Below, in pieces: positions 1 to 56,658 of a stretch of 56,658 nucleotides of DNA. The DNA lies in contig MTNR01000001.1 of assembly GCA_002011495.1 (NCBI GenBank), forward strand, positions 1-56,658, given 5' to 3'. Below the pieces are notes generated by a model that was not told the origin of the DNA, searched no databases, and was given only the letters and a program-made list of their open reading frames with translations. The translations under genes and the position numbers were made by a program. Each line of letters starts with the position of its first letter. Position 1 is the first letter of the stretch. The DNA is from Dehalococcoides sp. JdFR-56 (GTDB lineage Bacteria; Chloroflexota; Dehalococcoidia; Dehalococcoidales; RBG-16-60-22).

Positions 1-2129
1 CGAATCGGGGTAAAGGTGCCGGTATAGGTCGCCGGGTTGCTGCGCGGGGTGCGCCCGATGGGAGACTGGTCAATATTGACCACCTTGTCAATATGCTCTA
101 TACCCAGGATGTCATCACAGTCACCCGCCCTCTCCCTTGCGTGGTAGAATACCTGGGCCAGCTTCCGATACAGGATCTCATCAATGAGGGTGCTCTTGCC
201 GCTGCCGGAAACCCCAGTGACACAGACGAACTTGCCCAGAGGAATGCGCACCTCAATGTTCTTGAGATTATTCTGCCGTGCCCCCTTGATGATTATCTCC
301 TCCCCCGAACCGGGACGGCGCTTGGGGGGCACGGGAATCCGTCTCGCCCCACTGAGGTACTGGCCAGTGATTGACTCCTTACAGGCCATAACCTCAGCCA
401 GCGTCCCAGTGGTCACAATCCAGCCCCCGTGTTCCCCGGCGCCGGGGCCCATATCAATGATGTGGTCGGCAGCCCGCATCATGGCCTCATCATGCTCCAC
501 CACCAGTATAGTATTGCCCAGGTCCCGCAGCCGCTTTAAGGTGCCGATGAGCCGAGCATCATCCGCCGGATGCAGCCCCACCGTGGGCTCATCGCAGATG
601 TAGAGCACCCCCATCAGCCCGCTGCCAATCTGGGTGGCCAGGCGAATCCGCTGCGCCTCACCGCCGGAGAGGGTAGCCGAGGGACGGTCAATGGTGAGAT
701 ACTCCAGGCCAACATCTTTGAGAAAGCCCAGGCGGGACTGTATCTCCTTGATAATCTCGCGGGCGATCATCCTCTCGCGCTCGCTGAGGACGCGCTCGCT
801 GATCATGGTTACCCACTCCAGCTCCTGCACCACGGACATGGCGCAGACGTCCATGATATTCTTCCCGCCGATGGTCACCGCCAGAGATTCTGGTTTGAGC
901 CGCTTACCCTGACACACCGGACAGGGCGTGGACATCATGTAGCGCTCAATCTCAGCCCGGGTATTCTCCGACTGCGTATCACGGCTCAGCCGCTCCAGGT
1001 AGGGGATGACTCCCTCATACCCGGTGAAATATTCCCTAACCCGCCCATAGCGGTTACGGTACCTGACCAGTTCCCCCTCCTCCCCATAAAGTATCACCTT
1101 GAGATGGTGCTCGCTCAGCTTCTTAACCGGCGTATCAAGGGAAAAGCCGTAGCGCCGGGCCAGCATCTGGAGCTCCCCCATATGCCAGGAAAGCCACCAG
1201 CCGGGATGAATCGCCCCTTGGGCGATGGATAGCTCCTTATTGGGGATGACCAACTCCGGGTCTATCTCAAGCTTCACCCCCAGGCCAGAACAGGCCGGGC
1301 AGGCACCGTGAGGGCTATTGAAGCTGAAGGTGCGCGGGGTTATTTCCCCCAGGCTGATGCCACAATAGACGCAGGCGAAGTGCTCGGAGAAGAGCAGCTC
1401 CTCACCGTCAACAATGGATACCAGAACCACTCCAGCCCCAAGCTTGAGCGCGGTCTCCACAGAATCAGCCAGCCGATTCTCACTTCCGCTCTGGCCGATG
1501 ACCAGCCGGTCCACCACCACCTCAATGGTGTGCTTCTTGTTCTTATCCAGCTGGAACTCCTCGGAGAGGTCACGAATCTGGCCATCAACCCGCACCCGCA
1601 CGTAGCCTGCCTTGCGCAGGTCATCAAACACCGTCTGATACTCGCCCTTGCGGTCTCGGATGAGCGGGGCCATAATTAAGATACGGCTGCCATCCGGGAG
1701 GTTGCCGATGGCGTCAACGATCTGCTGAACGGTCTGGGTGGTGATCTCGCGCCCGCACTTGGGACAATGAGGATGACCGACGCGGGCAAAAAGCAGCCTC
1801 AGGTAATCATAGACCTCGGTTACCGTGCCCACGGTGGAGCGCGGGTTTCGGCTTGGCCCCTTCTGGTCAATGGAGATGGCCGGACTCAAGCCCTCAATGT
1901 AGTCAACGTCAGGCTTCTCCATCCTGCCCAGAAACTGGCGGGCATAGGCGGAGAGGGACTCCACGTAGCGGCGCTGCCCCTCGGCGTAGATGGTGTCAAA
2001 GGCAAGCGAGCTCTTGCCCGAGCCGGAAACGCCGGTGATGACCACCAGCTTATCCCGCGGGATGGTGACATCTATATTTTTCAGGTTGTGCTCCCTAGCC
2101 CCTTTGACCAGTATCGAGTTCAACGGCAT
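1..2129 (-). CDS. uvrA: Excinuclease ABC subunit A (UvrA), C-terminus truncated by window edge
   Basis: Minus-strand translation starts [76 protein letters not shown]; second Walker A and [12 protein letters not shown] signature present. Missing from the ORF track because it runs off the edge. Confidence 0.97.
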
Positions 2130-2232
2130 TCTTTCAACACCTCTCTAACAAAATTTATTGTAACATTTAGCCTCAAGAGACAACAAGGAGACCCCCCAAC
2201 GCCCTTGCCAAGAGGGGGCCAGTAATGCAATA

Positions 2233-4368
2233 ATGCCAGAGGTCTATCTCCATTTTCAGGGGCTTATGGAAATCATCAAGGAAGCTCTGGCCAGGGGCCA
2301 GACGAACTTGAGCGAGCATGAGGCCAAGCAGTTTTGTGCTCGCTTTGGCATTCCGGTATGCCGTGAGGCCGTCGCCCATGACAGTGATTCGGCGGTGGCT
2401 GAAGCGGTGAAGCTCGGCTTTCCTGTCGTCTTGAAAGCGTCCGGGGAAAACCTGCTCCATAAAACAGAGGTGGGCGGCATTTCCTTAAGCCTCGCCACCG
2501 AGGCAGAGGTAAGACAGGAAAGCCACCGCCTGCTCCAGATTCCAGGTAGCCAGGCTCTGCTGGTCCAGGAGATGGTCAAAGGTGAGCGGGAGCTTGCCTG
2601 CGGCCTTATCAGGGATGCTCAGTTCGGCCCCTGCGTTATGTTCGGCCTCGGTGGCGTCATGACCGAGGTATTTCAAGACATCGTCTTCCGGGTGGCTCCC
2701 TTAAGCTCCTGGGACGCCCAAGAAATGATAAAGGAGATTCGACACCAGAAGATTTTGGAACCCTTCCGCGGCGAAGCTGGCGTTGACCTGGAGATATTGT
2801 CACAAATCCTGGTAACCCTGGGGGAGATTGGGCTTAAATACCAGGAGGTGCAGTCAATTGACATCAACCCGCTCAAAATCCGCCCTGATGGCCAGCCGGT
2901 GGCGGTGGACGCCCTGGTTAGCCTCAGGCCCCAGCCCGAACCTCCGCCAAAGCCAGCCGAGGAACCTCCCAAAACCGGAGATTTAACCAAGTTCTTTACT
3001 CCCGAGAGCGTGTCCGTAATCGGGGCTTCAGCCACCCCGGGCAAAGCGGGATATATCGTCCTGCGCAATATCCTAGCCAATGGCTACAAGGGCAAAATCT
3101 ACCCGGTCAACCCCAAGGGCGGCGAGATTCTGGGCCTAAAGACCTACCCATCAATCACTAGTCTCCCTCAAGGCGTTGACCTAGCCATCATCGTCATCCC
3201 CGCTAGGTCTACCATCCAGGCGGTGAGAGAATGCGCCGCCAAAGGTATTAAGGCCGCCGTCCTCTCCGCCGGCGGCTTCTCTGAAGTAGACCAGGATGGA
3301 GAAGCCCTCCAGCGGGAGCTAAGCCAAACCATCGCCGAGACTGGCATCCGCGTCATCGGCCCCAATACCTCGGGACACACCTCCACACCACATAATTTCA
3401 CCTCCAGCCTTTTCCCTCTGGGCAAGATTCCCCGCGGCAACATATCCTACATCGCCCAGACGGGAAACTTCGCCACCCACACCATGCGCTACATCATCAC
3501 CGCAGAACACTTTGGCGTGGCCCGGGTCATTGGGCTGGGCAACAAAATAGACATTGATGAAAGCGAGGCGCTGGAGTACTACGCCGCTGACCCAGAGACA
3601 AAGGCCATCTTCATGTATTTGGAAAGCATCAAGCGCCCAAGGCGCTTTACTCAGGTTGCCCGCGAGGTAACCCGAACTAAGCCAGTCTTCCTGCTCATGG
3701 GAGGCACCACCCGGGAGGGAGCCCAGGCCGCGGTCACCCACACCGCCGCCATGGCTTCAGACGAGCGCCTCATTGATGGTGCCTTAAACCAGGCCGGCAT
3801 CACCCGCCTCTATAAGTACTCGCACCTCTTCCTGGTGGCCAAGGCCCTGGCCAGCATGCCCCTGCCCAGGGGAAACCGAGTGAGCTTCCTCGCCCCCTCA
3901 GGGGCGATACTGGTCATCCTGGCTGACCTTTGCCACCAGCGCTGGGGCCTGGACGTTCCCCAGCTTGAGGAGAGAACTCGGCAACGTTTGCAGGAGATAA
4001 GCCCGGCTTACATCCGCATGCGCAACCCGGTGGATATCTGGCCCTCAGCTCTGGAACACGGCATCGAGTTCAGCTATGGAGAGGCCATCGAGGCGCTGAT
4101 GCGCGACCCCAATATTGACGCCGTGGTGCCCATCCTCATGCTCGCCGATGAGGTCGGGGTGCCACCGCTGGACTTTCTGGTTAAGTTAGCCCAAAAATAC
4201 CCGGAGAAGCCGCTTTATGTCACCTTCAGCGCTGAGAAGAAGCACATGGAAGCGGCCAAGGCTTTCCTCGAGCCCAGGGGCGTGCCCACCTTCCCCTTGA
4301 TCGAGCAGCCCTTTGAGGTGCTCTCGATCTTAAACCGGTGCCGGAAGGCCATGGAGCGCCCTCGGTAG
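2233..4368 (+). CDS. ADP-forming acetyl/acyl-CoA synthetase family protein, ATP-grasp domain N-terminal to CoA-binding/ligase domains (start may be 2266)
   Basis: N-terminal ATP-grasp_5-like region (GFPVVLKASGENLLHKTEVGG) followed by CoA-binding (FFTPESVSVIGASATPGKAGY) and succinyl-CoA-ligase-like regions. Confidence 0.9.
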   Translation: MPEVYLHFQGLMEIIKEALARGQTNLSEHEAKQFCARFGIPVCREAVAHDSDSAVAEAVKLGFPVVLKASGENLLHKTEVGGISLSLATEAEVRQESHRLLQIPGSQALLVQEMVKGERELACGLIRDAQFGPCVMFGLGGVMTEVFQDIVFRVAPLSSWDAQEMIKEIRHQKILEPFRGEAGVDLEILSQILVTLGEIGLKYQEVQSIDINPLKIRPDGQPVAVDALVSLRPQPEPPPKPAEEPPKTGDLTKFFTPESVSVIGASATPGKAGYIVLRNILANGYKGKIYPVNPKGGEILGLKTYPSITSLPQGVDLAIIVIPARSTIQAVRECAAKGIKAAVLSAGGFSEVDQDGEALQRELSQTIAETGIRVIGPNTSGHTSTPHNFTSSLFPLGKIPRGNISYIAQTGNFATHTMRYIITAEHFGVARVIGLGNKIDIDESEALEYYAADPETKAIFMYLESIKRPRRFTQVAREVTRTKPVFLLMGGTTREGAQAAVTHTAAMASDERLIDGALNQAGITRLYKYSHLFLVAKALASMPLPRGNRVSFLAPSGAILVILADLCHQRWGLDVPQLEERTRQRLQEISPAYIRMRNPVDIWPSALEHGIEFSYGEAIEALMRDPNIDAVVPILMLADEVGVPPLDFLVKLAQKYPEKPLYVTFSAEKKHMEAAKAFLEPRGVPTFPLIEQPFEVLSILNRCRKAMERPR

Positions 4369-4376
4369 GTGATGTT

Positions 4377-5651
4377 ATGTCAAATAACCCGTATCAGAAG
4401 ACCATCCTGGATAATGGGCTGCGCCTGATCACCGCCACCATGCCCTACACCCGCTCGGTGGCCATCAGCTTCTTCATCGGTGCCGGCTCCAGATACGAGA
4501 CCGAGGCCGAAGCTGGCATCTCCCACTTCATTGAGCACCTGTGCTTCCGGGGCACGTCAAAGCGCCCCACCGCCAAAGATATCTCCACGGCGATAGAGGG
4601 CGTGGGTGGCATCCTCAACGGGGGCACGGACAAAGAGCTGACCCTCTACTGGTGCAAGGTGGCGCAGCCCTACTTTCAGACCGCGCTCGATGTGCTGGTT
4701 GATATGCTGCTTGACTCCAGATTTGACCCAGCCGATATGGAAAAGGAGCGCCAGATCATCATTGAAGAGATCAATATGAGCAATGACACCCCTTCCCAGC
4801 GGGTGGGACTGCTCATCGATGAGCTGCTCTGGCCAGGCCATCCCCTGGGGCGCGATATCGCCGGCAGCAAGCAGTCGGTGAGCTCCATCACCAGAGAGAT
4901 GCTGCTCGGTTACCTCGCCAGCCACTACCGCCCCGACAATACCGTGCTGGCCATCGCCGGGGACATTGAGCATGAGGAGGTGACGGACGCGGTAAATCAG
5001 GCCCTGGGCAAATGGGCCGGCCAACAGCCCCGCCCCGGCTATCTGGCCTATGAGGAGAAACAAGCTAAGCGGCTGCGGGTGGAAACCCGGGAAACGGAGC
5101 AGGTTCAGCTGTGCCTGGCGCTGCCTGGACTATCCCTCCTCCACCCCAAACGCTTCGCCCTTGACCTGCTCAACGTCATCCTCGGCGAGGGGATGAGCAG
5201 CCGCCTGTTTACCCAGATTCGGGACAAGCTCGGCCTTGCCTACAGCATCAATAGCTACGTTGACCACTTCCTTGACACCGGCTCGCTCATCATCTCCGCC
5301 GGAGTGGAGCCGAAAAACCTGCCCGTGGCCATTGAGGCTATCCTGGAGGAGCTGGGCAAACTCAAGGAACTCGTCCCCGAAGCTGAATTGGAGAAGGCCA
5401 AGGAATTCGCCAAAGGCCGCCTGCTGCTGCGCATGGAAGATACGCGCAATGTGACTGGCTGGATGGGTGGTCAAGAGATTTTGACCCAGCACATCCTCAG
5501 CGTGGACGAGGTGGTGGCCATCTTTGAGGCAATCACCACCGAAGAGCTGCAAGAGCTGGCGCGGGAGCTACTGGTGGGCGAACGGCTCCGCCTGGCGGTG
5601 GTGGGGCCAGTTCCACAGGATGAACCCCTGGAAGAACTGCTAAAGTTATGA
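4377..5651 (+). CDS. M16 family zinc peptidase
   Basis: HFIEH inverted zinc motif (HxxEH) and M16 architecture. ATG at 4377 preferred over the track start 4338. Confidence 0.93.
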   Translation: MSNNPYQKTILDNGLRLITATMPYTRSVAISFFIGAGSRYETEAEAGISHFIEHLCFRGTSKRPTAKDISTAIEGVGGILNGGTDKELTLYWCKVAQPYFQTALDVLVDMLLDSRFDPADMEKERQIIIEEINMSNDTPSQRVGLLIDELLWPGHPLGRDIAGSKQSVSSITREMLLGYLASHYRPDNTVLAIAGDIEHEEVTDAVNQALGKWAGQQPRPGYLAYEEKQAKRLRVETRETEQVQLCLALPGLSLLHPKRFALDLLNVILGEGMSSRLFTQIRDKLGLAYSINSYVDHFLDTGSLIISAGVEPKNLPVAIEAILEELGKLKELVPEAELEKAKEFAKGRLLLRMEDTRNVTGWMGGQEILTQHILSVDEVVAIFEAITTEELQELARELLVGERLRLAVVGPVPQDEPLEELLKL

Positions 5652-5674
5652 GGTAGCACCACCAATGGCAAATA

Positions 5675-5708
5675 AAAATAGCCGCGGAGCCAAGTCCGCG
5701 GCTATTTT
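5675..5708. terminator. Bidirectional hairpin terminator between convergent M16 peptidase and groEL
   Basis: Perfect 14-bp stem aaaatagccgcgga / tccgcggctatttt with 6-nt loop; A/T tracts on both flanks. Confidence 0.85.
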
Positions 5709-5731
5709 GGACGTTTGCAATAAGGAGAGAA

Positions 5732-7369
<1,638 letters not shown>

Positions 7370-7372
7370 TCA

Positions 7373-7669
7373 CTACTTCGCTTTCTTTGCCAGGATATCA
7401 CTCTCCCGCAGGATTATCAGCTCCTCATCATCGACCTTGATCTCGGTGCCACCATATTTAGCGTAAATCACAATGTCACCCACCTTGACATCCATGGCTA
7501 TCCGCTTGCCATCCTCAGTCAGCCTGCCCGGGCCAACCGCGACCACCTCTCCCTCCTGAGGTTTCTCCTTGGCGGTATCCGGCAGGTAAATCCCCGCCTT
7601 CGTTTTCTCCTCCGCCTCAATGGGCTTGACCACCAGTCGGTCAGCTAGCGGCTGCAACTTGACTGCCAT
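7373..7669 (-). CDS. groES: Co-chaperonin GroES
   Basis: [44 protein letters not shown]. Confidence 0.99.
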
Positions 7670-7712
7670 TTCCGTCCTCCTTCTGCAAATAGATTAGCTT
7701 ACCCTCCAATTT

Positions 7713-7739
7713 TTAGCACTCTAACTCTTAGACTGCTAA
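7713..7739 (-). promoter_or_regulatory. CIRCE operator (HrcA-binding) upstream of groES-groEL
   Basis: TTAGCACTC-N9-GACTGCTAA; consensus TTAGCACTC-N9-GAGTGCTAA, one mismatch. Confidence 0.93.
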
Positions 7740-7948
7740 AAACATAATAACTCAGATGAGCTTTCGTTCGCAACTCAATGAACACAGGTTTACGGCTAGT
7801 GAGAAGCACTGAAGCGAACTAGAAAGCCAAATTCTCCCTGATTCTTCTTCAAATTTACGCTTTCTCCTGATTTATCCTTGGGGAGAACTGGGAACAGGCC
7901 TTGGCTGAGGCGGCTATCATGCCTCACCCGGCCGGGTGCAGGGTAAAG

Positions 7949-8659
7949 CTAGCTTGGGCGGGAAGCCAGGTGCTCCGCAAGCTCAGCCAGGCTTTGAATC
8001 CGCGGGCAATCGGTGATTTCGGCGAAGTAGTTATCGCGGTCAAGCAGTATCCCCTTCATCCCCGCCTGCTCCGCCCCGACGACGTCAATCTGATACTGGT
8101 CACCAACGTACACCGCCTCGGAAGCCCCGACCTCAGCACGCCTGGCCGCCTCCTGGAATATCTCCGGCTGCGGCTTGGTACCGCCGACATCCTGCGAGGT
8201 CACCACCACCTGAAGTAGGGGCAGCAGCCCCAGGCCACTGAGCAGAGGGGTTAAATCGCGGTCGGCATTGGAGATGAGCCCCAAGGTCAGCCCTCGGCCT
8301 TGGAGGGAAGTTAAAGCTGGCATGACGTCATCAAAGAGCACCAGCTTCATATCAGCCTGCTCCATCTTGCCCAGTAGCCCGAGGATGATCCGCTCATCAG
8401 CCTCTATCCCTGCCTCCTTGAGCATTATCCTCTCGTACTGGGCCCAGACGGCCATCTGTTCCTCCCTCGGCCGCTGGCTCAGTGAAGCGCGGGCGATCTC
8501 TTGATAGATGAATTCGTCGGCCACCAGCAGCGGCCGGCGCAGGCTCTCTGGACTCACCTCAAAGCCAAACTCCCGCAGGGCCCTCGCCTGAAGCTCCTCG
8601 CGGGGAGGCTCATAGCGCACCAGGGTTTGGTAAAGGTCAAAGAAGACAGCTTTGATCAT
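7949..8659 (-). CDS. HAD family hydrolase
   Basis: MIKAVFFDLYQTL, LISNAD, GTKPQPEIF, VYVGDQYQIDVVGAEQAGM. Start at internal Met (8659) rather than 8743. Confidence 0.88.
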   Translation of the reverse strand: MIKAVFFDLYQTLVRYEPPREELQARALREFGFEVSPESLRRPLLVADEFIYQEIARASLSQRPREEQMAVWAQYERIMLKEAGIEADERIILGLLGKMEQADMKLVLFDDVMPALTSLQGRGLTLGLISNADRDLTPLLSGLGLLPLLQVVVTSQDVGGTKPQPEIFQEAARRAEVGASEAVYVGDQYQIDVVGAEQAGMKGILLDRDNYFAEITDCPRIQSLAELAEHLASRPS

Positions 8660-8688
8660 GATAGCTTCCTTATAGCCAAAACAATACC

Positions 8689-8717
8689 ATTGTAGCCGAA
8701 GCGGTGCTGGCTGTAAA
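8689..8717 (-). promoter_or_regulatory. Predicted sigma-A type promoter of the HAD gene
   Basis: Minus strand TTTACA-N17-TACAAT, about 30 nt before the predicted start codon; overlaps palindrome ACAATACCATTGT (8681-8693). Confidence 0.6.
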
Positions 8718-8806
8718 GGAAGGCCCTCTTCCGCCTGGGCCAAGTAAACAAACCCCTTGGCAAAAGTGTATACTTAAGGATAGACGACCTTTAAAGGAGT
8801 CGGGAA

Positions 8807-9319
8807 ATGCCCGCTGTGCTATCAAGGCCTGATATTGAGCGCCTGCTCCAGCAGGAACCACCGCTGATTGAAGGCTGGAGCGACCTTGAGCAGCAGCTGC
8901 AGCCCAATGGCTTTGACCTCACCCTGCGCGAGGTGGCGCTGCTCCAGTCAGCGGGCAGGATAGCGGTGGCAAACAGCCAGCGCCAGCTAGCTCAGCCGGC
9001 GCCTCTGGCCTTTGATGGGCTGGGATTCATTGACCTCATGCCCGGCGCCTATCTCATCACCTACAATGAGATAGTGCATCTACCCAAGAACATCATGGCA
9101 TTGGCCACGCCGCGGTCGAGCTTGCTGCGCTGCGGGGTCATGGTGAACACCGCGGTCTGGGATGCTGGCTACTCCGGCCGCTCCCAATCACTCCTAGTGG
9201 TCTATAACCCCCACGGGTTCCGCCTAGAGCGAAATGCCAGAATCGTGCAGCTGGTTTTCCTGCGCTTAAGCCAGGAAACAGAGGGATACCAGGGAACTTA
9301 CCAGGGAGAGAATATCTAG
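8807..9319 (+). CDS. dCTP deaminase/dUTPase superfamily protein
   Basis: LQPNGFDLTLREV, LATPRSSLLRCGVMVNTAVWDAGYSGR. Confidence 0.85.
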   Translation: MPAVLSRPDIERLLQQEPPLIEGWSDLEQQLQPNGFDLTLREVALLQSAGRIAVANSQRQLAQPAPLAFDGLGFIDLMPGAYLITYNEIVHLPKNIMALATPRSSLLRCGVMVNTAVWDAGYSGRSQSLLVVYNPHGFRLERNARIVQLVFLRLSQETEGYQGTYQGENI

Positions 9320-10887
9320 CTTTCCGCCTTGCGGCGGGTAATCTCGTCCAGAGTATGACGGATGACCTCATCCTCAGGGAGCGAGGTATCAACGATGATA
9401 TGAGCGGCATCTGCTACCTCAGTTACCGGGTCAAAATGCCCGCGCTGTGACTGGTATATCTCCCAGCGCCCGTCGGAGACCGAGCCCTGCTGCCACCGCT
9501 GCGCCAGATACCGTTTGACATTTTCCTCATCCAAAACGCACTCCAGGATGATGAAATCGGCGTTCATCTCCTCGGCCAGACTCTTCGCCCGCAGGCGCTC
9601 GGCGCGCTTGATAAAGGAAGCATCCAGTATTACTGAGCCACCCTGGCCCAAGGTATCCTTGGCCTCCTCAAATAGCTTGTCATAGGTCCTGCGGGTAAAC
9701 TCGGCCGAGTAAATCCCGCGGTCAAACTCCTCAAGGCGATGCTCGGTCAGAGGGATACCGGCCAGGCGCTTACGGGTGACATCGGAGGAGATAACCACCA
9801 GCCCCAGCCTCTTGGCCAGAGCTTGTGACAACGTGGTCTTGCCGGTGCCCACCAGACCCACGGTGATGAAGAGGACTGGCCGCGACCAGGTGTAGGCATG
9901 GGCTAAATCAAAGTAGCTAGCGGCGATATCCTCGGTCCGCCGTTTCTCCTCCGGGGTGATATAGGGGTCATCCAGTTTAAGACTCTCCACCTTCCCCCGC
10001 ACGTAAGCCCGGTAGCACTTATAGAAATTGAGCAGCCTCATCAGCTCCTCATCTTGGCTTCGGGCCACATAGGACTTAACGAAGTGGCGTGATAGGTCAG
10101 CCCGCCCGTAGTGGTCCAAATCCATGGCCAGAAAGGCGACTTCCGAGGCGACATCGCCGTAGCGGAAGCGGTCATTGAACTCAATGCAGTCATAGATGCA
10201 GATGTCATCGCAGAAGCAGATATGGGCGGCGTGAAGGTCACCATGGCAATCCCGTATTCGGCCCTCGGCAACCCGGCGGCGAAATAGGTCCGTATTTTGG
10301 GCAATAAAGGAGTTGGTATAATCCCTGATGTGCTGATACCTTTCCTGGGAAATGGTTCTACCGATATATTTCTCGGTCTGGCTGAAGTTTTCCTCAGTAT
10401 TTCCGGTGATGGTACCCAGGTCACCAAAGGCGCTGATGGCAGGGCCGGTCTGCGCGCTGCGGTGGAATTCAGCCAGTTTCTCCGCCACCCTGGTCAGCAT
10501 CTGCGGAGATACCCTATCTTGAGCCAGCAAAACATTCATCATCGCCTGCTGGGGGAGGCGCCGCATCTTCACCGCATACTCCAGGGCCTCACCCTGCCCT
10601 TCCAGAGAAATATGGCCCTTCTCGTTGACTACAGACACCACACCCAGATAGGCATCAGAGCAGAGCCGTTGGTTGAGCTCAACCTCCCGCTGGCAGTAAA
10701 ACCGCCGCTTCTCCAAAGTGGTGTAATCCAGATAGCCCAGGTCAACCGGCTTCTTCACCTTATAGACATAGTCATCGGCCAGGAAGATGAAGGACATCTG
10801 GGTCTGCACCAGCTCCACACTGCGGGGGTGATGGGGATAGGCGCTGGGCTCAAGCAGCGCCTGAATTAGCTCCGGCAGCTCTGACAT
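9316..10887 (-). CDS. Bifunctional aminoglycoside-phosphotransferase-like / P-loop kinase (AAA family) protein
   Basis: DYVYKVKKPVDLGYLDYTTLEKRRFYCQREVELN, CHGDLHAAHICF, C-terminal VGLVGTGKTTLSQALAKRLG. Confidence 0.88.
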   Translation of the reverse strand: MSELPELIQALLEPSAYPHHPRSVELVQTQMSFIFLADDYVYKVKKPVDLGYLDYTTLEKRRFYCQREVELNQRLCSDAYLGVVSVVNEKGHISLEGQGEALEYAVKMRRLPQQAMMNVLLAQDRVSPQMLTRVAEKLAEFHRSAQTGPAISAFGDLGTITGNTEENFSQTEKYIGRTISQERYQHIRDYTNSFIAQNTDLFRRRVAEGRIRDCHGDLHAAHICFCDDICIYDCIEFNDRFRYGDVASEVAFLAMDLDHYGRADLSRHFVKSYVARSQDEELMRLLNFYKCYRAYVRGKVESLKLDDPYITPEEKRRTEDIAASYFDLAHAYTWSRPVLFITVGLVGTGKTTLSQALAKRLGLVVISSDVTRKRLAGIPLTEHRLEEFDRGIYSAEFTRRTYDKLFEEAKDTLGQGGSVILDASFIKRAERLRAKSLAEEMNADFIILECVLDEENVKRYLAQRWQQGSVSDGRWEIYQSQRGHFDPVTEVADAAHIIVDTSLPEDEVIRHTLDEITRRKAES

Positions 10888-10928
10888 CGGCCTTCATACC
10901 CCTCTTTTTCTGGCTCAGGAAAATCGCT

Positions 10929-11453
10929 CTAGCTAGCTATGGTGGCCAGCCAATCTCTTAAGTCATCCCGTACCTGTTCGCGATTGGCTCTGGTGACTTC
11001 AACCAGCTTTACCTGGGGCAGGCGCTTGATGGCATCCGCCCAGGGGTTGGGGGCGAGCATGATGGTTCCCAGAACCCGCTTGCCGCTGTTGGCTATGGCC
11101 AGGACGCTCTCCCGGAAAGCGGCGGAGAAGAGCTCCATCTTGCCGATTTCATCAACGATGACCAGACAAGACCGAGCAGCGGCCCGGCGCAGCGCCGCCA
11201 CGCCGACGCGTTCCAAGCCCTCAATATCAACTCCGTATTTGCCCACGCGATATGGGCTGTGAATATTGACATGCGCCAGCACCACCTCCTCGCCATCCAG
11301 GGTAACCAGCTTGAAGCCGAGCCTGGTGCCTTTATCACGTATCTCCTCGGTGTAAAAGCCGCCCGCATCAACCTCAAGCTCGGCCACCGCCTGCTTGATC
11401 AGACTGGTCTTGCCGGTTCCCGGCCGGCCGGTGAGCAAATAAACTGGCTTCAT
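10929..11453 (-). CDS. THEP1-family nucleoside triphosphatase
   Basis: LLTGRPGTGKTSLIKQAV, GGFYTEEIRDKGTRLGFKLVTLDG, LVIVDEIGKMELFS. Confidence 0.92.
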   Translation of the reverse strand: MKPVYLLTGRPGTGKTSLIKQAVAELEVDAGGFYTEEIRDKGTRLGFKLVTLDGEEVVLAHVNIHSPYRVGKYGVDIEGLERVGVAALRRAAARSCLVIVDEIGKMELFSAAFRESVLAIANSGKRVLGTIMLAPNPWADAIKRLPQVKLVEVTRANREQVRDDLRDWLATIAS

Positions 11454-11469
11454 GCTAAGCTCCGGCCAG

Positions 11470-11568
11470 CTATTTCTGGGCCTGCTGCCGCTCCGCCTTC
11501 CTTCTCTCCTTCAGCTTCTTACGCTTGCGCCGATGTTTCAGGATAGCTACCCTTCTCGTCTTATTCAT
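11470..11568 (-). CDS. 32-aa very basic small protein (not in ORF track)
   Basis: ATG...TAG encodes MNKTRRVAILKHRRKRKKLKERRKAERQQAQK; immediately upstream of the THEP1 gene. Confidence 0.55.
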   Translation of the reverse strand: MNKTRRVAILKHRRKRKKLKERRKAERQQAQK

Positions 11569-11595
11569 AGCTTATAAACTAATCCAAATCTTTTT

Positions 11596-11820
11596 TCAGC
11601 CACTCCTAGAGCCGAAGACCTGCACAAAGCGGGCAAAGGAGCGGTCATAGGTCTTCTCCACCTCGGGAGGGAAAACGCAACCAGGAAGCTCATCATACTT
11701 CAAATGATAGGCAAGACACTCGCAGCACTTGCCCTTTCGGGAACAGGGCTCATAGGTGCAGGTGCACTTGAGCATGTTGGCGTCAAGCTGGCATTCCATA
11801 TATTGTAGCCTCCTCATCAC
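11596..11820 (-). CDS. Small Cys-rich protein, DUF6485-like (start may be 11799)
   Basis: MECQLDANMLKCTCTYEPCSRKGKCCECLAYHLKYDELPGCVFPPEVEKTYDRSFARFV; overlaps the upstream gene by 4 nt. Confidence 0.75.
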   Translation of the reverse strand: MMRRLQYMECQLDANMLKCTCTYEPCSRKGKCCECLAYHLKYDELPGCVFPPEVEKTYDRSFARFVQVFGSRSG

Positions 11821-12851
11821 ATGTAGCGCTTTCTTATCTTCTCCGATAGCTCGGCCAAGAGCTCCAGGGCATGGGCGGCAGCCTCCTCAGCCGCCAGAGA
11901 TGCCAGCCCGCAGCTAGGAGTAAGCAGCCCCTGTGCTATCAGCTGCCGGAAGCGGACGCCCTCCCTGGTGAAGGGAGCCATCGCCTCTTCCAGACGGTCT
12001 TTGAGGCTGGCCGCAGTTTCCTTGGCCAGCGCCTCCTCCTCGTTGGGGACAATCCCCCAGGCAACGTTGCCCCCTCTCTCCAGGAACCTTTTCACCTCGG
12101 CGGGATAGAGGCTGAGCGACTGCGCGTAATTATAAGCGTCAAAGCTGATGATATCCACGCTAGTGCTGAGCAGGATAGACCAGTCAGTGTTCCCACAGCA
12201 GTGAACCCCCTTCAGCCCACTCAAGCCAGCTAAGACCTCCTCCAGCAGATTGACCACCCTCTCCCGGGAGAGCATCATGCCCACCGAGCCAAAAGCGGAC
12301 ATATACGGCTCATCAATGAAGATGATGATGTCCCGGCATATCTGCCGCAGTTCCCTTTCCTGCCAGGCCGCCTTCAATTTGAGCAGCTTGGGCACAGCAT
12401 CACCCAGCACCTCATCATAGAGAACGCCCTTGCCCGCATCATCGGTTACTGTCAGTCCCCAGGTAACCGGCCCGGTGACATGCCCCTTGACCGCCAGAGG
12501 CGAGAGCCCAGACAGAGCGAGGAAGTGGTGGAGACCAGCGGCATATTCCGGGCTGATGGGGAATTTATCCAGGTCATTCTCAAGGTAAGCGCTGTAGAGC
12601 TGCTCCAGCGGCCTATCCAAATCCTGGGAGCGGTCAACGTAGATTTTCTTCTCATCCTCCCTGACCACCACCCCAGGGAAGCCCTGGCTGTACTGGACAT
12701 ACATGTTCTCCAGAAAAGAGCGCTTGGGTAGCTGTGGCCAGGCAGGGATGTCCTTGAGGTAGCGGGTGATCTCAGCGCACGCCACCTCGGGCTGAATATG
12801 GGGCATGCTGCCGATTATCGTCGCGCGGCAGCCGAATTCAACACCAGGCAT
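11817..12851 (-). CDS. UROD/MetE-like protein, possible core methionine synthase
   Basis: GSMPHIQPEVACAEI, GHVTGPVTWGL, IFIDEPYMSAFGS, GVHCCGNTDWSILL, LTPSCGLASL. Confidence 0.75.
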   Translation of the reverse strand: MPGVEFGCRATIIGSMPHIQPEVACAEITRYLKDIPAWPQLPKRSFLENMYVQYSQGFPGVVVREDEKKIYVDRSQDLDRPLEQLYSAYLENDLDKFPISPEYAAGLHHFLALSGLSPLAVKGHVTGPVTWGLTVTDDAGKGVLYDEVLGDAVPKLLKLKAAWQERELRQICRDIIIFIDEPYMSAFGSVGMMLSRERVVNLLEEVLAGLSGLKGVHCCGNTDWSILLSTSVDIISFDAYNYAQSLSLYPAEVKRFLERGGNVAWGIVPNEEEALAKETAASLKDRLEEAMAPFTREGVRFRQLIAQGLLTPSCGLASLAAEEAAAHALELLAELSEKIRKRYM

Positions 12852-12855
12852 CAGG

Positions 12856-13725
12856 CTAACCCTTCCTCAGATACCTGCCGATGAGCAAATCGAGCTTCTG
12901 CTTCTGCTTATCCGGTATCAGTTCCGACGCGGTGACCACCGCCGTCTGGAGCGCTGTGGCGCACTGGCAGTCCCGGCGCTGGGGCACCCTGCCCACCGCC
13001 AGCTTGATGATTTTTTTGGCGGTGTCAATATTCTGGCGCAGGGTGTTTAAGATAATTTCCGCGGTGACCGCCTCGTGCTTTCTGTGCCAGCAATCGTAGT
13101 CAGTGATGCAGGCGATAATAGCGTAGCAGATTTCCGCCTCCCGCGCTAGTTTGGCTTCAGGCAGCGCCGTCATGCCGATGACATCCACCCCCCAAGAGCG
13201 GTAGAGAAATGATTCTGCTCTAGTGGAGAAGGCAGGGCCCTCAATCACCACATAGGTGCCCCCCTGGTGAACGGTGGCCCCCGCCTCCTTGGCCGCCTGA
13301 TAGACCACCTGGCTCAGCACCGGGCAGAAGGGCTCGCCGAAGGGGATGTGCACCACGACACCCTCCCCGAAGAAGGTATTGGCCCGGCTGCGGGTGCGGT
13401 CAATCAGCTGGTCAGGGATGAGCAGGTCACCGGGCTTGAATTCCTCCTTCAGGCTGCCCACCGAGTTGATGGCGATGATACGCTCCACCCCCAGCGATTT
13501 AAGCGCGTAGATATTGGCCCTTGAAGGCACCTCAGTGGGCAGGATGCGGTGCCCCCGCCCGTGCCGGGGGAGAAAGGCAACCCCCACCCCCTCCAATTTG
13601 CCCACAACGATAGTGTCACTCGGCCTACCGAATGGTGTATTTATATCAACTTCTTCGATATCAGTTATGCCCTCCATATCATATAGCCCGCTCCCGCCAA
13701 TAACCCCGATTTTAGCCTGTGGCAT
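12856..13725 (-). CDS. mtnP: S-methyl-5'-thioadenosine phosphorylase
   Basis: KIGVIGGSGLYDMEGI, LPRHGRGHRILPTEVPSRANIYALKSLGV, VVIEGPAFSTRAES, GMTALPEAKLAREAEICYA. Confidence 0.95.
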   Translation of the reverse strand: MPQAKIGVIGGSGLYDMEGITDIEEVDINTPFGRPSDTIVVGKLEGVGVAFLPRHGRGHRILPTEVPSRANIYALKSLGVERIIAINSVGSLKEEFKPGDLLIPDQLIDRTRSRANTFFGEGVVVHIPFGEPFCPVLSQVVYQAAKEAGATVHQGGTYVVIEGPAFSTRAESFLYRSWGVDVIGMTALPEAKLAREAEICYAIIACITDYDCWHRKHEAVTAEIILNTLRQNIDTAKKIIKLAVGRVPQRRDCQCATALQTAVVTASELIPDKQKQKLDLLIGRYLRKG

Positions 13726-13889
13726 CGGAGACCTCCTTACCGCGTCATGCTAGCGCCAAACTGAAGACCCAAACTAAATAAAATATACCATAAATTACTC
13801 GGTGCGTAGAACCACTTTATACCACAAGGGAGATAAGAAACTGGATGGGGCCATCGGCTCAAGAGCCAGTTACTTGAAAAAGCGCCACT

Positions 13890-14849
13890 TTAATCAATTG
13901 GCCAGGTGATGTTAAAGTATTTCAGTCTCCTCACGTGAAGGAAGGTCTCCACCGAGGCTACCCCGGGTATCGGTGCCAGAAACTCGGTGACGAACTGGTC
14001 TAGTAAATTGGTGTTCCGGAAGCGGGTCACCAGTATAATATTATGCCTCCCCAGCGCCACCGAGGCGATGGAAACCGCCGGATGTTCGATTATGGAATCA
14101 ATAATCTTGTGCGGATTGGGTATGGAAACGGTAATGCCTATCGTGGCTCGCGCCCCATACTCCAGCTCCCTGGTTATGGGAATAACCTCCACCGCGAAGA
14201 GTCCCTTGGCCTGCATCGCTTTTAATCGTTTCCGCACCGTATTCTCGCCCAAGCCAAGTTTCTGAGATAGCACCTTGGGCTGAGCCGGGCCCTCCTTGAG
14301 CAAATGCTCCAGTATGGTTCTCTCGGTATTATCCATCTCATATCGTTCGTAATGGAATGAGTTCAGATTCGCCAGGTCATAAAAAGATTTGTTTCTTTTC
14401 AGCGTTGGCTTCGGCCAGGAGAGAAAGTTATATTTTCGGGGATGCACCAGCAGGAATGTCTCCGCCGCGTTGATGCCGCTGATTTTGGTCAACTCTGAAT
14501 TGACAAAGTCAGCAAGTTTATCAATGGTATCGAAGAAAACAGCTATCATAAGATCGAATCTGCCCAAAGTCGCCGCGGCGAAGTAGACTGAGGGATTGGA
14601 GACCAGCTTGCGCGCCACATTGAGGAAGGAGCCAGGCGATACCCTGATGCCAATCCTGGCCCAGGCTCGGAACCCCAGCAAGACCAGATTGGGAACCACG
14701 ATCTTGCGCACCAGGCCAGTGCTGAAAATATTATTGATGCGCCGGCGAATCGTCCTCTCGCTGACGCCATACTGGCCAGCCATTGTGGCGTATCTCTGAA
14801 CGCCCCGGCTCTCCAAATCCAAGATTATTTTCTCATCAAGCTGGTCCAT
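13890..14849 (-). CDS. Tandem-duplicated Lrp/AsnC-family transcriptional regulator
   Basis: Two successive HTH + RAM-like modules (MDQLDEKIILDLESRG...; MDNTERTILEHLLKEGPAQPKVLSQKLGLGENTVRKRLKAMQAKGL...). Confidence 0.85.
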   Translation of the reverse strand: MDQLDEKIILDLESRGVQRYATMAGQYGVSERTIRRRINNIFSTGLVRKIVVPNLVLLGFRAWARIGIRVSPGSFLNVARKLVSNPSVYFAAATLGRFDLMIAVFFDTIDKLADFVNSELTKISGINAAETFLLVHPRKYNFLSWPKPTLKRNKSFYDLANLNSFHYERYEMDNTERTILEHLLKEGPAQPKVLSQKLGLGENTVRKRLKAMQAKGLFAVEVIPITRELEYGARATIGITVSIPNPHKIIDSIIEHPAVSIASVALGRHNIILVTRFRNTNLLDQFVTEFLAPIPGVASVETFLHVRRLKYFNITWPID

Positions 14850-15008
14850 GCCAACTAGCAGCTTCCTCTGGATAATTTTTTACCGTGCTATCTGGTAAAT
14901 AATACGTTGGCCAAATCAAGTTGTCAATATTTGGCATATTCTGTCACTTATCGACCTCTCCTGCCCGATATTTTTACCACGGTATGCTAAAAATTGGCAT
15001 TTTTGGGC

Positions 15009-15037
15009 TTGACATTTCCTATTTTGACCTCTAGAAT
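15009..15037 (+). promoter_or_regulatory. Predicted sigma-A promoter of TRAP operon
   Basis: TTGACA-N17-TAGAAT. Confidence 0.7.
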
Positions 15038-15088
15038 AGCGGAAAGCGTTAATATTTTGCAACAAATAGGCTGAATTTGGACAATAAT

Positions 15089-15115
15089 ATTCCCTTCAAA
15101 ATTTATGAAGGGAAT
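15089..15115 (+). promoter_or_regulatory. 5' leader hairpin of TRAP operon
   Basis: Perfect 10-bp inverted repeat ATTCCCTTCA-aaattta-TGAAGGGAAT, about 45 nt downstream of the predicted transcription start. Confidence 0.5.
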
Positions 15116-15199
15116 GCCCTAAACTACTAGGAAGGGGGGTGATGGCTTTCCACAACCGGAATTTCGGGCGCTCTAGCATTGCAAATATAGGAGGGGAAA

Positions 15200-16270
15200 A
15201 TGGACAGAAGAGCGATTTTGGCCCTAGTTATGGTGACGGTGCTGGCCGCCGGTCTGGTTGCCTGTGCCGCCCCAGCACCTGCCCCAGCTCCAGCCCCAGC
15301 GCCGGCCCCCAGCCCAGCACCTACGCCATCCCTGCCCGAGGTGACCTGGAACCTGCAGGGCTTCCAGATAAACTATGAGACACTGCCGATGCCTCAGTCC
15401 CTGGAGCTGGCCAAGAACGTTGAAGCGCGCACCAATGGCAAGTTCAAGATCCACGTGGCACTGGAGGGAGAACTGGGCGTTAACCGAGACAATTACAATG
15501 AAGCCGCACAGGCAGGCATCATCGAGCTGATTCAGCACAGCAGCCCTCTTCTGGAGAGGATAATACCCCATATGGGCGTATACCAGCTCCCACAACTGGC
15601 GGTTACGCCACAAGAGTGGGAAAAGCTGATGGTAGCACTGGGGGAGACGGACCAGGCTGCCATGAAGAAGTATGGCTTCCAGCTCCTCAGCCCCGGGGTG
15701 ATATACTGCGACTGGAACCAGGAGATGTTCACCAAGGAGCCAGTTAAGGACATGACCAATCTGGATGGGCTCAAGGTGAGGGTATGGCAATCCGCCATGG
15801 AGAAGCTAATCGCTGCTCTTAATGGCGACCCAGTGTATATGGCCTTTACCGAGGTTTACATGGCCATGCAGCGCGGAGTGGTGGATGGCTTCATTACCGG
15901 GCCTCCGGCCGCCGAGGCGATACCAGTCTGGGAGATCGGCACTCAGTTCTATCCCATTGGTCTGCCGGGTGGAGGGCGCTTCCTGGTGGTCAACACCAAG
16001 GCCTTTGAGTCCCTGCCAGAAGAGTACCAAAAGATTCTGGTTGAGGAGGGGGAGAAATACGGCGAATCCGCTAGACAAGGTGTGGCCGGCGAAGTGAAGG
16101 AAGCCCTGGCTGCGTTTGAAGAGCATGGAATGACGCTGAACGAGCTGAGCTCAGCAGAGAGGGAGGCCTGGAGGGCAGCCGCCCTGCCGCTCTGGGATGA
16201 ATTCGCCAAGGCTGACCCCAACAATGCCAAAGTGCTGGAAATGGCCAAAGAGGTTCTCGGCATAAAATAA
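15200..16270 (+). CDS. TRAP transporter substrate-binding lipoprotein (DctP family)
   Basis: Signal peptide with lipobox-like LVACAAP, APAPAPAP linker, DctP body (DGLKVRVWQSAMEKLIAALNGDPVYMAFTEVYMAMQRGVVDGFITGP). Confidence 0.93.
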   Translation: MDRRAILALVMVTVLAAGLVACAAPAPAPAPAPAPAPSPAPTPSLPEVTWNLQGFQINYETLPMPQSLELAKNVEARTNGKFKIHVALEGELGVNRDNYNEAAQAGIIELIQHSSPLLERIIPHMGVYQLPQLAVTPQEWEKLMVALGETDQAAMKKYGFQLLSPGVIYCDWNQEMFTKEPVKDMTNLDGLKVRVWQSAMEKLIAALNGDPVYMAFTEVYMAMQRGVVDGFITGPPAAEAIPVWEIGTQFYPIGLPGGGRFLVVNTKAFESLPEEYQKILVEEGEKYGESARQGVAGEVKEALAAFEEHGMTLNELSSAEREAWRAAALPLWDEFAKADPNNAKVLEMAKEVLGIK

Positions 16271-16323
16271 GCCAAGGCCTCTGGTAAGGGCGGCCAGGCG
16301 GCGCAAATCAGCTTGAAAGACTG

Positions 16324-16854
16324 GTGAAAACGATGCTGGGAAACAGGTTAAAGCGCTATCCTGACAGGCTGGGGGAGTGGTGCTCCCGTGTGTCCACCGT
16401 GCTCACTGCGCTACTCCTGGTCTTCATGGCGCTGCTGATAACGGTAGATGTCATCGGGCGAGGCGTATTCTCCAAGCCGACCCTCATCGCTGATGCCGCG
16501 TCAGGGTACGCGCTGGTTGGCATCGTTTTCCTGGGCCTGGCGGTCAGCGAGTGGTCAGGGAAACACGTTACGGTGCAAATCCTAACCCGACGGCTGCCTC
16601 CACACCGGCGCGAGCAGGTGGAGGCAGCCGTCCTGATTATCACCTTGGCCTTCGCCATTTGGTTTCTCTGGATCCTGTTTGGCGTGGTCAAGGTGAATTA
16701 TGTCAACCAGACTGTTTCCATCGATGCCCTGCACATCCGCATGTGGATACCATATTCCGTCGGCCCCATTGGCACCGGTATTTTCGCCCTGGTGCTACTG
16801 GCTAAAGTGATTCAGAAAATAAGAGGCCTGGTGAGTGCTAGAGAAGTCAAATAA
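16324..16854 (+). CDS. TRAP transporter small permease (DctQ family), GTG start
   Basis: Four hydrophobic segments; VDVIGRGVFSKPT; position between DctP and DctM. Confidence 0.9.
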   Translation: MKTMLGNRLKRYPDRLGEWCSRVSTVLTALLLVFMALLITVDVIGRGVFSKPTLIADAASGYALVGIVFLGLAVSEWSGKHVTVQILTRRLPPHRREQVEAAVLIITLAFAIWFLWILFGVVKVNYVNQTVSIDALHIRMWIPYSVGPIGTGIFALVLLAKVIQKIRGLVSAREVK

Positions 16855-16921
16855 GCATGGGATACCGCCCGGGCTCTAAATTATATGCGTTAGGTCAATT
16901 GTTTGGCAGGGAGGTCAGTAA

Positions 16922-18223
16922 TTGGACGCCAATGCCGCGGTAATCCTTGCCTTTGTCATCTTCGCTGTCCTGCTCCTCGCCGGCGCGGAGATCGCCGTGG
17001 CTTTGCTCATCAGCGGGGTGGCGGGCTTCTTTCTCTACCGGGGCGACCCCGGCTTTACCCCTCTTATCCCCTACGGAACCTTAAACAGCTTTATCCTGAC
17101 CGCCATCCCCCTGTTCATTCTCATGGGTGAGATTCTGGGACGCTGTGGAGCCTCGGACATGATTTACTCTAGCGCCAGCAAATGGCTGGCCTGGGCTCCC
17201 GGAGGTCTGCTCCACTCCAACATCGCCGCCTGCGCCATGTTTGCCTCCATCTCCGGTTCAAGCCCGGCGACTGCCGCCACCGTGGGCACCGTGGCCATCC
17301 CCCGAATGAAGGAGCGCCGCTATGATACTCAACTATTGCTGGGCTCAGTGGCGGCAGGGGGAACCCTGGGGATTCTCATCCCGCCAAGCATCACCATGAT
17401 CATTTACGGTGCCATAAGCCAGACCTCCATTGGAGCGCTTTTCGCCGGTGGCCTCATTCCCGGCATTATGCTCTCCATAATGTTCATGATTTACATCGGC
17501 ATCAGGGCGATGATGAACCCCAGACTGGCACCGCGCGAAAAACCCCCCTCAAGGAGAGAGCTGGCCTTCAGCCTCATCTCCATGTGGCCTCTATTATTTA
17601 TGGCGGTGGTGGTGCTCGGCGGGATATTCGGCGGCTTTCTCACCCCCACTGAAGCCGCCGCGGTGGGCAGTGTGGCCGCCATGGTCATCGGGCTGATGCT
17701 GCGGCGGCTGAACTGGCGGGTATTCCGGGAGTCCGTGGTTGAGGCGGTGAAGACCAGCTGCATGGTCCTTTTCATCCTCATGGGCGCCTTCGTCTTCGCC
17801 GGTTTTCTGGCCGATACCAGAGTGCCATCAGCCATATCCATCTACGTGGCCAGCCTGGGTTGGTCAAAAATCCCGATACTGGCGGCCATCTATTTCCTCT
17901 ACATATTTTTGGGCTGCTTTATAGACCCCGGCTCAATAATGGTGATTACACTACCTGCCATTCTGCCGATACTCAATGGCTTTGGCATCGACCTTATCTG
18001 GTTCGGGGTGGTGGCCGTGGTGCTCTCCGAGATCGGCATGATTACGCCACCGATGGGGCTCAATCTCTTCGTGGTTCAAGGCGTCTCGGGAGAGGACTTG
18101 GGCAAGGTGGTCATCGGCATAACGCCCTTCTTCTTCATATTGCTCTTGGGCGTGGCCATATTAACCGCCTTCCCTATTATCGCGCTATGGTTTCCATCGC
18201 TGGTGGGGCTTGCCGCAGGATGA
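16922..18223 (+). CDS. TRAP transporter large permease (DctM family), TTG start
   Basis: IPLFILMGEILGRCG, SGSSPATAATVGTVAIPRM, GTLGILIPPSITMIIYG, GCFIDPGSIMVITLPAILPI. Confidence 0.95.
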   Translation: MDANAAVILAFVIFAVLLLAGAEIAVALLISGVAGFFLYRGDPGFTPLIPYGTLNSFILTAIPLFILMGEILGRCGASDMIYSSASKWLAWAPGGLLHSNIAACAMFASISGSSPATAATVGTVAIPRMKERRYDTQLLLGSVAAGGTLGILIPPSITMIIYGAISQTSIGALFAGGLIPGIMLSIMFMIYIGIRAMMNPRLAPREKPPSRRELAFSLISMWPLLFMAVVVLGGIFGGFLTPTEAAAVGSVAAMVIGLMLRRLNWRVFRESVVEAVKTSCMVLFILMGAFVFAGFLADTRVPSAISIYVASLGWSKIPILAAIYFLYIFLGCFIDPGSIMVITLPAILPILNGFGIDLIWFGVVAVVLSEIGMITPPMGLNLFVVQGVSGEDLGKVVIGITPFFFILLLGVAILTAFPIIALWFPSLVGLAAG

Positions 18224-18276
18224 TTTTTGGCCACTAGTAGCAGGAGCTTAAAAGATGAGCTGAGGGAGGAAAATAA

Positions 18277-19362
18277 ATGATCATTGACTGTCATATGCAC
18301 GTGTTTCCCTGGCTGGGCGGCGCCTGCGGGTGGGAGAGCCAGAAGGCACACCTGGACTATCTCCAGAAGTTCATGTACAGCGCCGCCCGGCCCCAGGCAG
18401 CGGCCAGGCCAGACTTCTGGACCTCCGAGCTGAACATCAACTTCAGGGTGGGCAAGTTCGGGCGGATGGAGTGGAGCGAAGACGGGGTGGAGTATTACCG
18501 CCAGTTCATGCCCCCCAGCTTGCAGGAGCAGAGCGCCCCGCCGGAGTTCATCCTCGCCCAGATGGAACATGCCGGCGTGGACATGGCCGTCCTGCAAAAC
18601 TGCAAGCTCTACGGAAAGCTAAATGACTACTTCGCTGAGGCGGTGAGGAAATATCCTGACCGATTCGTCGGCACAGGTGAGATTGACGAATTTCACGCCG
18701 ATGAGGAGAGGGAGATCTCCAAGCTGAGGTACATCACCAAGCAGCTCGGCTTCACCGCCCTATTTTACGAGGCAACCAGGTTTGTGGAGACTGATAACCC
18801 GGCTGGGTTTGCTGACAAGAAATTTGACCGCTTCTGGCGCGAGGTGAGCGACCTAGGCATCGCGGTTCTCTGGAATTTCACCTCGGCCAAGGCACACTAC
18901 ATGGCCCAGATGCGGGCTTTCGCCGCCTGGGCAGACAGGTTCCCAGAGATTCCCTCACTGGTCACCATGGGCTTCTGCGTCCGCCCCTTCCTTGACCAAG
19001 GCAAGGTTAAGTACCCGAAGGAGCTCTTTGCTATTTTCAAAAAACCGAACGTGTTCGCCGAACTTGCCTACCCGATTCAGGCCGGCCCGCCAGGCTGGGA
19101 TTACCCCTTCCCCGAGGCCAATGAACTGATTCGGCAGCAATACGAGGAGCTCGGTGCTCACAAGCTCTGCTGGGGCTCAGATATGCCCAATGTGGAAAGA
19201 AATTGCACCTACCGGCAGTCCCTCACCCATCTGACCAAGTATTGCGATTTTATCAGCCAGCAGGATATGGAGCTTATTCTCGGCGGGAATATCGCCCGGA
19301 TAATGAAAATCAAGACTGACCTGCCCAGGACCCCCCGACCCAAACGGGCGGATGTGGCCTAG
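18277..19362 (+). CDS. Amidohydrolase family protein (ACMSD/resorcylate-decarboxylase-like clan)
   Basis: MIIDCHMHVFPWLGG, terminal LCWGSDMPNVERNCTYRQSL. Confidence 0.85.
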   Translation: MIIDCHMHVFPWLGGACGWESQKAHLDYLQKFMYSAARPQAAARPDFWTSELNINFRVGKFGRMEWSEDGVEYYRQFMPPSLQEQSAPPEFILAQMEHAGVDMAVLQNCKLYGKLNDYFAEAVRKYPDRFVGTGEIDEFHADEEREISKLRYITKQLGFTALFYEATRFVETDNPAGFADKKFDRFWREVSDLGIAVLWNFTSAKAHYMAQMRAFAAWADRFPEIPSLVTMGFCVRPFLDQGKVKYPKELFAIFKKPNVFAELAYPIQAGPPGWDYPFPEANELIRQQYEELGAHKLCWGSDMPNVERNCTYRQSLTHLTKYCDFISQQDMELILGGNIARIMKIKTDLPRTPRPKRADVA

Positions 19363-19387
19363 GCAGTGGGAAAGGAGTAGAGCCAAA

Positions 19388-20386
19388 ATGGCAAAAGTGA
19401 AAGCGGTGCAGTACGGATGCGGCCCAATTGGATGCGGCGTCACTAGATACGCGGCGCAGAAGGCAGATATTGAGATTGTGGGGGCCATTGACGTGGCCCA
19501 GGAACTGGTGGGGCGTGACCTCGGCGAGGTGGCCGGCCTTGACCGCAAGCTCGGGGTGACCATCTCCGCCGAGGCTGAAGCGGTACTAGCCCAAACCAGA
19601 CCAGACATCGTTTTTCTCACCACCGCCTCGGCCCTGAAGGCCACTCGCCCGCAGCTGGAGACCTGTCTCAAGGCGGGCATCAATGTGGTATCCACCTGTG
19701 AAGAGCTGGCCTACCCCTACTGGAGGGAGCCTGAACTTGCCGCGGAAATAGGTGCCCTGGCAAAGCGCAGCCAGGTGACCGTCCTCGCCACCGGAGTCAA
19801 CCCGGGATTCCTCATGGATACCTGGCCCCTGTTCATGACCGGCGTCTGCCAGGAGGTCAAGAAAATCAGGGCGGTCAGAATCCAGAATGCCTCCAGCCGC
19901 CGGGGGCCATTCCAGAAGAAGATAGGGGCTGGCTGCACCCTGGCTGAATTCCAGGAGAGGGTGGCCGCGGGCACGCTGCGCCATGTTGGCCTGGCAGAAT
20001 CGATCGCCATGATTGCCGCCGGTCTGGGCTGGAGGCTGGATGACATCACCGAGACCATTGAGCCGGTGGTGGCCAAAGCCCCGGTCAAGACCGATTTCGT
20101 CACCGTTTCCCCGGGGCAGGCCTCCGGGGTAAAACAGATTGCCAGGGGCTTGATGGGGGGAGAGGAAGTGATCACCCTGGAATTTGTCGCCTCGGTTGAT
20201 GCCCCGCAATCCTACGACGCGGTCTATATCAGCGGCCGGCCTGATCTAGAGGTCGTAATCCAGGGCGGGACCCATGGCGATGTGGCCACCGCGGCTGTCG
20301 TGGTCAACGCCGTGCCCCGGGTCCTCGCCGCGCCACCAGGCCTAGTTACCATGAAGGACCTGCCCATCGTTATCGCCCAGGGGTAA
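19388..20386 (+). CDS. Dihydrodipicolinate-reductase-like / NAD(P)H-dependent amine dehydrogenase family protein
   Basis: KVKAVQYGCGPIGCGVTRYAAQKADIEIVGAIDVAQELVGRDLGEVAGL, TGVNPGFLMDTWPLFMTGVCQEVKKIRAVRIQNASSRRGPFQKKIGAG. ATG 19388 preferred over track start. Confidence 0.85.
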   Translation: MAKVKAVQYGCGPIGCGVTRYAAQKADIEIVGAIDVAQELVGRDLGEVAGLDRKLGVTISAEAEAVLAQTRPDIVFLTTASALKATRPQLETCLKAGINVVSTCEELAYPYWREPELAAEIGALAKRSQVTVLATGVNPGFLMDTWPLFMTGVCQEVKKIRAVRIQNASSRRGPFQKKIGAGCTLAEFQERVAAGTLRHVGLAESIAMIAAGLGWRLDDITETIEPVVAKAPVKTDFVTVSPGQASGVKQIARGLMGGEEVITLEFVASVDAPQSYDAVYISGRPDLEVVIQGGTHGDVATAAVVVNAVPRVLAAPPGLVTMKDLPIVIAQG

Positions 20387-20433
20387 ATGGCTTGGTCGCT
20401 TGCTAAAAATAAAGAAATGGAGGAAAGAGGAAA

Positions 20434-21777
20434 ATGGCTTCAGCAAACATCGCCGAGCAATACAAACAGGCCCGCCCAGGCTCGCTAAAGCTGCACGAGC
20501 GGGCGGAGCGGCTGTTTCCGGCAGACGGGGCAACCCACGGCGCCCGTGTTCTTGACCCCTTCCGGCCCTACATCACGCACGCCAAGGGGTCAAAGAAATG
20601 GGATGTTGACGGTAATGAGTACATTGACTACGGGATGGGACACGGCGCCCTCATACTGGGACACGGCCATCCGGCGATAGTCCAGGCGATACAGGAGCAG
20701 ACGGCGAAAGGCCTGCATTACAGTGAGAACCAGCCCCTGGAAGTTGAATGGGGAGAGCTCATCAGCCAGATGATGCCTGTGGCCGAGCGGATTGAGGTGT
20801 GCGCCTCCGGGCAGGAAGGCAACCTGATGGCTATCCGGATAGCGCGGACCTTCACCGGAAGAAAGAAAATCATCCGCTTTGAGGAGAACTTCCATGGCTG
20901 GGCGGGTGAGGTGGCACCAGAGGGCTCCGCCGGGGTCACCATGCCGGAGGTCACCTTCCTCCCCATGAATGATATCGCCGTCGTGGAGAAGGAGCTGGCT
21001 AGCAGGGAATACGCCCTGGTCATGATTGAGGGCGGCGGCGCCCACATGGCCGGGCAGATACCCTGGGAATATGACTTCATCCGCGAGCTTCCCCTAGTCA
21101 CCAAGAAGTACGGGACGCTTCTCCTCATTGATGAGGTGGTCACCGGCTTCCGCGAGTCCCGTGGTGGCTGGCAGGAACTGGTGGGGGTCAAGCCTGATTT
21201 AACCACGCTGGGCAAATGTGTCGGTGGGGGTATCCCGGTGGGGGCGGTGGTGGGCCGGGCTGATGTCATGGAGGTGCTGGACCCCAAACGCCCAGCGGAG
21301 AAGCGCATCAGGCACACCGGGACCTGGAACGCCAATCCGATTCAGTGCGCCGCCGGCATTGCCGCCTGCAAGCTGTACTTGAACGGTGAGCCGCAGAAGA
21401 AAGCGGCTGAGATCGGCGCTTATCTCCGCGAGCAGGGAAATAAAATGCTCAAAGAGAAAAAGATAAGCGGGCGTCTCTATGGCCGCACCATCATCCACCT
21501 CTACCTTGGGCCAATAGAATATGAGCCCTCTGACCCCGCCTTCCCGCCGACAAGGAGCCTGGCGCAGATCATTAATCCGGCCATGATTCCGATAAAGAAT
21601 GAGCTGTGTCTGCGGCTGCTGGAGCGCGGGATAGCCACCATGGGGGCTAGGTTCTTCGTCATGTCAGCGGCGCACACCAGAGAGGATGTTGACCGGACGG
21701 TGGCGGCGCTAGCTTCATCACTGGATGAGATGATGGCCACCGGAGCGCTCAAGGAGAGCTTGGCCGGGGTTAAGTAA
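20434..21777 (+). CDS. Class III aminotransferase (glutamate-1-semialdehyde aminomutase-like)
   Basis: LLIDEVVTGFRESRGGWQELVGVKPDLTTLGKCVGGGIPVGAVVG; HTGTWNANPIQCAAG. Confidence 0.92.
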   Translation: MASANIAEQYKQARPGSLKLHERAERLFPADGATHGARVLDPFRPYITHAKGSKKWDVDGNEYIDYGMGHGALILGHGHPAIVQAIQEQTAKGLHYSENQPLEVEWGELISQMMPVAERIEVCASGQEGNLMAIRIARTFTGRKKIIRFEENFHGWAGEVAPEGSAGVTMPEVTFLPMNDIAVVEKELASREYALVMIEGGGAHMAGQIPWEYDFIRELPLVTKKYGTLLLIDEVVTGFRESRGGWQELVGVKPDLTTLGKCVGGGIPVGAVVGRADVMEVLDPKRPAEKRIRHTGTWNANPIQCAAGIAACKLYLNGEPQKKAAEIGAYLREQGNKMLKEKKISGRLYGRTIIHLYLGPIEYEPSDPAFPPTRSLAQIINPAMIPIKNELCLRLLERGIATMGARFFVMSAAHTREDVDRTVAALASSLDEMMATGALKESLAGVK

Positions 21778-21786
21778 ACCGCCTGA

Positions 21787-21816
21787 GGGAAAATACGGGA
21801 CGCTTGGCATTTTCCC
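21787..21816. terminator. Hairpin between convergent aminotransferase and YeiH-family genes
   Basis: GGGAAAAT...ATTTTCCC perfect 8-bp stem with 14-nt loop in a convergent intergenic region. Confidence 0.5.
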
Positions 21817-21851
21817 GGGGAGATGTTTTCAGCCCCTGCGGCGCCAGCCGG

Positions 21852-23321
21852 TCATGGCGTGGCCAGTGGCGGCACCATGCCGTGGTGGAAGAGCCAGGCT
21901 ATGCCCCAGCCGATGGGTATGATGATGACGACGAGGATCAGGCCATAGGCGAGTGCCAGCCTCCCCATCCCCTCCTTGGCTAACTCGCGGAAGTTGGTGA
22001 CTAGCCCGATGCTGGTGAAGGTCAGCATGAAGAAGAGGTGGCGCATCGCCCCCTCCACGGGCTTCAGCCCCCACTCCAGGCTCTGCGGGGAGATCACGCC
22101 GGAGAGCCCGAGGCCCATGACGACAAACCAGGCGATGAAATAGCCGATAACAAACTTGGGAAACCTCCACCAGATCTCCATCTTTTCCACCTTCTCGCCC
22201 GGCCTCTTCTCCACGTGGTAGACCCATATCACCGCCAGCAGAAACGCCCATATGCCGATGAACATATCGATCCAGATTTTGGTCATTATCGCCGCGGAGA
22301 GAATCCACCCCGCCTCCCAGAACACCCCCATGCCGGCGGCCCGGTTCCTCATGAGCTCATCGGTTATGGCTCCGGCGGCGGCATCCGCGCCATCGGTCTT
22401 CACGGTGAGGCCAAGGCTGGCCCCGGCGGCTATGGGTTCGTTGAACCACGGGCTGTAGGTCAGTACCGAAGGCAGAATGAGAAGCTCAAAGACGGCGAAG
22501 ACCACCACCAGGGCCGATATCATAATGGGCACGATGGCCCTCGCCCTGATGGCGCTGCCAGTGGCTATCGCCGCCGAGACTCCGCAGATGGAGATGCCTG
22601 AAGCCAGCGTCGCCGCCCATTCCCGGGTCAGCTTGAAGACTTTGCGGCAGAAGGTGTAGGCCAGTGGCCAGAAGATGAGGTAGGCGGCGATGGTGGCCGA
22701 GGCTCCCGCCACCAATAGCTCCATGGTAAACCCGGTCGCCTCTATGGCCTTCAAGCCCAGCTTGGTGCCCAGGGCGACGATGGCGATCTTGATGAACCAC
22801 TCCGGCCTCGCCGCCGTCTTGAGAAATTCCCGGAATCTCTTGGGAGCCAGGTTCCCTATAATCAGGCCCACCAGCAGCGCCACAATATAATGGGCCCCGC
22901 CTATGGACAAGCTCCAGCCGATGCCATACTTTTCCCGGTCAACCGCGGTCCCCTGGACATAGGCATTCCGGGAGAGGATGTAGAGCACGGCGGTAAGCCA
23001 GAAGATCACCGTCCAGGCCAGAAAATACCTGCGGACGTCCCACCTCATTATCCTGGCGCCCAAGCAGGTGACCACGGAGAAAATGAGATAAGAGAGGATG
23101 AGGGATGCCCACCCGCTCACTAGCTCGGGATGCGCAGCTCGGAGGGCCTTACCTATGTCTACCCACTTGGGGAAGGCCACCGCCCAGCCGGTGAGGTCAA
23201 ACCCAGCTACGGCGCCGATAAGGCCAATGGCCACAAGGAAAAGGCCGATCCACAGCGCCCACCAGTCTTCGCTGCTGCGTGCTCCTTTAAACCATTTGGC
23301 AAGGCTCATCTCTCTCCTCAC
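21852..23321 (-). CDS. YeiH-family (putative sulfate exporter family) membrane protein
   Basis: Multi-pass protein; IVALLVGLIIGNLAPKRFREFL, WFIKIAIVALGTKLGL, SGISICGVSAAIATGSAIRA. Confidence 0.8.
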   Translation of the reverse strand: MRREMSLAKWFKGARSSEDWWALWIGLFLVAIGLIGAVAGFDLTGWAVAFPKWVDIGKALRAAHPELVSGWASLILSYLIFSVVTCLGARIMRWDVRRYFLAWTVIFWLTAVLYILSRNAYVQGTAVDREKYGIGWSLSIGGAHYIVALLVGLIIGNLAPKRFREFLKTAARPEWFIKIAIVALGTKLGLKAIEATGFTMELLVAGASATIAAYLIFWPLAYTFCRKVFKLTREWAATLASGISICGVSAAIATGSAIRARAIVPIMISALVVVFAVFELLILPSVLTYSPWFNEPIAAGASLGLTVKTDGADAAAGAITDELMRNRAAGMGVFWEAGWILSAAIMTKIWIDMFIGIWAFLLAVIWVYHVEKRPGEKVEKMEIWWRFPKFVIGYFIAWFVVMGLGLSGVISPQSLEWGLKPVEGAMRHLFFMLTFTSIGLVTNFRELAKEGMGRLALAYGLILVVIIIPIGWGIAWLFHHGMVPPLATP

Positions 23322-23330
23322 TACGAGGGA

Positions 23331-23474
23331 TTAGAGTATGAAGATGTTCACCAAGGCCCCCAAGATCACCAGCGCGATTAAGCCGGCGATAATCGACCAC
23401 CTGACCAGGCCTGCCTCCCACCCCTCCCAGGGTTCCGCTTCTGCACTGACTTCGTTTTTCTTCTCCTCTGCCAT
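23331..23474 (-). CDS. 47-aa single-TM small protein in sulfur operon (not in ORF track)
   Basis: ATG...TAA encodes MAEEKKNEVSAEAEPWEGWEAGLVRWSIIAGLIALVILGALVNIFIL; fits the TusA-YeiH intergenic space. Confidence 0.65.
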   Translation of the reverse strand: MAEEKKNEVSAEAEPWEGWEAGLVRWSIIAGLIALVILGALVNIFIL

Positions 23475-23511
23475 TAAAGCTCCTCCTCTTTCAGGGCGGC
23501 TACTGCCAAAA

Positions 23512-23739
23512 CTACTCTCTGGTCACCGTGAGGATAAACCGGCTCTCGCCCTCCTGCTTGAAGTCCGGCTTCATGCCCCTTCCTTTTAGCTCCTGCACCA
23601 CGCTTTTCACCGATTCCATATCGCCCAGTATTATTCTCACCGTGTCCCCAGCGGCAAGATTATTTATCGCCTCGGTCGCCCTCAGCTTGGATAGGGGGCA
23701 GATGAGATCGGATACATCACATTCGTAGCTCGCGCTCAT
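23512..23739 (-). CDS. TusA-family sulfurtransferase
   Basis: DVSDLICPLSKLRATEAINNLAAGDTVRIILGD, with CPxxKxRA-like motif. Confidence 0.9.
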   Translation of the reverse strand: MSASYECDVSDLICPLSKLRATEAINNLAAGDTVRIILGDMESVKSVVQELKGRGMKPDFKQEGESRFILTVTRE

Positions 23740-24752
23740 TTTCTGTCCTCAAACCGGCTTTCTTCCGCTTTTCCCTCCAGGTAGTCACGGTAGAAGCTGG
23801 TGTATTTAAAGGCATCATCCGGCGAGATGACCACGGCCAGGCCCTGGTGCGAGCGGGCGTAATTCAGGGCGGCATGGAGTATGGCCCCCGTGGTGGGGCC
23901 AGCGGGAATGCCCTCGCGCCTGGCCAGCTCAACCGCGGTCTGGTAGGCCTCCTCGTCAGACACTTCCACGGTGTCATCGATCACCGAGCTATCCAGAATC
24001 TTGGGTATGTACTCCGGAGCTAGTCCCTTAAGCCTCTTCATCCCCGGTAGTCTATGCTCAGATGCGGCGGGCTCCACACCAATCACCTTTATCTCTGGAT
24101 TCTGCTCCTTGAGGTATCTTCCCGCCCCAACGATGGTGCCACAGGTGCCCAGGCCGGCAAAGAAGTAGCTTATTTCGCCATGTGTCTGTCTCCATATCTC
24201 CGGCCCCGTGGTGCAGTAGTGCGCCTGGACGTTGAGCTCGTTTTCGTACTGGTTCGGGCTGACATACTTATCTCTGGTGGCCGGGCTCCTTACCAGGGCG
24301 TCAACCAGCCCCCTGGCTCCCTCGGAGGGGAAGCGGGGGCAGAGGGAATCATCAGCCTCCCACACCTTTTTGGCGCCGAGGAACCTCAGCATCACCTTCT
24401 TCTCCTCGGGTATCCGCTGAGGAACGGCCACCTCCACCGCCAGCCCCCAGGCGTTGGCCAGGCAAACTAGGGCGATGCCGGTGTTGCCTGAAGATGGTTC
24501 CACCACCGTTCTCTCGCCCACCTCAAGCTCTTTCAGCATCTGGTAAGCGATCCTGTCTTTCACCGAACCAAAGGGATTGTATCTCTCCAGTTTGAGGTAA
24601 ATCTGAAAATCCCGGCTCTCGGTTATCCGGTTCAGCCTCACCAGCGGCGTCGGGTTCTCCGGACCAGCCACAAGCTCGGTTATGTCAGCGTAAACCCGGA
24701 GCACATGGTCCGGCTTCTTCCCCACATGCTCCTTCTCTATTCTAGCTTCCAT
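23736..24752 (-). CDS. PLP-dependent cysteine synthase family protein
   Basis: NPTPLVRLNRITE, YLKLERYNPFGSVKDRIAYQML, EPSSGNTGIALVC. Confidence 0.93.
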   Translation of the reverse strand: MEARIEKEHVGKKPDHVLRVYADITELVAGPENPTPLVRLNRITESRDFQIYLKLERYNPFGSVKDRIAYQMLKELEVGERTVVEPSSGNTGIALVCLANAWGLAVEVAVPQRIPEEKKVMLRFLGAKKVWEADDSLCPRFPSEGARGLVDALVRSPATRDKYVSPNQYENELNVQAHYCTTGPEIWRQTHGEISYFFAGLGTCGTIVGAGRYLKEQNPEIKVIGVEPAASEHRLPGMKRLKGLAPEYIPKILDSSVIDDTVEVSDEEAYQTAVELARREGIPAGPTTGAILHAALNYARSHQGLAVVISPDDAFKYTSFYRDYLEGKAEESRFEDRK

Positions 24753-24788
24753 ACTCCTTGGTGCTCCCTTCGCCCTGGTGAGCTTCCA

Positions 24789-25745
24789 TCAGGGATAAAG
24801 GTTACCCCCAATCCAGTATCTTCTTCTCTCCTCTGGCCTCTCAATAACCTCCAGGTTGAGGGGTTTGACCACCTCTTCCAGATATTTCTTCAGACCGAGG
24901 CGCCCAATGGTGGCCCCGATCCTCTCTCTACCTTCAGCATTCGCCTGGTACCAGGCAAGGGTCTTCTCAATGAGAGGGAAACATTCCTCGTCCGAGACGA
25001 ACTTGGCTACCTCATAGGAGAGGAGGGGATGCTTGCCGTGCTTACCCCCTACTCTAGCCAGCCAGCCCTTCCTCGCCTCCACCATGGCCTCCACCGGGCA
25101 GACCTTGATGCAATCCCCGCAATAGATGCACTTGCTGTCATCCCTCATCGGCAGCTCATTTACCATGGTGAGCGCTTTCTCCTCACAGTTGGCGGCGCAG
25201 AGCCCACAGCCATTGCACAGCTCCTCCATTAGCCTAGGCTCCACCATTCCCTGAAAGCCTAGGTCTGCGTCCCTCGCTCCAGGGCAATCAATGGGACAGC
25301 CGGCGAAGGTTATCTTGAACTTATGATGCCCGGTGGCGGTGCCAAAAAAGCGCTTGTCCACCTCAAGACACATGGTCTGAGAGTCGGTGAGGCCATTGGG
25401 GTTATAGGTGCACCCGGCACAAGCGGTGGGCACCCTGACCCGAGGGCCACAGGAGGCGACCGCCCAATCCACCTGCTTCAGCTCGGCGGTAACCGCCTCA
25501 AAATGCTGGTAGTGCACGTAAGGGATCTCAATTGACTGGCGAACTGAGGTGTGAACCTCCCCGCGCCCGTATTTCTCAGCAATCTCGGCGGCTTTGCGCA
25601 GCTGCCGCGAGCTCAGCTTTCCCGCGGGACAGCGAAGCCTCACGGTGAAAAGGTTCTCCTGGGTCTGCTTGATGAAGCCCCCGCTTTTCAGCTCAGCAAG
25701 GTCCACCTTCAGCTGCCGAGCTTCCCGTCTAAGCCTGGCGTCCAT
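24789..25745 (-). CDS. Siroheme sulfite/nitrite reductase-like protein with two [4Fe-4S] ferredoxin motifs
   Basis: VPTACAGCTYNPNGL, FAGCPIDCPGARDADLG, CNGCGLCAANCEEKA, CIYCGDCIKVCPVEA. Confidence 0.88.
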   Translation of the reverse strand: MDARLRREARQLKVDLAELKSGGFIKQTQENLFTVRLRCPAGKLSSRQLRKAAEIAEKYGRGEVHTSVRQSIEIPYVHYQHFEAVTAELKQVDWAVASCGPRVRVPTACAGCTYNPNGLTDSQTMCLEVDKRFFGTATGHHKFKITFAGCPIDCPGARDADLGFQGMVEPRLMEELCNGCGLCAANCEEKALTMVNELPMRDDSKCIYCGDCIKVCPVEAMVEARKGWLARVGGKHGKHPLLSYEVAKFVSDEECFPLIEKTLAWYQANAEGRERIGATIGRLGLKKYLEEVVKPLNLEVIERPEERRRYWIGGNLYP

Positions 25746-25800
25746 TTCTCCCCCTTATTTTCTTGAAATTAACAGTAAGCCTACCCGAACCGGTCTAAAT

Positions 25801-26244
25801 TTATATGTAGTACATGACGGCCTCGGCCTGCTCCTTCTGTTTCTGCCTCTCCATCAGGTCGCGAAGGGTGATACCATCCAAGACCCCGCTTATCATCGCC
25901 CCCAGCTCGCTCCACACCTCACGCGTGGCGCAGGATGGGGAGCGCCCACATACCTCTGGATTATCGATGCACTCCATAAGAGCCGATGAGCCCTCAATGA
26001 GCTGCATCACCTCGCTCAGCTTGATTTCCTCGGGAGGCCGGGCCAGCGAGATGCCACCCTTGGTGCCTCGGGCGCTGCGCACTATCCTTCCCGCCAAGAG
26101 CGGCCGGATGAGCTGCTCAAGATAGCGCAGCGGGATCTGCTGCCGCTGCGCTATCTCCCGCAACAAAGTCCGCTCCTCACCGCCATAAAGGGCGAGGTCC
26201 AAGAGCGCCCTGGTGACATACTCTAGCTTGGTGGAAAGTTTCAT
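25801..26244 (-). CDS. Rrf2-family regulator with three-Cys cluster (IscR-like)
   Basis: MKLSTKLEYVTRALLDLALYGG...IPLRYLEQLIRPLLAGRIVRSARGTKGGISLARPPEEI; CIDNPEVCGRSPSC. Confidence 0.92.
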   Translation of the reverse strand: MKLSTKLEYVTRALLDLALYGGEERTLLREIAQRQQIPLRYLEQLIRPLLAGRIVRSARGTKGGISLARPPEEIKLSEVMQLIEGSSALMECIDNPEVCGRSPSCATREVWSELGAMISGVLDGITLRDLMERQKQKEQAEAVMYYI

Positions 26245-26289
26245 CTCGGGCTATTGTGGACTAAGTTGATAAAGATACTGTACAATTCC

Positions 26290-26318
26290 ATTCTAGGCGG
26301 TCAGCGGCGGGTTGTCAA
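26290..26318 (-). promoter_or_regulatory. Predicted promoter of Rrf2/sulfur operon
   Basis: Minus strand TTGACA-N17-TAGAAT. Confidence 0.7.
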
Positions 26319-26402
26319 TAACCTTAAGGCACCACTTTGAGGGGGAATATTGCTAGGCGTGCTGGGGAGCGGGAAAAGGTAGCTACTTAAAGACCGGCTG
26401 GC

Positions 26403-26978
26403 TTAATCGGCGCAGTCCAGGATGAACCCGGTCTCGTCACAGCAGAAATACTTGGGACAGCGGATGCATTCGCCCCACACCTTGGAGGGGAGCTCCTCCT
26501 TCCGCTTGGGTTTAAAACCAAGCTTCTCAAAAATCCCTCCCATTGTGGAGAAGGCGAACACCTTCTTGATCCCGACCTTGCGGCCCTCTCCCACCAAATA
26601 TCGGACGATCTGCGATGCCAAGCCACGGTGCTGAAACTGGGGATGGGTGGCCAGCGAACGAATCTCAGCGATATCCTCCCAGAGCACGTGAAGGCTTCCG
26701 CAGGCCACAATCCTTGGCGGCGCCCTCCCCACATCCGCCTCCACCACCACAAAATCCCTTATGTTCTCATAGAGGTATTCTGGCCCCCTCGGCAGCATCA
26801 GGTTGGAGCTGGCGTAACTATTGACCAGCGCCAGAATCTCCTCCACATCGGAAACGCGGGCCCGCCTTAAAGTCAAGCCACCCGAGTGAAGTCCCTTCAA
26901 GTCCTCCTCCCCAAAACCAGCCTCCAGCTGGTATCTTCGCTCTGCATACTTGTGGTGCAAGCAAACATCCTCCGGCAA
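26403..26978 (-). CDS. GNAT N-acetyltransferase, N-acetylglutamate-synthase-like
   Basis: LTLRRARVSDVEEILALVNSYASSNLMLPRGPEYLYENIRDFVVVEADVG; HPQFQHRGLASQIVRYLV; CIRCPKYFCCDE. Confidence 0.82.
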   Translation of the reverse strand: MPEDVCLHHKYAERRYQLEAGFGEEDLKGLHSGGLTLRRARVSDVEEILALVNSYASSNLMLPRGPEYLYENIRDFVVVEADVGRAPPRIVACGSLHVLWEDIAEIRSLATHPQFQHRGLASQIVRYLVGEGRKVGIKKVFAFSTMGGIFEKLGFKPKRKEELPSKVWGECIRCPKYFCCDETGFILDCAD

Positions 26979-27123
26979 AACCCAGACCGATTTAAAAAGG
27001 TGCCTAAATCGTCAGCGATGGCACCGGGTCTTGATAATGCTATACAATAATGTAATACAATGGTATTGTCAAATAACCTATATTTTGTCCTATTTTCTCC
27101 CTAGTTCTAGGAAGGAGTGCACC

Positions 27124-27897
27124 GTGAAGGATGAGATAGAAGGCGTCATCTTTGATCTGGACGGGGTGCTTGAGTTCCAGGGGAAAGCCTATCCTGGAGC
27201 CATCGAGCTCCTCAATCTACTACGCAGCCGAGGGATTCCCATCCGGGTCCTCTCCAACAGCACCCTAAAAAGCAGGCGCTCATGTGCCGAGAAGCTGAAG
27301 AGCAAGGGCTTCAACATCCAGGAGCATGAGGTGGTCACCGCTTCCTTCGCCACGGCTCGATATCTGGAGACCCTTAATCCCAGGTCTTGTTGGGTGATGC
27401 TCAAGAGGGAGGGGCTGGAGGAATTTAGCGGTTTTCGGCATGATCCGGATGACCCCGAATATATCGTTCTCGGGGATTTTCGCGAGGACTTCAATTTTCA
27501 GAACTTAAACAAAGCGCTCCGGCTCCTGTGCAAGGGCGCCAAACTGATCGTCATGATCACAGAAACCGTGGACAGCAGCCTGGGGGAGATGGAGCTGACG
27601 GTGGGGGCATACGGGAAAATGCTCGAGGATGCCGCCGGCATCAAGGCCACCTACATCGGCAAGCCGAACCGTTATATCTTCGATATCACCCTGGATACCA
27701 TGGGGAACATCGAGAGAAGCCGAATCCTCATGGTGGGAGATAGGCTGGCCACCGACATCCTGGGGGCAAAGAACGCTGGCCTCAAGACAGCGCTGGTAAA
27801 GACCGGAGAGTTCCGGGAAAGCGACCTGGAGTCCCCGGTCGCCCTCCCGGACTATATCTTTGACTCGGTCGGCGAGGTCGCCAAACTCTTTCGCTGA
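27124..27897 (+). CDS. HAD-IIA family hydrolase (GTG start)
   Basis: VKDEIEGVIFDLDGVLEFQGKAYPGAIELLNLLRSRGIPIRVLSNS; ILMVGDRLATDILGAKNAGLKTALVKTG. Track start at 26950 overlaps the divergent GNAT gene. Confidence 0.9.
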   Translation: MKDEIEGVIFDLDGVLEFQGKAYPGAIELLNLLRSRGIPIRVLSNSTLKSRRSCAEKLKSKGFNIQEHEVVTASFATARYLETLNPRSCWVMLKREGLEEFSGFRHDPDDPEYIVLGDFREDFNFQNLNKALRLLCKGAKLIVMITETVDSSLGEMELTVGAYGKMLEDAAGIKATYIGKPNRYIFDITLDTMGNIERSRILMVGDRLATDILGAKNAGLKTALVKTGEFRESDLESPVALPDYIFDSVGEVAKLFR

Positions 27898-27936
27898 TAA
27901 ACCCGGGCTCAAGGCCGCGGTGCTGCGCACTACCCT

Positions 27937-28938
27937 CTACTGACCTAGCGTTGCCACCATCACCGCCTTGATGGAGTGACAGCGGTTCTCCGCCTGGTCA
28001 AAGACGATTGATGCCTCCGATTCAAAAACATCCTCGGTGACTTCCATGCTCTCCAGGCCGAACTTCTGATAGACCTGCTCGCCGATGGTCGTCTCCCGAT
28101 TGTGGAAGGCGGGCAGGCAGTGCATAAACTTCACCTCAGGGTTACCGGTCATCTCCAGCACCTTTTGGTTCACCTGATACGGCTTAAGTAATTCGATTCT
28201 CTCCTTCCAGACGTCCTCCCCCTCACCCATGGATACCCAGACATCCGTGTAAAGAAAATCGCAATCCTTCACCCCCTCCGCCACGTTGTCCGTTATCTTG
28301 ATGCGGGCGCCGGTTTGCCTGGCGATCTCCTCCGCCTTCTGCACCAGCTCCCGCTGTGGCTGCAAGCTCTTGGGCGCCACGGAGCGGAAATCCATGCCCA
28401 TCTTGGCCATGCCGATAAGCAAGGAGTTACCCATGTTGAACCGCGCGTCTCCCAGATAGGCAACCTTCACCTCGCTCAATGGCTTGGGGGTATGCTCCAT
28501 TATGGTAAAAATGTCAGCAAGCACCTGGGTAGGGTGGAACTCGTTGGTAAGACCATTCCAAACAGGGACATTGGAATACTCGGCAAGGGCCTCCACGATC
28601 TCCTGGCCAAAGCCGCGGTAGCCAATCCCATCATACATCCTGCCCAGCACGCGGGCGGTATCCTTCATAGACTCCTTCTTCCCCAGCTGGGAAGCTGATG
28701 GGTCAAGGTAGGTTACCTTCGCTCCCTGGTCATAGGCGGCGGTTTCAAAAGCACACCTGGTTCTGGTGGAGGGCTTCTCAAAAACCAAGACAATGTTTTT
28801 ACCTACCATTCTCGGCTGCTCAGTGCCGGCATACTTCGCCCGCTTGAGCTCTGCAGTGAGGTCAAGCAAAAAGCGTATCTCCCCGGGGGAGAAGTCCAGC
28901 AGCTTCAAAAAGCTTCTGTTTCTGAGATTATAAGCCAT
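27937..28938 (-). CDS. Ornithine carbamoyltransferase
   Basis: [71 protein letters not shown]. Confidence 0.95.
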
Positions 28939-29184
28939 CTTGCACCTCCTGATTTTTTAGTTTTGATTTGCTTTTTCCAGCCGAAAATCAAGACAGCGAT
29001 TTTTACTTCAGCCCCTCGCCTGGGCATTTCCGGGAAATTAAAGCTTTATTATCGCCACAAGCCAAAGCAAATGTCAAGCGGTCTAAACCCCTAAATTCCC
29101 AAAATTGGGCAGATATCAACCAGATTAGTCCCCAAATCTCGCAATTTCAAGCTAATTTTTCACAAAAATGGGGTTTTTACCCTC

Positions 29185-29214
29185 TTGACAAAGGCCAAAA
29201 GTGCATTTTAAAAT
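29185..29214 (+). promoter_or_regulatory. Predicted promoter upstream of cPGS-like gene
   Basis: TTGACA-N18-TAAAAT; implies a leader of about 360 nt. Confidence 0.5.
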
Positions 29215-29285
29215 GGGTTGCCGTATTTTTTTTTCAAGGGTGGAGACAGGGTGGGGGTTTTTGATTTGTTTTTAAATTCAAAAAT

Positions 29286-29345
29286 GGTGGGCGTGAAGCC
29301 GATTAGTCGGCTAGGGCCACGCTAAAGGGCAAAGATGCTGCCACC
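29286..29345 (+). ncRNA. Candidate structured leader RNA of unidentified class
   Basis: Nested stems GGTGG/CCACC, GCGTG/CACGC and AGCCGA-TTAG-TCGGCT. Confidence 0.35.
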
Positions 29346-29487
29346 GGAAAGAATAGTGAAAAACAGCGATAACGACCCAAGACCGTGGAAAGGGATGGCC
29401 AAGATCAGGTCACCAAACGATATAGATGCGGATGTCTCCCATCTTGTCATCTTGTAACCTAAATTTAACCGGCTCGACATATTCAGG

Positions 29488-29538
29488 AAACAATTATTGT
29501 TTAAACTGAAGAGGTTCTAATATTGAACCCCAGTTTAA
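29488..29538 (+). promoter_or_regulatory. Overlapping operator-like palindrome and composite hairpin upstream of cPGS-like gene
   Basis: AAACAAT-T-ATTGTTT (29488-29502) then TTAAACTG-aaga-GGTTC-taatatt-GAACC-c-CAGTTTAA (29501-29538). Confidence 0.55.
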
Positions 29539-29578
29539 GCAACAAAGCGCCAAAACAAAAGCAGAGGGATAAGCAGGT

Positions 29579-30943
29579 ATGAAGAAGAAAAATATTCTCA
29601 TTATCGGCTCCGCAGGAAGAGACTTTCATAACTTCAACATGTACTTCAAGGACAATGAAGAGTACAATGTGGTGGGCTTCACCGCCTCACACCAGGTCCC
29701 CGGTATTGTGGGGCGAAAATATCCTCCCGAGCTGGCCGGCAAGCTCTATCCGGAAGGAATCCCCATCTATGCGGAGGAGGAACTTGCCCAGCTGATAAAG
29801 GAGCTCAACGTTGATATCTGCGTCTTTTCCTACAGTGATGTTTCCTACCAACACGTGATGGGCATCGGGGCCATCGTAAATGCCGCCGGGGCCAACTACA
29901 TGATGCTCGGCCCCAAGGACACCATGCTCAAAAGCAAGAAACCGGTCATCGCGGTGGGCGCGGTGAGAACCGGCTCCGGCAAGAGCCAGACCTCAAGAAG
30001 GGTCATTGAGATCCTGATGGCGAAGGGATTGAAAGTGGTCGCGGTACGCCACCCCATGCCCTATGGCGACCTAGCTGCTCAGAGGGTGCAGCGCTTCGCC
30101 GAGCTAGCTGACCTCCAGAAGCACAACTGCACCGTGGAAGAGATGGAGGAGTATGAGCCACACATCGTGCGCGGCAATGTTATCTACGCCGGGGTAGACT
30201 ACCCGGCCATCCTAAAGGCGGTGGAGGAAGACCCCAGGGGCTGCGATGTCATCGTCTGGGATGGTGGCAACAACGACTTCCCCTTCTTCAAGCCCGACCT
30301 GATGATAACCGTTACCGACCCTCACCGCCCAGGCCATGAGCTCTCCTACTATCCCGGGGAAATCAATCTACGCATCGCCGATGTCGTGGTCATCAACAAG
30401 ATTGACAGCGCCTATCCGGAGAACATTCAGAAGGTGCGGGAGAGCATCGCCAGGGTGAACCCCAGAGCCACCGTGGTTGATGCCGCCTCTCCGATCAAGG
30501 TTGATGACCCGCAGATAATCAAGGGGAAGAAGGTGCTGGTCATCGAGGACGGCCCCACGCTGACGCACGGGGAGATGACCTACGGTGCGGGCACAGTTGC
30601 CGCGCAGCGGTACGGGGCAAGCGAGTTGGTAGACCCCAGGCCCTACACCGTGGGGAGCATCACCGAGACGTTCCAGCTCTACCCCTACATCGGCAAACTC
30701 CTGCCGGCGATGGGCTATGGCGAGCAGCAGCGCAAAGACCTGGAGGTGACCATCAACCGGACCGAATGTGACGCGGTGGTGGTGGCAACCCCCATTGACC
30801 TAAGCCGGGTGGTGGACATCAAGAAGCCGAATACCCGGGTTTACTATGAGCTTCAGGAGATCGGGACACCAAACCTGGACGAGATACTGTCCGAGTTCGG
30901 GAAGGCGCATAATCTTCCTATGAAGAGTGCCAAAGGGGCATGA
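29579..30943 (+). CDS. Cyclic 2,3-diphosphoglycerate synthetase-like P-loop protein
   Basis: KNILIIGSAGRDFHNFNMYFKDN; PVIAVGAVRTGSGKSQTSRRVIEIL; VIVWDGGNNDFPFFKPDLMITVTDPHRPGHE. Confidence 0.88.
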   Translation: MKKKNILIIGSAGRDFHNFNMYFKDNEEYNVVGFTASHQVPGIVGRKYPPELAGKLYPEGIPIYAEEELAQLIKELNVDICVFSYSDVSYQHVMGIGAIVNAAGANYMMLGPKDTMLKSKKPVIAVGAVRTGSGKSQTSRRVIEILMAKGLKVVAVRHPMPYGDLAAQRVQRFAELADLQKHNCTVEEMEEYEPHIVRGNVIYAGVDYPAILKAVEEDPRGCDVIVWDGGNNDFPFFKPDLMITVTDPHRPGHELSYYPGEINLRIADVVVINKIDSAYPENIQKVRESIARVNPRATVVDAASPIKVDDPQIIKGKKVLVIEDGPTLTHGEMTYGAGTVAAQRYGASELVDPRPYTVGSITETFQLYPYIGKLLPAMGYGEQQRKDLEVTINRTECDAVVVATPIDLSRVVDIKKPNTRVYYELQEIGTPNLDEILSEFGKAHNLPMKSAKGA

Positions 30944-31153
30944 ACACTCGGAGCTGGGAAACGAGGATACCGCTTTGCTGGACCGATTCTTCATCATCTC
31001 GCGGTTCAGTATTCCGCCCGCGGTGCGTGACGGCGAGCGGGAAGACTAGAAGCCGGTATTATGACCAAGCAGAAGGAGGTGTTTCCGCTATGTAGCAGTG
31101 AAATGGTTACCAGGAGAGCCGGGTACAGCCTGAATTAGAAAGGAGAACACGAA

Positions 31154-32341
31154 ATGGCAAAGATTGTGAATTCCTGGAACGAGTGGGACCCCCTAAAACA
31201 CGTGATCATCGGCAGACCAGAGGGCACAAACGTTCCCGCTCCAGAGCCAGCCTGGTGGTATGATCTGCCGGAAGGCGAGTACCCACTGCCGACGTATGGT
31301 CCTTTCCCACAGGAGATGGTGGATGCGGCCAATGAGCAGATGGATTACTTCGTCTCGGTGCTGGAGAAGCGGGGGGTCAAGGTGGACCGGGCGATAATCC
31401 ATCCCTGTATGTACAACAAACCGGTCTCCACACCGGACTGGACGCAGCTGAACTGCCATGGCGTCAACAACGTTCGGGACGTGTTCCTGGTTCACGGCAA
31501 GTATATCATTGAGGCCACCACCTGCCGCCGCTCCCGATGGTACGAGTATCTGAACCTGCGCCCGCACTTTGAGCGGTTCTTCAAAGAGGACCCGGAGATG
31601 GTGTGGTTCACCGCCCCCAAGCCGCGATTGACAGACGAGTCCTACGTCAAGAATTACTACTACTACTTCAACAACGTCTGGACTGATGAGGAGAAGCGGG
31701 ACCGGCTGTACAACTGGGAGTTCCAGCTGACCGAGAAGGAGCCCCTCTGGGATGCTGCCGATGCCATGCGCTTCGGCAAGGATATTTTCCACCAGGGGTC
31801 GTGCGTGACCAACAAGAGCGGCATGGACTGGCTGAAGCGCATGTTCGCCGAGCTCGGCATCCGGGTGCACCACGTCCTGTTTGACACCCCATGGCCTCCA
31901 TCGCCGGACCGACCGGATAACTACCATCCCTGGCACATTGACGTGAACCTGGTTCCGTTGCGACCGGGGCTGTGCATGTACAACCCAGACTGGAAGCCAC
32001 GCACCCCGGAGCTGTGGGAACTGTTCAAGATAAATGACTGGGAGCTGATTCCCGCTGCCAGGCCGACCTACGTGCACAAGAACAAGGTCTACCTCACCGG
32101 GCTGTATGAGGGCAAGTCATGGATCTCGATGAACACCTTCTCCATTGACCCGAAGACGGTCTGTGTGGAGGCGCACGAGACGGCATACTGCGAGCAGCTG
32201 GACAAGCTTGGCTTCGAGGTAATCCCCATCCCCTACGAGAAGGTGATCCCGTTTGGCGGTGCTCTGCACTGCACCACGCTGGACATCTACCGAGAGGGCA
32301 AACTGGAGGATTACTTCCCGAAGCAGATCCCGGGCTACTAA
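31154..32341 (+). CDS. Glycine-amidinotransferase-like (guanidino-modifying superfamily) protein
   Basis: MAKIVNSWNEWDPLKHVIIGRPEG; WDAADAMRFGKDIFHQGSCVTN; WHIDVNLVPLRPG; FGGALHCTTLD. Asp, His and Cys positions of the amidinotransferase triad appear conserved. Confidence 0.9.
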   Translation: MAKIVNSWNEWDPLKHVIIGRPEGTNVPAPEPAWWYDLPEGEYPLPTYGPFPQEMVDAANEQMDYFVSVLEKRGVKVDRAIIHPCMYNKPVSTPDWTQLNCHGVNNVRDVFLVHGKYIIEATTCRRSRWYEYLNLRPHFERFFKEDPEMVWFTAPKPRLTDESYVKNYYYYFNNVWTDEEKRDRLYNWEFQLTEKEPLWDAADAMRFGKDIFHQGSCVTNKSGMDWLKRMFAELGIRVHHVLFDTPWPPSPDRPDNYHPWHIDVNLVPLRPGLCMYNPDWKPRTPELWELFKINDWELIPAARPTYVHKNKVYLTGLYEGKSWISMNTFSIDPKTVCVEAHETAYCEQLDKLGFEVIPIPYEKVIPFGGALHCTTLDIYREGKLEDYFPKQIPGY

Positions 32342-32355
32342 TAACCGACCAACGA

Positions 32356-32389
32356 AACGGGGCGCCTTGGCAAGGTGAGGCGCCCCGTT
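32356..32389 (+). terminator. Strong hairpin between amidinotransferase and symporter genes
   Basis: Perfect 12-bp stem AACGGGGCGCCT/AGGCGCCCCGTT, 10-nt loop, no real U-tract. Confidence 0.6.
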
Positions 32390-32437
32390 GAAATTTGGGA
32401 GGGGATGAGGCTTCCTTAAAGGAGGTAAAAAAGCAAG

Positions 32438-33961
32438 ATGAACGGTTATCAGATCGGTTTGATCTCCCTTGTAGCGTTGTATGTCCTGGTCGGTGTGGCC
32501 ATGTTCTACCTGGTTCAGCGGAGCGGCCGGCGCTTCATCATCGCCGGTAAGCGGCTGCCTTTATTCCTGATAGGCACCATGCTCTTCGCCCAGGCGCTGG
32601 ACGCCAACGCCACGCTGGGAAATGCCGGAGGCGTGTATGCCGGTGGGTTTTGGGCTGGATTCCAGTTTCCGCTGGGGCTAGCCCTGTGTCTTGTTGTCGT
32701 CGCGATATGGTACGCCAAGCCCCTGAACCGGATGAACCTGATCACGCTGGCCGATTTCTACTTCCGGAGGTATGGCCGCAAGGTAGAAGTCCCCGTGGGA
32801 CTGCTCATGTGTTTCAGCTTCGTCATCCTGGTCGCGGGCAACTTGGCCGGTGCCTCCTGGATAATCCACATGGTCTTCGGCTTTGACTACCTCCCGTCGC
32901 TGATCATAATGAGTATCCTTCTCCTTGCCTACACCTTCAGCGGCGGGCTTTTCTCCTGCGCAGCCACAGACATAGTGCAGCTATACCCCGCTCTGCTAGC
33001 CTTCGTTGGAGGCGCTATCTGGCTATTCTTCAGCTACGGTGGCGGCGATTGGGGCTACTTTGCTGCGGCAATCCCAGCTGGCTACGCTGACCTTAGCGGC
33101 CTATACTCCATAGAAAACGGGGCACTTCTGAACTGGGCGGGTATCCTGGCGCTCGGCATTGGTGACGTGGTTGCCCTTGACTTCATGGAAAGAGTCTTTG
33201 CCGCTAAAGACCCGGAAACTGCCCGCAGGGGCTGCTTGTGGGGCGCTGGGTTCACCCTGATACTGGGGCTGGCAGCTTCATTCATTGGTCTGATGGCCTT
33301 CCAGCTCTTTGGGGACATCGATGACCCCAGGTCAGTCATAGTGCTGGCGGCGACCTCCATGCCGTTGGTCGTCGGGCTATTCGTCATGGCTGGTGTCATC
33401 GGTGCCGGGCTATCCACTGCCAATGGTGGCGCACTGGCTGTAGCCGCGGTGCTGGGCAGGAATATGCTGCACCGGAACATTGTCCTGCCCATGCACAGAA
33501 GAAAGGCCAGAAAGCTGGGAGTGAGCGTTGAAGACTTGGGGATTGACTGGCGTGTTCTGGACCGCAGGCTTCTCTGGTGGGCCCGCCTCATGCTAATACC
33601 AGTGATGGCAGCGTCAGTTTACCTGGCCTACGTCAAACCTGAGCCAGGCATCATGCTGGTTCTCGCCTTTGACGTGGTCTTCGCCGGGTGTCTGGTGCCT
33701 CTGACGCTGGGCATCTACTGGAAAAAGGCAAACGCGTATGGGGCGCTGGCATCAGTCGTCATCGGGTCTTTGCTCCGATTATACTTGTTCTTGACCATCC
33801 CGGAGCATTTAGCCGGTTTGGATACACTAATTCCGCCGGTTGTCTCCCTCCTGGTGATGGTGCCAGTGAGCTTGCTAACGCAGAAACAAGACCCGCCAAA
33901 GCATGAGGTGATCTTCGAAACTCCCAGCGAGGAAGAGGTGGCCCGAGCCATACGCTACTAA
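32438..33961 (+). CDS. Sodium:solute symporter family protein
   Basis: About 12-13 hydrophobic segments; GRRFIIAGKRLPLFLIGTMLFAQALDANATLGNAGGVYAGGFWAG. Confidence 0.9.
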   Translation: MNGYQIGLISLVALYVLVGVAMFYLVQRSGRRFIIAGKRLPLFLIGTMLFAQALDANATLGNAGGVYAGGFWAGFQFPLGLALCLVVVAIWYAKPLNRMNLITLADFYFRRYGRKVEVPVGLLMCFSFVILVAGNLAGASWIIHMVFGFDYLPSLIIMSILLLAYTFSGGLFSCAATDIVQLYPALLAFVGGAIWLFFSYGGGDWGYFAAAIPAGYADLSGLYSIENGALLNWAGILALGIGDVVALDFMERVFAAKDPETARRGCLWGAGFTLILGLAASFIGLMAFQLFGDIDDPRSVIVLAATSMPLVVGLFVMAGVIGAGLSTANGGALAVAAVLGRNMLHRNIVLPMHRRKARKLGVSVEDLGIDWRVLDRRLLWWARLMLIPVMAASVYLAYVKPEPGIMLVLAFDVVFAGCLVPLTLGIYWKKANAYGALASVVIGSLLRLYLFLTIPEHLAGLDTLIPPVVSLLVMVPVSLLTQKQDPPKHEVIFETPSEEEVARAIRY

Positions 33962-34039
33962 AAGACGTTAGTCCATCTGCTGAGGCAGAAAGGAGGACAA
34001 ACTTAACGCAGCGCAGCAGGCGAGGAGGAGATAGCAGCT

Positions 34040-35011
34040 ATGGAGAGAAACAGAAGCAAAACCTTTGTCATTGCCCTTGGTGGTAACTCCATCCTGAGAG
34101 CAAAGCAGAAAGGAAGTGCCGAAGAGCAGTATGAGAATATAGAGCGCACCGCGGAACAGCTACTGGATTTGCTCAGCAGCGGGAACCGCATCGTAATCAC
34201 CCACGGCAATGGACCACAGGTTGGCAATCTGCTCCTCGCCTGCGAGGCTGCCAAAGATATCGTGCCCCCTCTGCCCCTGGACATCTGCGGCGCAGCCACG
34301 GAGGGCTTCATGGGCTACATGATTCAGAATACCCTGGCCAACCAGCTGCGGCGGATAGGGGCCCCACACAATATCACCACCGTGGTAACCCAGGTGATCG
34401 TGGACCGCAATGACCCCGCCTTCAAGCACCCCTCCAAACCAATAGGCCCCTTCTACAGCGCCGAGGAGGCAGAGCAGCTGCGAAGAGAGAAAGGGTGGGA
34501 GATCATTGAAGACAGCGCCCGTGGTTACCGGCGGGTGGTGCCCTCACCAATACCGGTGAATATCCAGCAGGCCAGAATCATCAAGAGCATGCTAGATAGC
34601 GGCGAGATAGTGATCGCCGTCGGTGGCGGTGGCATCCCGGTGGTGAGGGAGGCTAACCGCGACCTGCGCGGCGTTGAAGCGGTGATTGACAAGGACTACG
34701 CCTCAGCCCGCCTGGCCATCGAGATAGATGCTGACGTCCTGTTTATTCTCACCGCGGTGGAGTATGCCTATCGAGACTTCGCCACACCTCAGCAGAAGGC
34801 GCTGGAGGAGCTGAGCCTGGCAGAAGCCAAGAAACTTCTGGAGGAAGGCCACTTCGGCAAGGGAAGCATGGAGCCCAAGATCCGGGCCGCCATAATGTTC
34901 CTGGAGGAAACAAGCCCAGACCCATCGCGGGAACGGGAGGTGATCATAACCCTCCCTGAGACGGCGATGAAGGCGCTCGAGGGCAAGACCGGCACCAGGA
35001 TTATCAGATAG
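34040..35011 (+). CDS. arcC: Carbamate kinase
   Basis: FVIALGGNSILR; ITHGNGPQVGNLLL; IAVGGGGIPVVREANRDLRGVEAVIDKDYASARLAIEIDADVLFILTAV. Confidence 0.96.
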   Translation: MERNRSKTFVIALGGNSILRAKQKGSAEEQYENIERTAEQLLDLLSSGNRIVITHGNGPQVGNLLLACEAAKDIVPPLPLDICGAATEGFMGYMIQNTLANQLRRIGAPHNITTVVTQVIVDRNDPAFKHPSKPIGPFYSAEEAEQLRREKGWEIIEDSARGYRRVVPSPIPVNIQQARIIKSMLDSGEIVIAVGGGGIPVVREANRDLRGVEAVIDKDYASARLAIEIDADVLFILTAVEYAYRDFATPQQKALEELSLAEAKKLLEEGHFGKGSMEPKIRAAIMFLEETSPDPSREREVIITLPETAMKALEGKTGTRIIR

Positions 35012-35041
35012 TCTACCCGGCGCCGCTGAAGCCTTCTTCAA

Positions 35042-35080
35042 AGGCTGCGTCCGCCTCCGCATAGAGGCTGGGCGCAGCCT
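35042..35080 (+). terminator. Hairpin downstream of carbamate kinase
   Basis: AGGCTGCG...CGCAGCCT 8-bp stem with nested GCCTC/GAGGC; weak U-tract. Confidence 0.5.
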
Positions 35081-35166
35081 CTAAGCTATCCTTTCCTTCC
35101 CCAGGGATGGATAATTGACATCGGCGCAAGCTGACAGAATATCCCCCGATTTTTCTCCCCAGACTA

Positions 35167-35210
35167 TTGACAAATGGCGTTAGCCGGTTTATAATTGCAA
35201 CTGGTTGCAC
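35167..35210 (+). promoter_or_regulatory. Consensus sigma-A promoter overlapped by palindromic operator, upstream of Fur-family gene
   Basis: TTGACA-N17-TATAAT (35167-35195); TGCAAC-TG-GTTGCA (35196-35209). Confidence 0.85.
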
Positions 35211-35215
35211 CAACA

Positions 35216-35629
35216 ATGAGTTGCACTACTACGCTAAAGAACAAAGGGCTGAAACTCACCCCACAGCGAAGGCTTATTCTAAACATCATCCACGAGTCCG
35301 GCGGCCACCTCACCGCTGAAGAAATCCTTGACTACGTCCATGCCCGGGTGCCCGGGGTAAATAAATCAACCGTCTACCGTACCCTGGAGCTTCTCGAGGA
35401 GCTGGGTTGCGTGTACAAGAGCGAGCTCGGGGATAGATTCATCTACCACCACGCTGAGGAGGGGCACCACCATCATCTGGTGTGCCGCGCCTGCGGCAAG
35501 AGCATTGACTGCGATGAGGACGTCTTTCTCCCGGTGGAGAGAGCACTCGATAAGAAATATGGCTTTCAAGCCCACTTCAAGCACATGGTGATGAGCGGCC
35601 TCTGCGCCGAGTGCCGGGACAAAGGCTAG
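35216..35629 (+). CDS. Fur-family metal-responsive regulator
   Basis: LTPQRRLILNIIHESGGHLTAEEILDYVHARVPGVNKSTVYRTLELLEELG; HHHHLVCRACGKSIDC; CAEC. Confidence 0.95.
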   Translation: MSCTTTLKNKGLKLTPQRRLILNIIHESGGHLTAEEILDYVHARVPGVNKSTVYRTLELLEELGCVYKSELGDRFIYHHAEEGHHHHLVCRACGKSIDCDEDVFLPVERALDKKYGFQAHFKHMVMSGLCAECRDKG

Positions 35630-35653
35630 TAACTTTAAAAAATTTTTAAAGAG

Positions 35654-35717
35654 CCAGGCAATTGGTTTAGCCGCGGTCATGATGTCTATCCCCCGTTCGG
35701 TAAAAACCATCGCCTGG
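35654..35717 (+). promoter_or_regulatory. Potential long leader hairpin of the Ni/Co ECF operon
   Basis: CCAGGC/GCCTGG outer and GGTTT/AAACC inner pairing; preceded by an AT palindrome at 35633-35651. Confidence 0.35.
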
Positions 35718-35739
35718 AATGGAAAAGGAGGGATGAGCT

Positions 35740-36378
35740 ATGCATATCCCCGATGGCTTTCTGAACATGGCCACTGTGGCGAGCACCTACACCATATCGG
35801 TGGGTGGGGTGGCCAACGCGGTGAGGATAGCCAATAAGAAACTGGGGGAAAAGCAGGTGCCCATGATGGGAGTTTTGGCCGCCTTCATCTTTGCTGCCCA
35901 GATGCTCAATTTCCCGGTAGCCGGGGGCACCTCCGGGCACCTCATCGGCGCGGCGCTGGCAGCTATTTTGCTCGGGCCATGGGCAGCGGTGATCATAATG
36001 AGTGCGGTGCTCATCGCCCAGAGCCTCATCTTTCAGGATGGCGGCCTCCTCGCCCTGGGAGCCAATATCTTCAATATGGCCATCATCGCCAGCTTCAGCG
36101 CCTATTATATCTACCGCCTAGCCCAGTCACTCCTTGGCGATAGCGGCAAGGGGCAGCTCATCGGCGTTTTCGCGGCTAGCTGGGGCTCGGTGTTACTTGC
36201 CTCCATCGCCTGTGCCGTGGAGCTGGCCATCTCAGGGGCGTCACCCTGGGGGGTGGTTCTGCCCGCCATGGCTGGCGTCCACGCCCTTATTGGTATCGGT
36301 GAAGGGCTTATCACCTCAGCCGTGGTCAGCCTGGTGCTGGCCACCAGAGCTGACCTCATGCGCCTGCAAAAAATCTAG
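35740..36378 (+). CDS. Energy-coupling factor nickel/cobalt transporter S component (CbiM/NikM)
   Basis: N-terminal MHIPDGFLN metal-binding signature; FPVAGGTSGHLIGAALAAILLGPWAAVIIMSAVLIAQSLIFQDGGLLALGANIFNMA. Confidence 0.95.
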   Translation: MHIPDGFLNMATVASTYTISVGGVANAVRIANKKLGEKQVPMMGVLAAFIFAAQMLNFPVAGGTSGHLIGAALAAILLGPWAAVIIMSAVLIAQSLIFQDGGLLALGANIFNMAIIASFSAYYIYRLAQSLLGDSGKGQLIGVFAASWGSVLLASIACAVELAISGASPWGVVLPAMAGVHALIGIGEGLITSAVVSLVLATRADLMRLQKI

Positions 36379-36396
36379 CCGTTTGGGAGGACACAG

Positions 36397-36690
36397 ATGA
36401 GCAAGAAATGGTGGATAATCGCGCTAGTTATCTCTCTGGCGCTGGCCACCATATCGCCCTTGGCCTCGTCAGCGCCCGATGGGCTGGAAAGGGTGGCCGA
36501 GGATAATGGCTTCCTTAGCCTGGCATTGGAAGCGCCATTTGAGATTGTGGCTGATTACGTCTTTCCGGGGATAGCCAATGAGGCGCTGGCCACCATAATC
36601 GCCGGCTGGCTGGGCACCATCCTTTTGTTTATCGCCGTATACGGTCTTGCTTGGTTAATCAAATCAAGAAGAAGGACAACTACTGTCTAG
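36397..36690 (+). CDS. PDGLE/NikN-like small membrane component
   Basis: SAPDGLERVAEDNGF; two TM segments; operon position. Confidence 0.88.
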   Translation: MSKKWWIIALVISLALATISPLASSAPDGLERVAEDNGFLSLALEAPFEIVADYVFPGIANEALATIIAGWLGTILLFIAVYGLAWLIKSRRRTTTV

Positions 36691-36719
36691 TCAGATACCA
36701 AGTCCCATAGGTGTAATGA

Positions 36720-37493
36720 ATGAGGCACAGTTTCCTCGACCAGTATAGCGACCGGGATAGCCTGATACACCGGCTTGACCCCCGCACCAAGCTGGTGAGC
36801 ACCTTTCTCTTCATAACCGCGGTGGCGCTGACGCCACCTGACGGATGGGTGTCTTACGCCCTGTACTCGGCCATCTTGGCCATCTGGCTAATGCTATCCC
36901 GTGTGCCCCTCGGCTACGTTCTCAAGCGCTCCCTGGTGGTCCTCCCCTTCGTGGTGCTGATCGCCATATTCATCCCCTTTTTCCGGGAGGGAGAAATAGC
37001 CGGTAGCTACAATCTGTGGCTGTGGCAAGTGTCAGTTACCCACAGCGGGATTATCATCCTGCGCAATATCCTGATTCGGGCCTGGCTCTCCGTCCTCAGC
37101 CTGATTCTGCTCACCTCAACCACCAAGCTGCCTGACCTTCTGAGGGGGCTGGAGCAACTGCACATGCCCCGGGTAATGGTCATGGTGCTCTCCTTCATGT
37201 ATCGGTATATCTTTGTGCTGGTGGATGAAGTGATGCGGATGAAGCAGGCCAGGGACAGCCGCAACTTCGGTGGCCGGCGCTGGTGGCAGATACGGACGGT
37301 GGGCAATATGATCGGCACCCTCTTCATCCGTGCCTATGAGCGCGGGGAAAGGGTTTACGCCGCCATGATGGCCAGAGGCTTTGACGGCCAAAGCCGGACG
37401 CTGAAGCGCCTGGAATTCAAGCCGGCGGATGCCTACTTTGGGCTGAGCCTCGGGACGCTGGTCATCTGGGGCAACCTCATCAACCTAATTTAG
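36720..37493 (+). CDS. ECF transporter T component (CbiQ)
   Basis: HRLDPRTKLVSTFLFITAVALTP; MARGFDGQSRTLKRL. Confidence 0.93.
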   Translation: MRHSFLDQYSDRDSLIHRLDPRTKLVSTFLFITAVALTPPDGWVSYALYSAILAIWLMLSRVPLGYVLKRSLVVLPFVVLIAIFIPFFREGEIAGSYNLWLWQVSVTHSGIIILRNILIRAWLSVLSLILLTSTTKLPDLLRGLEQLHMPRVMVMVLSFMYRYIFVLVDEVMRMKQARDSRNFGGRRWWQIRTVGNMIGTLFIRAYERGERVYAAMMARGFDGQSRTLKRLEFKPADAYFGLSLGTLVIWGNLINLI

Positions 37494-37509
37494 CTAGCCA
37501 AACAAGATT

Positions 37510-38232
37510 ATGGACGACGCCATCAGAATAGAAAAACTCTCCTTCAGCTACCCCGATGGCCACCAGGCCCTTGCCGGGGTCAGCCTGGTCATTGGCCGGG
37601 GGGAATCAGTGGGCATCGCCGGCCCCAACGGGGCGGGGAAGTCCACCCTGCTGCTTCACCTAAACGGCATACTGCGCTCAGATGATGGGGCGGTCAAGGT
37701 CTTGGGGCAGCCCGTGGATGATAAGAACCTGAGGTGGATAAGAAGCAAGGTGGGGCTGGTATTCCAAGACCCGGATGACCAGCTATTCTCGCCGACCGTT
37801 TTTGATGATGTCGCCTTTGGCCCCATCAACATGGGCTATACCGCATCTGAGGTCAAAGAGGCAGTAGCCAGGGCTCTGGACTGGGTTGGCATGAAGGGCT
37901 GTGAGGAGCGCTCTTGCCACCACCTCAGCTTTGGTGAGAAGAAGCGGGTTTCCCTGGCCACCGTCCTGGCCATGGACCCCGAGATACTGGTGCTGGATGA
38001 GCCTACCAGCAACCTTGACCCCGCCGGCAAGTGGGCCCTGATCAGCCTGCTCAAAAAACTGGCCGTGACCAAGATAGTCGCCACCCATGACCTTGAGATG
38101 ATGCAGGCTCTCTGCCAGCGCATCGTCCTCCTGGACCAGGGGCAGGTGGTGGCTGAAGGCCCTGCGGAGAAGATTCTGGCGGATAAGGATTTGCTCGCTG
38201 CCCACGGGCTGCTCTCCGCCGAGCCAGTCTAA
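37510..38232 (+). CDS. ECF transporter ATP-binding component (CbiO)
   Basis: GIAGPNGAGKSTLLLHLNGIL; VFQDPDDQLFSPTVFDDVAFGPINMG; LSFGEKKRVSLATVLAMDPEILVLDEPTSNLD. Confidence 0.97.
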   Translation: MDDAIRIEKLSFSYPDGHQALAGVSLVIGRGESVGIAGPNGAGKSTLLLHLNGILRSDDGAVKVLGQPVDDKNLRWIRSKVGLVFQDPDDQLFSPTVFDDVAFGPINMGYTASEVKEAVARALDWVGMKGCEERSCHHLSFGEKKRVSLATVLAMDPEILVLDEPTSNLDPAGKWALISLLKKLAVTKIVATHDLEMMQALCQRIVLLDQGQVVAEGPAEKILADKDLLAAHGLLSAEPV

Positions 38233-38414
38233 CCAACCCCTAGCTAGACCCCTTCACCACAAAAGATACCTCACTTCCTCTCTTCATTTGATTTCCTCCG
38301 CAGCGAGAACCGCTCCAAGGTCGCCTGCGCTTTTGCAGAAATGGTATAATTAAGCGCAAAGCAAAGGCCGCTCTCAAGTAAGCCAAACTGTTTATTATTT
38401 TGGAGGTGATTTGG

Positions 38415-39266
38415 GTGAAGAGGTCAGCTCATCTGGCAGAAGGCGCTGATAGCACGCTTTCGGCAAAACTGGAGGCCTTAAAGGGCCTGCTTTCTGAGAT
38501 GGGGAGCGTGCTCATCGCCTATTCTGGCGGGATGGACAGCACCTTTCTGCTCAAAATAGCCTCCAGCGTGCTCGGAGACAAGGTGATGGCGGTAACCGCC
38601 AGCTCAGAAACCTACCCCTCAAGGGAGATGGAGGAAGCCAAGCGTAATGCCCAGATGCTTGGGGTAAGACACCTGGTCATCCATACCTGCGAGCTGGAGG
38701 ATGCCAACTTCACCTCCAACCCCCCGGAGAGATGTTATTACTGCAAGAAAGAGCTGTTCTCCAAGCTGGTGGAACTGGCCCGGCAATATGACCTAAACTA
38801 TGTGGCTGATGGCTCAAACTATGATGACTTGAACGATTTTCGCCCAGGGATGAAGGCAGCCGCCCAGTTTGGCGTGAGGAGCCCGTTAAAGGAGGCCAAG
38901 CTCACCAAAGAGGATATCAGAAGGCTCTCCCGGGAGATGAATCTGCCCACTTGGGATAAACCACCCCAGCCTTGTCTCTCAAGCCGGTTTCCCTACGGCG
39001 CCCCCATCACCAAGGAGAAGCTCTCCCGGGTTGAGCTCGCCGAGGAGTTTTTGATGAGCTTCGGCATCAGGCAGCTGAGGGTGAGAGACCATGGTGACAT
39101 CGCCAGAATAGAGGTTCCCAGGGAGGACATGCCCCTGCTTCTCGATGAGAAAGCGGCCAGGAAAATCGTGGAGCGGTTCAAGGCCCTGGGCTACAACTAC
39201 ATCACGCTGGATATCCAGGGCTACCGCATGGGCAGCATGAACGAGCCACTAAAGAGGGGGAGTTAG
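38415..39266 (+). CDS. larE: LarE, ATP-dependent sacrificial sulfur transferase
   Basis: VLIAYSGGMDSTFLLKIA; NPPERCYYCKKELFSKL; WDKPPQPCLSSRFPYG. GTG 38415 has a GGAGGTGAT ribosome-binding site. Confidence 0.93.
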   Translation: MKRSAHLAEGADSTLSAKLEALKGLLSEMGSVLIAYSGGMDSTFLLKIASSVLGDKVMAVTASSETYPSREMEEAKRNAQMLGVRHLVIHTCELEDANFTSNPPERCYYCKKELFSKLVELARQYDLNYVADGSNYDDLNDFRPGMKAAAQFGVRSPLKEAKLTKEDIRRLSREMNLPTWDKPPQPCLSSRFPYGAPITKEKLSRVELAEEFLMSFGIRQLRVRDHGDIARIEVPREDMPLLLDEKAARKIVERFKALGYNYITLDIQGYRMGSMNEPLKRGS

Positions 39267-39268
39267 CC

Positions 39269-40027
39269 TTGGACAGGGAGAAGATAACCGAGCTTCTGGA
39301 AAAGGTGAGAGAGGGGAAAATCGAGGTCACCGAGGCATTAGGCATGCTGAAATCCCTCCCCTACGAGGATCTTGGCTTTGCCAAGATAGATACCCACCGG
39401 GATCTAAGGAAAGGCTTCCCTGAAGTGATTCTGTGCCGGGGGAAAACCCCGGAGCAGGTGGCCAAAATCATGGAGAGGCTGGCTATGGGCAACAAGTTCG
39501 TCATGGCCACCAAAGCAAGCCAGGACGTTTATCAGGCGGTGAAAAAGGTAAGGCCAGATGCCGTCTACCATGAAATGGCGAAGATAGTAGTCGTCGGCAG
39601 GAAAGAGCGGGAGATGGCGACCAGAACCATCCTGGTGGTCAGCGCCGGAACCGCTGACCTGCCCATCGCCGAAGAGGCCGCGGTCACCGCCGAGGCCATG
39701 GGCAACGCGGTGGAGCGGCTCTATGACGTCGGTGTGGCCGGAGTCCACCGCTTCTTTGACCACAAAGAGAAGCTGTTTGGGGCCAATGTCATCATCGTTG
39801 TCGCTGGGATGGAAGGAGCCCTAGCCAGCATCGTGGGCGGGCTGGTGGATAGACCGGTGATCGCCGTCCCCACCAGCGCCGGCTATGGGGCCAGCTTTGA
39901 GGGGCTGGCGGCGCTGCTGACCATGCTCAACTGCTGCGCACCGGGCGTGGTGGTGGTGAACATAGATAACGGCTTTGGGGCCGGATACTTTGCCAGCATC
40001 ATCAACCAGATGGGCGCGGAGAGATGA
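39269..40027 (+). CDS. larB: LarB, nickel-pincer cofactor biosynthesis carboxylase (TTG start)
   Basis: FAKIDTHRDLRKGFPEVILCRGKTPEQVAKI; VVSAGTADLPIAEEAAVTAEAMG. Confidence 0.95.
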   Translation: MDREKITELLEKVREGKIEVTEALGMLKSLPYEDLGFAKIDTHRDLRKGFPEVILCRGKTPEQVAKIMERLAMGNKFVMATKASQDVYQAVKKVRPDAVYHEMAKIVVVGRKEREMATRTILVVSAGTADLPIAEEAAVTAEAMGNAVERLYDVGVAGVHRFFDHKEKLFGANVIIVVAGMEGALASIVGGLVDRPVIAVPTSAGYGASFEGLAALLTMLNCCAPGVVVVNIDNGFGAGYFASIINQMGAER

Positions 40028-41211
40028 AGATAGCCTACTTTGACTGCTTTTCCGGCGTCAGCGGCGATATGATTTTGGGCGCCCTGATTGATGCCGGGCT
40101 GGAACTGCGGGAGCTTGAAGCGGAACTAGATAAACTGAAGCTCTCCGGATACAAGCTCAGCGCGGAGAAAGTAATAAGAGCGGGTATCTCTGGCACCAAG
40201 TTCAGCATGGAGATAACTGAGCAGAGCGGGGAGAGGAGATTAAAGGATATCACCCAACTCATTGACCAGAGCAGCCTGGACAGCGATATCAAAACCTTAG
40301 GCAAGAGGGTATTCCAGGAGCTGGCCACGGTTGAGGCGGAAATCCACGGCAAAGACGCTGCCGAAATACACTTCCATGAAGCCGGGGGGCTTGATTCCAT
40401 CATAGACGTGATTGGTTCCCTGGTCGCCATAAAGAAGCTCGGCATTGAGGCAGTTTACGTATCCAAGATTCACCTCGGCACCGGCTTTGTTCAGTGCCGG
40501 CACGGGATGCTTCCCGTCCCAGCCCCGGCCACATTGGCTCTGCTCAAAGGGGTACCAATCCGCTCCCAAGGTATAGAGGCGGAGCTGGCTACCCCAACTG
40601 GCGTCTCGCTCCTCAGGACCCTAGCCCGGAGCTTTGGCACTATGCCGGAGATGCGGCTGGAGAAGGTGGGCTACGGCGCCGGGAGCCGGGAGCTGGAGAT
40701 ACCAAACCTATTGAGAGTGTACATTGGCGAAGCCGACGAGGGAGAATATGAACGGGACGAGGTTATCCTCATGGAAACGAACCTGGACGACACCAGCCCA
40801 GAGCTGCTGGCCCACGCCTCGGAAGTGCTCCTGAAACAAGGGGCGCTTGACGTCTTCATGACGCCCATCTTCATGAAGAAGAACCGTCCCGGAACCATGC
40901 TCAGCGTTCTGACGACGCCGGATAAGCTTGATATGCTCCTTGCTACCATCTTCAACGAGATAGCCACCCTAGGCGTCCGCCTGCACCATCTGGAAAGGAG
41001 AAAACTCTCCCGCGAAGTCATCTCCGTAGAGACCAGATTCGGGGAGATAAAGGTGAAGATAGGTAGACTGGAGAACAAGGTCAAAGCCATCTCCCCCGAA
41101 TACGAGAGCTGCCGGGAAATCGCGCTGAAATTGGGAATCCCCCTAAAAGAGGTCTACGACGAAGCCAAAGAGATGGCTAGAAAAGCGCTATCCGGGGAAA
41201 AGAGTACCTAA
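40024..41211 (+). CDS. larC: LarC, nickel insertion protein, uninterrupted single ORF
   Basis: MKIAYFDCFSGVSGDMILGALIDAGL; IHFHEAGGLDSIIDVIG; ETNLDDTSPELL. Confidence 0.95.
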   Translation: MKIAYFDCFSGVSGDMILGALIDAGLELRELEAELDKLKLSGYKLSAEKVIRAGISGTKFSMEITEQSGERRLKDITQLIDQSSLDSDIKTLGKRVFQELATVEAEIHGKDAAEIHFHEAGGLDSIIDVIGSLVAIKKLGIEAVYVSKIHLGTGFVQCRHGMLPVPAPATLALLKGVPIRSQGIEAELATPTGVSLLRTLARSFGTMPEMRLEKVGYGAGSRELEIPNLLRVYIGEADEGEYERDEVILMETNLDDTSPELLAHASEVLLKQGALDVFMTPIFMKKNRPGTMLSVLTTPDKLDMLLATIFNEIATLGVRLHHLERRKLSREVISVETRFGEIKVKIGRLENKVKAISPEYESCREIALKLGIPLKEVYDEAKEMARKALSGEKST

Positions 41212-41263
41212 AATATTATAAATTCCTGAGGCCTTCCCGCTCTCCGGCACTACTTCTCCAGTG

Positions 41264-42201
41264 TTAAGTGCGCTTACCCAGGCGACGACCAAACGCCTGG
41301 TATTCATCCCACATCTGCTGGGGGAGCCTATCGCCAAACTTGGTGAAGAACTCCCCAATCCCTTTGAGCTCCTCGACCCAATCATCCGCGGAAACCTCAA
41401 GCAGCCGGCGCATGGCTTCAGAGGGAAGGTCTAGGCCATCCAAATCAAGCGCCTGAGGGGTGGGCACATAGCCGATGGGTGTCTCTTTAGCCTCAGCCTC
41501 GCCCGCGCAGCGCCGCATTATCCAGTCCAGCACCCGCAGATTCTCGCCAAACCCGGGCCAGAGAAAGCGGCCCTGCTCATCGGTGCGGAACCAGTTAACA
41601 TGAAATATCTTGTGGGTGGTTTGGCCAGGCGCTTGCCCACCTCAAGCCAGTGGCCAAAGTAATCAGCCATGTTGTAACCGCAGAACGGCAGCATGGCCAT
41701 GGGGTCACGCCGCACCTCCCCCAGCTTACCGTACTGGGCCGCGGTGCGTCCGAGGCCATGGTGGCAGCAACCATGTTGAGCACCACGTAAATGCTATCGG
41801 TGAGCTCAACGCCGATCTTGCTGAAAGGTGAGCCAACCGGCCCCATGGAGAAGGGGATGGCGTATATGGTGCGCCCCCGCATGGCACCTTTGAAATAGCA
41901 CCAGCTTTGGCGTAGGCCTCCTCTGGGCTCATCCAGTTATTAGTGGGGCCAGCGTCTTCCTTCTTACGCGTGCAGATATAGTTAGATGCTCGGTGCGGGC
42001 CACGTCATTGATTGCGGTACGATGGTAGACACACCTGGGAAGCTTCTCCTGATTGAGTTGGATGAGCTCCCCAGTGGCAAAAGCTTCCTTCTCCAGGCGC
42101 TCCCGCTCCGCTTCTGAGCCATCGCACCAGTAAATGTCATCGGGCTGACATAGTTCGGCACACTCCTCAACCCACCTCTTCAGGACGGCATGATTTGTCA
42201 C
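41264..42201 (-). pseudogene. GTP-type phosphoenolpyruvate carboxykinase pseudogene
   Basis: Frame-switching segments MTNHAVLKRWVEECAELCQPDDIYWCDGSEAE..., [102 protein letters not shown]. Confidence 0.92.
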
Positions 42202-42345
42202 CGCTGGCCCTTCTCCCTAGTAAAGTATAGTGCCCTAATAAAATTGAAGGGAAGTTTGCCCCTTCGCGAATTTCTGCTTTCCCAGGAAGCAGAAAACTGG
42301 AAATCCTCAACCGTCTGCAACTGTTTCGGTGCCTGTTTTGACAAC

Positions 42346-42374
42346 ACTCTAGTTAATCGTGAGATATTTGTCAA
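42346..42374 (-). promoter_or_regulatory. Predicted promoter of the PEPCK pseudogene
   Basis: Minus strand TTGACA-N17-TAGAGT. Confidence 0.55.
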
Positions 42375-42496
42375 CTTCTTACCACTTTGGGGGCTATTAA
42401 ACTCTAATCCCTTAATGATATAATTTAAAATGAAGACGAGCCTGCGGCTCGTGAATATGAGGGGGATAAATAGCAGGAGGAAATAGAGGAGCTATC

Positions 42497-42853
42497 ATGA
42501 GCACGAAATGGTTCGCCAGACTAGTTCAGGCAGCTGCCATCACCCTCACCCTGGTCGCCATCTGCCAGGAACTTGAGAAGCCCAAGGAGGAGCGGAAGTG
42601 GCATGGGACAGTCGCCGGCTTCATCCCCTATGACTTCCGGCGCCCCACCCTGGAGAAGTTCAGAGACGCCTACTGGAATCCCTACGAGAGCCGAATTTTC
42701 ACCCCTGAGGTATTTGGCCTGGGCTGGGCCATCAATTTCTACGCCCTGCTGGAAAGGCTGAAGCTGATCGGGCAAAGCATCTCCGAGGAGGATTTCCTCA
42801 TGCCCGGCGAGCACATGCGAGAAGTGCTCACCCACGCCCTGGAGGCGGAATAA
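42497..42853 (+). CDS. DUF5808-like hypothetical protein
   Basis: PYDFRRPTLEKFRDAYWNPYESRIFTPEVFGLGWAINFYALLERL. Confidence 0.7.
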   Translation: MSTKWFARLVQAAAITLTLVAICQELEKPKEERKWHGTVAGFIPYDFRRPTLEKFRDAYWNPYESRIFTPEVFGLGWAINFYALLERLKLIGQSISEEDFLMPGEHMREVLTHALEAE

Positions 42854-42884
42854 ACTGGGAAAGAAGCCCAGAAAGGAGAAAGCT

Positions 42885-43748
42885 TTGCCCGCCCAAGAGA
42901 CAGCGCAGTTTGTCCTGGAGAGCATTAAGGCCTTTGCCAGCACCAGCTTTCTCAACCGCCTGCCCGCGCCGGAGGAAGGCTTCATCTTTGACCCACCGCT
43001 GGTGCAGTTTGCCGATGGTGATGACCCCGTCTTCCTTGAATATCATGAAGTAGTCAACCCCAGCCACCTCACCCCCCGCCAGGCGCTGGCCCAAGCCTAC
43101 GGCGCCAACCCCGATGATATGCCCAAACACCTCTCCGTCATCAGCTGGATTCTGCCCATCACCAGCCGGACACGGCAGTCCAACCGCCAGCAGACGAAGG
43201 GCCCCTCCCGCCGCTGGGCATACACCCGCTGGTATGGGGAAAAATTCAACGAAGCACTTCGGGAACACGTGGTGAAGCTTCTCACCGAAAAGGGATACCT
43301 AGCAGCAGCGCCGGTGCTGCAACCCTACTTCAAAACTTTCACTAGTGAAAAGGGGCACTACTCCAACTGGTCGGAACGGCACATCGCCTACGCCGCCGGG
43401 CTGGGCACCTTCAGCCTCTCCGATGGCTTCATCACCGAGCGCGGCATCGCCCACCGTTGTGGGAGCGTGGTCACCAACCTAGCGCTGCCAGCCAGCCCGA
43501 GAACAGCCAGCAACCACTATTCAAACTGCCTATTTTATGTCAACCATAAGTGCCTGGCCTGCATCCGCCGCTGCCCCGCCGGGGCCATCACCGAGCGCGG
43601 CCACGACAAAATAAAATGCAGTGAGTACATTGACTCCGAGATAGGCTACCTGAAAGAGGAATACGGGGTGGAGGAAATCGGCTGCGGCCTCTGCCAGACC
43701 AAGGTCCCCTGCGAATTTAAGATACCGGTGAGGAAATCGAACACCTAG
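42885..43748 (+). CDS. Epoxyqueuosine-reductase-like 4Fe-4S protein (TTG start)
   Basis: SERHIAYAAGLGTFSLSDGFITERGIAHRCGSVVTNL; CLACIRRCPAGAI; CGLCQTKVPCE. Confidence 0.75.
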   Translation: MPAQETAQFVLESIKAFASTSFLNRLPAPEEGFIFDPPLVQFADGDDPVFLEYHEVVNPSHLTPRQALAQAYGANPDDMPKHLSVISWILPITSRTRQSNRQQTKGPSRRWAYTRWYGEKFNEALREHVVKLLTEKGYLAAAPVLQPYFKTFTSEKGHYSNWSERHIAYAAGLGTFSLSDGFITERGIAHRCGSVVTNLALPASPRTASNHYSNCLFYVNHKCLACIRRCPAGAITERGHDKIKCSEYIDSEIGYLKEEYGVEEIGCGLCQTKVPCEFKIPVRKSNT

Positions 43749-45036
43749 CTTCCCCCCACACCCCATCACCGCTGAGCTTCTCCAGCTTTACCGGCATAAG
43801 TCTATTGGTTAAATCCTCAGCGCTCTTGGTATAGACCTTGATGTAGTTCGCAGTGAGGCCAGACCAGACGCCACCCATCTGCTTCTCCCATAATACCGCC
43901 ATCGTCCTACCTAGAAACCGCTGGTGGAAATTTCTGGCGCTCTCCTCAGCCAGCGCCAACATCCGCTGGCGGCGCTCTTTTTTCACTTTATCCCCTACCT
44001 GCTGGGGCATTCTGGCTGCCTCGGTGCCAGGGCGGGGGGAGTAAGGAAAAACATGAATGCGGGCAAATTCCATTCTCCGGCAGAAGCCGAGGCTCTCCTC
44101 AAACTCGGCTTCGGTCTCCCCGGGGAAGCCAACGATGACATCAGTAGTGATGGCTGCCTCAGGCGCCACCTGACGAATCATAGAGACTGCCTGCTGATAC
44201 CTGGCAGTGGTGTAGCGCCGCTTCATGCGGGCAAGCACAGTGTCGCTGCCGCTCTGGAGGGAAAGGTGAAAGTGCGGACAGAGACGCTCATCACGCCACA
44301 GCCCAACAAGCTCCGGGGTGATTTCCTGAGGCTGGAGGGAAGATAGCCTCAGTCTGGCCACATCGGTCTCCGCCAGGATGCGCTCAAGTAGTTCCTTAAG
44401 GCCAGCACCCTGCCAGTTATAGGCGCCAATCTCGGTCCCAGTGAGTACCACCTCTCTGGCACCGAGGGATATCCAGTGCCTGATTTCGGCGATAACCCGC
44501 TCAGGGGGCAGGCTCTCCTCTCTCCTGCGCACCAGGGGCACTACACAGTAAGCGCAGAAACGCTGACAGCCATCCTGAACCTTGATGAAAGCACGGGTCC
44601 GAGAGCCACGATATGGGCAGGCCTGAGCCAAAGGTTGAGGGGGCAAACAGCCGCGCTCCTCCAGGAGGCGCACTAGAGCCTGCTTCTGCTCATTGCCCAG
44701 GACAAGGTCAACTCCCTCAAGCCGAGCCAGCTCCTGGGGGGAGCGCTCCGCATAGCAGCCAACCACCACCAGCCGGGCGCTAGGGTTCTCCCGGTGGGCC
44801 TGCCGCAAGAGATGACGGGACTTGCGGTCTGCAATATGGGTTACCGTGCAGGTGTTCAGGATATAAACATCCGCCTCACCCACCGCGGAGACCAGCTCGT
44901 GCCCAGCCTCAGCTAGTTGCCTGGCCAAAAGCTCCGTCTCCGCCTGGTTGAGCTTGCAGCCCAGGCTATCCAGGGCAACCTTGCTTCGCCTTATTTCGCC
45001 CATTCCAAATCTCATTATACTGTCCAGCTTGCCCAA
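43717..45036 (-). CDS. mtaB: tRNA t6A37 methylthiotransferase MtaB
   Basis: LGCKLNQAETELLARQL; LNTCTVTHIADRKSR; VQDGCQRFCAYCVVPLVRRREES. Confidence 0.94.
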   Translation of the reverse strand: MGKLDSIMRFGMGEIRRSKVALDSLGCKLNQAETELLARQLAEAGHELVSAVGEADVYILNTCTVTHIADRKSRHLLRQAHRENPSARLVVVGCYAERSPQELARLEGVDLVLGNEQKQALVRLLEERGCLPPQPLAQACPYRGSRTRAFIKVQDGCQRFCAYCVVPLVRRREESLPPERVIAEIRHWISLGAREVVLTGTEIGAYNWQGAGLKELLERILAETDVARLRLSSLQPQEITPELVGLWRDERLCPHFHLSLQSGSDTVLARMKRRYTTARYQQAVSMIRQVAPEAAITTDVIVGFPGETEAEFEESLGFCRRMEFARIHVFPYSPRPGTEAARMPQQVGDKVKKERRQRMLALAEESARNFHQRFLGRTMAVLWEKQMGGVWSGLTANYIKVYTKSAEDLTNRLMPVKLEKLSGDGVWGEARCSISSPVS

Positions 45037-45117
45037 GGGTCAAAGCTGAGACTCGCTTGCAAATAGCCGGGATTTATGGTAAAAAAGTAGTTAAATCCGC
45101 GGCAAAGGTTTTCCCCT

Positions 45118-45759
45118 ATGAGACATAAAATTCTGGAGAGAATTCCCCAAGAGCAGCTACAACAGGACTTGGAGAGATACCGCCAGCGAGCCATTGAGCT
45201 GGGAGCAACTGACGCCAAGATCATCACCACCGATGAGGTGATCATTGATGAGAGGGTACTGGCCAAATGTACCTACCCCAAATGCCCCAGCTATGGCACC
45301 AACGCCAACTGCCCTCCCCACGCCATGAGCCTGGAGCAGGTGCGAAAGGTGGTCAGTAACTTCAGCTACGGCGTATTCCTCAAGCTTGAGGTGCCACCGG
45401 AGCACACCGCTGGCCAGGAGGCGATAGATAAAGGGTTATTTAACCCCTACCGCAAAAAACTGTCTGAAATTGCCGCCAAGATTGAGGCCGAGGCCTTCTA
45501 TGACGGTTACCACCTGGCGCTGGCCTTTGCCAGCGGCTCGTGTAAAGGCACCTTTTGTCCCGATATTGAGTGTCAGGCCCTGCTCCCGGGGCAACCCTGC
45601 CGATACCCACTCAAGTCCAGGACCTCTATGGAAGGGGCCGGGATGGATGTCTACACCATGGCCACCAAGGTCGGCTGGGATATCTATCCCATCGGCGCCG
45701 CCACATCGCCAGCAGATGTCCCCTGCGGCATGAGGCTGGCGCTGGTGCTCATCTACTGA
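45118..45759 (+). CDS. DUF2284-like metal-binding protein
   Basis: CTYPKCPSYGTNANCPPHAMSLEQVRKVVSNF; SCKGTFCPDIECQALLPGQPCRYPLKSRTSMEGAGMDVY. Confidence 0.85.
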   Translation: MRHKILERIPQEQLQQDLERYRQRAIELGATDAKIITTDEVIIDERVLAKCTYPKCPSYGTNANCPPHAMSLEQVRKVVSNFSYGVFLKLEVPPEHTAGQEAIDKGLFNPYRKKLSEIAAKIEAEAFYDGYHLALAFASGSCKGTFCPDIECQALLPGQPCRYPLKSRTSMEGAGMDVYTMATKVGWDIYPIGAATSPADVPCGMRLALVLIY

Positions 45760-45793
45760 ATGCTTCTGCTTCAGGAGGGATAGAAAGGAGCCG

Positions 45794-47047
45794 ATGAACA
45801 ATTACCCCAATCGAGTTGTCGTCACCGGGATGGGCATTCTCAGCCCCCTGGGTCTGGATACTGCCACTACCTGGGAGGGCCTCATCGCCGGCAAATCCGG
45901 CATTGACTATATCACCCTGTTTGACCCGGAGTGCGTTGAGACCAAGTTCGCCGGTGAGGTAAAGGGGTTTGAGCCCACTGACTACATGGAGCGCAAGGAG
46001 GCCCGCCGCATGGACCGCTTCGCCCAGCTGGCGGTGGCGGCCAGCCGCCAGGCGGTGGAGCAATCCAGGCTGGAGATCAACCCCTCTAACTGCGATGACA
46101 TTGGTGTCATCATCGGCAGCGGCATCGGCGGGCTGACCACCCTGTTTGAACAGACCAAAGTGCTTCTGGAGAAAGGGCCAGATAAGGTGAGCCCCTTCCT
46201 CGCCCCGATGATGATCGCCGATATCGCCGCCGCCCAGGTCTCAATCGCCCTGAACTTAAGAGGCCCAAACTACTGCACCACCTCAGCCTGCTCCAGCGGC
46301 TCGGATGCCATCGGGGCCGCCTATGAGATCATCAGACACGGCGGAGCGCAGGTCATGCTCGCCGGCGGCACCGAGTCAATCATCAACCCGCTGGGCATCA
46401 CCGCCTTCAACGCCCTAAAGGCCATCTCCACCCGCAATGACGCCCCACAGCTGGCTTCCCGCCCCTTTGATGCCGAGCGTGACGGCTTTGTCATCAGCGA
46501 GGGGGCCTGCGTGCTCGTCCTGGAAAATTTGGAGCACGCCCTGCGCCGCGATGCTGATATTCTGGCGGAGATTCTGGCTTATGGGGCCACGGCCGATTCC
46601 TTTCATGTTACCCAGCCGCTGGAAAATGGGGAGGGTGCCACCAAAGCCATGCAGGTGGCGCTGAAAAAGGCGGGGATCGCCCCTACTGAAATTGATTACA
46701 TCAATGCCCATGGTACCTCCACCCCACTGAATGATGTTATGGAGACCAAAGCCATAAAGAGCGCCTTTGGTGACCACGCCTACCGGATTCCGGTAAGCTC
46801 CACCAAATCAATGACGGGACATCTCATCGGCTGTGCCGGAGCCGCGGAGGCGCTATTCTGTATCCTGGCCATCCAGAATGATATCATCCCACCAACCATC
46901 AACCTCACCAACCCTGACCCAGAGTGCGATTTAGATTACGTGCCCAATGTGGCGCGCCCGGCCAAGGTCACCACCGCCCTCTCCAATTCCTTTGGCTTTG
47001 GCGGCCATAATTCGGTTTTGATCTTTCGAGAATACGCTGAGGCGTGA
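45794..47047 (+). CDS. fabF: Beta-ketoacyl-ACP synthase II
   Basis: RVVVTGMGILSPLGLDTATTWEGLIAGKSGID; TTSACSSGSDAIG; INAHGTSTPLND; SNSFGFGGHNSVLIF. Confidence 0.97.
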   Translation: MNNYPNRVVVTGMGILSPLGLDTATTWEGLIAGKSGIDYITLFDPECVETKFAGEVKGFEPTDYMERKEARRMDRFAQLAVAASRQAVEQSRLEINPSNCDDIGVIIGSGIGGLTTLFEQTKVLLEKGPDKVSPFLAPMMIADIAAAQVSIALNLRGPNYCTTSACSSGSDAIGAAYEIIRHGGAQVMLAGGTESIINPLGITAFNALKAISTRNDAPQLASRPFDAERDGFVISEGACVLVLENLEHALRRDADILAEILAYGATADSFHVTQPLENGEGATKAMQVALKKAGIAPTEIDYINAHGTSTPLNDVMETKAIKSAFGDHAYRIPVSSTKSMTGHLIGCAGAAEALFCILAIQNDIIPPTINLTNPDPECDLDYVPNVARPAKVTTALSNSFGFGGHNSVLIFREYAEA

Positions 47048-48741
47048 ACTTGAGCCGCTACCGTTGGAATCTGCTGCCACCGGCTCCGGAAAGCTACCTG
47101 GCCAATGCCTCAGGCTTGCCTCCGCTGGTCATCCAACTGCTGTACAACCGTGGCCTCAGAGAACCGGCAGAGCTACCAGCTTTCATCGCCGCTGATAAGA
47201 GCCTCTCTAGTAGCCCCTTCCTTCTGCCCGATATGCACCAGGCGGTGGCCAGAATCTACCGGGCGCTACTCTCCAGCGAGAACATCGCCGTCTACGGAGA
47301 CTATGACACTGACGGCATCACCGCCACTGCCCTGCTCGTCCAGGGACTTTCCTTTCTTGGTGGCCGAGCCATCCCCTACATCCCCCACCGCCTGACCGAG
47401 GGCTACGGGCTGAAAAAAGCCGCTCTGGAAAGCCTGCGCCAGCAGGGTATTAGCCTGGTGGTCACCGTTGACTGCGGCATTACCAGTCTAGCTGAAGTGA
47501 AGAAAGCAGGGAGGCTGGGGCTTGACGTCATCATCACCGACCACCACACTCCACTCGCCGAAATCCCGCCAGCGGTGGCCACGGTTAACCCCAAGCTGCC
47601 CAATTCAAACTATCCCTTCTCCGAGCTCACCGGGGCTGGGGTAGCCTTCAAGCTGCTTCAGGCCCTCTTTGAGAGCATCGGTCGGGAAGGGGAGCTGGAT
47701 GAACTCATGGACCTGGTGGCCCTGGGCACCATTGCCGATATCTCGCCACTACTGGGGGAGAATCGCTATCTGGTTAAGGAGGGATTGAAATTAATCAACG
47801 CCGCTCCCCGGCTGGGCATCAGGGAAATCCTAAATCAGGCGGGACTAAATAGTAGAGAGAGTCTGGATGCGGAGAGCATCTCCTGGATTATCGCCCCCCG
47901 CCTGAACGCCGCCGGCAGACTGGAGCACGCCATCAGCAGCTACAAGTTGCTCCTCACCGATTCGCCAGAGGAGGCGCACCGGCTGGCGGTGTGGCTGGAG
48001 CAGAAAAATGCGGAGCGCCAGAAATTGACCAGCGCCGCCTTAGCCAAAGCCAGAGAGCAGGTGCTGGCCCAGGGAATCTCCCCGCTTCTCATCGTTAGCG
48101 ATAAGGACTATCCGGTAGGCATCGCCGGACTAGTCGCCAGCCGCCTCTCGGAGGAGTTTTACCGCCCAGCCATCGTCATCAGAACCGGCGAGAAGATGAG
48201 CAGCGCCAGCTGCCGCAGTATCCCTGAGTTCAATATCATCGCCGCCCTAAATCAGTGCCGCCATCTGCTATCCCAGTTTGGTGGCCACTCGCAGGCCGCC
48301 GGCTTCACCCTGCCCACCCGGAATCTAGCTCGCCTGCGGGATATGCTGCTTGAGATGGCCACGGAACAACTTGCCGGAGTTGACCTGCGCCCTTGCCTTG
48401 ATATCGATGCTGAAGTGAGCCTAGCCGACCTCGGGGGTGACACCTTCCCCCTAGCCCAGCAACTTGCCCCCTTCGGCCGGGGTAATCCCATGCCCACCTT
48501 CCTCAGCCGCAGGGTGGAGGTCATTGACCGCCGCACCATGGGCAATGGCGAGCACCTGAGGCTGAAGCTGAAGCAGGACAGCACCATATGGGACGCGGTG
48601 GGCTTCGGGCTGGGCGGTTACCTAGCCCAGATGGCCTCGCCCCTTGATATCGTCTATAATCTGGAGGTAGACCGGTGGAGCGGGGAGGAAAGGCTCAGGC
48701 TCAATATCCTGGACTTTGCCCCCGCGGAGAGAACTAAATAA
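47044..48741 (+). CDS. recJ: Single-stranded-DNA exonuclease RecJ (GTG start)
   Basis: ENIAVYGDYDTDGITATALL; VITDHHTPLAEIPPAVATVNPKL; SQFGGHSQAAGFTL. Confidence 0.97.
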   Translation: MNLSRYRWNLLPPAPESYLANASGLPPLVIQLLYNRGLREPAELPAFIAADKSLSSSPFLLPDMHQAVARIYRALLSSENIAVYGDYDTDGITATALLVQGLSFLGGRAIPYIPHRLTEGYGLKKAALESLRQQGISLVVTVDCGITSLAEVKKAGRLGLDVIITDHHTPLAEIPPAVATVNPKLPNSNYPFSELTGAGVAFKLLQALFESIGREGELDELMDLVALGTIADISPLLGENRYLVKEGLKLINAAPRLGIREILNQAGLNSRESLDAESISWIIAPRLNAAGRLEHAISSYKLLLTDSPEEAHRLAVWLEQKNAERQKLTSAALAKAREQVLAQGISPLLIVSDKDYPVGIAGLVASRLSEEFYRPAIVIRTGEKMSSASCRSIPEFNIIAALNQCRHLLSQFGGHSQAAGFTLPTRNLARLRDMLLEMATEQLAGVDLRPCLDIDAEVSLADLGGDTFPLAQQLAPFGRGNPMPTFLSRRVEVIDRRTMGNGEHLRLKLKQDSTIWDAVGFGLGGYLAQMASPLDIVYNLEVDRWSGEERLRLNILDFAPAERTK

Positions 48742-48828
48742 GGTCATTTCGAGCATGACCAGCAAAATACTTTTTATCATCATCGCCAAGGTCAATGCCT
48801 AAAAATAAATCTTTTAGGGTTATCAGGC

Positions 48829-49458
48829 ATGAATAGCCAGATACTGCTGTTTCCCGTCGCTCTCATCAGCGCTTACCTTATCGGTTCTCTTCCTTCAGCG
48901 TATATCATGGGCCGCCTGCGCAAAGGGGTAGACATCCGCCAGGTGGGCAGCCGGAGCATGGGGGCCATGAACGTCTTCTACCAGGTGGGCTTCTGGGAAG
49001 GGCTCCTGGTTCTGGCTGCGGACATAGGCAAAGGCGCCGCGGCCGTTGCCCTGGCCCGCTGGCTGGGCACGCCGCTGGTGGTTCAGTTACTCGCCGGGGC
49101 CGCCGCGGTGCTGGGACACGGTTTTACCATCTTCCTCAAATTCCGCGGCGGGAGGGGAGGCGCCACCTGCATCGGCATCCTTGCCTACCTCATCCCCTGG
49201 GGCATACCCTTCTACGCTGCCCTTTTCGGGATAATCCTGCTGATAACGCGCTACCCTACCCTCAGCTACAGCCTCGCCTTCCTCGCCTTTATCTTCACCG
49301 CCTGGCTGAAATACCACTCCCTGGAACTGGTCATTTTCTCCATAGGCGTCCTGCTTCTCCCCGCCACTAAATACATCCCCAGGATAAAGGAGATGCGCGC
49401 CCGAGCAGGAAGCTGGCGGCATGTCTTCCTGCGCCGAAACCTGAAGGACAGATTGTAG
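48829..49458 (+). CDS. plsY: Glycerol-3-phosphate acyltransferase PlsY
   Basis: AYLIGSLPSAYIMGRLRKGVDIRQVGSRSMGAMNVF; FLKFRGGRGGATCIG. Confidence 0.95.
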   Translation: MNSQILLFPVALISAYLIGSLPSAYIMGRLRKGVDIRQVGSRSMGAMNVFYQVGFWEGLLVLAADIGKGAAAVALARWLGTPLVVQLLAGAAAVLGHGFTIFLKFRGGRGGATCIGILAYLIPWGIPFYAALFGIILLITRYPTLSYSLAFLAFIFTAWLKYHSLELVIFSIGVLLLPATKYIPRIKEMRARAGSWRHVFLRRNLKDRL

Positions 49459-49470
49459 TATTAAGAAGCC

Positions 49471-50763
49471 CTAACTCTTAGCCGAGCCGGCGGGAGGCAA
49501 AAGCGCCATAATGACGGCACCTCCAATGGCAAGCCCAGCCAGCGCCAGCCAGACGCCCTGATAGCTGCCCCAGTGGTCAAAAACCCAGCCAGCCAGAGGC
49601 GGACCAACCAAGGTGCCCAGTATCCCTATCCCCCAGATGAAGCCGACGATGGTGCCAAAGCTAGTCCGTCCAAAGTATTCCCTGGGCAGAGCCCCAGCCA
49701 TGGTGAGGCTGCCTCCGTAACCAAGGCCGAAGAGGATAAAGAAAGGAACCAGCAGCTCAGCCCCCACTAGGGGAGTAAGCTCAAAACAGAGTAGCCCCAG
49801 CGCCACCAGACCCAGAGCGCCCGCCGCCAGCCGCCGCTTATCAAGTCTATCCCCCAGCCAGCCAAAGCCGAGACGGCCGCCAATGCTGAGTAGCGGGATA
49901 GCGGTGGCCACCAGGCCCGAGGTTGCCCTGGCGACGCCGATGCTGCTTAGGTAAGGCATGACGTGGGTCACCACTGTGACCACAGCGATGAATTTGGGCA
50001 TCAGCCCCAGGGTTATCTTCCAGAAGACCGAGCCTTTCATCGCCTCTCGGGCGCCGATATCCACTTCCTTAGTTTGAGGGGTGGCCGAAACTCCATCACC
50101 CCCCGCTATCTGGCCCCTCTCACCATCCGGCAGATAGCCATACTGCTCTGGCTTGTGCCGCACCACCAGCGAGAGGGGCAGGCCCACCGTCAGCAAGCCC
50201 AGGGCAAGGATGACCACCATCATCCGCCAGCCATAGAGGTCGATGAGCTGGACCACCAGCGGCACCAGAAGACCTCCCGAGCCATAGCCACAGATCATGA
50301 TGCCGGTGGCCAGCGCCACCCGGCGGCGGAACCAGTTGGCCACGGCGGTCATCATCACCGTGCTCCCGGTACAGCTCATGCCGATGGCCATCAGGATGAA
50401 GGCAGCATAGAACACGCCGAGAGAGCCGGTCTGGCTGAGGAGCATTAACCCTAGGCTGCCGATGACCACCCCGCCAAATATCAGTCTCCTTGGCCCCCAG
50501 CGGTCAACCAGCATGCCCACCACTGGGGTAAGCAGGCCCACCTCCAGGCCACGCAGTGAGGCGGCTAGAGAAATCTGCGCGTAGCTCCAGCCAAATTCAG
50601 CAGCGATGGGCTCAAAGACGGCGGTAAATCCATAGAAGATGACGCCACCCATATACAGCGCCACGATAAAGCAGGCGCCAACCACCCACCACCCGTAGAA
50701 CACCCTTGGCGGGCTCCATCTCCGAGGCATTATGCCGCCACCCCCAGAGGAGCCAAGGCACAA
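49471..50763 (-). CDS. MFS transporter (start may be 50730)
   Basis: 12-TM profile; VFYGWWVVGACFIVALYMGGVIFYGFTAVFEPIAAEFGWSYAQISLAASL. Confidence 0.93.
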   Translation of the reverse strand: MCLGSSGGGGIMPRRWSPPRVFYGWWVVGACFIVALYMGGVIFYGFTAVFEPIAAEFGWSYAQISLAASLRGLEVGLLTPVVGMLVDRWGPRRLIFGGVVIGSLGLMLLSQTGSLGVFYAAFILMAIGMSCTGSTVMMTAVANWFRRRVALATGIMICGYGSGGLLVPLVVQLIDLYGWRMMVVILALGLLTVGLPLSLVVRHKPEQYGYLPDGERGQIAGGDGVSATPQTKEVDIGAREAMKGSVFWKITLGLMPKFIAVVTVVTHVMPYLSSIGVARATSGLVATAIPLLSIGGRLGFGWLGDRLDKRRLAAGALGLVALGLLCFELTPLVGAELLVPFFILFGLGYGGSLTMAGALPREYFGRTSFGTIVGFIWGIGILGTLVGPPLAGWVFDHWGSYQGVWLALAGLAIGGAVIMALLPPAGSAKS

Positions 50764-50870
50764 GAATGGGGGTGGAACACCGGCGCTGCGGTGAGGGCGA
50801 TATCAAAGGAGCCTGTGATAAAGGCTGCCGTGCTGGTAATTATGATGTTCATCATTGTTTTCTTAAGAAA

Positions 50871-51761
50871 TCAGGCGCAGAGCGCTTGGACAAAGGCTTC
50901 AGCATCAAAGGGGGCCATATCCTCCACCTTCTCCCCCGTGCCGACGAACTGGATGGGAATTTGAAGCTCATCGCATATTGCCAGCACGATGCCCCCCTTG
51001 GCGGTGCCATCCAGCTTGGCCAGAAAGATACCGGTTACGCCCACCGCCTCGGTGAAATACCGAGCCTGAGCCAGGCCATTCTGGCCGGTGGTGGCATCAA
51101 GCACCAGGATGACCTCATGGGGGGCAGCGGCATCAGACTTGGCGGCCACCCGCTTGATCTTCTTCAGCTCCTCCATCAGATTATACTTGGTGTGCAGTCG
51201 GCCGGCAGTATCAATGATCACCTCCTCAATCTTCCGGCCGCGCGCCGCCTGCAGGGCATCAAAGACCACCGCCCCGGGGTCAGCCCCAGGCTGATGGGCG
51301 ATGACCTCGGCGCCCACCCTCTTCCCCCAGGACTTGAGCTGGTCAATCGCCGCCGCCCGAAAGGTGTCCGCCGCCACCAGCAGCACACTCTTGCCCTCCC
51401 GTTTCAGGCTATGGGCGAGCTTGGCGATGGACGTGGTCTTGCCACCACCGTTGACCCCCACCACCAGCGTCACCCTGGGCGAGGATACCGCACCCAGTGC
51501 CTCCTTACGGTCAACTTTGAGGATATTGACCATTTCCGCCTGGAGCGCCGCCCACACCTCCGAGCCACCGTCGAGCTTCTCCTCGGCCACCCGCTGTTTT
51601 ACCCTCCCGATGAGCTTTTCCGCAGTGCTCACCCCGACATCGGCGGCAATGAGCAGCTCCTCCAGCTCATCCCAGACCTCATCTCCCACCGTTGGGCGGT
51701 CAAACAGCTGCACCACCCGCCCAAACCAGGTCTCGCGGCTGCGCTTCAGCGCCTGCTTCAA
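50871..51761 (-). CDS. ftsY: Signal recognition particle receptor FtsY
   Basis: [70 protein letters not shown]. Confidence 0.97.
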
Positions 51762-51786
51762 GAGGTTAGCTATCTTACTTCACCCC

Positions 51787-54072
51787 CTAGCTATTTAGCA
51801 GTCCCTCAAGCAATACCTCAGCGGCCTTTTTATCCAGCGGCTGATTGTTATTGCCGCACTTGGGCGATTGGATGCAGCTCGGGCAACCATCTTGGCAGGG
51901 GCACTCGCTGATCGCCCTTAAGGTAGCTTGCCACAACTCGGTTATCATGTCAAAACCCTTCTCGGCGATGCCGATGCCGCCGGGATAGGCGTCATAGATG
52001 AAAACTTGAGCCCGGCCGGTATCAGGGTGGAGCGGGGTGGAGACGCCACCGATGTCATTGCGGTCGCAGAGGGCAAAGAGGGGCAGAATACCGATGGCGG
52101 CATGCTCCACCGCGTGCAATCCCCCGGCAAAATCAAGCTGCATCTCCTCCAGCCGGGCGAGCACCTCAGGGGGCAGGTCAAACCAGAGCGCCATGGTGGG
52201 AAAACACTGGGGTGGCAGATCAAGCGGCTCCTCACCAATTACCTCGTCGGTGAACTGGGCTTTCTTCTTGAAACCAACCACGGTGGTGGTGACCTCAACC
52301 TCGCCCAAATACACCTTCACCCGCCCCGCGCTTTTATCTCGGCTCAAGTTCACGATATGCAAATCCTCAAGCTCCTTGGTCTGGGTGTAGTAATTGGCCG
52401 TGGTCGGCTCGGCATAGGCAGTGCGGCCAGCCAGGTCAAGCTCTTTGATTAAATAGGATTCTCCCTGATGCAGGTAGATCGCCCCGGGATGTATTTGAAA
52501 GAGGGCGACGCTGGCCTCCACCGTCTCCAGCATTGAGTTGGTTGAGGTGTCAATAACGGCGAAGTTCTGCCCGGTGGTGGAGCGGATACCTACCACCTGC
52601 GCCGGATAGGCGAGCGCTGGAGAAAGATACCACCTTTGGTTGCGCTCCTTAAGCAAGCCCTCCTCCTCCAGCACCTTCCTTTCCCGAGCAAGAGTATCGC
52701 CGAAGATTTCCTCATCCTCACGGCTTAAGGGGCATTCCCAGGCGGCGCATAGGAGATGCGCCCTCAAGATATATGGGTTAGCCGGGTTAACCAGCGCATT
52801 CTCAAAGTTTTTGCCAAAGAAAGCTTCAGGATGACGCATGAAATACTGGTCCAGTGGGTTATCCAGCGCCACCAAGAAGCTCATGGACTGGCCTTGACTG
52901 CGGCCGCTTCTGCCCGCCTGCTGCCAGGTGCTGGCGATGCTTCCTGGGTATCCTGCCAGCACGGTGGCCTCCAGGTCACCGATGTCAACGCCCAGCTCCA
53001 GGGCATTGGTCGCCACCACCCCGGTGAGACGGCCCTCAAAAAGCTCCCGCTCAATCTGGCGCCGCTCCTCGGGGAGGTAGCCCGCCCGGTAAGGTTTAAT
53101 CCTCTCGGCGCTAGCTTGTCCGGTCTCAGCCAACCTCTGCCGGGAGTAAAGGTAAATCAGCTCAACGAGACGGCGGGTGCGGGCGAAGGTGAGCGTGCGG
53201 ACACCGTGGCTCACTAGCTCGGTAAATAAGTTGGTCGCTTCACTGTTGGCGCTGCGCCGAGCGCTCTTCGCTTTATCTATGATGGGAGGATTCCAGAAGA
53301 CAAAGTCCTTGGCGCCATGCGGCGAGCCGTCACTGTCCACCACCACAAAAGGCAACCCAACCAGCGCCTGAGCATGCTCCCCAGGGTTGGCGATCGTCGC
53401 CGAAGAGCAGATGAATTGAGGCGCCGCGCCATAGAGGCGGCACAGGCGGCGCAGGCGGCGCAGCACCCCGGCCACGTGGGAGCCAAAGACGCCGCGATAG
53501 GCGTGGGCCTCATCCACCACCACATACCGCAGCTGGCGCAGGAACCTCGCCCAGAACTGATGGTTGGGCAGTATGCCGATGTGGAGCATATCCGGATTGG
53601 TCAGGATTATCCGGGCCCGCTTTCTTATCTCGGAGCGCTCCTCTTTAGGGGTATCGCCATCAAAAGTGGCCAGCTCCCCGGCCTCGAATAGCTCTGGGCA
53701 AAAGAGCTCACGTAAGCCACGCAGCTGGTCTTGGGCCAGCGCCTTAGTCGGGAAGAGGTAGAGGGCACGGCTTCCTGAGTCATCAAGAAGCACCTCGGCG
53801 ACGGCGATGTTGTAGCACAGGGTCTTCCCGCTGGCGCTGGAGGTGGCCACCATGACATTTTTCCCCTGCCGGGCATGAATCACCGCCTCCGCCTGGTGGG
53901 TATAGAGCGGCAGCAAATGATGCTTACGCAGACAATCCTGAAGCTTATCGGGCAAGGGGTGGTCTAGTTCGGCATGGGCGGCCCGGCGGGGTGGGATATG
54001 CTCAACGTGGGCGATCTGGCCGGCGTAGGTAGGTTGACTCTGAAGATGCTGGAGGAAGGCCAAGGTATCCAC
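51787..54072 (-). CDS. DEAD/DEAH helicase with DUF1998 and C-terminal Cys cluster (MrfA/Hrq1-like)
   Basis: VMVATSSASGKTLCYNIAVAE; VVVDEAHAYRGVFGSHVAGVLRRL; AGRSGRSQG; CPCQDGCPSCIQSPKCG. Confidence 0.93.
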   Translation of the reverse strand: MDTLAFLQHLQSQPTYAGQIAHVEHIPPRRAAHAELDHPLPDKLQDCLRKHHLLPLYTHQAEAVIHARQGKNVMVATSSASGKTLCYNIAVAEVLLDDSGSRALYLFPTKALAQDQLRGLRELFCPELFEAGELATFDGDTPKEERSEIRKRARIILTNPDMLHIGILPNHQFWARFLRQLRYVVVDEAHAYRGVFGSHVAGVLRRLRRLCRLYGAAPQFICSSATIANPGEHAQALVGLPFVVVDSDGSPHGAKDFVFWNPPIIDKAKSARRSANSEATNLFTELVSHGVRTLTFARTRRLVELIYLYSRQRLAETGQASAERIKPYRAGYLPEERRQIERELFEGRLTGVVATNALELGVDIGDLEATVLAGYPGSIASTWQQAGRSGRSQGQSMSFLVALDNPLDQYFMRHPEAFFGKNFENALVNPANPYILRAHLLCAAWECPLSREDEEIFGDTLARERKVLEEEGLLKERNQRWYLSPALAYPAQVVGIRSTTGQNFAVIDTSTNSMLETVEASVALFQIHPGAIYLHQGESYLIKELDLAGRTAYAEPTTANYYTQTKELEDLHIVNLSRDKSAGRVKVYLGEVEVTTTVVGFKKKAQFTDEVIGEEPLDLPPQCFPTMALWFDLPPEVLARLEEMQLDFAGGLHAVEHAAIGILPLFALCDRNDIGGVSTPLHPDTGRAQVFIYDAYPGGIGIAEKGFDMITELWQATLRAISECPCQDGCPSCIQSPKCGNNNQPLDKKAAEVLLEGLLNS

Positions 54073-54081
54073 GACAGCTCC

Positions 54082-54375
54082 TCACCAGACCGGCAGAATC
54101 TCGATTTCATAATCCAGTATCTCTACCTCGAACCGGCCGCTGATGACAAAGTCCACCACCTTGGACAAGACCTCGTTGGTGTAGCGGTTATCATTGCTCA
54201 CGCAGCAGATGCCAATGGTGGCCAGCTGCCAGTGGTCGTGGTCATCAACCTCGGCCACGGAAACGTTGAACTTGTTGCGCACCCTGGTGGTGATGGACTT
54301 GAGTACCTGCCGCTTACCTTTGAGCGATAGATTCTCCGGCAGGCGAAGGTTGATTTTACACATCCCGACGTTCAT
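54082..54375 (-). CDS. DUF503 family protein
   Basis: MNVGMCKINLRLPENLSLKGKRQVLKSITTRVRNKFNVSVAEVDDHDHWQLATIGICCVSND. Confidence 0.9.
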   Translation of the reverse strand: MNVGMCKINLRLPENLSLKGKRQVLKSITTRVRNKFNVSVAEVDDHDHWQLATIGICCVSNDNRYTNEVLSKVVDFVISGRFEVEILDYEIEILPVW

Positions 54376-54502
54376 GGCACCCGCTACCTCTAATCTAGCA
54401 TTCCTCCCCAAGAGTGTCAAACGAGAATCACCCAGAAGCTGTGACTATCTCCACCTCGCTAGTTTTTTATTTTGGTAACCCAGCCCCATCACCGCCTAAG
54501 AT

Positions 54503-54539
54503 TAGACAAGGCAGAGGCGCGCTAGTATAATATTAGTGC
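54503..54539 (+). promoter_or_regulatory. Predicted fdhD promoter with overlapping palindrome
   Basis: TAGACA-N17-TATAAT (54503-54531); GCGCTAGTATAATATTAGTGC (54519-54539), 8 of 10 arm pairs complementary. Confidence 0.6.
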
Positions 54540-54564
54540 GACCGCTTATGCCAGTTGGAGCAAG

Positions 54565-55377
54565 ATGCGCCGAAGCATGGAAAAGACAGCCGATGAGTCA
54601 TCCGCCAGCGGCCTCACCCCGCGGGTGAACTGCTACTTCTTCTCCGAAGGAGCCTGGCAGGAGGAGGTGGTGTCTGTACCCGGGGAGATGCCGCTCAGCA
54701 TCTTCATCAATGGCCAGGAAATAGCCACCATCCTGTGCACCCCGACCAAGTTAACCCACCTTGTCCTCGGCTTCCTGTACTCAGAGGGAATCATTGATGA
54801 TATCAGCCAGGTTGCCAGCCTGCGGGTCTGCGAGGATGAACCAGTCGCCGATGTCAAGCTGAACGCTGACTATTCCGCGCCCCCGAGGCGCACCCTGACC
54901 TCGGGCTGTGGCAGTGGGGTAAGCTTCGGCGCCAAGGCGCCAAAGGTGAGTTCAGAGCTGGTGGCCACGCCCCAAGAGATACTCGGGTTGATGAAGCAAC
55001 TCTATCAGCAGCAGGAGCTGTTTCAGCTGGGGGGCGGCATTCACTCCTCCGCCCTGTGCGACCGCAGGGAGATACTGGTGCTCGCCGAGGATATCGGCCG
55101 CCACAATACCCTAGACAAGATTATGGGGGAATGTCTCATGCGGAGACTCTCAACTCAAGACCGTATTCTGGTGACCACGGGACGCATCTCCTCGGAGATG
55201 CTGCTCAAAGCCGCCAGAATGCAGACCCCCATCGTGGTCTCGCGGGGCGCCCCGACGGAGCGTGCCATCGCCCTGGGCAGAGAGCTGGGCATCACCGTAA
55301 TCGGCTATGCTCGCTCCAACCGCCTCTCCGCCTTCTGCGGCGAAGAGCGTTTGCTGGCCGCCGTACCCAAAATTTGA
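54565..55377 (+). CDS. fdhD: FdhD formate dehydrogenase accessory sulfurtransferase
   Basis: EMPLSIFINGQEIATILCTPTKLTHLVLGFLYSEGII; TSGCGSG; EDIGRHNTLDKIMG; LVTTGRISSEMLLKAARM. Confidence 0.95.
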   Translation: MRRSMEKTADESSASGLTPRVNCYFFSEGAWQEEVVSVPGEMPLSIFINGQEIATILCTPTKLTHLVLGFLYSEGIIDDISQVASLRVCEDEPVADVKLNADYSAPPRRTLTSGCGSGVSFGAKAPKVSSELVATPQEILGLMKQLYQQQELFQLGGGIHSSALCDRREILVLAEDIGRHNTLDKIMGECLMRRLSTQDRILVTTGRISSEMLLKAARMQTPIVVSRGAPTERAIALGRELGITVIGYARSNRLSAFCGEERLLAAVPKI

Positions 55378-55421
55378 AGATTGGCTAAATTGAGGAACAT
55401 ATGAGGTAGGAGGAACGTGTC

Positions 55422-55616
55422 ATGCCATTTCGCTTGGGACCGTGGGAGATAGCCCTTATCCTGATAATCATCCTCATCGTCTTCGGTGTGGGAAAGCTGC
55501 CCCAGGTCGGTGGCGCCATCGGCAAGGGCATACGCGCCTTCCGCAAGGCCCAGCAGGGCGAAGATGAGGAAGAAGAGAGACCCAAGAAAACCACCCGCAA
55601 GAAAGCCAAAAGCTAA
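55422..55616 (+). CDS. tatA: Twin-arginine translocase TatA/E family subunit
   Basis: [39 protein letters not shown]. Confidence 0.95.
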
Positions 55617-55697
55617 TCTTCACCACCATCAAGGTTAATCTTGGGCAAGCCTCTTCCTTTGCGCCGCCTCCAGACCGAGGCAGGGTAGATAGTAGAT

Positions 55698-55973
55698 ATG
55701 GATTTTTTCGGCATAGGCTTCGGCGAAGTAGTACTGGTCCTCATCGTGGCCCTCATCATATGGGGACCGAGGAGAATCCCTGAGATCGCCCGGACACTGG
55801 GAAAAACGGTGCGTGTCCTACGCCAAGCGGCCAATGACTTTACTTCCCAGGTAACCAGAGAGCTGGATATTGAGGGAAAGGATAAGCCGGAGAGGAAAAC
55901 CCCACCCGCACAAGGCGGCGAAACCACCGGGATAAGTCAGCCCACCACCCAAGAAGACAAGACCGAAAAATGA
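55698..55973 (+). CDS. TatA/TatB-like subunit
   Basis: MDFFGIGFGEVVLVLIVALIIWGPRRIPEIARTLGKTVRVLRQA. Confidence 0.92.
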   Translation: MDFFGIGFGEVVLVLIVALIIWGPRRIPEIARTLGKTVRVLRQAANDFTSQVTRELDIEGKDKPERKTPPAQGGETTGISQPTTQEDKTEK

Positions 55974-56658
55974 GCGACCAAAAAACGAGCATCCTCAGCC
56001 ACCTGCTTGAACTGCGCATCCGCCTGCTAAGAAGCCTGATCGCCATCGCCATTGCCTCCATCATCGCCTTCATCTTCTATGACTGGATATTCTACATCTT
56101 GAAGCTGCCCGCCCAGGGCATCAACCTCGTCTTCATTGAGATGACGGAGATGCTCGGCACCATCATGAAGGTGTGTCTGGCCGCGGGCATCATCTTGGCC
56201 ATGCCCTACCTTGTCTACGAGGGCATCATGTTCATCTTCCCCGCCCTTACCCCCAGGGAGAAGAGGTACGTTTACCTCGTCCTTCCCTGGATAGCGCTGA
56301 TGTTCCTGGGAGGGGTTGTCTTTGGCTACTTTGTACTGATACCGCCGGCCACTAGGTTCCTGGTCAGCTTCGGCGCCAATATCGCCACCCCGGAGATCAG
56401 GGTGGGCAATTACGTCGCGGTGGTCACCAGGCTGCTGCTGGCCACGGGCATCATCTTCGAGCTCCCGGTGATCACCACTTTCCTCGCCAGGCTGGGCGTG
56501 CTCAAATCCCAGTGGCTGGCCAGCCGGAGAAAGGCGGCGATCATCTTCGCCTTCATTCTGGCGGCGATCATCACCCCCACCTTTGACCCGATAAACCAGA
56601 GCCTGGTCGCCATTCCCTTGGTCGTGCTCTATGAGATGAGCATCTGGCTGGCCAGGCT
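55970..56658 (+). CDS. tatC: Twin-arginine translocase subunit TatC, truncated by window end
   Basis: MSDQKTSILSHLLELRIRLLRSLIAIAIASIIAFIF; start overlaps the previous stop (ATGA). Confidence 0.95.
   Translation, partial: MSDQKTSILSHLLELRIRLLRSLIAIAIASIIAFIFYDWIFYILKLPAQGINLVFIEMTEMLGTIMKVCLAAGIILAMPYLVYEGIMFIFPALTPREKRYVYLVLPWIALMFLGGVVFGYFVLIPPATRFLVSFGANIATPEIRVGNYVAVVTRLLLATGIIFELPVITTFLARLGVLKSQWLASRRKAAIIFAFILAAIITPTFDPINQSLVAIPLVVLYEMSIWLAR

Follow-up and report, generated by a model that had tools for sequence, protein, structure and literature searches.

In the arginine deiminase pathway (arcA-arcB-arcC), an arginine deiminase (ADI), which belongs to a guanidino-modifying enzyme superfamily, is combined with an ornithine carbamoyltransferase (OTC) and a carbamate kinase (CK), and ATP is formed from carbamoyl phosphate. 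Other members of this superfamily transfer the amidino group. Arginine is the amidino donor of SxtG, HsvA and StrB1, and reactions of the type catalysed by L-arginine:glycine amidinotransferase (AGAT, GATM) are reversible. Arginine is also the donor for AGAT, with an equilibrium constant near 1 (PMC9950171), and the catalytic triad of this enzyme is formed by Cys407, His303 and Asp254 (PMC3684758). Aerobic degradation of creatinine and creatine proceeds with creatininase, creatinase and sarcosine oxidase, and releases urea. Finally, the cDPG synthetase (cDPGS) of Methanothermus fervidus (8ork, 8oru) forms cDPG from 2,3-DPG and ATP and has a two-domain P-loop architecture.

Gene arrangement and recurrence of the module

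The window analysed here is a stretch of 56,658 nt from contig MTNR01000001.1 of Dehalococcoides sp. JdFR-56 (GCA_002011495.1). It contains an OTC gene divergent from a plus-strand run (29579-35011) that encodes, in this order, a cPGS-like protein, an amidinotransferase (AT), an SSS symporter and CK (Table 1). All five ORFs are intact and placed as the sequence-only reading had described them. Each is preceded by a ribosome-binding-like sequence, and the plus-strand genes are separated by 210, 96 and 78 bp. The module has in common with the arginine deiminase pathway OTC, CK and an enzyme of the guanidino-modifying superfamily, and OTC and CK are present and clustered both here and in relatives. 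However, it has no ADI: AT and the cPGS-like protein are found instead, with the SSS symporter adjoining AT.

Table 1. Features of the module and its surroundings, with positions in the window.
Feature	Position	Strand	Basis
GNAT acetyltransferase, ArgA-like/PRK07757 type	26403..26978	-	PRK07757 162.6 bits
HAD-IIA phosphatase-like protein	26950..27897	+	TIGR01460 138.6 bits; true start probably downstream
OTC, ornithine carbamoyltransferase, 333 aa	27937..28938	-	TIGR00658 429 bits, PRK04284 565 bits; STRTR, SMG, HCLP motifs
Promoter-like site for OTC, TTGACA-18-GATAAT	29048..29077	-	consensus match 11/12; by itself no proof of function
Promoter-like site for plus-strand operon, TTGACA-18-TAAAAT	29185..29214	+	consensus match 11/12
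cPGS-like P-loop protein, putative CK partner, 454 aa	29579..30943	+	PF02492 weak; weak cDPGS homology; model; co-occurrence
Possible start-stop mini-ORF GGAGGTGTTTCCGCTATGTAG, 64 nt before AT	31075..31095	+	read from sequence
AT, AGAT/SxtG family, 395 aa	31154..32341	+	matches to SxtG, HsvA, AGAT, StrB1; predicted fold; catalytic residues
SSS-family sodium:solute symporter, 507 aa	32438..33961	+	PF00474 87.5 bits
CK, 323 aa	34040..35011	+	TIGR00746 (arcC) 404.5 bits, cut-off 358

The window genome, which is 92.75% complete, gave no hit to the ADI model TIGR01078, and none over 45 bits was found in the six nearest genomes with the module. An ADI match over 250 bits is present in only 5 of the 301 Chloroflexota genomes. 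Since ADI is rare throughout the phylum, its absence here says little by itself, and we did not accept it as proof of replacement. No arginase-family gene was found in the window genome either, and the idea that arginase and urea feed CK was therefore rejected for this organism. It may still apply to locus L157, whose cPGS-like and CK genes are clustered with a gene for an arginase-like domain fused to ornithine racemase. An acidimicrobial genome with adjacent AT and cPGS-like genes (L021) encodes two full-length ADI-like proteins as well.

The module genes recur, reordered, at 60-85% identity (45-84% for CK) in Dehalococcoidia, Desulfobacterota and other phyla. As they are found together in independent genomes, their grouping lies far above chance. 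At least three further AT lineages (L020/L021, L033 and L055) stand beside cPGS-like genes, and for two of these CK and/or OTC is a neighbour too. ATs placed elsewhere in the tree have become associated with cPGS/CK/OTC genes separately. A creatininase gene (PF02633, 201 bits) lies beside AT and cPGS in L033. In L055, the series AT-CK-cPGS-OTC-GNAT-HAD, in which GNAT adjoins both OTC and the HAD-IIA gene, is preceded by sarcosine-oxidase-alpha-like, DAO and ETF genes. HAD-IIA copies, 66-72% identical, are also located near the module in L004, L005 and L006. The creatininase and sarcosine-oxidase-like genes lie beside such related modules, and none was found within the window cluster. An isochorismatase-family hydrolase, encoded after CK in L001 and also found in L008, was left without assignment, being equally close to nicotinamidase, biuret hydrolase and N-carbamoylsarcosine amidase.

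OTC scores over the TIGR00658 cut-off and is the sole full copy in the window genome, the other match being partial (127 bits). Argininosuccinate synthase is also encoded, so OTC may serve biosynthesis. The SSS symporter, which falls below the cut-offs of the PutP, PanF and ActP models, is the presumed importer of the guanidino substrate.

The amidinotransferase and the cPGS-like protein

No Pfam or NCBIfam model matches AT above its cut-off. The protein nevertheless matches SxtG, HsvA, AGAT and StrB1 with E values of 1e-54 to 1e-38, and shares its fold with AGAT and SxtG at 31-34% identity in structural matches. The nearest structures to its predicted model are SxtG (E 8.5e-37) and AGAT (1.6e-36), followed by HsvA and StrB1; true amidinotransferases score at 1e-37 to 1e-31, and the first ADI appears only at 7.6e-12. 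Cys373, His261 and Asp200 are kept, as is Asp109, so that equivalents of AGAT Asp170, Asp254, His303 and Cys407 are all present. With these residues and a fold that resembles AGAT and SxtG rather than ADI, AT is predicted to be an amidinotransferase and not a deiminase. The sequence-only reading had named three outcomes that would count against it: a normal ADI operon elsewhere in the genome, a neighbourhood not conserved in relatives, and loss of the catalytic Cys/His/Asp. None of them occurred, as no ADI was found, the gene neighbourhood recurs in relatives and the catalytic residues are kept. It had also offered two roles for AT. One, in which AT takes the amidino group of an imported compound and CK conserves the energy, agrees with the creatininase and sarcosine-oxidase genes seen next to related modules; the other, replacement of the deiminase by AT, is not supported by its sequence and fold. 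It is very improbable that AT is itself a deiminase-like hydrolase acting on arginine or an imported compound and feeding OTC and CK directly: it shares a superfamily with ADI, its genome has neither ADI nor arginase and its substrate-binding residues are altered, but the fold ranking led us to reject a deiminase, and the cPGS-like protein would be left unexplained.

AT differs from AGAT, SxtG, HsvA and StrB1 by an insertion ahead of the catalytic His and by its location in a CK/OTC operon. The position of AGAT Arg322 is occupied by Trp280, and those of Ser354/Ser355 by Gly320/Lys321; we take these AGAT residues to be binders of the amino-acid carboxylate. The carboxylate-binding residues of AGAT in the strict sense, with its arginine/ornithine/glycine specificity, are thus absent from the AT branch of the window, and with these replacements ornithine is not assured as acceptor. 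Arg322 is retained in the L033, L055 and Pelagibacter branches. Relatives of AT were also seen on plasmid records of Streptomyces and Photobacterium, which carry no annotation.

The cPGS-like family is labelled cyclic 2,3-diphosphoglycerate synthase in databases, and the window protein matches cDPG synthetase weakly (E 6e-7 over 105 residues). The predicted model (pLDDT 94) has cDPGS and LpxK as nearest folds. In Foldseek it aligns with cDPGS at probability 1.00, E 1.9e-17, TM 0.43 and 17% identity, and it presents the same two-domain fold with a P-loop kinase domain, consistent with remote homology. Among 35 cPGS-like sequences about 75 columns are invariant, including the P-loop. In contrast to the M. 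fervidus enzyme, they lack the Lys145-Arg146 pair that binds 2,3-DPG, and an invariant Thr131-Gly132 takes its place, as positioned by motif matching of the P-loop GK[ST] because the profile alignment is unreliable in that region. Its gene neighbours also differ, being CK, OTC and ornithine genes. Judging from the P-loop pair and this gene context, the protein is probably not a true cDPG synthetase. Among the papers searched, none mentions COG2403 or connects diphosphoglycerate to both carbamate kinase and ornithine.

In Chloroflexota, CK is encoded in 48 of the 54 genomes with a cPGS-like gene versus 44 of 247 others; the corresponding figures for Desulfobacterota are 40/47 and 10/200 (Fisher tests, in which the relatedness of genomes is ignored). 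The two genes are within 4 kb of each other in 23 of these 47 Desulfobacterota genomes. The carriers in which CK was not found (6/54 and 7/47) include several drafts. That the protein has a function other than cDPG synthesis, as had been suspected from the sequence, is well supported by the missing pair and by this association with CK. The order OTC-cPGS-CK is seen in L132, and OTC and CK accompany cPGS in L141, L164 and L172. At other loci the cPGS-like gene lies with ornithine aminotransferase or OraE, and some copies without an adjacent CK are linked to ornithine genes and argS. Pairs of cPGS-like and CK genes are found with genes for ornithine degradation (ornithine aminotransferase, OraE, proline dehydrogenase); a further pair, from a haloarchaeon, has no arginine genes around it.

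A possible catabolic pathway and its alternatives

Our tentative reading, which may well be wrong, is that the module carries out energy-conserving catabolism of a guanidino compound with ornithine as amidino carrier. The SSS symporter would import this compound, most likely creatine, guanidinoacetate or a relative. AT would transfer its amidino group to ornithine, yielding arginine and a free amine. Arginine would then be converted to citrulline, perhaps by the cPGS-like protein, which is the best candidate because neither deiminase nor arginase is present. This is the weakest step, and against it stands that deimination requires no P-loop enzyme. From their family roles, OTC would phosphorolyse citrulline to carbamoyl phosphate and ornithine, and CK would use the carbamoyl phosphate to form ATP; ornithine would be a carrier only. 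The module resembles aerobic creatine degradation in the creatininase (L033) and sarcosine-oxidase-like genes (L055) beside related AT-cPGS modules. It differs by having no creatinase, and in place of a release of urea there would be transfer of the amidino group, with ATP gained from its carbamoyl part. The creatine link rests on relatives with AT of other branches, which weakens the case for the pathway.

If this is true, organisms that seemed unable to do so, sediment Dehalococcoidia and Desulfobacterota among them, could gain energy from arginine or creatine-like compounds, AT and the cPGS-like enzyme taking the place of arginine deiminase in that route. A function would also be given to a family that accompanies CK in about 85-90% of its carrier genomes in two phyla. 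The wider proposal is doubtful: that the bacterial and haloarchaeal family is a nucleotide-binding enzyme of carbamoyl-phosphate metabolism, unrelated to ADI and standing in for it by turning arginine (or an equivalent guanidino or ureido compound) into a substrate of OTC and CK, and that with an amidinotransferase it gives access to creatine-type guanidino compounds for a fermentation-like formation of ATP.

The module could also be catabolic with a cPGS-like protein that makes no citrulline. It would then be an ATP- or GTP-dependent partner of CK that either guards the flux through this enzyme or handles a small product, such as carbamoyl phosphate or carbamate. This is possible, if somewhat improbable. 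In its favour, no neighbour is more constant than CK, whether in bacteria or in the haloarchaeon, the P-loop is invariant, and both cDPGS and LpxK, to which the protein is related, transfer phosphoryl groups in an ATP-dependent manner. However, the ties to ornithine genes and argS away from CK, and the carrier genomes in which CK was not found, do not fit such a partnership well.

An operation in the biosynthetic direction is unlikely. Ammonia and bicarbonate would be converted by CK to carbamoyl phosphate, arginine would be provided by OTC together with argininosuccinate synthase/lyase, and AT would amidinate an imported amine to a guanidino solute or phosphagen-like compound, with regeneration of ornithine. 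The single OTC copy, the argininosuccinate synthase, the predicted amidinotransferase fold of AT and the arginine donor of the characterised enzymes are all compatible with this. On the other hand, CK usually works towards ATP, the cPGS-CK pairs are accompanied by genes that degrade ornithine, and the creatininase and sarcosine-oxidase-like neighbours indicate breakdown.

Promoter-like sites and leader of the module

The gap between OTC and cPGS contains divergent promoter-like sites, and a further one downstream of CK matches the consensus at 12/12 positions. Between the plus-strand promoter-like site and the cPGS-like gene there would be a leader of about 365 nt, in which no Rfam family was found. 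Control by a guanidine or glycine riboswitch was discarded, as no Rfam family lies near the module in the window and four relatives at gathering thresholds, and relaxed filters gave one chance-level match. Comparison of the leader between the window, L001 and L004 yielded no convincing blastn match. Three-codon mini-ORFs comparable to the one before AT can be read from the sequence in both L001 and L004.

Layout of the module and nature of the amidinotransferase

The five genes placed by the sequence-only reading are all intact open reading frames. The ornithine carbamoyltransferase (OTC) and the carbamate kinase (CK) both pass curated cut-offs, and the OTC carries the STRTR, SMG and HCLP motifs, a set that we take to denote the ornithine enzyme. 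The plus-strand genes are separated by 210, 96 and 78 bp. Because divergent promoter-like sites occupy the OTC-cPGS gap and a further site lies past CK, a single four-gene transcription unit is a reasonable, if unproven, reading of the sequence. A strong Shine-Dalgarno sequence followed by an ATG-TAG start-stop is located 64 nt upstream of the amidinotransferase (AT) gene and could be a translational leader; the corresponding gap in two other Dehalococcoidia loci (L001 and L004) holds three-codon mini-ORFs with similar ribosome-binding sites.

Features of the module and of neighbouring clusters in the window
Feature	Position	Strand	Remark
TRAP transporter cluster	15200-21777		
GNAT and HAD genes	26403-27897		adjoining OTC
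OTC	27937-28938	minus	intact ORF
Promoter-like site	29048-29077	minus	OTC-cPGS gap; 11/12 matches
Promoter-like site	29185-29214	plus	OTC-cPGS gap; 11/12 matches
cPGS-like protein	29579-30943	plus	intact ORF
Start-stop element	31075-31095		
AT	31154-32341	plus	intact ORF
Sodium:solute symporter (SSS)	32438-33961	plus	intact ORF
CK	34040-35011	plus	intact ORF
Promoter-like site	35167-35195		3' of CK, ahead of Fur-family gene; 12/12 matches
cbi/lar cluster	35740-41211		

By sequence, the AT matches SxtG, HsvA, L-arginine:glycine amidinotransferase (AGAT) and StrB1. Alignment confirms that the catalytic Cys373, His261 and Asp200 are kept, these and Asp109 corresponding to AGAT Cys407, His303, Asp254 and Asp170, respectively (AGAT triad as given in PMC3684758). 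The nearest structures to its predicted model (pLDDT 92) are SxtG, AGAT, HsvA and StrB1 (E 8.5e-37 to 1.4e-31), with the first arginine deiminase (ADI) far behind (E 7.6e-12), so the model identifies an amidinotransferase and not a disguised deiminase. The earlier suggestion that this enzyme itself replaces the deiminase is thus not borne out, and the rival in which it works as a hydrolase faces the same ranking of structures.

In AGAT structures, Arg322 and Ser354/Ser355 are the residues binding the amino-acid carboxylate. The window AT has Trp280 and Gly320/Lys321 at these positions, and therefore this type of AT should use another donor or acceptor than AGAT does, or bind them in another way. 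Trp and Lys at the Arg322/Ser355 positions are common to nearly all its closest relatives; Arg322 is retained in other AT branches (L033, L055, L020_1/L021 and Pelagibacter). The enzyme thus qualifies as a member of the AGAT/StrB1/SxtG family but is excluded from AGAT in the strict sense. A second AT in an acidimicrobial locus (L020:7965-14129) has Tyr at the Arg322 position and lies beside a class III aminotransferase, an amidohydrolase-like gene, an agmatine deiminase and a nitrilase-like amidase, probably forming a polyamine or agmatine route.

Conservation of the gene set and absence of arginine deiminase

AT relatives were sought among 84,980 species genomes and the neighbours of the best ones were inspected. 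Two Dehalococcoidia (L001, L004) have the order cPGS-AT-SSS-CK, and Desulfobacterota (L002, L005, L006, L007) have OTC-CK-cPGS-AT(-SSS), with identities of 81–84% for AT, 72–85% for cPGS, 74–78% for OTC and 45–84% for CK. That the set is constant while order and strands vary favours functional coupling and lateral spread over inheritance of the gene order. The AT is accompanied by cPGS and CK in an actinobacterial (L010) and an acidobacterial (L011) locus, and by SSS only in a Peptococcaceae locus (L008). A tree built from 83 ATs places the window branch in one clade; cPGS is also found beside ATs of other branches, in Acidimicrobiia (L020/L021), in Chloroflexota (L033, with an OTC-like fragment) and in Desulfobacterales (L055, AT-CK-cPGS-OTC-GNAT-HAD). 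The GNAT and HAD genes adjoining the window OTC are found again in L055, and L004, L005 and L006 each have an HAD copy (66–72% identity) close to the module.

A genome-wide profile search for ADI, proposed as a check by the sequence-only reading, found none in the window genome (92.75% complete), nor was an arginase-family gene found there; one full OTC and an argininosuccinate synthase are present. At a strict curated cut-off, ADI was found in 0/18 AT-bearing genomes, in none of 80 cPGS genomes and in none of 11 further AT genomes, with full-length ADI-like genes just under this cut-off in the genome carrying L021 (G317, two genes) and in G179. Since ADI is rare across Chloroflexota (5/301 genomes over 250 bits), its absence is permissive and not proof of replacement.

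The cPGS-like family and carbamate kinase

The most interesting part of the module is the cPGS-like enzyme family, which has no assigned function. Sequence similarity to cyclic 2,3-diphosphoglycerate synthetase (cDPGS) is confined to one part of the protein, and a structure search with its model gave cDPGS first (E 1.9e-17, TM 0.43) and LpxK next. The family is highly conserved: about 75 columns are invariant in 35 sequences, with motifs including RTGxGKS, RHPMxY, WDGGNND and EDGP. In M. fervidus cDPGS, P-loop Lys145 and Arg146 bind 2,3-DPG (PMC10690619), whereas invariant Thr131-Gly132 takes their positions here when the P-loops are matched by GK[ST], a placement made by motif since this region lies outside the confidently aligned part of the profile alignment. 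The protein is rejected as a cDPG synthetase on this pair and on its gene context, which supports the initial suspicion that it has another function.

Among 301 Chloroflexota genomes, CK is present in 48 of 54 cPGS carriers (counted after dropping 12 weak matches) versus 44 of 247 others (odds ratio 37, p 2e-23), and among 247 Desulfobacterota in 40/47 versus 10/200 (odds ratio 109, p 2e-29), both tests treating genomes as independent and ignoring relatedness. The two genes lie <4 kb apart in 23 of the 47 Desulfobacterota. On a haloarchaeal plasmid (Salinirubellus, NZ_CP147842), arcC is divergent from an adjoining gene annotated as 'cyclic 2,3-diphosphoglycerate synthase'; this pair (L205:11027-13341) lies amid universal stress proteins and an amino acid permease.

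Judged by gene neighbourhood, the shared theme of the family is arginine/citrulline/ornithine breakdown and carbamoyl phosphate. L132 has OTC-cPGS-CK in overlapping order, and cPGS occurs with both OTC and CK in L141, L164 and L172, and with OraE and CK in L156, L157 and L172. In L162, L169, L170, L179 and L181 its neighbours include an aldehyde dehydrogenase, a proline dehydrogenase and a PF00202 aminotransferase of ornithine-aminotransferase type. In ten Chloroflexota argS adjoins cPGS, with an ADI-like protein (83–88 bits to ADI models) in between in L118, L143 and L146. This divergent protein (L118:11270-12541) occurs in one Chloroflexota genus. An ornithine-racemase domain is fused to an arginase-like domain in L157:12754-14859, within an ornithine aminomutase cluster also holding a cPGS-like protein and CK.

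Proposed route and substrate

From the catalytic families, conservation and missing genes, all observed, we infer a route, including its substrate, its direction and the cPGS-like reaction. A guanidino compound would be imported and its amidino group moved by the AT onto ornithine. Arginine would then be converted to citrulline, for which the cPGS-like protein is the candidate because it holds arcA's place next to arcB and arcC and no other gene found in the genome suits this step. OTC would phosphorolyse citrulline and CK would make ATP from carbamoyl phosphate. The guanidino carbon and nitrogens would leave as CO2 and ammonia with a yield of one ATP, ornithine being recycled and an amine left over. 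Such a route parallels the arginine deiminase pathway, whose defining deiminase the module lacks. Neither the AT-cPGS-CK-OTC module nor the pairing of cPGS with CK was found described in the literature searched, which covered few subscription journals or preprints.

One rival keeps the same catabolic route and makes the cPGS-like protein a CK partner with another function. Another reverses the direction, a guanidino compound being made from arginine. The reaction of the superfamily can run either way, its equilibrium constant lying close to 1 (PMC9950171), so that genomic context sets the direction, and the context of cPGS is that of breakdown.

For the proposed catabolic route, the sole substrate clue in the window cluster is the symporter, which profile search does not assign to one substrate. 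In relatives, a creatininase (PF02633, 201 bits) sits between AT and cPGS in L033; a GCV_T/sarcosine-oxidase-alpha-like protein, a DAO oxidoreductase and an ETF subunit precede the AT in L055; and an arginase-family protein, an MttB-family methyltransferase and an M24/creatinase-like protein lie near the AT of L027, which has no cPGS. These neighbours favour creatine-type compounds as substrates in the relatives. L001 and L008 share a conserved gene pair, encoding an isochorismatase-type hydrolase together with a permease of unknown family; it lies past CK in L001 (6584-8297) and near AT-SSS in L008 (827-2536), and its substrate may be a ureido or amide compound.

Elsewhere in the window, a row of genes encodes a TRAP transporter (DctP with small and large permeases), a protein that matches no family, a 2,4-diaminopentanoate dehydrogenase-like protein scoring 302 bits against a cut-off of 400, and an aminotransferase resembling glutamate-1-semialdehyde aminomutase, perhaps a further amino-acid or amine catabolic cluster. 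Downstream of the module, as read from translations, a cbiM/cbiQ/cbiO-like transporter is followed by larE, larB and larC-like genes, predicted to serve nickel-pincer cofactor synthesis.
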